DNA of 64,000 bases from Symbiodinium natans (taxonomy: Eukaryota; Sar; Dinophyceae; Suessiales; Symbiodiniaceae), in NCBI GenBank assembly GCA_905221605.1, contig CAJNDS010000011.1:192561-256560 (forward strand), in the 5' to 3' direction. The notes beneath the pieces are model-generated. The model was not told the origin of the DNA. It was given only the letters and a program-made list of their open reading frames with translations, and did not search any database. This document shows, piece after piece, positions 1-64,000 of this stretch. Within the stretch, counting starts at the first letter, position 1, and every line of letters begins with the position of its first letter. The position numbers and the translations under genes are program-made.

Positions 1-828
1 GTGCAACTGCGATGAAGACCAAGTTCAGCAGTCCTTTAACCAAAAGGTTAGGGCACGCCATGTTCAGCCTTCTCTCTCGAGAGCTGCGGCCAAAGAACTC
101 GCGCTTTCTATTCGCTACTGGGTACCTGCCCTGAGGCGTAGATCCCTGCCAAGAGGCCTTATCAACAAAGTTCCTCCGTTCTCTTCTGGTCGCCTGCCCT
201 AAGGCGCAGCCATGGTCAGCTTGCATCTCTCTCCGCAGCTGCGGCCAGCGCACTCGCATTCTCCATTTGCTACTGGGTACCTGCCCTGAGCCGTAGAGCA
301 CAGCCAAAAGGCCCGTCAATAGAGCCTCTCTTTTGCCCTAAGGCGTTGCACGCAGCCCACAGGCGCCACCAGTAGAGTCTCTTTATTCTCTACTGGGTAG
401 CTGCCCTAAGGCGTTGCACGCAGTCAAAAGGCGCGTCAGTACAGTTTCAAGTCGAGACTGATGAACCCCCTTGCCGCATTCTGCCTAGACACGGAATTGC
501 TGCCTGCAGGTAACACCCGTGAGTCATGTTGAATCGCACGTATGTATGTTCCCGGGTGCAGTTTCAGCAAGGTGCCTCTACTATGCGTATCTATGCGTCT
601 AGGCTTGTTTACTGTTCCTTCTGTTGCGTGATGTCCCTTCCACCACGTGGATCGTCATCTTCGGAAGATGTGCTGATGACCTTGTACAGCGCAGTGAGGA
701 AAAGGCACTTCTCTCCGCAGCTGCAGCCAGCTACGGCGTACGTGCCACGAGGCAGAGCGCAGCCACAAGGCGTTATCAGCAAAGTCTCTCCGTTCTCTTG
801 TGGTTGCCTGCCCTAAGGCGTTGCCTGC
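1..828. repeat. Diverged copies of the left-edge repeat family
   Basis: No gene is supported here. The stretch is built from diverged copies of the same modules that form the 571-bp array to the right. Recurring phrases are 'ctgccctaaggcg', 'gccaaaaggc', 'cagctgcggccagcgcactc' (238-257 and again near 1230) and 'ctgcctagacacggaattgc' (482-501). The short reading frames in it (for example 526-816) only mirror the repeat and have no recognisable domain. Confidence 0.6.
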
Positions 829-2549
829 CCTAAGGCGTTGCCCGGAGCCAAAAGGCTTTGGCAATAGAGTCTCTCTCGCCTCAGGTATCCAGTCTCCATT
901 CTCTGGTTGTACCTGCCTTAAGGTGTAGCACGCAGCCAAAAGAAGGTGCATCAATAGAGATGACCCGCCTTGCCGTGATCTGCCTAGACACGGAATTGCT
1001 GCCTGCAAGTAACACCCGTGAGTCATGTTGAATTGCACGTATGTATGTTCAGGATTGCAGGTGCAGAAAGGTGCCTCTACTTCGTGTCTAGGGTTGCTTA
1101 ACATTCCTTTTGTCGTGATGTGCTTTTCACCGGGCGGATCGTCATCTTCGGGAGATGTACTGGTGACCTTTCCGTGCAGAGGGGAAACAGGCACGGGCCA
1201 ACCATGGTCAGCTTGCATCTCTCTCCGCAGCTGCGGCCAGCGCACTCGCATTCTCCATTTGCTATTGGGAACCTGCCCTAAGGCGTAGAGCGCAGCCAAA
1301 AGGCCTATCAACAGAGTCCCTCTTCTCCTGCCCTAAGGCGTTGCAAGCAGCCAACAGACGCCACCAGTAGAGCCTCTTTATTCTCTACTGGATAGCTGCC
1401 CTAAGGCGTTGCACGGAGCCAAAAGGCTTTGGCAATAGAGTCTCTCTCGCCTCAGGTATCCAGTCTCCATTCTCTGGTTGTACCTGCCTTAAGGTGTAGC
1501 ACGCAGCCAAAAGAAGGTGCATCAATAGAGATGACCCGCCTTGCCGTGATCTGCCTAGACACGGAATTGCTGCCTGCAAGTAACACCCGTGAGTCATGTT
1601 GAATTGCACGTATGTATGTTCAGGATTGCAGGTGCAGAAAGGTGCCTCTACTTCGTGTCTAGGGTTGCTTAACATTCCTTTTGTCGTGATGTGCTTTTCA
1701 CCGGGCGGATCGTCATCTTCGGGAGATGTACTGGTGACCTTTCCGTGCAGAGGGGAAACAGGCACGGGCCAACCATGGTCAGCTTGCATCTCTCTCCGCA
1801 GCTGCGGCCAGCGCACTCGCATTCTCCATTTGCTATTGGGAACCTGCCCTAAGGCGTAGAGCGCAGCCAAAAGGCCTATCAACAGAGTCCCTCTTCTCCT
1901 GCCCTAAGGCGTTGCAAGCAGCCAACAGACGCCACCAGTAGAGCCTCGTTATTCTCTACTGGATAGCTGCCCTAAGGCGTTGCACGGAGCCAAAAGGCTT
2001 TGGCAATAGAGTCTCTCTCGCCTCAGGTATCCAGTCTCCATTCTCTGGTTGTACCTGCCTTAAGGTGTAGCGCGCAGCCAAAAGAAGGTGCATCAATAGA
2101 GATGACCCGCCTTGCCGTGATCTGCCTAGACACGGAATTGCTGCCTGCAAGTAACACCCGTGAGTCATGTTGAATTGCACGTATGTATGTTCAGGATTGC
2201 AGGTGCAGAAAGGTGCCTCTACCTCGTGTCTAGGGTTGCTTAACATTCCTTTTGTCGTGATGTGCTTTTCACCGGGCGGATCGTCATCTTCGGGAGATGT
2301 ACTGGTGACCTTTCCGTGCAGAGGGGAAACAGGCACGGGCCAACCATGGTCAGCTTGCATCTCTCTCCGCAGCTGCGGCCAGCGCACTCGCATTCTCCAT
2401 TTGCTATTGGGAACCTGCCCTAAGGCGTAGAGCGCAGCCAAAAGGCCTATCAACAGAGTCCCTCTTCTCCTGCCCTAAGGCGTTGCAAGCAGCCAACAAC
2501 AGACGCCACCAGTAGAGCCTCTTTATTCTCTACTGGATAGCTGCCCTAA
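829..2549. repeat. Tandem array, three copies of a 571-bp unit
   Basis: Three head-to-tail units start near 829, 1400 and 1971, each opening at 'ggagccaaaaggctttgg'. Spacing is exactly 571 bp between the first two pairs of landmarks (1025, 1596, 2167). The copies differ by only a few bases: one T/C change near 2070 and a 3-bp 'aac' insertion near 2497. Identical open frames on both strands (87 aa plus, 165 aa minus) repeat with the unit; I read them as consequences of the duplication, not as genes. The near identity indicates recent amplification or gene conversion. The right edge passes into an older, diverged copy. Confidence 0.85.
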
Positions 2550-3010
2550 GGCGTTGCACGGAGCCAAAAGGCGCGTCAGTACAGTTTCAAGTCGGGACTG
2601 ATGAACCCCCTTGCCGCGATCTGCCTAGACACAGAATTGCTGCCTGCAGGTAACACCGTGAATGATATGTTGAGTCGCACGCATGTTTGGGGGTGCAGTT
2701 TCAGCAAGGTGCCTCTACTATGCGTATCTATGCGTCTAGGGTTGTTTACTGTTCCTTGTGCGACGTGGCTTCCACCGCGTGGGTCGTCACCTCGTACCGC
2801 GCAGTGAGGAGAAGGCACGACGGTCAGCCTGCTTTTCCAGAGCCCTCGCAATCTTTATATTCACTGCTGGGCACCAGCCCTAAGGGCCTAGCACGCAGCC
2901 AAGAGGCGCAGCAGTAGAGTCTCAGGTCGGGAGTGATTAACCCCCTTTGCCGCGATCTGCCTAGACACAGAATTGCTGCTTGCAGGCAACACCAGTGAAC
3001 CATATTGAAG
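2550..3010. repeat. Two further diverged copies of the left-edge module
   Basis: The phrase 'ctgcctagacacagaattgctgc', seen in each 571-bp unit, recurs near 2622 and 2957. Both are followed by related 'ggtaacaccgtgaa' / 'ggcaacaccagtgaa' text. The surrounding 'gtcgggactgatgaaccccc' also recurs near 2593 and 2927. These are older relatives of the array. A single further copy of the core lies at 35,301-35,325, showing the family is dispersed. Confidence 0.6.
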
Positions 3011-3895
3011 CGCACAGATGTGCTTTTTCCGACGAGGTTCAATGTACTCCACTCTGGACAGTGTAGCACGATCCACCCGCAATCTACCACTGGAGTCAGA
3101 GTCATCCTTGTACAGTGTCAGTACAGGCATTACCACCCGTGCTGCTCCCATATTCGTTATTGCACCGTTCCATGGTTCACGATCTCCATCAGTATCTCGT
3201 AGCGTGTATGCTCTCCGTGCAAGGTAGACGGGACCTGTACCCGCCAATCTCCCATCAGGTTGGCGCTGATCAGTCATCAGTTCCTTTATGCATGGGCCAA
3301 CTCTGCTCCCTTCTGCTATATTGCCTCACACACGGTTCACTTCATCGAACCATAACCTCCATGAATCAGAAAGATGCCTCTACTTCGTGTCTAGGGTTGT
3401 TTAATGTTCCCTTTGGTCGTGTGACATTTCGGCTCAGCTTTGCCAGTGAGAAGCAAGCACCTCAGCAAGGGTCTTGCTTGATTCAAGCCGTACCAGACGT
3501 GGACGTGCACACATGCCAGGTTTGCCCCTGATTGTGCACCTGCTGGCCTCAGCCTAGTCAGGCTTTAAAGACTGCGTGCCATGCCCAAAGTGGGACTTTA
3601 AGCCTTAAGCCTTGTGAAGTGAAGCGGGAAGTCTCTTCCTTGCTGTGTTTGGAGCTCCGGCGGATCCACTCTTTCAGTGCAACAGCCTCACGGAAGAGGA
3701 AGCGGCTTGGGTTGTACGAGCATTCCGGCTTCCCAGGCCAACATCTCGGGAGGGATTTGGGGTCGGACGCTATGGCTGTGGCAGTGGTTTTTCTAGCATC
3801 TGAGAGTGTTGGAGTGAATCCAGGAAAAGGGTTTGATTGTTGATTGCAAGACTTGAAAGTAGGCCATATCTCTCCACTCGAGCAACACCGCTGAA
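3011..3895. other. Stretch without a recognisable gene
   Basis: No domain, splice-consistent exon or RNA gene is seen. A fragment of the left-edge module ('gatgcctctacttcgtgtctagggttg') is present near 3373. A short run 'aagccttaagcct' occurs near 3600 and recurs near 6990 and 40,040. The 138- and 154-residue frames here are not protein-like. Confidence 0.4.
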
Positions 3896-4520
3896 GACGA
3901 GGGAAGGATCGTTCCGAGATCTGGTGCTGCAGTTCTGCTCTTGCAATGGGTGGTTCTTGATGAAGCATAGAGCATGCCCATGATGATGCCACAAGATCTT
4001 TTACCAAGGAAGCAGCTGTCATTCTTGATTGGAATCAAGCAGGATCAACTGCGGGCTTGCGATCGCGGCACCCAGTTCTTGCCGCGGCAGCGCACGACCG
4101 TGGTGCAGACAGAAGGGTCGTTCCGAGATCTGCTGCTGAGTTCTTCTCCTGCAATCGATGGTGAGTGATGAATCTCTTGAGCATGCCCATGTTGATGCCA
4201 CAAGAATAGCGCGGCCGAGCCTCTCTTGACAAACTATGCAAGGGGCGGACACGAATGCTCGGCATCCAGAGAGCTGATGCCCAAAAACGCGCGAAGAAAG
4301 TGCATGGCGACCAGCCTCAGAATCTTGTGTATCCGCTGGTGGCAACGGGACCCCTGATCATCCAACTAAACTCCTGCTTGGGTCTCACTTTGTGTGCCCA
4401 CCACACTGCGTGCGAGCGAGAGCAAGCGTGCAAGCAACGCGGCGTGCAGTTCAGGGGTTTCCAGCATCCGTTTCTGCGTGTGGGAATGCGCCTAAGCAGC
4501 TCGTACCCTGCTTGCGGGAA

Positions 4521-4732
4521 AGCGACGGGAACACCTGAAAAGGCCCCCCTAAGTTAATGAACCGTTGTGGTGGGCGATAACCTTGAATGTTCCCATAGCG
4601 ACACTTGGAGACATCAAGCATGGATAACGGATACGAAACCCTTGTAAAGCGATGGGAACACTTGACAAGCGACACCCCTCATGTCGCGTCCATTAGCACC
4701 ACCAGCCGGTTTTGGCAGTCGCTCACACGAGG
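4521..4732. repeat. Dispersed repeat, copy 1 (partner at 16,483-16,702)
   Basis: The block containing 'aatgaaccgttg', 'gcgatgggaacac' and 'agccggttttggcagtcgctcaca' matches 16,483-16,702 over about 210 bp with scattered substitutions. It contains an internal tandem: 'aagcg(a/c)tgggaacacctga(a/g)aagcgaca' appears twice in each copy about 120 bp apart. There is no coding capacity. Confidence 0.65.
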
Positions 4733-5249
4733 AACAACAATGAGATGGCAGCCGGTACTCTGTTTTTGCCATGTTCCCCCTAATGCGAACCGATTGCAGG
4801 CCCTTGGGCTAGCGTTCGCAGTTTCTCCGTTTTCGTGGCAGCAGTCTCTTGGGTGCAGAGGTTGACCGGGTGCTTTTGCGCTAGCATAAGAAGCGGCCGG
4901 CCCCAGAAGTTTGCCTAGATGTGTGGGAGCAAAGACACTTGATTCCACCAGTCTGTATCAAGGCGCACCTTTCTCACGAATATTTCGCAGAACGCTTTGG
5001 CTCCCAACAAAAGTGGAGATGGACACCGAATCAGTGTGCGGATGGCACTTGCGGGGGAGCGTGTGAGTGCGGCTTTCTCCAATCCAGGCTGGCGGTGCCT
5101 TCCGCGTACGGACCACCTGGCACTCGTTCGGCCTTTCTGGCCACCAGAGCCGCGCAGCCACATTATCCTGTCGAAATCGAAAGCGGAGCTCTAAGAGTAC
5201 CATCGTCCTCCCAAATTTAACAAACACGTGCAGCACTGAGCGAGTAATT

Positions 5250-5336
5250 TGGTCTGATACCCACGCTGGCCCTCTTCCGCTGATCCCCGGGTCACACACA
5301 CCCGCAGCTCTGGCAAAGTCCACTTGGGGTTCAGTG
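5250..5336. repeat. Dispersed repeat, copy 1 (partner at 37,446-37,524)
   Basis: The stretch ending 'ggcaaagtccacttggggtt' is shared with 37,446-37,524, including the preceding 'cccacgctgg' and 'ttcacacgcacccgca'-type text. The copies are about 80 bp long and diverged. No gene is associated with either. Confidence 0.55.
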
Positions 5337-6320
5337 CGGCTCTTCTTTTCATGCACCTCTTCGGTTTTCCATTCTTTGCGCCGCCCTCAGAAGTAGGAGC
5401 TGGTCGTACAGGCTTATGGCAATTGCCTCAAAGCTTAATTTACGCCGAAAGGGGTCCTTACTGCCTTTGCAAAAACAGATTCAGAAAACCGGCGATCCAC
5501 CGAACTTGCAAGATGATCAGGAAGACATGCATACGACAACACCGGAATGAAGGGAATGCAAGGATGTTGCACAGGAAGCTGCCATCCCTCTCTTGATGCG
5601 ACAGCAGTGAAGCACCGTGCGTCGCATCTCGATCATGGCACCAGTTCTTGCTATGTGGTAGCAAGCCGACTCAAGACAAGATCGAGCCAGGGTCAGGCAG
5701 AAGGATCTTTCCGAGATCTGCTGATGAGTTCTTCTCCGGCAATCGATGATGGGTATTTGTAGGATGATGAAACGTGCTGCCAGGCCTTCGGGCCATGAGC
5801 TGGTGCGATCCAGCGAATCTCTCAACATGCCCGTGAAGATGCCACAAGAATAATCCTTCTAGGAAAGCTGCCAAGGCTTTCATGACACGAAAGGCATGGA
5901 GAGCCTGCCGGATTTGGAGTTCAACGTTGCCCATCAGGGCACTCCGTTCTTGTGATGGGCGGACTAGTGGCGGAACCTGCCTTTCCCCTCATGCGGCGCG
6001 GTTGAAGTTTTCGAAAACAACAGAGAGATCGTTCCGAGATTTGGCGCTTAGCTCCGCGATTGCAGCCGATGGTCATTGATGAGTCTTTCAGCATTCTTCC
6101 CGTGGTGCTGCCGCAACAATAATTTTGCAAAGCAAGCAGCCAAGGCTCAGCTTCCCCGCCCTATCACTGCACGCAGTTCCTGCCACAGGCTCGCTGTGGC
6201 AGGGTGGCATTGACCTTCTCATTCAACCCGATGACAGTATCGACTCAGCGACCTCGGTGAAGACGGAAGGACTCCGAGACGGGCTGCATGACCCTTCTCC
6301 TACGCTCGATGGTTTCAAGG

Positions 6321-7134
6321 CGCAGCGAGCGCCCTGAGCCCGATGTGGCTTCCGCGACAGGCCTCCTTCGGAGAGCCACGCTGACTAGCTTGAATGTCTG
6401 CTCGACCACTTGCCTGCAGCTGTGGAAGGCGGCAAAGATGTCAAAAGCTAGCTTAGCAACTCCTGTCATCGTCACGATGCAGCGGCGAAAAATCTTCAAA
6501 ACTTTCACATGGCTTAGCTGTGAAACCGGCTTGACGACATCTGGGGTTGGAGGATTTCTGTTTTTTTTTTTTTTTTGGGGGGGGGGGGGGGGGGGTGGCT
6601 TGGATTATTGCGGCTCGGTCTCCTTACCCGTGTCTGGTACTCTTATGCCCATTTTGCATTTGTGGCGTGTGATGCTTCTAGCCGATTTGTTCACTCGTTT
6701 TTCTGCAGCAAAGGCGGTATCAACAGCAACAGCACTCCCACTCGAGACGCTACTAGTGGTGCATAGTGTGTCCTGGCGAGACTATGTAACGATGTAGCTC
6801 CACGTCTCCAAGTCGCAGTTAAAAGCACGTTGTTTCTCGTGCGAAGTAGTCACACGTAGTCGACGCAGTGTTTTCTCTGGCTCGCTCCTGCTCAGACAAA
6901 GGGACCGCAATGTCTTATGCATTCTGCAACCATAGCAACTATAGTTTCTTTCTTGGCACAGGAGCAAGGCTGTTGAAAAGAAACGAAGCTCAAGCCTGAA
7001 GCCTTAAGCCTTCAAAGCCGCCAGCTTGTGCCACCCCGAAAAAAGAGAGCCCTTCATGCAAGGGGACCGCGCATCTTGCATGATGGTTATCTTCACATCA
7101 GGTGAAAAAAAAACGACGGTTTAGCGCCCATTTC
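6321..7134. other. No gene; homopolymer switch T-tract to G-tract
   Basis: The stretch has no recognisable gene. Its main feature is a run of about 15 T followed directly by about 18 G at 6561-6596. The frame at 6288-6797 crosses this tract and is not credible. Pairs of such runs are also prone to assembly-length error. Confidence 0.5.
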
Positions 7135-7206
7135 AACGATTCCTGGTCCTAGCCCTAAATGAAACCCTAAAACCTAAACCCTGAACCCTAAACCCTAAAC
7201 CTAGGA
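7135..7206. repeat. Interstitial telomere-like repeat (CCCTAAA sense)
   Basis: Degenerate CCCTAAA/CCCTGAA/ACCTAAA units are packed between about 7151 and 7205. Perfect TTTAGGG is the telomere repeat of plants and several alveolates. Here the units are imperfect and internal, so this is not a chromosome end. It is the first of many such blocks in the window. Confidence 0.75.
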
Positions 7207-7985
7207 CAAAACAGCGCCCGACCTGTCGGCTCAAGGATCCCCGGATACAACCAAGTCGACATTGAAATTCCCAAAGCTCAGACCCTCAAGCTTTGTGACT
7301 TTCTTTGTTGAAGGTTCTCAGGCCGGTAGAATCCTTAGAACCCCTTGGATTTTTTTTGGGGAAGTTTTTGCCAGCAATTCGGATGTCGATGTTGTGGAGC
7401 AGAAACCGGAGGCCTGGAGCAGTGGAAGTCGGGGATCGTTCAAGAGTGGTTTGCGGGTGCGGTTTGGGGTTTAGGATTGGGTTCAGTGCTTCGGGGCTCG
7501 GGGCTATATAGACAAGTTAAGTTTAATCTCTGCCGCAGGCATGTCTTGTCATGTGGCCACTGCACTTTCGATTGCGCAAGGGGAGACCATCTAGTGTGCG
7601 AACGGTTTACATGGCGTTGTTTTCGGTGCAGCTTGAACTAAAGCTAGGCTGTGTCATAGGACCTGAGCTTCTCGCCAAGACATCTCGCACGCACTGCGTT
7701 TTTGTTTCTCCTGGTGTTTCTCAGCGTTGCCTCGCGAAATCTTCATGCTTCGAAGACTAAGTGCATCTCCCCATTTGTGGAACTTTCTTCCGGCATCACC
7801 GTAAGATACCGTAAGTTGGCGTGCCGTTTCTTGGTGTGGAGAATTAGGTACCTGATACGTTGGGGATTTTCGGTAGAGGCAGAGAATACCTTGAGCATAT
7901 GGCGGAGAAGATTCGCGATTTCATCTATCTTCTGCGAACCACAGCGCTCTCCCGCGTTGCAGAACCCGATGTGGAAATGGAGCTT
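7207..7985. other. Stretch without a recognisable gene
   Basis: Frames of 60-133 residues exist on the plus strand, but none shows a domain or plausible composition. I see no repeat partner elsewhere in the window. 'gtcggctcaagga' at 7227-7239 ends like the dinoflagellate spliced leader, but only eight bases match, so I do not call it. Confidence 0.4.
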
Positions 7986-8285
7986 GAGGGGTAGTTCAGC
8001 TTCACGATTCGTTGTCAGGGGATATTTCGGCTTCGCAAGTCGGCGTCGCAACAATTCGTTGTCAGGGGGTAATTCGGCTTCGCAATTCGGCGTCGCAGAG
8101 TAATTCAATTCGGCTCCACAATTCGGCGTCAAGAGTGGGTTGGCTTCGCAATTCGGCTTCTTCAGGGAGCAATTCGGCTTCGTAATTCGGCGTCAGGGGG
8201 TGATTCGGCTTCACAATTCGGCGTCAGTGGGGTATTTCGGCTTCATGCCGTAACTCAGCGTCCCGGCGTCACCCCGCAACGCGGC
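7986..8285. repeat. Minisatellite of 'ttcggcttcgcaattcggcgtc' units
   Basis: About eight imperfect units of roughly 30-36 bp repeat the phrase 'ttcggcttc(g/a)caattcggcgtc', usually followed by 'agggggtaa' or 'agtggggta'. Units degrade at both ends. The minus-strand frame at 7743-8132 partly overlays it and gives a short NCEAEL-like peptide periodicity, which is expected from the DNA repeat and not evidence of a gene. Confidence 0.75.
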
Positions 8286-8306
8286 GTCAGACAATGCAGG
8301 GTCACA

Positions 8307-8498
8307 GTGTGGCGTCAACAGCAATGCAGCATCACTATTCTTGTTCGGCTTCAGGTCGATGCAACCCCCCCCCCCTCCCCAGCGGCCCTGTATTCCCTGC
8401 GAAACGACTTAATCATTGGAACCCGCAGAGTAGGCCGTCCAAGACATCGATGGCTACACAACATGCATCAATGCATGAAGATATGCAGTGATGGCTAG
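8307..8498 (+). pseudogene. Possible relic of a LINE-type ORF2 3' end
   Basis: The last third of this 63-residue frame reads GTRRVGRPRHRW followed by a short tail and a stop. A G-R-P-R-x-R-W box close to the C terminus is characteristic of many non-LTR retrotransposon ORF2 proteins. The upstream part is interrupted by a C-rich run (8366-8381) and carries no visible reverse-transcriptase motif. I read it as a truncated relic. A chance match is possible because only about 15 residues carry the signal. Confidence 0.35.
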
Positions 8499-8949
8499 CA
8501 ATGAAAACTACATCGACATCCAAAAAGCCGGCACCTAAAGCCGAAACACTCATTCGATCATTGAAGATGCAGCGAGCTGCATCCAGCGCATGGCTTCAGA
8601 AAAGATAAAGTGTGGCATATCTTGGATAACATGAAGGGTTCAATTGCAATATTCTGCAGCATACATGTATAGATTTCGAGTTGGCAATGGAAGGTGCAAT
8701 GTTGCACCCTGTTTAGTAGGGGGCCTCCTGAAGTAAGTCATGTTCGAAAGCATATTGAGGGCCGTGTTATTGTTTGGGGGTCTAGGGTGGGGTCCGCAAT
8801 TGAGACAAGTCGTCCGGGTGACGTAAAAAAATTTCGCGCGGGGCGCCTTTAAGACCAATTGCCGGGCATCGCGGTCCTTTTAACATGTATATAAACAAAA
8901 CCGGGGACCGTGGGAGTGCGCTTTCCGGCTATTTTTCCTTACACGATAC
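8499..8949. other. Stretch without a recognisable gene
   Basis: No repeat, domain or RNA gene is recognised. The minus-strand frame at 8640-8858 has no protein-like features. Confidence 0.35.
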
Positions 8950-9357
8950 ATGCTTTTCATACGAAAAAACGCAGAAAACTAGAAAAACTTTAAAAAAAAC
9001 TCGGAAAACTATAAAAGAATGCAAAAACTCGAAAAAACCAAAAGAAAAAAAGAACCAAAAGAACCAAAAAAACCAAAAAACACCAAAAAAACCAATTTCC
9101 AGGGACTCTTCCATCCAGGGCCCCATCCAGGGCCCAATCTGCAGGAGTCCTGGAAAATTGTTTTTTTTTTTTTTTTGTTTTTTTTTGGTTTTTTTGGTTT
9201 TTTTTGGTTTTTTTTGTGCTTTTGGTTTTTTTGGTTTTTTCGAGGAAAACTAGAAACATGCAAAAATCCGAAAAAACTCGACAACACCAAAAAAACCAAA
9301 AAAACCAATTTCCAGGGACTCTTCCATCAAGGGCCCAATCTGCAGGAGTCCTGGAAA

Positions 9358-9439
<82 letters not shown>

Positions 9440-9545
9440 TTTCGAGTTTTTAATTTTTGCATTTTTTCTAGTTTTCTGAGTTTTTTATAAGTTTTTCTGG
9501 ACTCTTCCATCCAGGGCCCAATCTACAGGAGTCCTGGATTTTTGA
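8950..9545. repeat. A/T-rich repeat with three hairpin modules
   Basis: Three copies of a ~55-bp G/C module lie near 9094-9158, 9306-9358 and 9495-9537. Each runs from 'ccagggactcttccatc' through 'gggcccaatct' to 'gcaggagtcctgg'. The ends of each module are partly complementary ('ccaggga(c)tc' with 'ga(g)tcctgg'), so it can fold into a hairpin. The first two modules have A-rich 'aaaaccaaaaaaacc' DNA on the left and T-rich 'ggtttttttgg' or (TTG)n DNA on the right, extending the potential foldback. Frames through this region are Lys/Phe-rich artefacts. Confidence 0.7.
9360..9437. repeat. (TTG)n microsatellite, about 26 units
   Basis: An uninterrupted TTG/GTT run occupies the T-rich right arm of the second hairpin module. 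Its position suggests it grew from the T-rich arm by slippage. The poly-Val, poly-Cys and poly-Asn frames across it are artefacts. Confidence 0.95.
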
Positions 9546-9769
9546 GTTTTTTTTTGTTGTTTTGTTTCTTTTGGTTTTTCGATTCTCCAGCGCGGGGCTT
9601 CCGGAACCGGAAGTCTCCAGTAGAATACCTCGCGCGCGCCGCTTCCGGAAAAATGAAGGACAGCTACTGGGACAACCTACCGATGATGGATTTGCCCCCC
9701 CCCCCCATAAGCAAGACCACACGGTGCTCATATTTTGCGAAAGCTTTTGCTGACTAGTGTGTTTCAGTG

Positions 9770-10800
9770 AGACAGGTGTGATAAACATCTGCACTATGAA
9801 AAATCCACAATCACTATGTATAAAAATCAAGGCGACTTTATTGACAAATCTTTGTATCATAGGGTGCCTACCGTTATGGCTTGATATTTGCTTTCCTTCA
9901 TGCAGGGTTGGTTTAATAATTTGACTTCTAAGCTAGCTATTGTTCTAGCTGTTTCTTCTAATATAGATCTTCTACACTTGCCCATTTTTTGATGTAATTT
10001 GCATTGTATGTCAAATCTAGCAGAGTTTGCCCATACATAAATATCTTGTGATTTATCTTGTTCCCTTTACTAAGAGGAGCTTCTGTAAGAGTTCCAAGCG
10101 TGATATTTGTTGGAGTTTTCAGTATTTTGCTTTAAGCATTTTTAAAACTCATTATTCCATTATTCAAGATATATAAATTTGTATGATAAGATGGGATAAC
10201 AAACTCCCATCGACAAAAATGATGATGATTATTACTATACACATATATATATAATATCTGAGTTTAAGGCTCTTTGTCTTATGGATTGATCTATAATTTA
10301 TTCGGAAATTGTTAATAGTGCAGTAGAGTGCTCTCTAGATTATTTGCCGCATCTAAAGTGCTGTGCAAAAGTCTACTATAGTAATAGGCTTTCAGAATGG
10401 ATTTTTCAGTATCACTTCAAATTTAAGCACAACTTGTATTTGCTTTGTTAAACGTATATGTTATAAAAAAAAGTCCAGTCCATTCTAGCCTAGCTTCTAT
10501 AGCTTCATTTTTTGGCTAGAGGTTTTGTGAGATATTTATGCAGTAAAATTGCTGCCAGAATAATGTTTCGTGTAGTTAGAGGCGTTAAATAATGTCGTTG
10601 ACTCTTTATTGTATGCATGGTGTTTGTGAGTTTTATTGCTCTTTCATCTATAGACACAGATTCACCTACATGTATTTTTGCCGACGTAAGTTTACATGCT
10701 TTTTGAGTTACAGGAATCATTCATTGGTCATTCCCATTGCTTGTATATGCATCTCAGATAAACCGTTGTTTTATAGAGTTGCAGGTGTGAACTCTGCTAC
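9770..10800. other. AT-rich island without a recognisable gene
   Basis: Base composition falls sharply here (many runs such as 'acatatatatataatatc') compared with GC-rich neighbours. The right edge coincides with telomere-like repeats at 10,801. No frame longer than 71 codons shows protein-like content, and I recognise no organelle gene. It could be a foreign insertion, organelle-derived DNA or a non-coding transposon. Confidence 0.5.
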
Positions 10801-11012
10801 CAACCCTAAACCCCAAGCCCTAAACCCTAAACCCAGCAGTTCTGACAACCTTCCTGTGCCAAGGCCCTGCGGTGCCGCGGATGTGTTATGCCTGTCCGGG
10901 TTCGGCAGCTGGCTTGCGGGAAGGATTTGGGCGACAAGGAGCCTGGCTTGATTTCAGTGCTTTGAACCGCCTAGTTTCTTTGAAGTGGGTTTAGGGTTTA
11001 GGGTTTAGGGTG
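10801..11012. repeat. Facing pair of telomere-like repeats
   Basis: CCCTAAA-sense units occupy about 10,803-10,836 and TTTAGGG-sense units about 10,985-11,012, enclosing ~150 bp of GC-rich DNA. The two blocks are inverted relative to each other and could pair. The inner segment resembles nothing else in the window. Confidence 0.7.
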
Positions 11013-13970
11013 TAGTTTCTATTTTCCGTCATTTCGGTTGTCAAACCTTTTCTTAAGCGCTCACGAGCTGTATGACCCCACAGAGTCACAAGGATGCTTG
11101 GCAGAACGACCTTGAATGTATGTTCAGAGATGCTTTGTGAAGAGAGACTGACAACAAGTTCGGCGACCCTTTCCAATCCCGGTGAACTTTCGGCCACTGA
11201 GATGCAGACCTTTGTGATTGTCCAAATTCTGTTCCATGAGTCTGCTTTTGCATGAAAATGCTAATATCGGACTGTGATCTTTGTCACCTTTTGATTGGTT
11301 GACTGAGGCTGAGATCGCCATGTATGTCTCGCATCAGTTGAGGTGTGGCTCACACGAGCTGACTTTGCCCCTCCGCCGTTGAGAGCCCCAATTTGTTCCA
11401 TCAGCTCAGTGGGAGTGGCCTTGAGCTGTCGGGACTCCCGTGGACGCGCAGCTTCCTTTTGCGGCCAGTTTTGCGCCGGTCGCCTTCGCAAGCGACGAAG
11501 TTTACGTCCACCCGGAGCGTTGTTGTTCGGAACAAAGGGGACCTTGCAGACCCGATAAGGAAACACCCTGGCCAAGCTGTGGCCAGTCCAGTTGCCTGAC
11601 TTGCAGTTCTCTACGGTTTCCACCGAAGCCTTCCAAGGCGAGCTTTTGGAGTGTGAGAAGTGATGCAGAACTGAAATGAAGGCCGCTTGTACGCGTCGTG
11701 TCCAACTTTTCCGGCCTTTGAGGCCTGCTTGACCAGGTTGTTACCGTGACAGCTGGGTCTCTTACCCGCGGTCCTCTCTGGAGCCTGCGGTACTGGAGAA
11801 ACATCTCCCCCCAGCGAGGCATGCATCACGTCTGCTGCCGAGTGCGGCGCCCCCTGCGCCTGCAGAGTCCTTCCTACGCAAGGTACACGGCCCATAATGA
11901 AGCAGACTCAGCTACCATGAGCGGCTGTGCCTTGGCTTTGCAGTGGCAGCCCTGCGTTGCCCACCATGGCTCATATGGGAGATGTTTATAAAGACCCCGT
12001 GTGATTCCGTGTCGGTTGGCTGTGCCCCGTAGTCTGAGGAGTTAAGCCGGGCATGGGCCTACCATACGAATCAAGTTTAACGATAAGGCGGGGTGGCGCA
12101 TCTAGAATGTGCTCGAGCAGATGAAGTGGGCGCCGGCATAACCCGTGTCAGTGTCCACTAGACAGCACGATTATCAGCCTGCGGGCGACTGTAACTGTTG
12201 TGGAGTCAAATTTTTGTGGGCCCGAGTGAAGGTGACCACTCTGCACAGGCCACCGGGCCATTGATAATCCCCGATAGCTGTTGCTCGCTCGGCGTGGGCC
12301 GATGCTCTTGCAACCTGCGTCCCTCTTCACCTTCTGGGCGCAGGTGGCTTAGCAGCCTCAGAGCGCACCACCGAAGTTGCGACGCGCTCGACATGCTTTA
12401 GTCACGGCCTGCGCGCCGATGTCTTTTGCATAGGGTCGACACTGAACTAAGTGATGCACTCATCAAAGGGTGGCAAAAAGTACACCATCTACTTACATTA
12501 AACCATAGTCAGTCCTGCGGTAGGTTCAAAATGTAGCAAGCATAGAATGAGTTTTTTTCTGCACGATCTTTGGGTGTTCTACCTGGTGCCCAAGGCCGGA
12601 GCGACGGCGCATTTGGGCACCAACTTTGTTCCAGACGCTGCGCGCCTCACGCAGCAGCTCTGCTTTTTCCATCTTTTTCCCAAACTTAGAAGTCTCTTGG
12701 CCGATCTCGTTGGCAGGGTGAAGCGGAGACCCAGTACTTGGTCACATCACGATGCTGACCTCGTAGGCCCGGCGGCTCCTGCCCAACGGACTTTCCAGGG
12801 ATGATCTTGGAGTAGGGGGGCCAGTGGGGGTTTGTCAGTGCCTCTCCCTGTTGTGCCATACCAGTAAACGCAGGGCGGATGGCATAAGTGAGTCAGCGCA
12901 AGGGAAGCCTGATTGTGTGCCTCGGCCTGCTGGCGCCCGCCAGAACCCCCGGGCAGGGCCACATGGCGGCCTCCGGCGCCCGACCGCCTGAGCCTGAAAC
13001 TGCATCGGGAGGCGTGGCGTGCCCCTGCAAGCCGGGTAAGATGGCATCGCGGAAGCGGAACGTCACTCAGCTGTTAGCAACCCAACCCACACAGGCTGGG
13101 ATACTCTCCTCCAGCCCCTCCCGCGCCCTCGCACCCTCGAGGCAGGCCCTCCACCCGCTGAAAATGCAGGGCTTGGCACTCCTGTTTTAGGACGCAGCCC
13201 ATGAGACCCTGAGATCCAAGTCTGCAGATGGCAATGCTGGCAAAATCTGCACTGTTCTCATGCGAATCTCATCCTATGCTGTGGATCCTTCAGCACATTC
13301 TCCGAGACCACCTGCCACACTGCTATTCTCAATTTTGGCTTCAGTGGCCAACCGTGACCTGCCACAGCTACACCCGGCGCGATAGGTTTGGTGTCGGGCA
13401 CAAAGGCTCGCGAGGTGACCCCGGGCTGATCCTGGAGCTCTGCCTGTCTAGACACATGAGCAGATGGCATTTTCTGGGCAACCCATATGCTCTCACTGCG
13501 GCTTTTGCATGCAGCGCTACATGACCGGTCTCGCTGACATCCACCCTTCGGCTTCGTGCTTGTAACGGGGCGATGCTCCTCCCTTCCACGCTCATCAATG
13601 TCGCTTCAGCTCGGCGGCAGCTGTAAGCCCTGGCGACGAGAGTGGCGATCCAGCAGGCATCCATCAATGCACGCAGTGGGTCTCCGCAGGCTTGTGCCCA
13701 TCATTTGAGCGCATTGTCACAGACCCATCAGTGCCGTCGGAACTATCTTGAAGTGCAAAGCTAGGTTTCAAAGCCCGAAGGGGGCCGAAAGGGCCTTGAG
13801 ACTATGCCGCGGATCTTGAGACCAGAAAATGCAAGGTCGGGCAGCCTGGTTCCAAAGCCTCTGCGGGTGCTCACACAGTACTAGGACAGTTTCTAGGACA
13901 AACAAGCCAGCGGGCATTCCAGCCCATAATGAAGCAAAAGGATAACCGGTGGCCCCTGACTGCCGCCCGC
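11013..13970. other. About 3 kb without a recognisable gene
   Basis: I examined the frames of 60-120 residues on both strands and found no domain or exon chain. 'gttaagccgggcatgggcctacca' near 12,041 resembles text near 38,400 ('ttgtgctgggcatgggcctacca') and the 'gggcattggcctac' module at 34,715. It is probably a distant copy of the 32-38 kb repeat family. Nothing else can be said. Confidence 0.4.
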
Positions 13971-16900
13971 TTATGAAGCACCACTAAGGTACACTTGGTC
14001 TCGCTGGCAGGGAGCATGGATGCTTTGCTCACGGCGGTGCTGCGCATGTGCAACCGCTGTCCTGTGCCGGCTGGAGCTCAGGAGCTCGTTTCTATGAGGG
14101 TCGGCAGGCGCACGGCGCGGAATTCAAATTCGCCGAGGTGCAGTGTGGGCTCCAAAGTCCAAAGCGTTCCATGCACACCAAGTCCCGCAAGAACTTCGAC
14201 GGCTGTTGTCCGAATTGTTTGATGCAGTGTGGAATGATAGAAGACATGAGCCTCCTGTCACCAGCTAAAGTGTTCAAACACATGTCAGACGAGCAGCGCT
14301 CAGCGTGCGCCAGAAGTGCTGGGTTTTCTCGACCCGCCTAGTTCTTGCCACTGAAGCATGGGGTCTGTTTGACTGCTTGCCGCTTGCTGCAATGTTCGCA
14401 CCCTCGGTTGTGTTCTCAATCAGTGGGACTTAAACACCGACCCAGTCTTAGGGCAGTCAGTGCTGCGTTTGTGGTTTTACGAGTGCCACAGCTTGCCGTG
14501 ACCTCCAACATCAGACGGCGCCGCAGATCGTTGAGTCGCAGATCGTTGGATGCGCGTGAGCTGCAGTCAGGCAGCTCAGAAGATCACAGCTGCGTAATGA
14601 TAATCACGTCGTATGGAAGTGATGCCAGAGGCCCGTGAACGCTGCCCAACGTGGGCTGCGCTGCGAAGTCCAAAGCGTTCCATGCACGCCAAGATTCGCA
14701 ACAGCTTCGAGGGTTGTTTTTTCGATGAAGTGCGGAATGGTTCAAGACATGAGCTTCCTGTCACCAGCTAAAGTGTTCAAACACATGTCAGACGAGCAGT
14801 GCCCAGCGTGCGCTAAAAGTGCTGGCCCCTCTCGACCTACACAACTCTTGTCGCTGAAGCCTCGGTTCTGTTTGACTGCTTGCCGCTTGCTGCCATGTTG
14901 GCACCCTCCGTTGTGTTCTGAATCAGCGGGGCTTAAACACCGGCCCGGTCTCATGGCAATGCGTGCTGCGTTTCTGGATGCGCCTAGAGTGCTAGAGCTT
15001 GACGTGTCCTCCAACCTCAGACGACGCTGCAGGTCGTTGGAGCTGAGTGAGCCAGGCAGCTCAGAGGATCACAGCTACATAGCGACAATCATTTTGCATG
15101 CAAGTGAAGCCAGAGGCCATTGACTCAGTGAACGCTGCCCCCACCCCCACTCATCAAGTTGCCTAAGCTCGGCGTCCTCTTCCAGGGTGCTGGCTCTTGG
15201 AAGAGCGTGCGCTGATTTGAGTCTGGTCGCGCACGGGGGCCATATACCTGAAGACAAACATGGTCCAACTGGATGAGTTGGTGGCTACACAGCGGCTCCT
15301 GCACAGGTATGCTTTGCAGATTCAGGGCCAAGGGCCTCTTCAGTTTTCAGCTCACATTCAAGGCCAGCAGCTTGGTTGGAAGCAGGTTAAACTTGGAGAA
15401 GCTATCATGATGCAGCATCACTAAAGTGCACTTGGTCTCGCTGGCAGGGAGCATGGATGCTGCGTGCATAGCATGCCGATGCTGCACATGTGCAACCGCT
15501 GTCCTGTCCCGCTTGGAGCTCAGGAGCTCGTTCTAAGATTCTACGAGGGTCGGCAGTTTAAATTCGCTGCCGCGCAATGTGGGCTCCAAAGTCCAAAGCG
15601 TTCCATGCACCCCAAGTTCCGCAAAAACTTCGACGGCTGTTTTCCGATGAAGCGTGGAATGGTTCGACATGAGCCTCTGTTGCCAACGAACATTAGCACA
15701 TGTCGGGCGAGCACCCAGCGTGCGCTAGAAGTGCTGGCCCCTCTCAACCCACCTAGCTCTTGCCACTGCAGCATGGGGTCTGTTTGCCGCTTGCTGCAAT
15801 GTTCGCACCCTCGGTTGTGTTCTCAAGGGACATCAAGGGACTTAAACACCGGCCGAGTCTCAGGGCAGTCCGTGCGGCGTTTGTGGATGCGCCCGGAGTG
15901 CTAGAGCTTGCGGTGTTGCCCACCAACATCAGACGGCGCTGCAGATCGTTGGAGGTGTGCGAGCTGCGGTCAGGCCGCTCAGAAGATCACAGCTGCATGA
16001 CGAATGCTCTTACTTACATTTCTTGTCCTCCTCGGCTACAGCGAACTCCATCGTCTGAATGCACCGGCATTCTTGCCAATGCTTCCATTTAACTATGACA
16101 GGCGGATGCAGGACGCTCAGCACATGCCAGGGTCCAACTTCCAACTGCAAGCTAAAGGACCGCCCAGGTTCAGATAGTAGACCGGTCAACTTGGTGGACA
16201 AGCAGAGCCCGCGTGGATGAGCTGGCTGCTGCCCAGCTGCGGCAGCGGTTTGCGGATACATCAGTGCTGATTGTATATTGGGTTTGCGGATGCGCCTAGA
16301 GTGCCAGAGCTGGCCGTGACCTCCAACATCAGACGGAGCATCAGCCCGTTGAGCCGCAGATCGTTGCATGCGCCTGAACTGTCGCCAGGAAGCTCAGAGG
16401 ATCACAGCTACATGACGAATGCGCCAACGCCAAAACCCCCCTCCATTCAAGTAAGCAAGGGGTGGATGCGAATGTTAGGCCCTGTAAAGCGCTGGGAACA
16501 CCTGAGAAGCGACACCCCTAAGTCAATGAACCGTTGCGGTGGGCTACAACCTTGAAATTTCCCAAAGCAGCACCTGCAGACATCTAGCATGCATAGCTGA
16601 TGCTAAAACCCTGTAAAGCGATGGGAACTCTTGAAAAGCGACACCCCTCTTGTTGCGTCCATGAGCACCTCCAGCCGGTTTTGGCAGTCGCTCACATGGC
16701 CGCCGAACATGGCCCAACTGGATGATTTGGCTACACAGTGGCTCTCACACAGGTATGTGCTTTGCAGATTCAGGGCCAACAGCTTCTGCAGTTTTCAGCT
16801 CACATTCAGGGCCAGCAGCTTGGCCGGAAGCCCAGAACCTACGGAGACTGTCATGATGCAGCATCACTAACGTGCACCTGGTCTCGCTGGCGAGGAGCAT

Positions 16901-18296
16901 GCATGCTTCGAGCATAGCGCGACAATGCTGCACTTGTGCAGCCTCTGTCCTGTGCCGCATTTCTATGAGGGTGGCAGGCGCACGGCGCATTCCATGCAGA
17001 CGCCACGTTTCGTCTGCAAGAACCTTGGCGGTTGTTTTTCGAGTTTTTCCGACGAAGTGCGTTCGCACCCTCGGTTGTGTTCTCAATCCGTGGGATTTAA
17101 CCACCAGTTCAGTCTCAGGGCGGTCAGTGCTGCGTTTGTGGATGTGCCTAGAGTGCCAGAGCTTGCCGTGATCTCCAACATCGGACGGAGCCCCAGCCCG
17201 TCGAGCCGCAGATCGTTGGATGCTCGAGCTGCGGTGAGGCAGCTCCGAGGATCACGGCTGCATGACGAATGCGCCCGCTCATATCTCGTGTTCTTCTCGG
17301 CTACAGCGAACTCCCTCTGAATGCACCTGCATTCTTGCCAATGCTTCTTTTTGTCTATGACAGGCGGATGCAGGAAGCTCGGCACATGTTAGGATCCAAC
17401 TTCCACCTGCAAGCTAAAGGAACATTCAGATAGTAGACCGGAAGCAGAGCCCGCGTGGATGAGCCGGCTGCTGCCCAGCTGCGGCAGCGGTTTGCAGATA
17501 CATCAGTGCTGAGGCTACTGCAGAAAGGGTGAGGCCACCACGGCCAGACGTGCAAGTGGCTGCACGTGCTGAGGTACAGGCAAGATACCTTAGAGTTACA
17601 GTAGAAGTGCGACTGCAAGCTCGTAGACTGTGACATGAAAAGTTGCCACGTCCCACAAACGCCATGATTCAAGACCTGGCCCCGCTGAGCAGCATACAAT
17701 GCGCCCGCTCATATCTCTTGTCTCCCCGGCTACAGCGAACTCCCTCGTCTGAATGCACTTGCATTCTTGCCAGTGTATGACAAAGCATATGCAGGAAGCT
17801 CGGCACACAAGCTCAAGGACCACGCGGCTTCGTGAAGGGACCGGTAAACTTCAGAGCTAGTAGACCGGTAAACTTCGTAGACAAGCTGGGCCGGACGAGC
17901 TGGCTGCTGCCACAGTCAGCCTGCGAAGTGCGCTCTTCGCACGACTGCGCTGCTAGTCTTTGTAGGGTCCGCCATGTTGTAGCTTGGGCGACTGCAGCCT
18001 TTGATATAGCAGGACATAGCCCAGAGCTAAGTCCGAGTCCCTGTCGGCCTTGGGCCGGCCATCCAGTGGACAGCGGTCCAAGGAGAGGCAGCGTAGCCAA
18101 ACTACGTATTCTGAAACCCTTCCATTCTTCGACAGATGCAGCTGAAGGAGGGGACTCAGCCCTCGCATGCCGCAGCAATGCTTGGCATGGCTATTGCACC
18201 CGAATCTCGTTGCGCGCTCATTCGCCCTCTGCATCTCCAACTACCTGCTGCTGCAGGTGAAGCCGGCCAGCTTCGCAAAGTGTTTCTTGCAACGAA
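13971..18296. repeat. Superarray of diverged ~0.5-0.65-kb direct repeats
   Basis: A block from 'cacttggtctcgctggcagggagcatg' through 'ggctccaaagtccaaagcgttccatgcac' and 'gtgttctcaatc' to 'tcagaagatcacagctgc' recurs at about 13,975-14,635, 14,640-15,122 (starting inside the unit), 15,420-16,005 and, broken, 16,270-16,415 and 16,860-17,275. A second block ('ctacagcgaactcc', 'gaatgcacctgcattcttgccaatgc', 'gctgctgcccagctgcggcagcggtttgc') recurs at about 16,020-16,268, 17,283-17,515 and 17,706-17,905. Copies carry many substitutions and indels and share no intact frame. This is old, repeatedly reshuffled sequence. Confidence 0.65.
16483..16702. repeat. Dispersed repeat, copy 2 (partner at 4,521-4,732)
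   Basis: See the copy at 4,521. This copy lies inside the 14-18 kb superarray and is followed directly by the 'catggccgccgaacatggccca' block, which recurs at 18,462 and 19,741. The mosaic therefore took in material shared with the left part of the window. Confidence 0.65.
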
Positions 18297-20597
18297 CGAC
18301 AGGCCGCGCCGCCTGGCGTTGGAAGGTCTGTGTGCGTTCAAATTCCACTTGTCAGCAGGCTAAGGTGTCATTTTCTCGATTGGGCTGCAAGCAGCCTCTT
18401 GGCATCGGGCACATGGAAGAGTAGGCGTTGAGTAAGTCTGGTCGCGCACGTGGGCCGTACATGGCCGCCGAACATGGCCCAACTGGATGAGTTGGCTGCA
18501 CAGTGGCTCTCACACAGGTATGTGCTTTGCAGATTCAGGGCCAACAGCTTCTGCAGTTTTCAGCTCACATTCAGGACCAGCGGCTTGGCCGGAAGCCCAG
18601 AACCTACGGAGCCTGTCATGATGCAGCATCACTAAAGTGCACCTGGTCTCGCTGGCGAGGAGCATGCGAGCTTCGAGCATAGCGCAACAATGCTGCACAT
18701 GTGCAGCCGCTGTCCTGTGAAGGCTGGAGTTTAGGAGCTCGTTCTATTCGAGCATAGCGCGACAATGCTGCACAAGTGCAGCCGCTGTAGTTCAGGAGCT
18801 CGTTTCTATAAGGGCCGACAGGTCAGGCATGGTTCTACAAGCCGAGTGCAGCCACGAGCATTGAGCAGTTTGCTGCTCCAAGGGGTCTCCTAGACTTACA
18901 CCCCATCAGCCCCCAAAGCCCCACTCCACTCCCGTCTTGCAGGCTGTCAAAGATTTCCGGGTTTGGATGCTCCGTGGGGTCAGACCCTGATCTGTCCTGG
19001 TTGGTGCCCAGCTATCGGGAAGGGCTGCTTGTTCTTTTAGATTGCAGGCTGCAATGGAAATCTTGTGGTTTCAGCCCCCTGCATAGCCAGACGACACGCA
19101 ATGTCGCCTCCCAACTATACTGCAGCAGCTCTCTCTATCAGAAGTGTTTGTGCTGGACGGCGTTTCTGCCTGTTCACATCGCATGAGCACTGTGCTGGGT
19201 CACAGCCACAGTAAAGCCTCGCACCCAGCCCTTTTGGGGACTCCCTTCTGAAAAACTCCCAATGGGACTATCTCGCACCGACACGTGCTTTTGTAAGGGA
19301 AGAGAGATCAGTAGCAGAGACTTCCCTCGCAGCCGCTGAGTGTGCGCGTCAAAAGGGTGAAGCAGCAGAAAGACCTGCATCTTTGCGCACAAACAATCTC
19401 CAAGGTCGGCGTCCGGCCCAGTCGTTGTCATTTACCGGCTTCCTCGTGAGACTCGCAGACAGACCTGTCAAGCACCTTCTTCAAGTCAGGCCATGTAAAG
19501 GATGTGCTGCGAGACAATATGCTGCCAGGCTATAGCTTCAGGGCCCAAACGGCTTTGCATGCGGCCGGCCCTTCGAGCGACAGGCCGCGCCGCCTGGCGT
19601 TGGAAGGTCTGTGTGCGTTCAAATTCCACTTGTCAGCAGGCTAAGGTGTCATTTTCTCGATTGGGCTGCAAGCAGCCTCTTGGCATCGGGCACATGGAAG
19701 AGTAGGCGTTGAGTAAGTCTGGTCGCGCACGTGGGCCGTACATGGCCGCCGAACATGGCCCAACTGGATGAGTTGGCTGCACAGTGGCTCTCACACAGGT
19801 ATGTGCTTTGCAGATTCAGGGCCAACAGCTTCTGCAGTTCTCAGCTCACATTCAGGACCAAGGCGAGTGCAGCCACGAGCATTGAGCAGTTTGCTGCTCC
19901 AAGGGGTCCCCTAGACTTACACCCCATCAGCCCCCAAAGCCCCACTCCACTCCCATCTTGCAGGCTGTCAAAGATTTCCGGGTTTGGATGCTCCGTGGGG
20001 TCAGACCCTGATCTGTCCTGGTAGGTGCCCAGCTGTCGGGAAGGGCTGCTTGTTTTTTTAGATTGCGGGCTGCAATGGAAATCTTGTGGTTTCAGCCCCC
20101 TGCGTAGCCAGACGACACGCAATGTCGCCTCCCAACTATACTGCAGCAGCTCTCTCTATCAGAAGTGTTTGTGCTGGACGGCGTTTCTGCCTGTTCACAT
20201 CGCATGAGCACTGTGCTGGGTCACAGCCACAGTAAAGCCTCGCACCCAGCCCTTTTGGGGACTCCCTTCTGAAAAACTCCCAATGGGACTATCTCGCACC
20301 GACACGTGCTTTTGTAAGGGAAGAGAGATCAGTAGCGGAGACTTCCCTCGCAGCCGCTGAGTGTGCGCGTCAAAAGGGTGAAGCAGCAGAAAGACCTGCA
20401 TCTTTGCGCACAAACAATCTCCAAGGTCGGCGTCCGGCCCAGTCGTTGTCATTTACCGGCTTCCTCGTGAGACTCGCAGACAGACCTGTCAAGCACCTTC
20501 TTCAAGTCAGGCCATGTAAAGGATGTGCTGTGAGACAATATGCTGCCAGGCTATAGCTTCAGGGCCCAAACGGCTTTGCATGCGGCCGGCCCTGTGT
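18297..20597. repeat. Tandem duplication of a 1,281-bp unit, second copy with internal deletion
   Basis: Unit 1 runs from 18,297 to 19,577 and unit 2 from 19,578 to about 20,597. Both open at 'cgacaggccgcgccgcctgg'. The copies are almost identical over the shared parts, for example a 61-residue frame at 18,450-18,635 whose first ~40 codons recur at 19,731. Unit 2 lacks about 260 bp between 'cattcaggacca' and 'cgagtgcagccacgagc'. The deleted part in unit 1 itself contains a short direct repeat of 'gagcatagcgc(a/g)acaatgctgcac'. The duplication is much younger than the array to its left. Confidence 0.8.
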
Positions 20598-20787
20598 GAG
20601 CACCGGCGGTGCATGGTAGACAGGGCTTCATGCAGCCAAGCCCTACCTGAGAGCATCAACAAGTTTGCGTCCCTCAGCAGCCGTAGTTGGCGTGAGACTC
20701 TACCCCAGCCACATGCAGGTTGTTCTGTGTTTTTCTGGGGCAACAGACGACACCTGGTGTCGTGCCTCAAGCCTCGCCGAGCACTTT

Positions 20788-21321
20788 TCAGGGTGAAGTT
20801 GCAGCCTGCTTGTCAACTTCCATGAGCTCCAAGTTAGGTTGCACTGCCTCACGCAGATCTTCTGGTAGATGGTCCCAATGCTGTTGCAAGAGTGCTTCAA
20901 CCTTGCATTTCCACTGATCTGCGATGGTTCGCGCTGCAGGCTCAGGCTTAAACCCTGGGATCTTGTCAGGCTGTGGCCAGAGAAAACCATCTCCGAGCTC
21001 ATCTCGCACGGCGATCCACGGCTGCCGACAATTGCAGATCGGGTTGGCACCAATCCGATTCTGATATATCCATGCCCCGCAGCTGTCACAGACTCTGTAC
21101 GGCCTATGCTGTTGACCACCCCCTTCCTTAGGAGGGCGCTGGGACCTCCACCAGGGTCTATGCGATTGCCACCCTTGTTGCCTTCTATCAGCCCGCGGCA
21201 TAGCGCAAAGAGGAGAAGGATTCCTATCCCTGTGCTCTGCATTAGCCGAAATGCTCCTTGAGCCTGAAGTTGCAGCACTGCGCCCAGAAAAGTGTTGCGC
21301 AAAGCACAACTTTCCTGACAC
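20788..21321 (-). pseudogene. Retroelement-like ORF fragment with zinc-ribbon motif
   Basis: A 177-residue minus-strand frame contains VCDSCGAWIYQNRI and, twelve residues on, CNCRQPW, giving a C-x2-C...C-x-C zinc-ribbon pattern. A charged segment follows with KCKVEALLQQHWDHLPEDL. Composition and helical periodicity are protein-like, unlike nearly all other frames in this part of the window. From general knowledge, short zinc-ribbon N-terminal regions of this style occur in dinoflagellate LINE-like ORFs, but I cannot name a family. It has no neighbouring polymerase, is cut off at 21,321 and ends at the border of the duplicated DNA. I therefore read it as a relic exon or a truncated element. 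Confidence 0.35.
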
Positions 21322-21674
21322 GCTGCATCCACATTCGCCGAAGGTTCCTCAATCGAGCCGCCCTCGGCCCTGTGAAGCGGGCTTTGGCGCTTAACAATCT
21401 TTGCCCCAAAGCCTCCACTTTAAGCCCAGCAAAGTGAACAAATGCTCAATCTCAAGCCTTCTGGGTGTAGAGCTTGTAAGGTCTCTTGGGGACTTGGGAG
21501 TGGGGCGGCAAAGCCTCAACCGCCTCAACCGCCTCAACCCTATCGTCCCTGGAGTTTAAGGCTCGTGTGCACACGGCAGCGTCAGGGCTCCTTTGCAGTT
21601 GTCGCCAAAGGCTTTCCCCAAGTGTGAGCGCGCCCATCCTCCCTTAAACTTACAGCCTCTGCCCCCGCGCTGAT

Positions 21675-22880
21675 GCTGGTCTTTGCAAAGCCTGCCGGGC
21701 TGCTTGGAGGCTGCGCGGCGAACATCCAGCGCATGAATGGCTCTTCCGCCAGATGAGCAGTTTCAGAAAACGTGCCTGTAGCCAGGGGCGCATGTGAGGC
21801 GAATCCAAACGCCGCCACGCACCATGTGGTGACTGTTGAGGCTTGCGTCAAAAGAGTGAACCTGCAGAAAGACCTGCAATCATCGATACGTCTTTGCGCG
21901 CAAACACTCTCGAAGGTCGGCGTCCGGCCCAAGTCGCTGCCAACCTTGAGAAGCATTCTTGCCAACAGAGATCCGCTGAGAATAGTCTAAACAAACCCAC
22001 CCACCTGAAGTGCATGTTCAAGTCGCTCTCTGACGTCCCGGGCCGCAAGCACCGCTGTGCTGCACTGTGTGCCAAGGTGCCCCCGTGAAGGAGGCAAGAC
22101 AAGGGATCATTTTCAACTTCAGCTCAATGTCCAGGTTCGAGCAGGAGGTTTGCCTGCTTGGCATTGTGCAGTTTCAGTTGTCAAGTTGTGCACCTGCGCC
22201 TCGTGCCGTTTGTCTGGGGGCTGCGGCTGGGCAGTTGCGCACGCTGGCTTACTGGTGCTTTCAGAAGCTGCTGGCTAGCTGCAGGGCCTAAGCGGTTTTG
22301 CATGCGGCTTCATGCAGCCTCTGGGGGCTTCTGAGAGCATCAACAAGTTTGCGTCCCTCAACACGGGATGCCTGGCAGCAGCCTAAACAAGACCGCGGCT
22401 GCATGTCTGACGCGTCACTTCTGCATGTCCCTGCACGCACAGCTATAGAGCTATCAGGTTGCTTCCTCAATTGAGCAGCCCTCGGCCATGTGAAGCGTGC
22501 GTTTGGTGTGACTGCGCTGACCTGACGCTGCTGGTCTTTGCAAAGCCTGCCGGGCTGCTTGGAGGCTGCGCGGCGAACATCCAGCGCATGAATGGCTCTT
22601 CCGCCAGATGAGCAGTTTCAGAAAACGTGCCTGTAGCCAGGGGCGCGTGTGAGGCGAATCCAAGCGCCGCGCTTGTGTCAAAAGGGCGAACCTGCCGAAA
22701 GGCCTGCAGTCTTCGATACATCTTTGCGCGCAAACAATCTCGAAGGTCGGCGTCGTTGCCAAACTTGAGAAGCATTCTTGCCAACAGAGATCCGCTGGGC
22801 ATAGTCTGAGCTGAAGTGCATGTTCACGTCGCTCTCTGATGTCTCGGGCGGCAAGCACCGCTGTGCTGCACTGTGTACCA
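21675..22880. repeat. Direct duplication, copies at 21,675-22,080 and 22,530-22,880
   Basis: Both copies start 'gctggtctttgcaaagcctgcc' and share more than 150 bp almost without change through 'tgcctgtagccaggggcgc'. They then diverge by indels and meet again at 'aagcattcttgccaacagagatccgctg' and 'gctgtgctgcactgtgt'. Offset is about 855 bp. No gene is evident in either copy. Confidence 0.75.
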
Positions 22881-23450
22881 AGGTACCCGCAGTGAAGGAG
22901 GCAAGATTTTCAACTCGAGCTCGTTTTCGAGCGTAAGCCTTTTAGTGAGGCTTCAAAAGCGACAAGAAAGGCCTGCAATCTTCAGTGCAAGCAATCCCGA
23001 AGTCGGGCGTCCTGCACTCGATGCCAGCCGCTCCCAGCCTTGAGAAGAATTATTGTCAGCAAATATGCCCATCCACCGGGCAGTTGCGCTCGCTGCAGCG
23101 TGTGGGGGAGGCCTCGTACAGCACCATCGAGTGGCATCAACTGGTACGAGACTGTACTCAAGCCGCGTGCAGGTTGTTCTGTGTCTCCTGTCGGGCACCA
23201 GACGACAACTGGCGTCCCATCGCCTTCTTGGCCAGTTGGTAGCACTTGGCAGTACGAAGTCGCAGCGCGGCACGGCTTTGTGTTCCAGCACAGCAATAAA
23301 CTGCGCGCGCCTGACTCTCCATGTGTTAGTGGTGCTTCAGGAGTTAGGCTTGCGTCAAGAGGGTGCAGAACAACATGCAATCGCTTATACGCTTGTTCAT
23401 GCAACCAATCTCGAAGTCGGATATCATGCTCCACTCGTTGCGACCCTTGA

Positions 23451-25118
23451 GAAATAGGAATTCGAGTTTCCGACACATCCACTGGGCCGGTTCGGGTGCC
23501 CGCAGTGCAATCAATGCAATCACAAGTAGGAGAATGGCCAGCACCCATGCAAGAAGCTAGTGAGCTCAAGGTTTTGCACAAAGCCAGTCCTGTGTGAGTT
23601 CGACGATATGTCTTGACCACGTTGGTGCCGCTCAAGCGGGACACAGGCGCGACGGCACAAGGCAGGTCGGCTTTCATGCTGCCAAGCCTAGATGCTGTCC
23701 TGCCGTGCTGGACGCAACTTTCCTAACGATGCTCTTCAGATTCAGGCTTTCCCTGGTAAGGGCTGTAGTGGGGCGTTTGCGCATTGAAGCAAGTTGTGTA
23801 TTTTCAGCGTTTGCACCATCTGATCACTTCTCGAACCCTGCCATGTGCTGCTGACTGGCCATCGTGCTTTGCAAGCAGTACTTGCAGCGTGCAGCAGCAA
23901 CAGCTGCTGCTTGCAGCATGAGGGTCTGCTCGCGTTGTCCAAATCTTGCGCTGAGCGACATGCTGGATACATACACAAGTTCAAGCAAATTCATGTACCA
24001 AACAAACGAAAAACGGCCGCAAAGGAGCACAGCCCGGCGCAGCACGACAAGCATGAAAGTAGCTGCAAAACCAAGGCAAAAGCCGCCAAGTTGGCAGACA
24101 TATCTGCAAGCCGGTGCAAACGGAATCTGGACAGACTGTGTATAAAACGATTGTGCAGCCACTCTGCCAGAACCTACGGCCAACTGGAGGAAGCTCGGGC
24201 AATGAGATGGCACAGGGTTCGGGACGGGCATTGACCCAGTGCAGGACATGTAGGAGAAGCGCCACACCCAGACTCGCCAGTGGGTTGCGGTGGCAGTCTT
24301 GCTGTTGCAACGAGGGTTGAGTCGTTGCTAGTGGGAGTACAGTGAATTAAAAGTGAGTTGACAATTAGGAAGTAAAGAGGGGTTGAAAGTATTGTGGCGG
24401 GGATGGAGAGCTAGAGGATGTGAAGTTGCAGACACGGTGGGCTCCAGGGCGCCTGCACTGTGAGGATCTGCCGTCAAGGCTCAAACGTGGTGTATGACCA
24501 TTCAAGCTGCTGTGACCGGCACGAGCCTGACCGTGTTCTGAACATGCGTATGCATGACTCGGCCATAGTGGGTGGCTTCGCTCTGACGCGTGCAGCCCGT
24601 GTAGCCTCAAATCCGGCACAGGTATGGTTGATCCGAAAAGGGATTAGGGGTTTTCGGGCTTCAGGCTTAGTACATTCTGGTACTTAACTGGGTTGGTCAG
24701 AACCCTAAACACGCTGAACACCTAAGCCAAACTGAGACGAGATAGCCACAAATTCCCAAAGGTCATCGCTTCTGACCCTTCAGCGTGTCCGCCAAATATG
24801 AAGTAGACAGACCACCCACACGCCTGTCATTCACTAGCCTGAGACGGTGAGGGCGGCGCAACCGAATGCAAAAGCAAGGGCGAGGGATCTGTTCACAGGG
24901 TACCGGCGCTTTGCAGTGGCTTTTGCAGCTGTAGCCCATCTGCAAGCAGGGCGCAAGGGGCACTCACACATCCCAGCACCATGGAGCGCAGTGTATGGCT
25001 AGGAGAAGACAGCTCCTGCGCCTGCAGCTCTCGGCGTGTGCTCTCTCTGTCAGCCCATCACTTGTTGCAGGAGACGATCATCCCGGCCATCCCACATGAG
25101 TGATGTGCAGTGTTGGTT
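23451..25118. other. Stretch without a recognisable gene
   Basis: Only small features are seen. There are degenerate telomere-like units ('gggattaggggttt', 'aaccctaaacac') between about 24,640 and 24,715. Frames of 60-147 residues on either strand are rich in Cys/Ala/Arg and show no domain. Confidence 0.35.
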
Positions 25119-25600
25119 TCAGAGCGCCAGGTTTTGCTGCAAGTCGCTCTGCCCTGTCCGGCAGGTGCCGCATTTCGGGGCGTTCGTCCTGATAAGGCCA
25201 TCGATGGCCACATGGCCGAAGCTAACCAAGCTAATGTCAGCTAGGCTGAGGCACCTTGCGGTGAGGGACTGGACGCCACTTTCAAGGCATTCCGCGAAGG
25301 CTCGGAACTCGACTTCGAGGGCGTGCCTCGCAAGCCGCCCTGGTGACCCCCATGTCCGTAGGTAGCGCGGATTGTCATCCCACCGAGCACCGCCATCAGG
25401 GCCATCATGCTCGAAGACTTCGGATTGGCCGGATTGGCTGACTGGCTGCATGCCACCATCGCCACCATGGACCACCTGAGGCCAAGATTGTGGCAGGGCC
25501 TCTGGCCGGATCTGGATCGGTATTCAGGCCCTTGCCCCATGACAGCGGCTTGCAGAGCGGCTTGCAGCGTGGCTTGCGCCGCAGCTTGCATTGTCTGACC
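25119..25600 (-). other. Coding-like minus-strand patch, unidentified
   Basis: Two overlapping minus-strand frames look more protein-like than their surroundings. One starts with an Ala/Gln-rich helix (MQAAAQATLQAALQAAV) and the other contains LARHALEVEFRAFAECLESG. They are in different frames, so a single product would need an intron or a frameshift near 25,480. I recognise no family. Gag-like retroelement debris is one possibility; chance is another. Confidence 0.2.
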
Positions 25601-25816
25601 AACACGGCCAGATCAAGTGCCAGGCCATCACAGCCTGGCTTTTGCAGCGCTCTGAGATGGAAAGGCATGTGGCGCCCCGTGGTGCCGCACGGCCTGAGCA
25701 TCTCTTCCACAGGGCCTGTTACAAAGAAAGCCCTCGACCGGAATGGCCGAATTCGGCGACTGCGACAACCGACTCTGACTCTCAAGGCGCCACGCCGGCT
25801 GCGTGCCAATACTTAT

Positions 25817-26035
25817 TGGCTTGTACCATGTCCGCGGCCCACATGCGCGACCTACCACGTGACAGAGGTTTTGTATCAGTGCCCGGTCTTTGCGACAGAT
25901 CTGCTTGCTGCTGTTTGGGTCGTCTCTTGTCGTACCCGTACACGTTGTACAGGCCTGTAACAATATAGGTGTTACAGAGGTCTGTATCCGACGGGTGGAT
26001 GCGCGGGCCGTGACAACCGTGGTAGGTTTTGGCAC
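25817..26035. repeat. Dispersed repeat, copy 1 (partner at 34,333-34,545)
   Basis: Shared landmarks are 'ttggcttgtaccatgtccgcgg' / 'taggcttgcaccgtgtccgcgg', 'gtaacaatatagg(t/c)g(t/c)tacagaggtctgt' and 'gacggg(t)gga(t)t(g)gcgcgg'. The ~215-bp copies are substantially diverged. No gene is associated. Confidence 0.65.
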
Positions 26036-29000
26036 ATGCCGCTATGTACGCCTACTGGCTCGCTGTTCTCCGTTGTGTTTCCTGTCAGCGACTGCCCATG
26101 CCACGTTCCGCTCGAGTGGCGGGTGGAAGCCTTCCGATGCTGAGCGGATGTCGGCTTTCGGTTTGTTTCGTGCTCTGGGCAGTCTTTCGGAAGGAACATA
26201 AGTAAACGTAAGTAGCCAAAGTGTGACTGCAGACACGTCCCTTTCTGAAGCTGCTGGTCGGCGCTTGTGGGTTCGAGCAGAAAATCACAGCATACACTAG
26301 TATGATATACTATCATGCAGTCGAGCCGTCGCTGAGTGGGGCGAGTTGAACACCTGGTTAAGAAAGCTGCTACTTTGCTTGCACTACTACCCCAAGCCAG
26401 GCGCGAAGCCTTAGGAAACCCTCTTTGCTTCTTGCGACATGGGTGTGGGGGCCCGCAATCTCTTCGTGCTCGACTCGGCACGGGCTAGCAGCGCCAGCTT
26501 AGCTTTGGCCTGCGACAGCGGCTTGAGCAGAGCATGTCAGGGCTGTCTACACCTTCCCAGGAACAGGAGCGCCCAGATGGCCCAGGTGGGACAGGTTTGG
26601 TAAGTTTGGTGTTTACCATGGCACACGTTGGCAAATCATGGCGCTCAGCAGCCTGACACGCCCCCCAGCCTCAAGGGCCTCAAGGGCCTTGGCAGAGCGT
26701 TTGCCTTGGGCCACAAAGTGCCATGCATAGCCATGCCATGCATAAGTACAGGTGCTCACGCCAGCGACACCGAGCTGTGATCCGAGACGCGCCTCCTTCT
26801 CCCCACTACTCTCCCCACTCCTCTCTCCCGCTCTGGGCACTTGAGACGGTACGGCTGAGCGTTTGCTTTAGCTATGGGAGGGTTTGCGATGCAGGCAGAG
26901 GTGCACGCTGTGAGATTACGGAACCCGGCTGCGTGCAACCATTGTGACTTAGTTTCTTCAACCATGTCCAAAGCATCGGGGACCCCTTAAGAAGTCCGTA
27001 GCCTGCCAAGAGGACACTGCTCTCTCGTTGCAAAGACCTGCCAAGACTCGCATGCTGTCATTTTTGGGCTACGGCACAGGATGCAGAGGTCCGCATCGCA
27101 AGCCACTCTGCCATGCACATTCGGCGCTTGTCTGCCCTGTGGCCTAGTACGAACACTTTTACTTTCTGCAAATTCGAGAACCGGTCAGAAATGTCCACAC
27201 CATGGCATGGTTTATTCAGGCGGTCCTGTCCTGTACTGATTGCACTTGCCTTTCTTGCCCGCCCTGAGCTGCGACGCTGCTGTTATGGAAAGTCCCCGCA
27301 CTGGGGCCACTGCGCTGTAGAAGGCTGCTGCATCACGCTCAGGTAAACTCAGCTCAGACGGCTGCCCCAAGCCCGGCAACTTCACTATGGTAGCAAAAAC
27401 ACTTGCCGGACATAGAAGATGTTTCGAGAACCTTTGCTTGCAAGGCTTGCAGCCAAGATGGCAGTGCCCTGGCTTTCTGCACGCGTGCAAGTTGTCTGAG
27501 CCGATGACTACCACTACAGCTCCTGCATGGCTGCTGTGCAGCTTCGCCCTTTTAAGCCAGCAAGGGCCTCTGGACCTTGTCGCAATAGTCCCCACAACAT
27601 GCATCGGTGAGGTCTGAAGTCTGAGTGCCTTTCCATTCGAGTTTTTCCACCTAACCTGCCTACCACTGGCAGTGGCCGGGGCTGTCAGAAGGGTTATGCC
27701 AGGTTGCATTTACTGCTCTCAGTGAGCGAGGGTGCTGTCTTGGCCAAGCACCATGGGCAAGCTACCTGCAAACCATGCAGGCATCGCACAGTTGCCGGAG
27801 TTTCACCGTGCCTGTGTAAGGTGAGCGAGCGCCTACGCACAGCGTCCACGGACACCAGCCTCCTTGCAAGCCTTGCAGGCTTCAAGAGGATGCAAGCCGA
27901 GCGTTGATGGGGACTTGTCGTTGAACGACTATGTTGTGGTTGCGGCGGCAGCTCAAAGTCATACTGCCCTCGCTCCTTGCGTGATCTGGAGTACCGCCTG
28001 CAGACATGTACAGGCCGTAAAGGCCGCAGGCCGTAAGTTGCTACTGGCATTGGCTGCATCCCGGCCTCTCTTCTTGGATGGGCCAATAGTCCTTGCATGC
28101 CATGCATGCCTGCCATTGCCTTCCCGCTTCCATGTTTGCGCGCGTTGTTTTGAAGACTGCTGTCAGAGACAGGGAAGATACAGAAGCGGCTTGGATCCAC
28201 AGCTGTGGGATGCGAAGCCTCTGCGTTGGACAGCCCTTCATATTGAGGAGCGGATTCCAGCCTCAGCCGGCTGCCCTGTTGCCCGCAGCCCCAACTCAAC
28301 ACGTGCGTGACTTTGGCGATTGCATGAGCATGCCCGCGCACGGTGACGCCTTGGGGATCATTGCCAGGAAGGTCGCCCAGGGGTCTCGGGTCTGCATGTG
28401 ATCAGCTTGGAAGCCTTCGTGCGGTGGACAGCATGTGGGATGGGTGACAGAAGTGACATCGTGACAGGGCTTGCCGGCACGTCCTCCGAGCACCTCTCAG
28501 CTGGACAAGTGCGCCTTGTGAGTCTGTAAGGCCGCGCGAGAAACCGTTTGGACCTTTGCCAGTTCATGTCTCTCCTGGCCTTCAAGCCGGCCACATTTCC
28601 GTGCAGCCCTAGAATCCGATCGTGGGCTGGCCATCACCCTCCGACCCAAGCCGCTGGCAGTCGCGGCTGTCCCGTGCAGTCGCATGCTGCATGCTTCGGC
28701 AGGGATTTCCTGCAGCTGCAGGCACCCACAAGCAAGTTGAGCCGCTAGCCAAGTCGCCCTAGCTGCGGCAAGTGGCAAATGCCATGGAGGAGTCCTTTCG
28801 GTACCATAGCTGAATATGCGGGCCTGGATGTGCAATAGTTTCTCCGAAAATTAAGCGCTGCAACAGTATGGGCACCCTTGTGCACCTTTATCGCTCGTGG
28901 CTTCACTTTAGCCCACGAGCAGCCCTGAGCCAGGGTGCTCAGTGCACATCAGGCCCGGACGGGGTCCAAGAATAATGCTCGGGTTTGCATGTAGAGCTTT

Positions 29001-31264
29001 CTTCAGTTGCACATGTTACTGCAACCTACTTGGATTTTGAGACTCCCCCTCTGTAACAAAAGCCCTTGGGTGGAGGGTGCCACCGTCCTGTCGGTTGGTG
29101 AGGACACCATTTCCGTGACAGTGGGTCTGAGAAGGCAGTTCGTCTTGATCCTAATGCGCACCACGCTTCAACCGTGAGCGCTGAGATTCTGAGTGTGCTG
29201 GTTCAAGCCCTCAACATACAAGTTTCCAGAAACAGGTCCAGGCTTATTTCTCCTCCCACACAAATGAGACCATAAAGAGAGGAAGATTGAGTCCCAAGAT
29301 TAGGCAATCGCGAGGCATCGGCCGACGGGCTGGATATCTAAACCGGTGTCAGCGGTCAAGAGGCCGTCGATGCTGCAAGAACTTCACTTGTGCTCCTCAG
29401 GGCAAGACAACATCCGCCGACGTTAGCCATACTCTGAGCTGACTAGCAAGGGTTTTGACATGGATCTTTCGTGATGCTCCCCTCACATGCTCGGGGGTGC
29501 GATTTCAAAGCCCCATGATCCCACTGGCTGGAATCAAGGCCTTGCTTTCTCTGGTGCATCGCAATTCTGTGTGACAGAGCATGCAACTCGAGCAATTGGA
29601 ACTGCACCACGAATCCCTTTCGAGGGGTGCAGGCTGTGCTGACCAAGCCACGCGGCACCATGGTCATCTCAGTCAATCTGGTGATCCTGCACTCGTTACC
29701 CATACACAAGCGCACAGCCTAGTCAGTCCTTTTTGCGCAAAAGTCCCTTTGCTACCTGTCGGAAGTTAACATGCGTCGCCTCCGCGGCCCAATCCCAGTC
29801 GGTGGCAGCTGCACATGCCTCTCCGGAAATTTAAACAAACCTGGCAAATAGACTGCCAAATGGGCCTCAACATGAAGATCCGATGCCCAGCTTAGCTAGG
29901 AAGATGGGATTGCCCAGGTGCATTCCAATCTTGTCTCTGTGACCAGCAGAGAGCCAGAGAGCTGTTGGCTGGTTGCAAGGAAGGCATCAGTTCCGTAAGC
30001 CTTGTTTCCCCGATTCCCAGACCGGGAGGGCTTCAACATGTTGCCACGGCGACAGCTGCGGCTGTTAGGAGATGCACTGGAAACGAGAAGCTAAACAGAA
30101 CCATCGTGTGTGCTGCTCAGGTGGCCTCTCCCACCACGACAGTTGAAGCCCGCAAGTCTTTTCTCTGCGAATTGGCGGCTCTGACGCGTGGAGTTAAATG
30201 GCAGACCACACATGGATCCCGATGTTTGTGACTGATTTGTCGCTGTGCGTGGGCCCTGACCAGCAGTGCCGCTGCACAGCCCCGCCTGCACAAACCCTAA
30301 GCGTTGCCGTCAGCAACCATAGAGTGTCGGCTGATGGGCATGAAAGCTCACTTTCTTCTCGCAGATTGCAAAGACTTGTCCCACTCTAAAGGCCAGCTCC
30401 TACTTCTGAGGGCTCGGAAAGGAAGGCCTTACTGAAATGCAAGTGGACTTTGTCAGGGTTGCAAGTGTGTGTAACCCGGGGGTGCAACGGGAAATGGCCA
30501 GTGCAGGTGGCAGACATGCTCCATGCTCAGTGCTGCTCGGGCAGGCGGCTCAGAAAGGCGAGGGGGGACCCAGCAGGTGGTAAGCGAAGAGGCATGCAGG
30601 CGGGGCTTAAGGCAGGCGTTGGCAGTGGACTTTGAGAAGGAGCATTACTTGCTTTTCTTTCGGAGTGGTCGAGTGAACCGTTGAAATCCTGTATGCACTG
30701 GCACAGGCGTGCATAAATCAGGAGAAGCACCCTCAGATAGGGAAGAGTTGTGCATAGAAGCGGCCACACAAGTCACAAAGACCTAGCACCAGCAGCACAT
30801 CCCACACCAAGTCAACAGGCTCTGCCACCTACGCGGACCTATAGCCGGAATATGGTACACGATGACTAAGGCGTAATGTTGGTCCCTCTTTTGCCTTGTA
30901 AAGACAAGTTTGCAGGGCCATGCAGGATCTGGCCACTGTTTTAGGGGTCGCCGAATAAAGCAGCAAGATTCCCGCGCATGGTACGGATATTCCTTAACGC
31001 GCTTAGCCAGCGCAGGCAAGCGCCACAGGCGGGAAAGTATGTTGGTCAGCAGCTTTTGCCTTCAATTGCACAGCACTTTCCGCAGGTGACTCCCACAAGA
31101 GCAACCCTGCATCCAAGAGCAACCTAGGGTCCTCTGGCATGATGCCTAGGTCCCTTCCTTCGCGTGTGCCTCCAAGAACTTAAGCGCACTTGACAGAAAA
31201 CGTTTGGGCCATGTCGCCCTGGCAAGAGTGAAGCTCTCCTTAAAGAAGTGCTCGCAAGACTGTC
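26036..31264. other. About 5 kb without a recognisable gene
   Basis: No domain-bearing frame, splice-consistent exon chain, RNA gene or internal repeat was recognised. A small palindromic A/T string ('tagtatgatatactatc') lies near 26,300. The longest frames (165-215 residues, minus strand, 27,212-28,341) are low-complexity or irregular. Confidence 0.35.
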
Positions 31265-31747
31265 TTAAACGATACTAATCAAAAGCTGAACTTGCGTCGG
31301 CATGTGGCCTTCACAGAAGGGTTCTTGACACAAGAAGTGCGGGGTAACCATATTGCCCTTGCGGGGTAAAGAAGACGACAAGGAACCCGAAGAAGCAACA
31401 CCCATGCTTCCAGTCATTTGGAACCTCACCCCTGTCCCAGTTCGTGTTGTAGAACTCCAAAGCCTTATCGTGTTGTCGTCGTCTAGGAGTCTAAACAGCA
31501 AATTAGGGGCCCCATCAGGTCCTGGGGCCTTCTGCGGCTCCGGCTTGAGCTTGGCAAGAGCAGACTGTAACTCTTCCAAGGTGAAGGCATTGTGGTCAGA
31601 GAGTTGTGGTCTCAGATTTCTGCGACCCCTCAATTCCCTGAAGTCCTCGTGTGTGCTCTGGTATGCTGCCTCCATTGCTTTTGCTCTAAGTGGTTGCGGG
31701 AGGCTGAATCGGCTGGAGACCACGGCTACCTTAAAGAAAGTGCGCAC
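31265..31747 (-). pseudogene. LINE reverse-transcriptase relic
   Basis: The minus-strand frame contains FTLEELQSALAKLKP followed by KAPGPDGAPNLLFRLL. This is the N-terminal reverse-transcriptase signature (K-A-P-G-P-D-G) of non-LTR retrotransposons. Near 31,475 the homologous reading moves by one base into another frame, which continues as KALEFYNTNWDRGEVPNDWKHG, the expected next segment ending in the conserved P-x-x-W-K. The catalytic palm motifs are not seen downstream. The copy is 5'- and 3'-truncated and frameshifted, and so inactive. The family assignment is firm; the clade cannot be told. Confidence 0.75.
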
Positions 31748-32229
31748 AAAATTGTCCTAATCGATCCACACAAACTTAACCTTGTACCGGAAGTTGTAAG
31801 CCGCGAACTTTCAGTGGTGACAAGAGCCCCTGCGTCGATCAGAGCTGTGCAACGTTCGTGAGAGTAGTCACTCTAAGAGCCTAAATGGCTACCGACCTAC
31901 CTGATGTCGACACTCAGCAGCGACTCTGCTCTCTGCTGCGGACTTGAGACAGTGCAAAGCGAGGCGTACAATTTGCAGCACTGGGCTGTTCCCGAACCTC
32001 GTTCCAGTCTATGCCCAGCTGCGATGGCAAGAGGCAACCATCGCACGTGGGACAGGAGTGTTGCTTGGCATCTGGGCTTTGACACCTGGCCGGCTTGCGA
32101 AGCGCACCGCGTAATGTAGTCTGATCTCGGTGTCTCGCGCTGCAAGAAGAGCCTGAAGGATGCAGGTAGCTGTTTCACGACTCTTTCACAAGCACATCCA
32201 TTAATTGCGATTTGGGCAAGCCATCCCGA
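31748..32229. other. Stretch without a recognisable gene
   Basis: Possible further LINE debris directly upstream of the reverse-transcriptase relic on the minus strand, but no motif is legible. Confidence 0.3.
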
Positions 32230-32965
32230 AAGCGGTTTCAGGGATGGTATGCAGATAGGGGCCCCGAAGAAACGATACTCCTGAAACTGTCCTCGACACT
32301 AACGTTTCAGCGGCAAGCCGAGCAGGCCGGCGTAAGGCGTATGGGGGAGGATCGTACACAGCCTACGGCAGAGGCTGTCGAACCCCCCCGGCCTTCGTCA
32401 AGGCTTTTGTCGAACTTCCGTGACAACTTCTGTGGGGATCCGGAAATCTTCGGTGAAGTTCCATGGCCAGCCTGCCTTTTGGCCGCCCCAATATCCCGAA
32501 CGCCTTTTCAGGATTCGGGCTTAATACAGAAGGCGATGGGGAGCCAAAACAAACAAACTTTCCTCAGCAATGCGCAAAGCTCAGTTGCAGGAGCTTGGAG
32601 GGTGTCCGCCGAAGCCTGTGCTTGCGGCTAGTTTCTCGAGTCAGCAGAATCAGCAGAGCAACGCCTGAAAAAGATGCAACCGCCCAGTGGGTTGCGGGCT
32701 GGTTGCGGGTAGGTTTGCCTCGCCCCTTAAGATAAGAGCTTCCCCTTGGCCGACGATGCGGAAGAAAATCTGGCAACAAGGCCGGGTGCTTCTGGAGCTA
32801 TCCTCTGCGAGAGGAGCTCCATCAACGATTCCGTTTGCCAGGGACCAGCGGTTCTTCTAGGTATTCCCAGAATCCCACCTTGCACTTTATCTGAGGAAAG
32901 CCATCATCCCGAATGCCGTTTCAGGTTTGGTACAGTTGGCGATGGGGAACCCAAACAAACGAACT

Positions 32966-34019
32966 TGCCTCAGCGATCCGCAAAGTTGTAGGAGCTTGGC
33001 GGGCACCTCCTGGTCCGACGGTTGTTTGAAGAGCTGCTTGGCTGCGGCGTCAAAGCTTGTGAGGGAGGGGAGCCACGACGACTCGTCTATCATCGTATAT
33101 CATTTAGCAGCGTAGCCAATACTTGTTTACAGTATCGCTGCAGCTCCGACGTGTGCTCCACCCTGCTACAAAGGGCATGTATCAAAGGAGCCTTTGCGGA
33201 GCTTGCCGGCCGTCCGCCCAGGCCTGTGTTTGCGGCTAGTTGCTCAAGTCAGCAGAATCAGCAGAGCAACTGCCTGGAAAAGTTGCAAACTCCCTGTGGT
33301 TGCGGGCTGGTTGCGGGTAGGTTTGTCTCGCCGTTTAAGATAAGGGGTTGCGCTGGGGATTGGCCTATGATACGGAGGGTGCTTCTAGAACTATGCCCTG
33401 CGACAAGAGCACCATCAACGATTCCGTTTGCCCTGGGACAACGGTTCCTCTAAGTATTCCCAGAATCGCACCTTGCACTTTTATCTCAAGCAACGAACAG
33501 CGATCCGCAAAGTTGTAGGAGCTTGGCGGGCACCTCCTGGTCCGACGGTTGTTTGAAGAGCTGCTTGGCTGCGGCGTCAAAGCTTGTGAGGGAGGGGAGC
33601 CACGACGACTCGTCTATCATCGTATATCATTTAGCAGCGTAGCCAATACTTGTTTACAGTATCGCTGCAGCTCCGACGTGTGCTCCACCCTGCTACAAAG
33701 GGCATGTATCAAAGGAGCCTTTGCGGAGCTTGCCGGCCGTCCGCCCAGGCCTGTGTTTGCGGCTAGTTGCTCAAGTCAGCAGAATCAGCAGAGCAACTGC
33801 CTGGAAAAGTTGCAAACTCCCTGTGGTTGCGGGCTGGTTGCGGGTAGGTTTGTCTCGCCGTTTAAGATAAGGGGTTGCGCTGGGGATTGGCCTATGATAC
33901 GGAGGGTGCTTCTAGAGCTATGCCCTGCGACAAGAGCACCATCAACGATTCCGTTTGCCATGGGACAACGGTTCCTCTAAGTATTCCCAGAATCGCACCT
34001 TGCACTTTTATCTCAAGCA
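32966..34019. repeat. Tandem duplication of a 527-bp unit
   Basis: Units at about 32,966-33,492 and 33,493-34,019 are nearly identical. The 143-codon plus-strand frames they carry (33,022 and 33,549) differ by one residue (Leu/Met near the end). No domain is recognisable in that frame and it lies wholly inside repeat DNA, so I do not call a gene. The high identity points to a recent event. Confidence 0.8.
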
Positions 34020-34332
34020 ACGAACAGCGATCCACAAAGCTTGGTTAGGAGCTTGGGGGCTACCTCCTGGTCCGATAGTTGTTTGCCGAACCGATTGGGT
34101 GCGGCATCAGAGCGTGTGAGGGAAGGGAGCGACGACACGTCGATCATCGTGTGTCACTTAGATCGTAGCCACTACTTGTGCACAATATCGCTGCAGCCCA
34201 GATGGATGCTCCAGTCCGATGCAGCGGGCCTCGTGCCAAAACCGTAGGCACTGGCTTGTTCCCAAAGCGTTGTTCCAGTCAACGTCCAGCCCGATCAAGC
34301 TGCTTGCGAAGCCAAAAATTGGCGGCACGTCA

Positions 34333-34545
34333 CCACCTGTTTAGGCTTGCACCGTGTCCGCGGTTCACAGGCACGAAATACCACATTGCAGAGGGTATGT
34401 ATCGTTGCCCGGGTTTTGCAATAGGCCTGCTTGTTGTTCTCTTGCCTCAGACATTCCAGAGGTACGTAACAATATAGGCGCTACAGAGGTCTGTGCCAGA
34501 CGGGGGATTGCGCGGACAGAACCGATGGCTTTGCAAGGGACGGGG
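34333..34545. repeat. Dispersed repeat, copy 2 (partner at 25,817-26,035)
   Basis: See the copy at 25,817. Here it is embedded between two module B copies of the 32-35 kb mosaic. Confidence 0.65.
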
Positions 34546-35489
34546 TTCGTACGCATTCCCCACTTAAGGGCCGCACCTACGGCTTCACGACGATTGGCGT
34601 CCGTCACCTCTCCCTACTTTTGATGCTGCAAGCTCTCGTTGCGGGCGTAGTCAGTGCCTTTTTTGGAAACGAGTGGGTAGATGCGCCGAAGCCCTGAAGA
34701 TAAGGGCTTGCGCCGGGCATTGGCCTACGATACGGAAGAAAATCTGGCAAAAAGGCCGGGTGCTTCTGGAGCTATCCTCTGCGAGAGGAGCTCCATCAAC
34801 GATTCCGTTTGCCAGGGACCAGCGGTTCTTCTAGGTATTCCCAGAATCCCACCTTGCACTTTATCTGAGGAAAGCCATCATCCCGAACGCCGTTTCAGGT
34901 TTGGTGCAGAAGGCGATGGGGAACCCAAACAAACGCACTTGCCTCAGCGATCCGCAAATCTCAGTTATAGGAGCTTGGCGGGTACCTCCTGGTCCGATGG
35001 TTGTTTGCCGAACCGCTTGGGTGCGGCATCAGAGCGTGTGAGGGAAGGGAGCGACGACACGTCGATCATCGTCCGAGACTTAGTCCAAAAGCTTTCATTC
35101 AAGTTTTGGCCACCCACTAGTCCAAAAGCTTCCATTCAAGTTTTGGGTTTTCGTCTGCGCTTCGTTGACAATAGTCGCGTCTGAGACTTTTCTCAGCCAA
35201 TGAGCTACCGTGTTCCTGCATGTACCCGCCCATAAGGCCCTACTCTACACAGTAGGAGTGTCACTAAAGCATCACATTGGCGATTAGTGCTCTTGCCCAG
35301 ATCTGCCTAGACACGGAATTGCTGCTTGCGTCGCCTGAGACTCTTGTGACTAGAGTGAGAGAGGGGATGCGGCTTCAGAAAAGAGCGCCTACTTTGTATT
35401 CTTTGGCGTGCCTACATTGTCGTGCGACGTGCCCTTCACCATTTGGAGCATCACGTGCGTTTCGTCAGGCTGAAACTCGTCGAAGCAGC

Positions 35490-38400
35490 ATGGGCATGAG
35501 CCGAGCTGCGTTTCTTTCTTTTCTCTGCTGTTTACAGCACGGACTGTTGACCTACTGTTCCGCACCGATTGCCGGGAAGGCCGGTTTGAAGCTCAACCCA
35601 GTGGAATGCGGGACTGTCGAGCTTGCCCGCGACTCTTTTGTGCAGGAAGGCCGCTTGCTCAGCTCTGCGCAGCTCTACTTGACGCGCGCTCAATGTGTTC
35701 GCCCAGCCTTTGTCGCAGCTGGGGCAGCCAGTTGGTAATTAAGTTTCTCTGTGTGGCTGTGAGCCTGGATGTGCTTTGCTCGCGCTAGCCGAGTCTGCAA
35801 GAGGCCATATCACGGCTTCGCTTGCTAGCCCTATGACCTTCCCTGCACTTGCGAGCGCGCACCATCGGACAGGTTGGAGCTCCATACTGCAGTGCGTGAA
35901 CAGCACACATGCAAGTCGTGCTCTTGAGTGCCTCCAGCAGGTGCTGGGCATGTGTTGTGATGTCTGGACAGGTGCGCTTGGCCCTCTGCCAGGTCTTTTT
36001 GAAGACGGTGCTCTTTTCCGCTCATCTCCCGGCCATGGCAACGGCAACTTGCTCTGCCAATACGCAGCCTTGCAACCTGAGTCGTGCGGCCGCCTTAGCT
36101 GGGTCAGGGCGATCTGATGCCAAAAGGCAAATCGAAGATGAGAGGGTTTGGAGGTTGCGTGGCCTACGTGCCGATGGCATAGATTCCGAGGCTATGTCAA
36201 AGTGGCGAAAGTGGCAGAAAGTAGCCGTCTGACCCTTGCACAGCCAGGTTTCTGCCTCCAGCATCATATGGATGTGGCGCCCATGAGCCACGCAGCTCCA
36301 CATGACCGCCCATGCCAGCATCTAGTACCAAAGCCAGTTGTACTCTCTAAGTCACACTGCAGCACACAATGCAAGTGGGCCAATGAAACGCCCCCTTTTT
36401 GCGACAGCCTAGCAGGACCTCGGGCTACTTAGTGTGAAGCAAGCCGAATTCACGAGGTCCCGGGCCTCAATGTCAGAGGCCTGAAAACTGCACTTGGAGG
36501 TGTTGTCTGGAAAAGCGTACTTGGCGGCAGGTATCGTGAGTGGAGCAAAACTCACCCGACAGTGAGCCAAGCCTTTGAGTATCCCAATCTCAACGCCGAC
36601 TTCAATCGATCGTCGTCGTGCTGTTCCTTGGGGGTTGAGTATCAGATGCCTCACTGAATGATCTGTCTCATGTCTCGTCTGGCACCGCTGTTCTTTGCAG
36701 CAAGAGGTGATTGCAAGGACCCTGCCGCGGCCCCCTAGTTGCACTCTTTTCCTTAGTAGCTTCTCATGTTTCACGCTTGATCCTCATGCAGCCCGCGGGT
36801 TCTGCAGTCAAACAGAGGAGGAGGACAACACCAGCTGTACTGGGCGAGCAGGAAGTAGTCACAAGCAGTCCTTACTTTGCGGTGGCGTCTTGCCTTGACC
36901 CCAGGCCCAGGGCTTTCAGGGACAAGGTAGTGATAAAACAGAAGCCCATGAAAACAATCAGGTTCAAAATGCAGCGTGGCCGTGTGTTGCCCAGTCAACT
37001 GAAGAGGGTGTCTAAGACCCCTCGTCTGCGGGCGTTTGGCATGTGTTGTGATGTCGGGACAGGTGCTCTTTGCCCAGCGCCAGGCTTTTGAAGACGGTGC
37101 TCTTTTCTGCTCATCTCCCGGTCATGGCAACGGCAACTTGCTATGCCACTACGCCGCCTTAGCTGGGTCATCATGTTTCACGCTTGCTCCTCATGCAGCT
37201 CGCGGGTTCTGCAGTCGCTCATCTCCCGGCCTTGGCAACGGCAACTTGCTCGGCCAATACGCCACCTTGCAACCTGAGTCGTGCGGCTGCCTCAGCTGGC
37301 TCAGGGCGATCTGATGCCCAAGGCAACTCGAAGACGAAAGGGTTTGCAGGTTGCGCGGGCTGCGTGCCGATGGCATAGATTCCGAGGCTATGTCAAAGTG
37401 GCGAAAGTGCGCACTGCAATTGGGCATTCCTGCAATAATTGTCACCCACGCTGGTCCTTTGTCTCCGCACCCCGAGTTCACACGCACCCGCAATCTTGGC
37501 AAAGTCCACTTGGGGTTCGGTGTAACTTTCAGAATCTTTCAGACACCTACAGGGCATAGCATATCTTGGACGCAAGACATGCAAAATCGCCTGAGGGCAC
37601 GTGGCACCATGCTCTGAGGTCACTGGAAGACGGGGCCCTGACCTGTGAGGTGAAAGGCGAGGCTCCTGAGGGCCCAGCGGGGCTGGCCAACCCTAGGCGC
37701 GGCCCGGGTATGTTGGTGAAAGCGGTACGTGTGAGGGGTCTAGGGGCCCCAGGGTACGTCCTCAGGGGATGCTTTAGTCACACTCTATAGATGGCTTGCT
37801 CAGATTCTCGCCGATTCACCTCGGACACGGCAATGGCCCTATAGGGGTCAATCTTGAAGCCCGCATGTACGACACGCCGCAGGTTGACTGCCAGTCCTGT
37901 GTGTAGCTCAGCCGCTGCGAACGCCCAAGCCTCGGAACAAGTGAGCCCGAGGCCATGTGCGAATTCCGTGGCCAGGACAATGATCGCTTGGAGTCACTAC
38001 TTGTGGTGCGGCACTGTGCCAAAGCCATGAAGCTTCGTGCTCCCGATGCGAAGCAGCGAGTGCCCTGGTCGCAAGCACCTGCTTCTGGGCCCACTTATGC
38101 CCACTTGGTTCACTTGGTGGACGCCGTGCTTGAAGCAAAGGGAATGCGAATGCCTCGCCTCGAAACGGTTGGATCCTGCCAGTGAGGCATTAGGATACCA
38201 CTGTCGTATGGCACGCCGCCGGTGTCGTCGGAGGCGGCCCAGGAATGCCAAGAGTGTCAGTGTCGGGCCGGAAGTGTGAAGTGGGCACGTGAAGCCTTCC
38301 ACACCCTGATGCAGACGTTCTCCCGTGCCGCATCTCTGCCTATAATTCAGAATTCCCGTGGTTGCGGGTAGGTTTACAACACCTTTCAGATAAGGGGTTG

Positions 38401-39330
38401 TGCTGGGCATGGGCCTACCAGTAGGAATAAAAATTTTAGCGATGAATCAAGGAGGACATGAAAGTGAGGCTGGCCACCTCGATCACTGGAACTTGCCGCA
38501 GAAGCATGAGCCATCCGAGCTGCGCTTCTTTCTTTTCTCTTCTGTTTGCGCAGCACCGAGTCTATTTTTGACCTTGCAACTGTTCCGGATTGCCAGGAAG
38601 GCCGGCGTCAAGCTTCATCAATCCTGTGGACTGCGGGAATGTCGAGCTTGCGACTATTTTTTGCAATGAAGACAACAGGTTGGAGCTCCATACTGCAGTG
38701 CGTGAACAGACGCCGCCTTGCAACCTGAGTCGTGCGGCCGCCTTAGCTGGCTCAGGGCGATCTGATGCCAAAGGCAAGTCGAACATGAGAGGGTTTTGCG
38801 GTTACTTGGGCTACGTGCCGATGGCATGGATTCTGAGGCTATGTCAAAGTGGCGAATGTGGCAGTGGCAGAAAGTAGCGATCTACCCCGTGCATGGACAG
38901 GTTTCTGCCTCCAGCACCACACGGAGGCGCTCGCTCATGAGCCGAGCTCCGAACGACCGCCCATGCCAGCGTCTAGTAACACTGAAGAACACACACATAC
39001 ACACACATACACACACTGCACGTTTGAAGTGAAAAGCTGCGTGGAACTCCCATCTCAAGGGCGGGGCCAAAGAGGCACCGCAGCCCCTTGAGAGCAGCTT
39101 CTCATCCTTCACGCTTGCTCCTCGGGCAGCTCGTCTGCAGTCAAAAAGGGAGGACGGGAGAGCAATAAGAAGTCGCAAGTAGTCCTGACGTTGTGGTTGG
39201 GTCTTGATTTGGCCCCAGGGCCTCTCAGGGCAAGGGACAAGGTAGTGACAAAACGAAAGCCCATGAACGCCATAAGGCTGAACATGCAGCGTGGCACTTG
39301 TTGCACGTTGCACAGTCAACTGGCGATAGT
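35490..39330. repeat. Large diverged direct repeat with internal copies
   Basis: Three shared segments are seen. (1) 'gagctgcg(t/c)ttctttcttttctct' to 'ctgtcgagcttgc' at about 35,500-35,630 and 38,505-38,655, each followed by 'acaggttggagctccatactgcagtgcgtgaacag' (35,868 and 38,679). (2) 'tgcaacctgagtcgtgcggc' through 'gccgatggcatagattccgaggctatgtcaaagtggcga' at about 36,068-36,240, 37,267-37,415 and 38,708-38,870. (3) 'gcttctcat(g/c)(t/c)ttcacgcttg' through 'caaggtagtga(t/c)aaaac' to 'atgcagcgtggc' at about 36,760-36,985 and 39,093-39,295. The ordering is conserved, so this is one ~1.5-kb unit duplicated and broken. No gene is seen. Confidence 0.65.
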
Positions 39331-40490
39331 GAACCCAGCATGGTGGACTGGATGTTCCATTGCATGCCAGTTCTGTGTGTGATACATACAACGTGCTATC
39401 TACGTCGCTGCGTAGAGTACGGAAATTCATCCACTTTTTTCATGCTGTTCTTCCCAAGCTACAAGCATGACGACCGAGAGATGGAACGATAAAGTTAGAA
39501 GAAAGAACAGAACCACCGTTCCCCTAAGCCATTACCAGTTTTCAAAAGCCAATACATGTTTGGGTATACATATGCATAGATATTCCGAACCACTGCCCAC
39601 AGAAGGCTGCTCCATCGGTTTCCCGAAGCTCGGAGTAGTAAGCCCCTACGGCATGAATCTCGACCCCGCATTGCGTCACCAAGCAATGCCCTAAGCCTGC
39701 TGAAGCTTCGGATCGTGCCGACAAGCCGAGGTTGTTGTTTTTTCACCATCAAGAAAACCCCAGAAGATCACGGGAGAGCCGCCATAGTCACAGTCCTATC
39801 CGAGTTCCAAAAGCAAAGCTACCCTCATGTTAACCGACTGGCAGATAGCTTTGCTTCAAGGATTCCAAAAAGCCCCACGCTTTAAATCGGGTTTGCAAAG
39901 CAGAAACCACCCCGGGAGTTGGGTGGGAAGCCCTTCCACGACGCAAAAAAGAAGCCTTCAGCCAGCTTTCCAGCCTTGACGGTTAGTGGTGCCCATCTGC
40001 AGGCATTCGGCCGAAAGGACAAGAACATTCACAGAACAAACCTTAAGCCTTAAGCCTGAAGCTTGCGTACCGCAGCTTGGGCCGCTTCCAGCCGGTTCGA
40101 GACGCCCCATAGCCTGATCTCAAACCTTTGATAGCTTCACGCGTTTTTTGAGGTTAAGGTGTGCCTTGCAGAGCTTCTTTGAACTTCGTTGTTTCCAATT
40201 GCTTCGATCAGTGATCGATAGACGCGTTTCCATCAAGCATGCTGAGGGGCGACATGTCCTAGCCAAGTATGAGCCGAGTCTAGACGAGTGATGTGTTGCA
40301 TGCCGTTCCCAACAACACATTCATGTCAAAGCACCACAACAAGCTGCACCACAACAAGCTGCCATGTTGAAGAGCAATGTCCATGTTTCAGAGCAAGCCC
40401 CATGGCCATGCAGCGGGCAGACCGCCGGCTCCGGATCAGCGGTTTAGGGGATATCCAGCCAGGTATACAGCGACACAGGAGATTGAGTTG
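39331..40490. other. Stretch without a recognisable gene
   Basis: A 'ccttaagccttaagcctgaagc' string near 40,041 repeats the motif seen near 3600 and 6990. Otherwise nothing is recognised on either strand. Confidence 0.35.
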
Positions 40491-42250
40491 CCTCGCTTTT
40501 GTTGATACGATGACCCGCATCTTTGTTGAGCATCGGCCGTCGCACACACAGGACGAAGATGCAGATGACAGCGAGGACGATAGAGCTTACAGTGTGTTAC
40601 CGTACTTTTTTTTTTGTGTGTGCTGTGTGTGGGTGTGTGTGTGTGTGTTGTGTGTTGTGTGTTGTGTTGTGTTGTGTTGTGTTGTGTTGTGTGGTGTGGT
40701 GTGGTGTGGTGTGGTGTGGTGTTGTGTTGTGTTGTGTTGTGGTGTGGTGTGGTGTGTTGTGTTGTGTTGTGTTGTGTTGTGTTGTGTTGTGTTGTGTTGT
40801 GTTGTGTTGTGTTGTGTTGTGTTGTGTTGTGTTGTGTTGTGTTGTGTTGTGTTGTGTTGTGTTGTGTTGTGTTGTGTTGTGTGTGTGTGTTGGTTGTGTG
40901 TGTTGTGGGTTGCGGGTTGGGGGTTCTGTGTGTTCTGTGTGGTTCTGTGTGGTTCTGTGTGTTCTGTGTGGTTCTGTGTGGTTCTGTGTGTTCTGTGTGT
41001 TCTGTGTGGTTCTGTGTGGTTCTGTGTGTTCTGTGTGTTCTGTGTGGTTCTGTGTGTTCTGTGTGTTCTGTGTGTTCTGTGTGTTCTGTGTGTTCTGTGT
41101 GTTCTGTGTGTTCTGTGTGGTTCTGTGTGTTCTGTGTGGTTCTGTGTGGTTCTGTGTGTTCTGTGTGTTCTGTGTGGTTCTGTGTGTTCTGTGTGTTCTG
41201 TGTGGTTCTGTGTGTTCTGTGTTCTGTGTGGTTCTGTGTGTTCTGTGTGTTCTGTGTGGTTCTGTGTGTTCTGTGTTCTGTGTGGTCTGTGTGGTCTGTC
41301 TGGTCTGTCTGGTCTGTGTGGTCTGTGTCTGTCTGTGTGTCTGTGTGTCTGCCTGTGTGTCTGTCTGTGTGTCTGTCTTTCACCTGCTTGTTGAGCATCC
41401 ATGAGCACAGGGCTGCAGCCTGCCTATCATACGGTGTGAGGATGACCACGTGATCTGCACAGAGTCTCTCGATGATCACATGGCCTTGGGCGAAGAGTAC
41501 GAGGAGGAGCGGGTGCCAAAGGACGATGTAGGGTGGTAGGGGCCCGACGCGCAGAGGCTTTTCGGGTTAGCTTGTTACCCGGGTAACCCCCCACACAACC
41601 CACCCCCACCCCCACCCACCGAGTTCCCTTAGTTTAGCAAACGCCTCTCATCTGACAAAGAACCTGCGCGTGGAGCAGTCGTATGAGAGTTCATGCATTC
41701 AATTTACCTTTGCATGGTGTAAGCCAAGAACCGTCGCTACAGAGTCGGAGCAGGTGGATGATGAGGCAGAGCTACGAGCAGACAGGGATCAGCAGATTCT
41801 GCAAGAGGCCAGGCGGCCAGGCATCTTGAGCTTTAACACCCGTCTGCCTCTGCCCGTCAGGCTTGTCTGCCGGTCTCTGGCGCCCCAATGCCACCCAGCG
41901 AGGGTCCACCCAAGGAGCCTCGTGCTTGTTCATGTGTCATTCAAGCGCTCTTCAGCATTCTTCATCTCACTTCTTCTTGACACCCCCGTGGGTATGTGAT
42001 TGCACGCATGTCTGTCCTGAGAGGACGCCGACGAATACCTGCGTCAAGTGCAGTGGGAGCGACTGCATTGTCCAGAGGCAAGGGGTTCATCAAAGCCGTT
42101 GCACGAAGCTACGGACATGCAAACTGAGAACGTGCGCTGTTGAAGGGCGTCATGTTGCAGGAACTTGCTTGCTGTGTCCAGTTATACGGCAGCTTCAGGG
42201 CTTTGAAGCAGCTGCGAATGGCCTGGCAAACTGCGTTGCTTACATGTGAT
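40490..42250 (+). CDS. Candidate spliced gene, fragments only
   Basis: Several plus-strand stretches look like exons. At about 40,552-40,590, after an ACACACAG acceptor, an acidic run DEDADDSEDD is read. At 41,410-41,518, between CACAG|GG and GAT|GTAGGG, the reading includes CEDDHVICTESLDDHMALG and a Glu-rich end. At 41,746-41,830, after CTACAG, it includes EQVDDEAELRADRDQQILQ. At about 42,022-42,077 the reading EYLRQVQWERLHCPE ends at AGAG|GCAAGG, a GC donor as used by dinoflagellates. A helical tail with ALKQLRMAWQTALL lies near 42,200. EYLRxVxWE..xxCP resembles the N-terminal motif of Gemin2/SIP1, an SMN-complex protein, but the match is short. Phases were not all reconciled, so exon limits are guesses. 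The minus strand of 41,397-41,570 is also open. Confidence 0.3.
40609..41385. repeat. GT-rich simple-sequence array, ~780 bp
   Basis: Three zones follow each other: mostly (TTGTG)n at about 40,650-40,885, mostly (GTTCTGTGTG)n at about 40,924-41,285, and (GTCTGTGT)n at about 41,286-41,380. Because the units lack stop codons, frames of 270-370 codons run through on both strands (Val/Cys-rich or Thr/His/Gln-rich); these are artefacts. The array lies between two candidate exons and would be intronic if that gene is real. The 12-bp string 'ttgttgagcatc' flanks it on both sides (near 40,524 and 41,388). Confidence 0.95.
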
Positions 42251-43180
42251 CGACTTCTGTTAAGAAATCACGTACATATTGATCTAAGATCCATCAATTG
42301 AATCAAAATGTTGCACAATTGATTCGAGCCTGCTGCCTATATAGTCTATAGTCACCACAGAGATTGAGTTGCACGACAACCTGGGAGATTGTCGACGTGG
42401 ATGTGAAGGAGCGGCAGTCGAAGCGAAGAGTGCCTCGTCGCATGAAAGCCCTGTTCTTCGTTCGAAAAGGCCCTTGGGCATCAACAGGTGGGACATGGTC
42501 GCATGAAGCCGCTAAGTGACTTCTTGCGGTCCCGATGTGAGTTTAGGATAGCTTGCTGATAACGTGCCTAAATGCTGATAACGTGCCTGAAAGCCCCCTC
42601 CCTCCTCTTACATCGGCAGACGGTTTTGCCGCACTGTGAATCAAGTCCCCATCCTGGTTTTCAGAGTCAAGGTTGGCGGACCCCTCACTGGCAAGGATGG
42701 CGCAGGGGGCCTCCTCTCTTTGTTCCAGGCACCGGAGGTTCCAGCGCGCTTCCGCCACGCGGAGGCCTGAAAAGCAAAGTTCGGTGCGCATTGGGTGTGG
42801 CTAAGATACTAGTAGAAGGGATTGGGCTGTAGAGGAGGGTCTTCCCTGGCAGGGCTTGGAAGATGTCCGGCCATTGCAGCAAGCATTTGGAGCTGAGGTG
42901 TTTGCAGAGTTTGCAATAGATGAAACCATGTAACTTCCCGTGCAACCCCAACCCCTAAGTTTCCTAAACCTGTAAAACCAGTGAGGGGTGTCAGGCATGG
43001 GCCTCGGATGCTGCTGCTTCGTTTCGGCACCTCCGGGGCCAATGCGAGCGCCAGAAGGCAGGGAACGGAGCGCAATCGCTCTCCTACGAGGCGCAGGGGG
43101 TTTAGGGTTCCCCCACCAAAAGCATCGCAGCATCGCCCATAAGCATATCAGCACCGGCAATGGTCTTCTCCTACAAGTCC
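42251..43180. other. Stretch without a recognisable gene
   Basis: 'gataacgtgcctaaatgct' followed at once by 'gataacgtgcctgaaagcc' (42,559-42,594) is a short tandem. A single telomere-like unit 'gggtttagggttccc' is at 43,097-43,112. No gene is seen. Confidence 0.35.
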
Positions 43181-43480
43181 TCATGTCAAGAAGCGCGAAA
43201 GATGCATATCCAGGAGTGGCGGCGGCATGTCGCAAAGGATCGACCTGACTCCCAGCTCATCGCGGCACAGGACTTCGTAGGAATCAACCACCTTGTGGTG
43301 CCTTGTCACTGTCAGTCCTTTGAAGATGGGCTCGCTTAGCGTAGGATGTTTTTGCAGGCATTTTGCGCATAGGTGGTGGCCATCGATAAGTTCGAGGCTG
43401 ACTTCGAGCCTCTTGACTGTCAGAGACTGCCTCAGCTGCGCCACTGCCCATTCACCGACTCGACATCCCAGGGCCTTCCA
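43181..43480 (-). other. Coding-like minus-strand segment, unidentified
   Basis: The minus-strand frame reads smoothly as protein for about 95 codons, including RLEVSLELIDGHHLCAKC, FKGLTVTRHHKVVDSYEVL and DELGVRSILCDMPPPLLDMH. It alternates hydrophobic and charged residues as real domains do, in contrast to the frames around it. The start is upstream of 43,444 in the same open frame, and it ends at a stop at 43,181. I do not recognise the family. It may be one exon of a larger gene or part of a retroelement. Confidence 0.3.
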
Positions 43481-44289
43481 GCAAGCCGCGCCAGACGCCG
43501 AAGGTGGGTTCCTGTCTGGCTTTCAAAGTGAAGGCCTGGCGCAAGTGCTTGCTGGGCGCTGAGTGCTTGGGGATTATTAGGGCCGGTTTCAGAATAGGGG
43601 GTGGAAGTACTGAGGCTTGAGCTCAATACAGGGCTTGGGAGTGGCATGGCTTCTTGGGCTTTCGCGTGGGGCTTCGTTGCTGGTTCCGCTATGACGTGCC
43701 ATCCTCTGACCTTGAGCCCGTCGCGTTGGGTTTTTCTGAGGCTCTGGAGGCATAAGGGTTTAGGGTTGCTGCCAGGGTTTAGGGCTTTAGGGTACCAAGG
43801 CTCAGCCAAGAATGCCAGCTCGAGAGAATGTTTTTTGTGAGTAGTTTGGCGTTTTCTGCGAGCTGCAGCCACCTCTACCAGCTTCTCCTGACCAGGTATC
43901 GACTCTGTCAGCGAGTGGATATTTGCGGCACTGGCGTTCGTGGAGGAACCTTTGGTAGTGCGGCTCTCAGATTTGCAAGCCTGTTACTCAGAATGGTACG
44001 TCGAGTGGCAATAATGTGATGTAGTGAAACTGAGTATCAAGGTTTCCCTCTCCCTCCAAGATGTAGAACTTCCGGAACATGAAACCCCTCAAGCGCACAG
44101 GTACGGGGTAATATGCAAGCTTCGTGTGTTTGTGCATTTACATAGTATTACATGGTATAAATACAGATATGTACATGTAGACTTTGGTTTTTAATGATTT
44201 TAATGTGTATGCGTTTATCTTTATATATGTACGTAGGACTCTTGTGCTCTATTTGGCGGGTGCTCTGTTCGATTTAAAAAGTTGAAAGC
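43481..44289. other. No gene; telomere-like units and AT-rich right part
   Basis: TTTAGGG-type units occur at 43,758-43,790 ('gggtttagggttgc', 'gggtttagggctttaggg'). From about 44,090 the sequence becomes AT-rich ('tacatagtattacatggtataaatac'). No frame is credible. Confidence 0.4.
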
Positions 44290-44600
44290 GATTAAAAGTG
44301 CGAAACGGTTCTAAAGCGGTTAAACTGTTTAAAGCGTTTAAGCTGCAAATCCTTTCGAAAACTCCCAAACTGCAGGATTTTAAGTGTTTAACGTGTTTAA
44401 ACAGTTTGAAGTGCTTAAACTGCAAAGAAATCCTTTGGAAAACCCACGATCTCCGAGATTTAAAGTGTTTTGAAGTGTACTATTGTGTAAACTGGTTGAA
44501 CCGCCAAAGTGTGTAAGCTGCAAGTCCTTATTTACACTCCGTGATCTCCGTGAGAGCGTTAGCAGTGTTGAAAACTGCAAGTTTTAAGCTGCAGCTTGAC
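44290..44600. repeat. AT-rich tandem repeat, ~80-110-bp units
   Basis: Three degenerate units share 'gtttaa(a/g)c(t)gcaa(a)', 'tccttt(c/g)gaaaac(t/c)c' and 'g(a)gattttaa(a)gtgtt'. They start near 44,320, 44,402 and 44,505. The word 'TTTAAAC' or a variant recurs throughout. There is no coding capacity. Confidence 0.55.
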
Positions 44601-44654
44601 GGGCCGCGACAAGTTTCGTGCATCGTTCCATGGCGGGGGCTCACGGCCACCACT

Positions 44655-45095
44655 AGTTGACATTGCCCCACTTGTCCCACTTCCCCACTTGCCTTTCGGA
44701 AGAGCTAATCGACGTTGCCCCACTTGCCCCACTTGGTGGCCGCAGAGCTAATTGATTTTGCCCCACCTGCCCCACTTGCCTTTCCCCATCTTTCCCCCCC
44801 TCCCGCATCCTGAAGGTGAAGAAAGTGGGAGGACGTAGGGTAAGTGGGGCAAGGGGGCAAGTGTTGCAAGTGGCATCCCCAAACCCTTCCGTCTTTGAGG
44901 CAGACCTGTGGCTAGGGCAAGCACGGGTTGTGGAGATGCCGCAAGTCTGCCCCAAAGACAGCCCGACTTGAGGCAGACTTGTAGTTCGGGCACACGCACG
45001 AGGCAAGCTATCCTGGCGGGGATCCATGGTGTGGGGAGAAGGAGGCACAGCAAGTCTGAAAAACAGCCCGACTTGAGGCAGACTTGTCGGGCCGC
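44655..45095. repeat. Two short-unit repeats: CCCCACTTG and CAGACTTG
   Basis: About 44,663-44,785 is rich in 'gccccacttg' units; the reverse form 'aagtggggcaag' follows at 44,840-44,870, so the block can fold back on itself. About 44,897-45,090 holds three copies of '(c)gac(t)tgaggcagac(t/c)tgt', the last two preceded by 'cagccc'. Minus-strand peptides such as VGKWDKWG are products of the DNA repeat. Confidence 0.6.
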
Positions 45096-45199
45096 AAGGG
45101 GGCCTGCCGGGGTCAGGGAGGGAGGGGTGTTGTCTTGGGGTTGGCCTGTTAATATACACTTGCCTTACTTGGCTTTAACCTTTACAATACAAAATCAAA

Positions 45200-45665
45200 T
45201 TACGATTCATAACGAATGGGGGCCAGAGGAGGATTTCATAGGGTGTGGTCGGCAATATAGAATTCCAAATAGTTAATAACCAATGAGGCTTAGAAGAGGA
45301 TGTCTTGGGGCGCCTCTTAATATGTTTGTTTTGCTCAGGATTTCGTAGGGTGTGGCCATTAAGTATAGAATTTTTTTCTTAGGGTGTGGGCTTCTTATAT
45401 AGACGCAGTTTTTAAATAACGTAGGAAGGAAGCCCAGATGAGAATTTCTGAGGCTGTAACCTCTGCATAGAAAGTAGAACTCTATGAGGTTTATTTACGG
45501 ACAGGCAGGCCCCAGAAGAGGATTTCATAGGGTGCGGCTTTGAATAGGCAAATCTAGATTTCTAAACAAATTGTATCGCGAATGAGGCCAGAGGATTTCT
45601 GAGAGAGATCTAAGGGTGTCGCCTTTCAATATAAATTCCGAAGTAGGTTTCAATATCACTTTGAT
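45200..45665. repeat. Degenerate ~70-90-bp repeats, 'gaggatttcatagggtg' family
   Basis: The core 'agaggatttcatagggtg(t/c)gg' followed by 'atatagaatt' recurs near 45,229, 45,292, 45,340, 45,517 and 45,592, with further fragments ('cttagggtgtgggc' near 45,379). Each core is preceded by 'gg(g)gcca' or 'ggcccc'. The block is AT-richer than its flanks. No frame is conserved. Confidence 0.6.
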
Positions 45666-45701
45666 CTGCCCGGAAGGCTTTCCGACCTAGATCATGGGGC
45701 T

Positions 45702-45905
45702 GGGGGGGGGGGGGGGGGGGAGCATACATATTTATATATCTTCATATATATTTATATATACATACATACATACATACATACATACATACATACATACATA
45801 CATACATACATACGCATATATATGTATACATATCTTTATATACATATATATATATATACACGTTTTTCTATCTATCTATATATATGTATGTATGTACAAA
45901 CTGAT
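45702..45905. repeat. Poly-G, (CATA)n and TA-rich microsatellites
   Basis: About 19 G (45,702-45,720) are followed by 'tatata' motifs, then about 12 CATA units (45,762-45,813), then 'tatatatatatac' and 'tatctatctatata'. The Tyr/Ile-rich frame across it is an artefact. Confidence 0.95.
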
Positions 45906-47363
45906 TCTGTTCTCCAAAAGATGACAGGACGACATTCAATACCAGCTGCAGCGACTGCGCCGCCTTTGCTGCCGCTTTGCCGAGGGCACGGCATCTAAGG
46001 ACTCCTGGCTTACAACAGTCCTGAGCCCGAACTTAGCAACCCCAGGGTTTAGGGCTTAGGGTTTAGGGCTTAGGGTTCAAACCTTTCGTACGAGTTGTTA
46101 CCAAAAACCCTGAGCACTGAACCGACGAGGAAATAATGCCAAACCTACGAAGCACCGTACAGACCAAGACCTGCCTTGGAGCTTTTGCAGTGCCTGCTAG
46201 ATAGCCGGGAAATTCTCAAAACCCTGCACAGCCCGAATCCCAGCCCCTAGCTTGAAACGCATGAATTTGAGGAACAGCTAGAGTGCAAAGTTCCTGAAAG
46301 CGGAGCAAGCGATTGTCTTATGCCAATTGCGGGTCTGTACTGAATGAAAGATGTTGGAGCTCATACCTGGGTCAGCCTACATCAGTTGATGGTGGGTTTG
46401 GTTACTTGTATTTCGAATCAAGGGTATGCGTGGCACGGCAAACAGGTTGGAAGCGACCTGGACACAGGCGCAGGATGCTTGGGAACATGAGATTTTCACC
46501 TTCTGCGCACCCGATTGACCCTAGTAAGCCACGACCCCAAGAGACGCCTCTCGGGCAGGTGCTGCTGGAGCAACGTGTGCTTTCCTCCATCCGCGGGTGG
46601 CACTGCTGCTGGTCCTCGTGTCCGAGGTCTTTGGGCAGCCTTGCACTCAGCAAACGAACCTGTACCAAATTGCAAATCAGCCTGCGCGAATGCAGCTTCG
46701 AGGCGCAGCATACAACCATACTGCACGCGACGCATCACTTAGGCACTGACAGGTTCGCCATGCCCGTGCCACTGGAAAAAGAGACAGCGCTGCCTGACGC
46801 AAGAAAAGATCACGAGCGTCAAGTGCACAGAAGGCGGCAACCCTGTGGCGTGCAGAAAAAGATTTCGTCAGTAAGCATCCCGATCTATGCTCTATATCGG
46901 GAGCTGCTTCATGCTAGAAAGCCATTGCCGCTCGCAATTGCCACGACACTCGAGTTGAACTGCAAAGATGAAAAGATGAAAAGATGAGAATCTGCCAGGG
47001 TCGACAGTGAAAACCCAAGCAGTGCAAAAACCGTCAGCCAATTGAGGTTCAGCGTAGCGCAGGTGGCTTGATATGTAGGTGATGTAGTGGGCGGGCTTTC
47101 TGTTCAAGACACGCTCTGTTTCGGTGGAAGTCTCAGGCCTCATGAGGAAGCAGGTTCTGCGGAAGTGGCAAGACCTGGGGGGAAAGATTGGGCCATGAGA
47201 GCGCTGTTGCAACAGTTTTTAGGGCCTTATCCTTGAGGCAGGATCCTGTCCGCTCTTTGTGCTACGAGCCAGTAGGGTCCAGCGAGACATATGTGTGTAT
47301 TGAGTATATATAGATGGGGATACATACCTGAGCTTTTTTGTTGTTGTTGTTGCTCTTCGGTGC
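45906..47363. other. Stretch without a recognisable gene; telomere-like block
   Basis: A telomere-like block alternating 'gggtttagggcttagggtttagggcttaggg' lies at 46,044-46,074. A 224-codon plus-strand frame (46,313-46,987) has irregular composition and no domain, so I leave it out. 'ttgttgttgttgttg' lies at 47,339-47,353. Confidence 0.4.
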
Positions 47364-50300
47364 TTGTATAGGATATCTGGGCTTGAACTGATGGAACGGC
47401 TTCACCGGGGCACCATGCTCGGGGCCGATGGCCATGGCCGACGGTGGTGTCGGTGCCGATGCGGCTCCAGAGTTGGCATGGACAGCAAGTTTGATGCTAT
47501 GCAGTCAAGTTCCTCAGCCGATTCGATGTCTCCCCCTCCGCCCCCCCCACCCAACGGTCCAGCCTGTTGCTGGATGTATGGCGTCTTTGCGAAGGCTATC
47601 ACCGAATATGGGTTGCGACAAGAGTGGCGGCAGGCAACACACCTGCTGGCAGCAGGGCTCTCAACTTTCGGTAGGTCTGGCCGTGGTTGTTTTGCTGATA
47701 GTTGCACTGCACGATGTCTAAGGTCGCGAATGAAGAAAGTCTTGCTCCAGATCTCCAGTTCCACGGCTGGGCATTTATCAGTTCACTTCGCCTCCAAAGT
47801 GAAGTCGGCTGCCAAGGCTCTGCAAGAAAGCAGCCAACGCATGCCGCGAAGCGGGTCAGTGGAGGGCCTGTGTGCAAATGCTTCGCCGCCTTTGCCAAGC
47901 ACCACATCAAGGCCACGACGACGGGTTGCTTTCAAGAAGTGTACACACAGCACTATGCTTAGTGACGCCAAGTGGCCTAAACAGTGTCTCCAGTCAGGTC
48001 TGCAAGCAGACGTTGCGTGAGGCTTAGTCATGCTGGTCCATGCGATCGATGTCTCATCCAATGTCTCCGGGTCCGGCAGGGCATTGAGAGGTTAAAGATG
48101 AAGCTTTGTGTCCTGCTTAGCACCCTAAACCCTAAACCCTGCTGGCATTGAGGTGATTTTTGGCACTGTGATGGCCAGTGCTGCCGACCTGGTCTCGGAC
48201 TCGGCGGCCCCTTGGGACGTGGCCACACTGGCAGCCTGGCCATGAACTGATTAGGGGGATTAGGGCCGGGGGGGGGGGGGGGGGCCTGGTTGACAACAGT
48301 TAGATGAATACTTTCAAGAAAGAATACAGCAATACAATACCAGAAGACTGCAATAGTAAGAACAAACTTGTCAATCATCATGTGTAAATTATGTCGAATC
48401 GTATATCTAGGAGCTTCAGGAGATTGGTCAGCACTGTCAAAGCAGAGCGCAGATGGGGTTTTCAAGGTCAAGTGGCGACGCGGCTTGCAAGTACTGCAGG
48501 GTGCCATGCAGGCGGAGACCACGGTGAGATAGGGTTTAGGGGTTAGGGGTTAGGGTTAGCACTCGTTTGGATGGATTCCTTTGCCAAGCGACTGTGGCCC
48601 CTGCGAGGACAGCATTCAGCTTGATGCAGCCCTGGTCCGTACCTGCATGTCTGCCTGTAGTCAGGCTGGCCGCGGGCACGGGCCAACTGTCACGATTTCA
48701 TGCTACCGGATAGCCCGTCTAATCAGTGCCTGTTGCACGTTGACGACGACGCCGCCTCAGGGGCAGACATGGAGGCATGCTGCCTACCTGCTGACGGACA
48801 TGCGCTGGAAGACACTGCAAGTCGATTCCACCGCATATGTAGGACCCTCGCATCCACGCAGAAGGGCCCCTCCAGAGCAGAGTGCGTTGCCGTCAGAGAA
48901 GGTTAAGAGATCGATAACAAGACATCCTGACATGCCGAAGGAGCGCAATTGGCTGCACTGAACAGCGAGGATGGTTGGCCAGCTACATTGGCGCTGTTCC
49001 GATGCTCGTCTCAATGAACTAGCGGATCTCTGTAAAGGAGTGCCTCTGAGCAGTCCATCAACGCAGTAATTGCAGGCAAGGTTGGCACATGAAGCAGCAC
49101 AAGACCTGATACGGCAAGCCCTAGATGACATACTGATTTTACTAGGCTGCTTCCAGCGGCCCCCTATTGAGAGCGCGAGAAGGTCACTACTCGTAGCTAA
49201 CTTGCAGGCGATCTTCGACGTCGACCGCAGTTGGGACTGTCCACAGCAGCCCGGAGTTGTTCAGGCACTTCCGTTTCGACTCTCGCTCAACCCTCTTTTG
49301 CACACCTCACAGTCGCTACGGGTCTCTTTGTCTCGCTTTGCTCTCTCTTCGTTGAATCCATGGCCACATTCGGCGCCCGGCTTTCTCCGCACATGTCTGA
49401 TGAAGCGAAGCTGGCCTTCTCTACAAAAGAAAACTCTGAAGAGTGAATTCACAGTGCCCAAGGGGAAGTCCAGGCCCTGAACCTGAGGAAGTGCTGAATT
49501 CCGCCATGCTCGCTGCAGAACTCGGGCAAAGGCCCAGCCGGGCTGTGCGCCTACTCCATGCAGCTCCTGGGGCAGCAGGCGGTTCTTGGTGTTTAGGGTT
49601 TTATGGCTTTAGAGTTGAGGGTTTAGGGGGGAGGACGACAGCCGCTCTCACTTCACCTTACATGATCCTTGGATCCCTTGCGAGTCGGCCTAGAAGCATC
49701 CTTGGCAATCGGCCCCTTTTTGACGATATCTCAACCAAAAAAGATGCCAAGACCGAGTCAAAGCCAGATTGGACCATTTTCGAGGTCCAGCGCCTGGGGC
49801 TCGCCGAGCCGAACGTGTTGAGCATCACGACCCATGGCTTTCAGCTTCGGCTCACAGAAAATGTGCCCTTTAGGGGGGTTTTCCGATGCTTAGGATTTGC
49901 ATGGAAAGTTCCCGCAATGATGGAGTACGAAGAAGGCCTAAGCCCTACGTTCTCGTACAGTAAGCCTCGAGGTCGGGGACTTTGAATGTTGTCCTGGAAG
50001 CAGGCCCCAAGAATGCACACACACACACACACGGATGACATTGGAGCTGCGCCTGGGCTGCTGATGGATTACGGGCTGATTGCTGAGGATGGCCATGTCT
50101 TGCCTGGATGGCATGATTGATGGAACGGACATTGAACCACCCAGCCGAATGGCAGGGTGGGAGGCAGCCTCCAGGACGCTTCCTTGTGGCTCAGGTGGTC
50201 ACAGTTTGGGGACTTCTGAGCAGGAGTCTAATCACCCCTGCACTGGCCCTACACCCTGAACATCCCTATAACCCCTAAACCGTGAGCCTCGTAAATTCGG

Positions 50301-50870
50301 ATCATTTTTGCATGGAGCTTAGACCGGTACGCCACAGGATGTTGGACGATTCTCACAAGACTGCCCTGGAGCTTAACACCGTCACCTACACCGCTCTGAT
50401 AGGCGCAGGGCCTCCCTGCTGACACGTGATTTGCCGGTTGGAGTTTTGATGAGCTTTCATGCTTGGAGGTTTAGGACCATGAGCCTTGGAAAAACACTGC
50501 AGTTGGACTTCTCCGGCAGATCAGTTCAAGGGTTCCGGAGTGAGCAATCCACACTGACCATTGTGAGTGGCAGAGGGCTCCGTCGACAGGGAGAACTTGT
50601 TTTTATTGGTAGCCGGACTCGGCGTTCTTCGGCTCTGTCGGAAACGAGGTTAAGATGATCCTTTGTTGATGCCTCCCATGCCATCCCATGCCTCGAGTGT
50701 TTTTGGCCCTTTGGCAAGGCCTCCAAGAAAGGGCTGGGCGATGGGAGTCCGCACAAGCAGTGATCAAGCATTCGCGCTTGGCGCGGCTGGTCTATGATGC
50801 CCCCGCATACCATGCAGAGGCTCAGTTCAAATCATTAGGCGGACCTTTGTTGGGTGTGCTTTTTTCTAGT
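47364..50870 (+). CDS. Probable intron-split or decayed pentatricopeptide-repeat (PPR) gene
   Basis: PPR-like helices are scattered along the plus strand. About 47,580-47,672: FAKAITEYGLRQEWRQATHLL. About 48,152-48,225: VIFGTVMASAA, then PWDVATLAAW. About 48,605-48,665: LDAALVRTCMSACSQAGR. About 48,770-48,835: WRHAAYLLTDMR, then LQVDSTAY. About 49,045-49,130: QSINAVIAG, then AAQDLIRQAL. About 50,370-50,410: LNTVTYTALIGAG. About 50,715-50,805: RAGRWESAQAVIKHS, then YDAPAY. The 'W..A..LL..M / tY...i.a' spacing is that of PPR motifs. PPR proteins bind organellar RNA. Possible donors include TTTCG|GTAGGT and GCATAT|GTAGGA. Telomere-like repeats fall between the motifs. Start, stop and most junctions are undetermined; a pseudogene is possible. 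Confidence 0.4.
48121..50286. repeat. Telomere-like units between PPR-like segments
   Basis: Units are seen at 48,121-48,140 (CCCTAAA sense), 48,531-48,560, 49,589-49,628 (TTTAGGG sense) and 50,268-50,284 (CCCCTAAACC). Each lies between PPR-like coding segments, so they would be intronic if the gene is spliced. A poly-G run (about 18 G) lies at 48,268-48,285 and a (CA)n run at 50,014-50,033. Confidence 0.6.
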
Positions 50871-52122
50871 TTCTGAAAACTTTTTGACTCACGCTGACTG
50901 AAGATGCAAGGAGGGTCGGGCATGCTGAGGCCATGAGGGTGCTTTTGGACACTGGGCGTGGAAGGGCACCACGGTTGCAGAGCAGAGGCAAGGCATGACC
51001 CCCTTCCGCTGCAAAGTGGCTGAGGACATGCTGGCGCGAGCACCCCCCCCGTGCAGTGAGAACCTCGGAGCAGCCAGTTGAAAGAGCGCCAAGGCTCCGA
51101 ACTTGCGCAGTTTAGCTGAGCCTACGCTTGTGCTCTACGCTGGCTGACACACTGAATCCTTAAGCTGATACAATTTTTGTTCTTGTCGTTCTTGTTCTGC
51201 TTGTGGTTGAGCTGCGTAACCGCCGGCTCATGCAGGCTCATGGTCCCTCTGTCAAAACGCGCCCGTTTCGGCCTTCATGGCATGCAGAGCATTCACAGGT
51301 CTCCTTGGGCAGCAGTTCCCAGAGAATCCAGCATCATGGCATCAACCTTATATGTAGTCTAGTTGCACTATGGAGAAGAGAATGTCAAATCAACGCGGGA
51401 ACTCATGCTGCTAGAGGCAAAGCTAATGCGCATCAGCAGTCGTCTCGACCTTGCTCTTCCAAAGCTGCCCATGAGCCGATCACTACTGCGCTTGCCGCTG
51501 GCAACGCCGGTGACACGAACCAAGAAGGCCGATTCGCACCATTCGCACTTGTTTATCTCTAAAGAGTGCTCCTGATCTTCTGCAGAGACATCTGTTGCAG
51601 AGGCTCAAAGCCTCCTTTTTGAGGCGGATCCATGGAGTGAATGGTCTTTAGAAGCAGAACTGTTCTGATGTTCACAGAGATGTCTTCAATCAACTATCCA
51701 ATTGAACAAGACCTTTGCCCCCCTTAGGCAAGAACAAGACTGGAGTTACAACGGAATCCCAAGTGGCCCGGACTTTCAGTGCGAGGAGCTTCTGCACAGA
51801 AGCTCGATTTTGCAGGCACTTCCGCGATATCGGCTGGCCCCAAGGCAGGACGACCTGCGGCACGTGACGCGGAGGCAGGAAAACCCCAAACTGTCCACTA
51901 GTTGTTGTTCGAAAATGAACGGGGGCTGCCTCCTCAAAGTCTGCCGATTGGTGGCCTGGAGCTTCGGCGGCTGATCCAGTCATAGCCTGCACCTTGAAAC
52001 ATGCTAGGCCCGCTAAGCGCGATGATGGGTAGCCTTTGGCTTCGATCAACACATGAGGTTCTTGATCGCCAGCAGCGATCTGTTTCTGGGACCTTCCCGA
52101 TAGATGCCCACTTCATCCTTTC
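50871..52122. other. Stretch without a recognisable gene
   Basis: Frames of 60-120 codons on both strands show no domain. A minus-strand frame at 51,690-52,052 contains RATWDSVVTPVLFLPKGGKG, mildly protein-like but unassigned. No repeats with partners in the window were noticed. Confidence 0.3.
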
Positions 52123-52181
52123 AGGGCTTAGGGTTTAGAGTTTAGGGTTTAGGGTTAGAGTTTAGGGTTTAGGGTTTAGGG
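52123..52181. repeat. Telomere-like repeat block, insertion target of the LTR element
   Basis: TTTAGGG units, some degenerate (TTAGAG), run up to the first base of the LTR. The block resumes directly after the element at 60,872 as 'tagggtttagggtttaggg'. The element therefore sits inside one telomere-like tract. Confidence 0.85.
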
Positions 52182-52398
52182 TGCGGAGCTGCAGTTTGTA
52201 TTGAAGAAAAGAGTTGGTGTAGAAGGGTTAAGGGTCAATGAACCCGGAACAATTTTTGGCTCAAGATCGGGCCATGCGCCTAGAGAAGAAAGGGTGCTTG
52301 GTGTTTTGGGTTGGTTTGTTGTTTGTTGGTCCAGGGGATCAAGGGCTTCTGTTGGGGTTGACTGTCTTGTTCCCTGTCCTCCTTCGGTTGCCCCCGTA
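52182..52398 (+). repeat. 5' LTR (217 bp)
   Basis: It begins TGCGGAGCTGCAG and ends CCCCCGTA. It matches 60,654-60,871 base for base except for one C missing in the terminal C run. It starts with TG as usual but ends in TA instead of the common CA. The spliced-leader-like motif lies at 52,244-52,265. A 'ttttgggttggtttgttgtttgttgg' G/T-rich stretch follows around 52,296-52,330. No TATA box is evident, as expected for dinoflagellates. Confidence 0.9.
52244..52265 (+). promoter_or_regulatory. Spliced-leader-like motif in the 5' LTR
   Basis: The 22 bases begin CCGGAACA and end TTTTTGGCTCAAG. The dinoflagellate spliced leader, as I know it, ends CCATTTTGGCTCAAG and begins CCGTAG. Allowing one extra T, roughly 17 of 21 positions agree, including the last 12. 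Relic leaders arise in dinoflagellates when trans-spliced mRNAs are reverse-transcribed back into the genome. Inside an LTR, the motif could mark the 5' end of the packaged RNA (start of R). The same motif is in the 3' LTR at 60,716-60,737. Confidence 0.5.
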
Positions 52399-52410
52399 GG
52401 TTATGAGCCC
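52399..52410 (+). promoter_or_regulatory. Primer-binding site, initiator tRNA-Met anticodon arm
   Basis: GGTTATGAGCCC starts at the first base after the 5' LTR. Its complement, GGGCTCATAACC, contains the CAT anticodon flanked as in the anticodon stem-loop of initiator tRNA-Met (yeast iMet has this string). Copia of Drosophila and Ty5 prime reverse transcription with a cleaved half of this tRNA in the same way, whereas most LTR elements pair with the tRNA 3' end. All twelve bases match. Confidence 0.75.
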
Positions 52411-52463
52411 AAATTAGGTTCCCTGCGGTTTGTGTTTCGGCTTTAGGGTGGTAGCTTGAAGCA

Positions 52464-55139
52464 ATGGCCACCAATTGGCTACAGACTGGTGCGACGCCAT
52501 CAAGCTCCAATGTGGGCGAGCAAGGTGAAGGTGGTGTCAAAAGGTCTGCAACAGGTGAAAAAATAGTTCCCAATGCGGAAGCTCTGGTTGATGCTGGTGG
52601 TAAGCGTGGCGAAGAGAAGCTGGTGGTGGAAGGACTGGAAGACCAGATGGAAGTAGCTTTGCTACGCCTTCTGAGCAAACATGGGCTTTGTCTTCGAGCT
52701 GCGGAACCTGCGGAATCAACGGGAGCGTCAAGAACAAGCTCCTCTACATCGAAGATGGTGGAGCAAGAGTGCCAGACAGAGCTGGTTGGGGATGTTATCC
52801 CTGTTTCCAAGCGAGCTCGCAACAAAGTGAGCTTCGCAACTGGAAGTGGCGATCTGTCGACAGGTGAAGCGGAGGAAACTGCGCCTGTTGCTGCGACAAA
52901 AAGCAGTATCCTCGTTCCTGGGGACGCAGAAGGAGTCGTTCCTGTTGCTATGGTGATGAGTGAAGGAGAAATCCTGGAGTTGGAAGCAGCGAGAATACGG
53001 CAGGAGTCAGAGGAAGACTTAGATGCTGCTGGGGGAGACAAATTGTCTCAAGCTGCTGACTTTTCGATCATCGACTGCGATGGGAAGACGTGGGAGCGCC
53101 ATTTTCATGATGATGGGAGAGAATATCTTTACTGTTTAGACACTGGAGATACCCAATGGGTGGTGCCTAAGAAGACTGGAATGGCTGGAAACAGCGAGGG
53201 GCCAGGTGTTGGAATGGGCATTGTCCCTGTGGGAGATGAGCCAGCGCTGGGTGCTACCTCGTCCCCGTCACCTACTGAGTCTTCTAGGGCACAGCAGGGT
53301 AGCATGGAAAGTGTGAACAGCCGTGTAAATAGTGTAAGTGAAAAGGTTTTTTCCTCTACTATCGGGGATAGCGGTCTTAGGGGTGGTGCTGATGCCCAGA
53401 CCTCGGGTTCTCCTGAAGAGGAAGGAATTTCTGGAAACCAAGCAGACATCGCTGGAGAACATCTGGATCGGGAAGAAACGGAAGCGCTTTCTGAGGGTGT
53501 GGCAGCGGTGGAATCTGTGGGTCCAGAGGACAAAATGCCCAATGCGGAAATTGGAACTGTGTCGGCTGCAGAAGAGCGAGTGGTGGATGTGGTACCTGTC
53601 GTTCAGGAAGATGGTCCTGGAGATTTGGATGACGGAGGGAAAAAATCGTGCGTTACGACTGAGGAGGTCTCTTCGTCTGGTGCCAAGAGTTCTGCCATTC
53701 AAGGGAAAAAGGAAGCTTCTGAAACTGCTGGAGACACGGTCGATCGGGAAGATGAGGCCTGGAGCGCCAATGAAGCGCGGGTCAATGTGCCAGATAGTAC
53801 CTGGAGTGCAGAAAAAGCACGGGTTGAGGCGCATATGGTGTCACGTTCCGCGGATGACTGCAACAATGGGGCGCAGGTCTCCGTAGCAGCTGATGATGGA
53901 GGTTCACAGGTGGACGCACTGGTGCAGCCTGAAGTTAGCAGCGAGGAACGAAATGGCGAAGGCTACACCGGAGCCAATGTGGCAGCTGTGGTCAACGACA
54001 GTGGTGATTCTCTTTTGGAAACCATGGAGCCAAAGGAGCCTGCGGTGGAAGAAAATATGCCTACCGCGGATGACCAATCCAATAGCCCTGTAGTGGAAGA
54101 AAATTTGCCTGCTGCAGAAGGTTTGAAAAAGGACTCCAATGGTGGGTCCACTCCCAGGAAGGGAGAAGTGTTGCCATCTGAATGCTTGCCGGAAGTCGAC
54201 ACCGAGCGAGCTGTAACGGATGAGGCAAAGCCATTGGCTGGAAAAGAGGATGGTTCTGACCTCCAGGAGCACAAGGTGGATGAGCTTGTGGGACTCGTGG
54301 AGCAGGACAAGAAGTTTGCCCCCAAGGTGGAACCAAGGGACGTTCCGGGAGCCGAAGAAACAATTCCGGTTTCTGAAGAACCAACGAAGAAAGTGCCCAA
54401 AGAGGGAGCCTTGGATACACCTGGGAAGCATTTCTACCAAAAGGGAGATCGGATCAATGGTCTAGTGCGCTGCATCAATGTACATGGAGCTTTTTTGGAC
54501 CATGACGGTATAGACGTATTGATTCCTGCGGAAGGGAAAGATACACATGCTTTCAAAATTGGTGACACTGTCAATGGAACAGTGGAAAGAGTGGATGATG
54601 ATGGTACCGTGATCTTGGATACCTTCCTGGTTTTGGAGGAGGATGAGGAGGACTCCTCTTCGACGCTGCGCAAATGGAAAGACAGCGGCTGGGGTACATG
54701 GTGGACAGGCTCATGGCAGACTGGTCAATGGTACCAAGGTTCCGACGGTCAATGGGACTGGAAGTCGGAAGAACGGCAGTCCCGTGAGTGGTTTGCCGAT
54801 CCAAAAACATCCTCTAAGGAACAAGAGGAAGCTGAACAGAGGCAGCTCTATGGAGAAAAGATCTATAGAAATCTCCTGGAAGATGAAACAATAGATAAGG
54901 ACTATGTGGGCAAAATCACTGGGATGTTGCTGAGTCGTCCAATTGACGAGATTATGGAGTGTGTCGCAGATCATACATTCCTGAACACTGAGGCTCGGCG
55001 TGCATACAGCATCTTGCAAAGTGATGGTTGGAAGCCCGATGGGACAGAATGTGCAGGTTTGGAAAAAAACAATCACCTTTTCCCGGAAGCAGTACCACAA
55101 CGCGCTCTACGAACTGGCACGCAAGAAGAGGAGATTTAG
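52464..55139 (+). CDS. Element block 1: WW, S1/OB and MLLE domain protein
   Basis: The block has 891 codons from ATG, 53 bases after the primer-binding site; this is the first ATG in this frame after the site. Residues 1-200 are acidic and probably disordered. Residues ~205-240 form a WW domain: Trp210, the GREYLY core and Trp232 with Pro235. Residues ~240-650 are acidic and disordered, with recurring E-E-N-x-P phrases. Residues ~655-728 are S1/OB-like (GDRINGLVRCINVHGAFLDH, then IGDTVNGTVERVD). Residues ~740-766 are a Trp-rich linker. Residues ~796-856 are an MLLE domain with KITGMLL at 817-823, the signature of the poly(A)-binding-protein C-terminal domain that binds PAM2 peptides. The last ~22 codons, after an A7 run at 55,063, are probably out of the true frame. 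Expected role: a gag-like RNA-binding protein. Confidence 0.8.
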   Translation: MATNWLQTGATPSSSNVGEQGEGGVKRSATGEKIVPNAEALVDAGGKRGEEKLVVEGLEDQMEVALLRLLSKHGLCLRAAEPAESTGASRTSSSTSKMVEQECQTELVGDVIPVSKRARNKVSFATGSGDLSTGEAEETAPVAATKSSILVPGDAEGVVPVAMVMSEGEILELEAARIRQESEEDLDAAGGDKLSQAADFSIIDCDGKTWERHFHDDGREYLYCLDTGDTQWVVPKKTGMAGNSEGPGVGMGIVPVGDEPALGATSSPSPTESSRAQQGSMESVNSRVNSVSEKVFSSTIGDSGLRGGADAQTSGSPEEEGISGNQADIAGEHLDREETEALSEGVAAVESVGPEDKMPNAEIGTVSAAEERVVDVVPVVQEDGPGDLDDGGKKSCVTTEEVSSSGAKSSAIQGKKEASETAGDTVDREDEAWSANEARVNVPDSTWSAEKARVEAHMVSRSADDCNNGAQVSVAADDGGSQVDALVQPEVSSEERNGEGYTGANVAAVVNDSGDSLLETMEPKEPAVEENMPTADDQSNSPVVEENLPAAEGLKKDSNGGSTPRKGEVLPSECLPEVDTERAVTDEAKPLAGKEDGSDLQEHKVDELVGLVEQDKKFAPKVEPRDVPGAEETIPVSEEPTKKVPKEGALDTPGKHFYQKGDRINGLVRCINVHGAFLDHDGIDVLIPAEGKDTHAFKIGDTVNGTVERVDDDGTVILDTFLVLEEDEEDSSSTLRKWKDSGWGTWWTGSWQTGQWYQGSDGQWDWKSEERQSREWFADPKTSSKEQEEAEQRQLYGEKIYRNLLEDETIDKDYVGKITGMLLSRPIDEIMECVADHTFLNTEARRAYSILQSDGWKPDGTECAGLEKNNHLFPEAVPQRALRTGTQEEEI
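55063..55070 (+). other. Frame change (+1) at an A7 run
   Basis: The frame of block 1 reads GAA AAA AAC here. The continuing protein (KKTITFSRKQY onward, then CCCH fingers) lies in the frame one base further. One surplus A in the seven-A run explains the shift; so would a programmed +1 frameshift. The heptamer A_AAA_AAC is a classic -1 site, but a -1 shift would lead to the wrong frame. Homopolymer sequencing error is a plain alternative. Confidence 0.7.
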
Positions 55140-55749
55140 TGGACCAGTCGTGGGTGAAACAGTGGCAATGTTGCTAAGCCAAGGGAAAGATGAGCTTTGG
55201 AACGAGCTGTGGTTGGATACCAAGCGTTTTCTGCAGGAGCTTGATGGTGCAATCGAGGAGATGAGTAAGAGGGAAAACAGGCCAATGGAAGCCTATATGG
55301 ATCCTGATCAGTACAAAAAGGCTCACATGACTCCAAAGACTGTGTCACCTGGATACAGCAAGCTGTGCAAGTTCTTCAATCAGGGAAGGTGTCGCAACGG
55401 TGATGAGTGTTCCTATGAGCATCGTCGTTATGGTGAAGGTTGGCCAGGGGGTGGACCAACTGAGCCAAAGAACAGCCAAAAAGCTGGAGATGAGGATGGG
55501 AACATTGGTGACCCCCCTACAGAGGAAGGCACAGTGGATGAGGCACAGCAGGAGCGGGAGGATTCAGCCTTCCGGGCCAAGTACAACTTTGGTAAAGGTG
55601 CATCAAAGGGTGAACCTACGTTGGGTGAGCCAAAAAGTCGGCTGTGTCTGTATTACAATCAAGGTGGTTGTAAATATGGGACTACCTGCAGGTATCTTCA
55701 CGACGATGACATAGCATTGGAAGGGACTTGGGAACCCGGCAAAGCTTGA
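55071..55749 (+). CDS. Element block 2: two CCCH zinc fingers
   Basis: The block is open in frame from before 55,000 (nominal ATG at 55,000) to a TGA at 55,747-55,749. The useful part starts after the A7 run. It begins with a basic helix (YELARKKRRFSG), continues with a helical stretch (LWNELWLDTKRFLQELDGAI), and has two CCCH fingers of C-x7-C-x5-C-x3-H spacing at about 55,363-55,423 and 55,644-55,701. A Gly/acidic linker joins them. CCCH fingers usually bind single-stranded, often AU-rich, RNA. The TGA is in frame with block 3. Confidence 0.75.
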
Positions 55750-58700
55750 GACAATGCTTCCAGGAAGGCACTAAGGGACGCGGGGTTCCACCATTGCTGT
55801 TTCGATTATTACCTCAGAGGACATTGCCGTAAGCGGTTCAATTCCTGCAGATTTTCCCACGACGAGATGTCAGATGAGCGGCTGGCGCACCTGAAACACG
55901 TGGTACACGTGGCCAATCAGATCCGGTTTGAAAGAGAGAGAGGATTGGAGATTTCGGACAGGAGCACTTTTCAGCCACCTGCGAGTGGGGGAGCTGAATC
56001 TTCATCGTCCTCAGCACCACAAGCGTTGCAAATGACCAATGTGTCAAAGAAAACAGGTGAGGTTGATACGCTGGATGGAACAGATGGAGATGTACAAAAG
56101 GATTCGGTGGCAGAGACTACCACTGTACGTCTTCAGAATCCAGAAGAGCCAATAGAAAATTGGATGGCTCGCAACCAACACTTGTGGGTGTATACGCCCC
56201 ACATAAGTGAGGTGATGATCAAGCTTGGTGTGACCACTGTCCAAGAGCTACAAGAGTACATCTTTGTGGAGGACTTGATGGAAAAAGGGGTTAACAAGGT
56301 GACGGCCTGCAAAATTCTGCAATTGGTGGGTGGTGTCCATTACCGGCCAATGTCGCCGGGTATGGCTGTTTCTACCAACGCAGCAGTACGTGTGCAACAA
56401 TCTTCTGGAAGCCGTGACGCTGGAAGAGGTGGGGTGAGAACTATCTCTCAAGTGCGTGAAGCTGAAGGTCCTGGTACAAAGGAAATGCCACGAGGGTCTT
56501 ATCGAGAGATTTTCGACACAGGCAAGTACCATGACGCTTGGACGCTGGCACAGAGGTCCCCGTTGCGCGTGCAGAAGTTGCGATTGGTGGGAGTTGGAAT
56601 GCCACCGGTGAATCCGCCAACAAAGGTGGGTAGGTCAAGATCGAACCCTGTTAGAAGGGGAAGGCCCTTGCTGGATAAAAAACAGGTGCGACTGGTGCCA
56701 CGCTCACGCTCACAACGGCGTGTGCAGCCGGCGGAAGTGGTGGAAAAGCCGAAGCCGCTGGAACCAGTAAAGCCTCGTGGTGGTTTGTCGTACCCATTCA
56801 GCCGAGCGTGGGCAGATTTGGTGGACGATGATGATCAGACAGGGGTTCTGGTCTCCTATGCTGATTCCTCAGGTGATTCGAGCGAGGAAGAAACCAACAG
56901 CGCTCGACGCCTGCGGGAAATCTTTTTGCAAGAAAGGGATTCAAAAAGAACTGTGACGCGTGGCAATGCTCCACTTACTGGTTCTTCAAGCTCCAATGAT
57001 GGGCAGAAAAAATCGGTTCACCTTGGCGAAAAGCGCGACAAAGCGTCGCGGGGGGAGACCCGCCAAGAAGTGACTTCTCAAGTTTTTTCGCTACCACAAC
57101 CTTCTCGTCCCACTGAGCAGTCTCAAAAAAGAGCAAGGGATGGCTCAGTTATAGTTGGTTCGCTGGCGGTGGGCTCCACAGATGAGGTTTTACCTGGGCA
57201 AGGTGTTGCTGGACAGGTGAATGTATCTGAAAGCGCTCAAGTTCTACCTGGGCAAGATGTGGCTGGACAGGAGACGGCGCTGGAAGGAGCAGTACAAATT
57301 CCTGGCGAGGAGACTGACCAAAAAGAAGGAGAAGGTGGGAGCAATGAACTCCGTGGCGATGATACGAAAATATTGGATGTTCTTCCGGTGAAGAAGGGCT
57401 ATCAGCAATTGCTCACCAAAGGCCTTCTGAATCGGATTTATTGGAAGGTTGCTGTCGGCAAGTTGCCTGTGGGGCAAAAGGACTATCAGAAGGGGTCCAA
57501 TAAAATGGATCGAAATTTGGTTATTAGCATGTCCTCTGAAGGTGCAAGCGAACAGGATTTGAACCTGGCACTGGAAGACGATGCTGATCAGAAAATGGAT
57601 GATGGTGCATTGGTGGTCATGGCATATGACCCTGGTACACTGATTCAGTCGGCAACAACTGTTTGGGTTACGCGTCGTGGGTTGGCAGATCGTGCTATCT
57701 GGCCGGCAATAGCGACTGCAGCACAGAGAATATGTGCTGAAATGGTTCAAGTGGATGAACTGAATGCCCAGTTGAACACTGGGAGACTCCTTTTTGAAAG
57801 GAGAGATCAAGGACACTACGGAGATTTGCATCATTCGTTCCATGAAGATCCGTGCTTGCCGGTGGTGGGAAATTATCCTCTTTCGGTGATGGGTGCACTG
57901 CTTTCTCCTGGCCTGGAAAAGGAATTCAGAAATACTGAAAAGTTTGGAACTGCTATGGAGGCAATAGCCTATGATTGGAGTCGCAGTCCAGGCATGGAAG
58001 TTCATGTGGAACTTATGGCAAGGGTAGCCAACCTGGTTGCTCCATTCCTTAGACTAGGAGGCCAAGGGATAGTGGTGAATTCCGAATTTCTCTGGCAGCA
58101 CGGGAGGGACCAAATGATGGAGTTCCTTCAGGCGGCGACGTGTGCTGATCAATTGGAGGTTCTCTGGAGAAGAATGGACGACGATGCTGATGAGGAAGTG
58201 GATCCTTCAGGGATGGTGCTGGAGATCCCCGAACAACAAGATGCGGTATCTGAGCAAGGGATCAATGAATCCCCTATTCCCATTGAAGATGAAGGAAGCG
58301 AGACAATTGGTGATGCTGGAAGTGATGGCAAAGCGCCAGAAGTTTCTCCAGAAGAGGAGACATCCAGTGGTTCATCAAGATTGGCTGGCACCAGAATGTT
58401 CTTGTGGTCGGTGTATTCTCGTGTTGTTCCCAACTGGGATTTCTCTCCGCAGGACCGCACTACGAGTAGGATCTTTGACAGCACGAAGGGGTATCCTGGT
58501 GAAGGACCGGACAATGGTGACGATTTTTCCTCTAAGAGGAATTTACCCTGGATCTCTGAAGATTATCTCGACGAAGTGATGTCAAAAAAGATGGAAAGGT
58601 CTTCAGATGTGGATGGGTTGAATGGGCTTGTTCCGGAAAGTGAGGTACAGTCCGAGAGGGTAGAGGTGGAGAATGTTACTGCCTCTAGAATCCTTATGGC

Positions 58701-60276
58701 TCTTTGGAAAAAGGGATATAGAGCTGGGTATAGGAGGTTGTGTCGTACAAATCTACCTGGATCCAAGGTTGGAGCAATGAAACATCCAATCAAAAAGGCG
58801 CGGAAGATCGGCACTAGAAAGGCCTTCTTGAAAGTGTTCAATGTTTTTGGATCATCTCAGAATGGCTCAGGAGCTGGTGGGAAACCAATCATGAAGGTGA
58901 TAGGACCAAGACCAGGTTTTCCAGCTGTTCTTGATGCATCAAACATTGATAGCACCTTGGGTGAAAAAGGTAGTCCTTCAGATCATGGCAATGTCCATGT
59001 AGGGCGGAATTGTTCCATGGATCGTCTGGAAGCAGAACGCTTGTCGAAAAGGAGGCAAGGTATCTGTTATTGGTTCGCCAAAGGGAACAATCGCTGCAAA
59101 TTTGGAGAGGACTGCAAGTTTATTCATTCCAATGATGATGTGGTGCTGCAATCGTATTGGTGCAAATACTATGTGGCTGGAAGACACTGTTACGCTGGAG
59201 AGGACTGCAAGTTCTCCCACGATGCAACTGGTGTAAGGTGTATCCAGTTTGCTCGGTCTGGAAAATGCCGTCATGGGGACAGGTGTGTCTTTGAACATGG
59301 TGATCCGCTGGATGAACAGAGGCCAAGGTCTCCAAGGACGCCCCCAAGGGATGGTCCGCGGAGGAGTGGTGGAAAGGAAATTTCTCCGGAACGGTATGAT
59401 GATGATGAAGAGGATTTCATGGGGTACGACGACGATACCCGGATGATGGAATTGCTGATGGAGGCGATTTCTTTTCTGTCAGATGGTAAATCTGATTTGG
59501 CCCGCGCGGAGGCGGATCCGGTGTTTAAGCTGATAAAGTTCAATGGAGACACTGACCAGAGAGACGCAGAATGGTGTTCGTGGACTACTGGCATGTTGTC
59601 TGCATTAGAACTTCACGAGATAGTGAAGTCGCATGAGATTCCACTAATGGAGGTTGAAGAGTGGATCGATGAGTTGAGGATATGGTTCCAGCGAGCCAAT
59701 ATGAAAGAGGAGAGAGATCCAAAAAGGCACAAAAAGAGGTCCCTAGAAAGGGAGTCCAGTAAGGATAATCCTGCTGAAGAGACGGAGGTTGTCGTTGAGG
59801 AAGAGGTGAAGATGGCCAAAAAGAAGAGGAAAACTGCTGCAATTGAGGATCCCTACACTCTTCTGGTTCCAAAGCCGAAGAAGATGCCGGTTAACATGGA
59901 GAAGGGTGGATCAGCATCCAATGCGGTGGTATCTGGAAGGGAAATGGCCTCTTCGAGAATGCGCACCAAGGCAAGCGTCTCAGGAAAGATGAAGAAGAAA
60001 GAGAAAAGTCAAAGTCCCAAAAAGGAAGAGGTGGTCGTGGTGGAAGGTCCGGATGAGAAGAACCGTCCTTCTGAAGTGGAGGCACAGTCATCTACCACTG
60101 TGAATGCAGATCTGGGACAATCCTGCCAAGCTATTGAGGATGCGAAGAGAGAGGGGTTGATATCCTCAATTCAGAGGGGCATACAAGATCCTGTTCTTAC
60201 AGTGTCGGACCTGGAGCATGTTTTGCTGCGACTTCACCTGAGTATCGGTGGCCATCGGAAGGAAAAGAAGGGATGA
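55750..60276 (+). CDS. Element block 3: four CCCH zinc fingers, large unassigned core
   Basis: The same frame as block 2 stays open from just after the TGA; the first ATG is 55,867, giving 1,469 codons. Between the TGA and that ATG lies an intact CCCH finger (C-x8-C-x6-C-x3-H, 55,798-55,860), which argues that blocks 2 and 3 were one protein. From the ATG: residues ~100-165 look like a small helical fold (PHISEVMIKLGVTTVQELQEY). Residues ~250-480 are basic and disordered. Residues ~510-780 are a well-folded-looking unassigned core (GLLNRIYWKVAVGKLP, LADRAIWPAIATAAQRI). Residues ~1067-1143 hold three CCCH fingers (C-x8-C-x5-C-x3-H). Residues ~1160-1260 are a second small helical region. The C-terminal ~200 residues are Lys-rich. 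No polymerase, protease or integrase motif is seen. Confidence 0.75.
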   Translation, partial: DNASRKALRDAGFHHCCFDYYLRGHCRKRFNSCRFSHDEMSDERLAHLKHVVHVANQIRFERERGLEISDRSTFQPPASGGAESSSSSAPQALQMTNVSKKTGEVDTLDGTDGDVQKDSVAETTTVRLQNPEEPIENWMARNQHLWVYTPHISEVMIKLGVTTVQELQEYIFVEDLMEKGVNKVTACKILQLVGGVHYRPMSPGMAVSTNAAVRVQQSSGSRDAGRGGVRTISQVREAEGPGTKEMPRGSYREIFDTGKYHDAWTLAQRSPLRVQKLRLVGVGMPPVNPPTKVGRSRSNPVRRGRPLLDKKQVRLVPRSRSQRRVQPAEVVEKPKPLEPVKPRGGLSYPFSRAWADLVDDDDQTGVLVSYADSSGDSSEEETNSARRLREIFLQERDSKRTVTRGNAPLTGSSSSNDGQKKSVHLGEKRDKASRGETRQEVTSQVFSLPQPSRPTEQSQKRARDGSVIVGSLAVGSTDEVLPGQGVAGQVNVSESAQVLPGQDVAGQETALEGAVQIPGEETDQKEGEGGSNELRGDDTKILDVLPVKKGYQQLLTKGLLNRIYWKVAVGKLPVGQKDYQKGSNKMDRNLVISMSSEGASEQDLNLALEDDADQKMDDGALVVMAYDPGTLIQSATTVWVTRRGLADRAIWPAIATAAQRICAEMVQVDELNAQLNTGRLLFERRDQGHYGDLHHSFHEDPCLPVVGNYPLSVMGALLSPGLEKEFRNTEKFGTAMEAIAYDWSRSPGMEVHVELMARVANLVAPFLRLGGQGIVVNSEFLWQHGRDQMMEFLQAATCADQLEVLWRRMDDDADEEVDPSGMVLEIPEQQDAVSEQGINESPIPIEDEGSETIGDAGSDGKAPEVSPEEETSSGSSRLAGTRMFLWSVYSRVVPNWDFSPQDRTTSRIFDSTKGYPGEGPDNGDDFSSKRNLPWISEDYLDEVMSKKMERSSDVDGLNGLVPESEVQSERVEVENVTASRILMALWKKGYRAGYRRLCRTNLPGSKVGAMKHPIKKARKIGTRKAFLKVFNVFGSSQNGSGAGGKPIMKVIGPRPGFPAVLDASNIDSTLGEKGSPSDHGNVHVGRNCSMDRLEAERLSKRRQGICYWFAKGNNRCKFGEDCKFIHSNDDVVLQSYWCKYYVAGRHCYAGEDCKFSHDATGVRCIQFARSGKCRHGDRCVFEHGDPLDEQRPRSPRTPPRDGPRRSGGKEISPERYDDDEEDFMGYDDDTRMMELLMEAISFLSDGKSDLARAEADPVFKLIKFNGDTDQRDAEWCSWTTGMLSALELHEIVKSHEIPLMEVEEWIDELRIWFQRANMKEERDPKRHKKRSLERESSKDNPAEETEVVVEEEVKMAKKKRKTAAIEDPYTLLVPKPKKMPVNMEKGGSASNAVVSGREMASSRMRTKASVSGKMKKKEKSQSPKKEEVVVVEGPDEKNRPSEVEAQSSTTVNADLGQSCQAIEDAKREGLISSIQRGIQDPVLTVSDLEHVLLRLHLSIGGHRKEKKG

Positions 60277-60640
60277 CTGGATGGTATCGATGAGGGAATG
60301 GGTTTTTTCTCTTTCTGGAGACACGTGCGCTGGAACAGCCAATGTGCTGGAAGTATGGTGGTTACTATTAAGGGTATGGAAATCCCTGATAGTAGAGAGT
60401 GTACAGCTTTTCGCGTAGCGAAGACCACGGTTCGTGGTGAAGAAGGCTAAGAGTCTTCAATGACAAGAGAATCATGGTGGTAAAAAAGATTCTCTGTAGT
60501 GAGGGGTGTTTAGCCAATGTGCTATAAATTCGTCCTGGATGACGTAAAACCACAATTTGCATTCCAAGCAGCTGGCTGCTGCCTTAATGGCAGTTTTTGG
60601 CCAAAGGTCTGCACCTCCAGTTTGTGTCCTAGGAAATCCT
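60277..60640 (+). other. Element 3' untranslated region
   Basis: About 360 bases lie between the last stop and the purine tract, with no further frame of interest. 'tcctaggaaatcctaggaca' (60,628-60,647) is a short direct/inverted repeat just before the tract. Confidence 0.6.
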
Positions 60641-60653
60641 AGGACAGGGGGAG
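60641..60653 (+). promoter_or_regulatory. Polypurine tract before the 3' LTR
   Basis: AGGACAGGGGGAG ends at the base before the 3' LTR. It is purine except for one C. Its position is that of the primer for plus-strand DNA synthesis in LTR elements. Confidence 0.7.
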
Positions 60654-60871
60654 TGCGGAGCTGCAGTTTGTATTGAAGAAAAGAGTTGGTGTAGAAGGGT
60701 TAAGGGTCAATGAACCCGGAACAATTTTTGGCTCAAGATCGGGCCATGCGCCTAGAGAAGAAAGGGTGCTTGGTGTTTTGGGTTGGTTTGTTGTTTGTTG
60801 GTCCAGGGGATCAAGGGCTTCTGTTGGGGTTGACTGTCTTGTTCCCTGTCCTCCTTCGGTTGCCCCCCGTA
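60654..60871 (+). repeat. 3' LTR (218 bp)
   Basis: Identical to the 5' LTR apart from six instead of five C in the terminal run. It carries the second spliced-leader-like motif at 60,716-60,737. The flanking TAGGG at 60,872-60,876 matches the five bases before the 5' LTR, although the surrounding TTTAGGG repeats make a chance match likely. Confidence 0.9.
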
Positions 60872-62200
60872 TAGGGTTTAGGGTTTAGGGTTTAGGGTTT
60901 AGGGGCTCTTAGCCTGAAAGGCCGGGAAGCTGGGACCCTGCGATCTGTGACGATGATGGCATCGAGGGCGAGGAGAGTGAAAACATGTTTCCCGACACTC
61001 GGCGTCAAAAGCTTCCCTGACTCAAGGTTTGGTTTCATACCCTGAACCCTAAACCCTAAACCCCAAACCCATAACTTAATCTCCGGAAGCCTGCAAACTA
61101 GGTGCGCGGCGCACATCTCGCCGTGCGTTTTCGTGCAGAGATTGAAAATTAAGATGGCTGGAATTTGCTAAAATGGTGCTATTTACAAGGTACTCGGCGT
61201 CCTGAGAGGTGGGAGCGGGTTATGAACGGCACTCTAAGGGGAAAACACGTATTTTAGTGTTTTCGCCTAGGGAATTCACTCCTTTCAAAGAGTTCTGAAA
61301 TGCCTAAAACTACTTTCCGTTTTCAAGGATTTTAGGGCTTTCAGGGGTTTAGAGTTTAGGGGCTTAGGGATGTTTTAAGGTGTAGGGCTTTAGAGGAAAG
61401 GTTGCTTGAGGATTCTGGGGCAGTAGGATTTCCGGAATCAGGTTTTGGGAAAACCTCAACCCTGAACCTCAAACCCAGAGACCTCAACCCTAAGCCCCAC
61501 ATCCTCAATCCTCAATCCTAGCCCTAAACCCTGGGACAAAGCAGAGCCGTAAGTACCCTTAAACCCCCGAAGCCCTATACACCCTAAACCCTAAACCTTA
61601 CCCCCCCCAAGCCCATATAGCGGATTGCGCTATCGGTTTGGAGACTCAGAGGCCCCTTCGGGGGTTCCTGGCGGGCTGGAAGTCGAAGGATGTGGGGTTT
61701 AGGGGTTCAGGGTTTTAAGGGTTTTGGGTTTAGGTTTTCAAGGGTTAAGGGTTAAGGGTAACCCTAAACCCTAAACCCTAGGGCCTATAGGTGTGAACAT
61801 TCTGCGGCCCCAGGTCTTTGGCCCTTTTAGCTTGAACCCTTTTTAATGCCCAGCCCCCAAGCTGGCTCGTAGGGTTTCGGGTTTAGGGTTCAGGGTTCAG
61901 GGCTGCGGCAGCAAGTTCGGGGGATCTACGGGCTGAGGGGGTTGCAGGTTGAGGTCTTTCAAACTCGCTTCAGCTGCTGCAGTGCCGCTTGCAAGACAGC
62001 CAGCCAGGCCAACACCAACATGGCGGCTTCGGGATTCCGTAGTTTAGGGTTTAGCAAGTCGGAGGGCTACGGTTTAAGTCAGGGCTCTGGGTGTAGCCTT
62101 AGCATCTGCAGAGTTGCCAGAGGCCTAAACCCCGAACCCCAACATCAAGGCTAAACTCCAAACCCCAAACCCTGCAAACTGGAGCACTAAAAGACTGAGG
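60872..62200. repeat. Region dense in telomere-like repeats of both orientations
   Basis: TTTAGGG-sense units occur at 60,872-60,903, 61,320-61,395, 61,695-61,758, 61,870-61,905 and 62,040-62,056. CCCTAAA-sense units occur at 61,040-61,068, 61,455-61,610 (highly degenerate: CCTCAATCC, CCCTAAGCC, CCCTAGCC), 61,759-61,781 and 62,125-62,172. At 61,740-61,781 a TTAAGGG run meets a CCCTAAA run head to head. No gene is seen between them. Degeneracy and mixed orientation exclude a present chromosome end. Confidence 0.75.
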
Positions 62201-62584
62201 ACATGCTGGCAAGTTGCAATAGGGGGGCGGAATTATCCCCCCCCCCCCCCCCCCCCCCCACCCACCCCAGCCAAGAAACCGAAGGAAACCACGCGGCGAG
62301 ATACGCGCCGCGCTCCAACTACAACCTTAGTGGCTTGTAGTGGCTTTACCCTGTTTAGGGTACTGTCACAAAGGACGACAGCGAGTCGTTGGCCACAAGG
62401 GACCCATGGACGTGGATGCCGGAAGCAGGCGCAGATCTTCTTCTTGTAGGACGTGTTTATCGTCATGAGTAGTATACGTACATAGCGGTAGTTGCAGCAG
62501 TGGCAGTGATAGTTGGTGGTGGCGGTGGTGGTGCTGTGCTTTCAACGTCTTCCATGTATGGAAAAGGGCTGTAGCGTGAGGGTT
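62201..62584. other. No gene; poly-C tract
   Basis: About 22 C occupy 62,238-62,259, followed by 'acccacccc'. A GGT/GGC-rich stretch lies at 62,514-62,535. No coding evidence. Confidence 0.5.
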
Positions 62585-63372
62585 TGGGACCTAGCTTGCG
62601 AAGAAAAGGAACAGGGCACGCACGCGCGTGGCAGCCAGGACCTAGCTACTACGATGAGTTCTACGGCCGAATGTCCGGGAACAAGTGGAGAGCAAAGCAC
62701 GAACCTCAGGGCGATGAACGTTTTGTGTTCCTGCTGGAGTTGGCCGCCGAAAGGCCGCCAAACGCAGAACACCCTTTCCACGAAGCAAGGAATCTTATAC
62801 CTTCAGAAGCAGCAGACTGAAACAGATGCCAGCTTCTGTTCGCGAAAACACTTCACAGAGACTGTTTTTAGACAACGAAATCCAGAAGCTGAGAAAGCAG
62901 GAACATCACTCATCTGACACGTATGTCGTGCTCCAGCCTTCTTGGCTCAGGTGGTGGAACCCGGCATCAGGCCTGCCCACAAGACATGCAGAAAGTTCTC
63001 CGCGAATGAACTGCTGACTTTGGTTCTGGTTTTGCAGGCTTGCCCCAGCAGCCCGAGCGACGAGCCACCATACAGGCAGACATCGCACAGCTGGTTGCCA
63101 GCGGCCAGCCGAAGGACATTGCAAGCTCCGGGCTGGCCTACTCCACAATCATTCCTGTCTCTCCTTGTGATACCGTCATGCTATTTTTACATCGACCCCC
63201 AAACAATCGGATTCCCGCATAGTCAGGATCCCAAGAAGGTACCCCGAATTTTCGGAACACTTTCAGGAGGAGATCTACCGCGCCATCCGCCAGGCCTACG
63301 ATGTGAACGGCAATTTCCTGGACGAGGAAGACGATGACCATGACAAGTCAGATTCTGGCCTCTCGCGCTAGT
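62585..63372 (+). CDS. Possible 3' end of a spliced gene
   Basis: Three plus-strand pieces look like exons. About 62,630-62,700 reads PGPSYYDEFYGRMSGNKWRA. A typical acceptor (gactttggttctggttttgcag, ending 63,037) precedes a piece reading ERRATIQADIAQLVASGQPKD, which may end at a GC donor (ATT|GCAAGC, 63,119). A last piece at about 63,221-63,372 reads RRYPEFSEHFQEEIYRAIRQ, then an acidic tail (DEEDDDHDKSDSG) and a TAG at 63,370. Composition is protein-like throughout. I do not recognise the protein. The 5' part and exact junctions are unknown. Confidence 0.35.
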
Positions 63373-64000
63373 TCTTGCATTCAAAAAACACCTGCGTCCT
63401 CCCCCAACTTTCCCGAGCCCGCAATGAAGCTGTGGTCTAGAATTGTTGCTCAAAGGTTTCGAAATAGTCCCTCATAGATTGAAATGCAAGACTGGTTTTC
63501 TTACAGGCCACTATAAAATCTATTCAATGCGTGCTTCCCCCAAGGTCATCGAATCCCTTGAAGTGTTTTGCCCCTGGGCCTAGAATGAAATATTCCATGA
63601 ATCGATAGATTTCCTATCAATTATTCCATCATGAAATGAGGAGGATCTCTACATGATTTTTCTATGAGGTCATTTTTTGAATTGAACAGAAGAACGAGAA
63701 CGAAGACGAAAAAATTATGAATTCATATATTCAGATTTGACTTCTATGAATATCTTATTCGGTTCGTCGACATTATGGATTTCTCGAAATTGATGGATTA
63801 GGATATGTTTTATTGATCCGGACGATATTATTTGAAGATTCTTGATTTATTCTTCTGAAATATTGTTCATCGATCTTATTTATTTTCATAATTCGGAATT
63901 AGATATTTGATACAAATTTATTTAATGATATCATCGATTATCTTAGAATTCATGATAATCTTCTATATGCCTTATTTTTATCATTATTCGATGAGTTCTT
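63373..64000. other. AT-rich tail unlike the rest of the window
   Basis: From about 63,480 composition drops sharply in GC and stays so to the window end ('gaaatattgttcatcgatcttatttatt'). No frame of 60 or more codons exists, and stops are frequent in all frames. It could be organelle-derived DNA, an AT-rich intergenic element or an assembly join. I recognise no organelle gene. Confidence 0.45.

Follow-up and report, generated by a model that had tools for sequence, protein, structure and literature searches.

How an 8.7-kb unit with the ends of an LTR retrotransposon could multiply when its long coding sequence shows no polymerase genes is the question raised by this locus. It was examined within a window of 64,000 nucleotides, the whole stretch of DNA analysed, together with related proteins found by sequence search.

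Ends and flanks of the element

A repeat search of the window returned one direct repeat of 215 nt at 100% identity, its copies lying 8472 bases apart. The structures around it are as follows:

52123..52181, plus strand: left flank, a TTTAGGG-type telomere-like array ending in TAGGG, presumed to be the target-site duplication
52182..52398, plus strand: 5' LTR, 217 bp, TG...TA
52399..52410, plus strand: primer-binding site GGTTATGAGCCC, matching by complementarity the initiator tRNA-Met anticodon arm (E. coli reference)
60642..60653, plus strand: polypurine tract GGACAGGGGGAG, with one C, read directly
60654..60871, plus strand: 3' LTR, 218 bp
60872..60904, plus strand: right flank, where the TTTAGGG array resumes, starting with TAGGG

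The near-identity of the LTRs, described in an earlier sequence-only reading of this DNA, was confirmed: there is no substitution between them, only a single C more or less in a C5/C6 run. The LTRs start with TG and end with TA instead of CA. The primer site and purine tract named in the same reading were also located, exactly inside the 5' and 3' LTR, respectively. GGTTATGAGCCC abuts the 5' LTR (first base 52399) and has no second occurrence on either strand of the window, while GGACAGGGGGAG ends at 60653, immediately 5' of the 3' LTR. The reverse complement of the primer site, GGGCTCATAACC, is present in all three initiator tRNA genes of the E. coli K-12 metZWV locus, the 12-nt match being judged against the E. 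coli initiator tRNA and not the host's own. With terminal repeats, primer site and purine tract all present, the 8.7-kb unit is an LTR retrotransposon.

The flanking TAGGG reported previously is indeed found at both element ends, but it is weak evidence for a target-site duplication because both flanks are TTTAGGG arrays. The possibility that the LTR pair is an assembly duplication was also examined and is unlikely, given the one-base difference between the copies, the exact placement of primer site and purine tract, and the distribution of the 30 related-protein clusters over contigs of 28 distinct sizes, up to 476 kb.

A single broken reading frame and its relatives

The interior had been read as three coding blocks, a division replaced here by the following features:

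52464..55109, plus strand: coding sequence part 1, from ATG, frame 1, aligning to residues 1-879 of the related protein P0003
55063..55069, plus strand: A7 run in the sequence, at or beside the frame change; tblastn frames overlap at 55066-55109
55066..55746, plus strand: coding sequence part 2, frame 2
55747..55749, plus strand: in-frame TGA stop, at a position where single-frame relatives read through
55750..60276, plus strand: coding sequence part 3, in the frame of part 2, ending at the family's own stop

When P0003 (2606 aa) was compared with the element by tblastn, residues 1-879 aligned in one frame and residues 866-2606 in the next. Judged by this alignment, the window copy is a single ORF broken by one frameshift and one in-frame TGA. 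The coding stretch matches two single-frame relatives (2606 and 2609 aa) from end to end, which leaves no room for pol.

The absence of a visible pol, already apparent to the sequence-only reading, held up in the profile searches. Pfam scans of four window pieces (E up to 1) and five relatives (E up to 10) matched no reverse transcriptase, integrase, protease, RNase H or gag family, part 3 of the coding sequence included, and none of the precomputed Pfam lists for the 30 relatives, which name some family in 26 cases, includes a pol family. Copia reverse transcriptase and integrase were likewise without a match in the window pieces, the five relatives and the lists of the 30. Matches beyond the MLLE, S1 and CCCH domains described below were weak, under cut-off and unrelated to pol or gag; P0021, among the five relatives scanned, had no Pfam match at all. 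When the window pieces were scanned separately with E up to 10, the matches other than S1 were all weak and sub-cut-off, to UPF0149, VP3-like, NusG, Sey1 and other families (best 0.034). In P0003, our regular-expression patterns for a CCHC knuckle, an HHCC zinc motif and a D[ST]G protease motif matched nothing, and the three [YFW]xDD strings of this protein (FHDD, YDDD, WTDD) are without a reverse transcriptase match. At the level of these profile and motif scans, the family carries no detectable pol, though a strongly diverged enzyme might conceivably lie in the conserved helical region or elsewhere in the large share of the protein without an assigned domain.

Related proteins amounted to 30 clusters, or 628 member sequences, among 7982 scored candidates. 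Two of the 30 span the full length (2606 and 2609 aa), P0005 (2435 aa) is without the first ~164 residues of P0003, and the remaining 27 are shorter pieces; in at least two pairs of these, both pieces seem to stem from one broken copy on the same contig. The unbroken relatives have the same C-terminus as the coding sequence of the element, with no pol behind it, and since these two same-length proteins also lack pol, its absence looks like family design rather than a local deletion. No longer, pol-bearing version was found among candidates up to ~4560 aa, every match being already within the 30 relatives; the protein searches rest on shared 5-residue words, the one that gave the 30 clusters having scored the 7982 candidates sharing most words, and distant pol-bearing relatives may escape them.

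Parts of the protein are met again at identities as low as 47-62% (P0021, P0028, P0022, P0016), and some relatives are mosaic: residues 60-165 of P0018 are 95% like P0015 and 38% like P0013, and its residues 900-1140 are 96-97% like P0013 and P0014, as expected if RNAs recombine in reverse transcription. The relatives most likely belong to one multi-copy LTR family, although they are known as proteins alone and we infer their LTRs. Searches for P0003 relatives in viral and genome contig collections gave 2 and 11 pattern-matching stretches, respectively, none of them confirmed, and a search for further copies of the element elsewhere in the window gave short DNA matches only (E 0.038 or weaker), with no protein match.

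The element protein and a probable partner in trans

The recognised parts of the ~2600-aa protein are:

54438..54617, plus strand: S1 RNA-binding domain (Pfam 0.0063 and 0.00043, both slightly under cut-off)
54819..55016, plus strand: MLLE (PABC) domain (Pfam)
55360-55422 and 55630-55704, plus strand: two CCCH fingers of the first triad (Pfam)
55789..55866, plus strand: CCCH-type finger, third of the first triad (weak Pfam match, E 0.19, under cut-off; P0003 has the motif)
57601..58221, plus strand: well-conserved region without family match (helical prediction, low confidence)
59062..59301, plus strand: CCCH zinc fingers, second triad (Pfam)

The CCCH fingers thus total six, in two triads. 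In a structural model of the relative P0025, one fold resembles S1 chains (Foldseek), and an MLLE fold was recognised on a second look; the best 50 Foldseek rows were mainly S1 chains, with no MLLE among the matches listed. MLLE, S1 and CCCH domains are modules usual in host RNA-binding proteins, and by sequence comparison the best-supported domains of the element protein are these host-type RNA-binding modules. Other candidates were considered. A second MLLE behind the first lacks sequence support, its score being reached in 135 of 1000 shuffles, a profile stretch compared with Prp40 WW chains gave an E of only 0.13, and a SAM-like fold at P0025 residues 815-873 had predicted helices without any match. 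The P0025 model also contains a further four-helix domain at 459-522, a possible second MLLE. No PAM2 motif was found in 6 relatives by our own regular expression.

The reading that we consider likely is that the window copy was inserted recently and belongs to a family of pol-less LTR retrotransposons present in many copies in a dinoflagellate-like genome; unbroken members of this family encode a single ~2600-aa protein with S1, MLLE and two CCCH triads. This giant protein would most likely bind and package the element's own polyadenylated RNA, with priming from the anticodon arm of initiator tRNA, while an autonomous element, presumably of the Copia superfamily, would provide reverse transcriptase, RNase H, protease and integrase in trans. 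Anticodon-loop priming is described as a Copia-superfamily trait (PMC10886601), and among the retrotransposon superfamilies of Symbiodinium, Copia is stated to rank first in abundance (PMC5890265). The anticodon-arm primer site points to a Copia-type partner, and independently favours the copia partner that the sequence-only reading had proposed to look for. Its proposal of mobilisation by the enzymes of another element is probably right, as argued from the missing pol and the pol-less full-length relatives; its view of the protein as "gag-like" is unproven, given that no gag or capsid family matched and that the zinc fingers of P0003 are CCCH instead of CCHC knuckles.

The helical stretch around 57601-58221 might nevertheless hold a highly diverged Gag capsid, in which case the element would be truly gag-only; such a capsid is compatible with mobilisation in trans and is possible, if on balance doubtful. 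Low-confidence helix prediction coincides there with conserved columns, and a zinc-finger cluster follows downstream, in the order of capsid and nucleocapsid, but the region has no Pfam match. A 978-residue model of the conserved helical part (mean pLDDT 31.4) gave 0 PDB matches at a Foldseek E of up to 0.001, which at that model quality is uninformative rather than negative.

It is unlikely that the LTR element took up a host mRNA-regulator gene, with MLLE, S1 and CCCH domains, in place of gag-pol, the protein having no role in transposition. Every recognised domain is host-type and none matches gag, and with 27 of 30 relatives below full length no strong constraint on the entire protein is demonstrated. 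However, the diverged recurring pieces, the whole frame kept in two relatives and the recombined copies argue that the protein is an old component, integral to a replicating family and not the passenger of one copy. That the window copy descends, in broken form, from an autonomous element with pol in longer relatives is very improbable. The frameshift, the in-frame stop and the fragmentary state of most relatives would suit this reading, but the pol-less unbroken relatives with their shared C-terminus speak against it, as does the lack of any such protein among candidates up to ~4560 aa.

Most LTR elements without pol are short, non-coding or limited to gag. The interiors of Large Retrotransposon Derivatives (LARD) are known to be non-coding, whereas the interior here corresponds from end to end to one ~2600-aa ORF kept by two relatives. 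In being large, LTR-bounded and without a retroelement domain, the element resembles LARD and falls under the Inpactor rule for them as given in PMC6022998 (at least 2000 bases, no domains). The plant TR-GAG elements, classed in that source as non-autonomous, likewise have LTRs and one coding region without pol, but they contain a recognisable GAG domain (PMC6022998), whereas the present element matches no gag family and has a ~2600-aa protein with host-type RNA-binding modules. With the Copia superfamily (Drosophila copia, yeast Ty5, fungal Copia) it shares an initiator-tRNA anticodon-loop primer site (PMC10886601) and, with the reservation made above, a 5-bp flanking repeat; it differs in having no Copia polyprotein. 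Among the matches listed in open-licence literature, no pol-less LTR element with an MLLE/CCCH protein was described. An old family with a 2600-aa host-type RNA-binding protein, including the MLLE of poly(A)-binding protein, suggests another way of sustaining a trans-mobilised element.

A possible spliced-leader relic in the LTRs

Comparison with the DinoSL reference sequence (taken from PMC12014239) revealed a similar stretch in each LTR:

52244..52265, plus strand: spliced-leader-like sequence in the 5' LTR, with an exact match over the final 12 bases, TTTTGGCTCAAG; R may begin here
60716-60737, plus strand: spliced-leader-like copy within the 3' LTR

The match score of 26 was reached by 1 of 5000 LTR shuffles and 0 of 5000 shuffled leaders. 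Outside the element, 2 overlapping windows of 1098 score higher (28); both represent one site, 31877-31892 on the minus strand, which is chance or another relic. An ungapped search for the 21-base leader, allowing up to 3 mismatches, found no site in the window, and the usual 15-base leader relic and even its last 13 bases were also absent. Each LTR holds what appears to be a relic of the dinoflagellate spliced leader, possibly marking the start of R.

Cassandra and Helenus are non-autonomous elements whose LTRs contain sequence derived from host small RNA (PMC10886601), a likeness to the present LTR with its apparent spliced leader. Cassandra, however, is described there as a small TRIM with 5S rRNA sequence and RNA polymerase III signals, whereas this sequence is like a trans-spliced leader and the element is coding and 8.7 kb long. 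No spliced leader inside an LTR was described among the matches listed in open-licence literature.

A bolder reading, which we regard as rather unlikely, is that R begins with the spliced leader: the genomic RNA would be trans-spliced, as other mRNAs of dinoflagellates are, the leader would serve as the 5' terminal repeat and be reverse-transcribed into both LTRs, and the giant MLLE/CCCH protein would replace Gag and capture the polyadenylated RNA. If strand transfer took place before reverse transcription came to the 5' end of the RNA, this would account for a leader match that is perfect in both LTRs over its final 12 bases alone. If true, an LTR retrotransposon would be recruiting host trans-splicing to fix its own 5' end, offering a testable route for trans-spliced RNA into LTR reverse transcription and bearing on the still open question of which agent returns spliced-leader-tagged cDNA to the genomes of dinoflagellates.

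Rfam and tRNA scans of the window returned nothing, as did an Rfam scan of 60270-60900 at E up to 1. The window contains 17 ORFs of at least 200 aa, 6 of them in a GTGTTCT-type array; of the other 11, 8 were scanned and gave two weak sub-cut-off matches only, and 3 are the coding pieces of the element itself.

Anatomy of the LTR element

The sequence-only reading had placed an 8.7-kb LTR element at 52182-60871, and direct repeat, primer site and purine tract were all found there. A repeat search of the window returned a perfect direct repeat of 215 nt with copies spaced 8472 bases apart, and full alignment of the LTR pair revealed no substitutions, the 3' copy having one extra C. Both LTRs start with TG and end with TA.

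LTRs (full alignment) and TTTAGGG-type arrays in the window
52182-52398: 5' LTR, 217 bp
60654-60871: 3' LTR, 218 bp
7162-7201, 10802-10834, 10987-11015, 46044-46077, 61039-61070, and others: TTTAGGG-type arrays

The primer-binding site, GGTTATGAGCCC, occurs once in the window, starting at the first base past the 5' LTR. Its reverse complement is present in all three initiator tRNA genes at metZWV in E. coli, the tRNA used for the comparison, and maps to the anticodon arm; the host's initiator tRNA would have the same arm. The purine tract, GGACAGGGGGAG, directly adjoins the 3' LTR. TAGGG at each element junction is consistent with a target-site duplication, but this evidence is weak because both flanks are TTTAGGG arrays. 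Many short internal arrays of this telomere-like type occur in the window, the element being inserted within one; TTTAGGG is described as the dinoflagellate telomere unit, common to plants too (PMC11453091).

One long protein without visible pol

What had been read as three coding blocks is one protein. Among the 30 related clusters found by protein search, P0003 (2606 aa) and P0004 (2609 aa) each run in a single frame. In tblastn, P0003 matched the element at 79-80% identity, one frame covering residues 1-879 and the following frame residues 866-2606. The window copy is therefore interrupted twice: the frame shifts once close to an A7 run at 55063-55069, and a TGA stands in frame at 55747-55749. 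As no substitution separates the two LTRs, the breaks can be explained in three ways: by a very recent origin, by base-calling errors, or by inheritance from RNA copied in trans.

The absence of visible pol was read correctly. In Pfam scans, four window pieces matched MLLE (1.8e-9), CCCH-type families and, below its cut-off, S1 (0.0063). The same kinds came up in four of the five relatives scanned with E values up to 10, P0021 had no match, and two extra weak matches (DUF1331 and ANGEL2_N) fell below cut-off; neither pol nor gag families appeared in any, leaving the label 'gag-like' not established. Precomputed Pfam lists for the 30 relatives held MLLE and CCCH-type models alone, and were empty for four. 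Queries with P0003 residues 640-1420 and 1650-2420 admitted candidates of up to about 4560 aa; the 13 and 9 proteins that they retrieved were all within the 30 and at most 2609 aa, with no longer pol-bearing version. Such searches depend on shared 5-residue words, and the one that gave the 30 clusters scored the 7982 candidates with most of these words in common, so distant relatives may escape. End-to-end protein alignment left 65 bases between the 5' LTR and the ATG and 377 between the stop and the 3' LTR, and thus too little room for pol.

Trans-mobilisation, as previously proposed, is probable. The best inference for the source of enzymes is a putative Copia helper, given the anticodon primer site, the 5-bp duplications described for Copia families and the abundance of Copia in Symbiodinium, where it is reported as the most abundant retrotransposon superfamily (PMC5890265). 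According to PMC10886601, Ty5 and Drosophila copia, both of the Copia superfamily, prime at the anticodon loop; in a plant survey, 3'-truncated tRNA primers were used by Copia lineages only, and the Copia families compared in that paper make 5-bp duplications. The element belongs broadly with the known non-autonomous LTR elements, departing from them in coding content and perhaps also in its LTR.

Relatives and mosaic structure

The 30 clusters, with sequences all from ENA, comprise 628 members on contigs of 28 different sizes. Full-length coverage is limited to P0003 and P0004; P0005 is missing the N-terminus, and the remaining 27 are shorter pieces. P0006 and P0023 (contig of 67787) and P0016 and P0022 (contig of 25021) cover adjoining parts of P0003, and each pair is probably one broken copy, as the shared contig size and adjoining parts suggest.

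Identity profiles between relatives switch along the protein. P0018, one of several examples, is 95% like P0015 but 38% like P0013 over residues 60-165, and 96-97% like P0013 and P0014 over residues 900-1140. P0005, P0015, P0018, P0028 and P0030 have a second N-terminal type (roughly the first 200 aa), shuffled onto the common remainder of the protein; compared in 50-residue bins, it shares about 30-50% identity with the N-terminus of the window copy. Such mosaics would be expected if templates are switched among RNAs packaged together, though they may also stem from gene conversion or assembly chimaeras.

A spliced-leader-like sequence in the LTRs

Both LTRs contain TTTTGGCTCAAG, which corresponds to the final 12 bases of DinoSL, the dinoflagellate spliced leader, and occurs nowhere else in the window. 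If one inserted base is allowed, 18 of 21 leader bases match, a score reached by 1 of 5000 LTR shuffles and 0 of 5000 shuffled leaders, and also at one other site in the window (2 of 1098 segments scored). The LTR contained no intact copy of the usual 15-base leader relic, and a gap-free search of the window for the leader, tolerating at most 3 mismatches, found none. The LTR stretch is likely, but not proven, to be a spliced-leader relic. Taken together, the TTTAGGG arrays and this leader-like stretch point to a dinoflagellate host. If the relic is real, a leader that is perfect in its 3' part and degenerate in its 5' part would be in keeping with strand transfer occurring short of the end of a trans-spliced RNA, and such an RNA would differ from that of C. 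elegans Cer1, whose full-length RNA was reported without trans-splicing (PMC3315495).

Elsewhere, GTAGCCATTTAGGCTC (31877-31892, minus strand) agrees with an internal stretch of DinoSL at 15 of 16 bases, possibly as the relic leader of a retrocopy, or by chance. Tandem-like repeats lie at 825-2466 (spacing 571 bases) and 32784-35083 (spacings including 527 bases). A long GTGTTCTGTG-type array occupies 40614-41376, where several overlapping frames are open, apparently due to composition alone.
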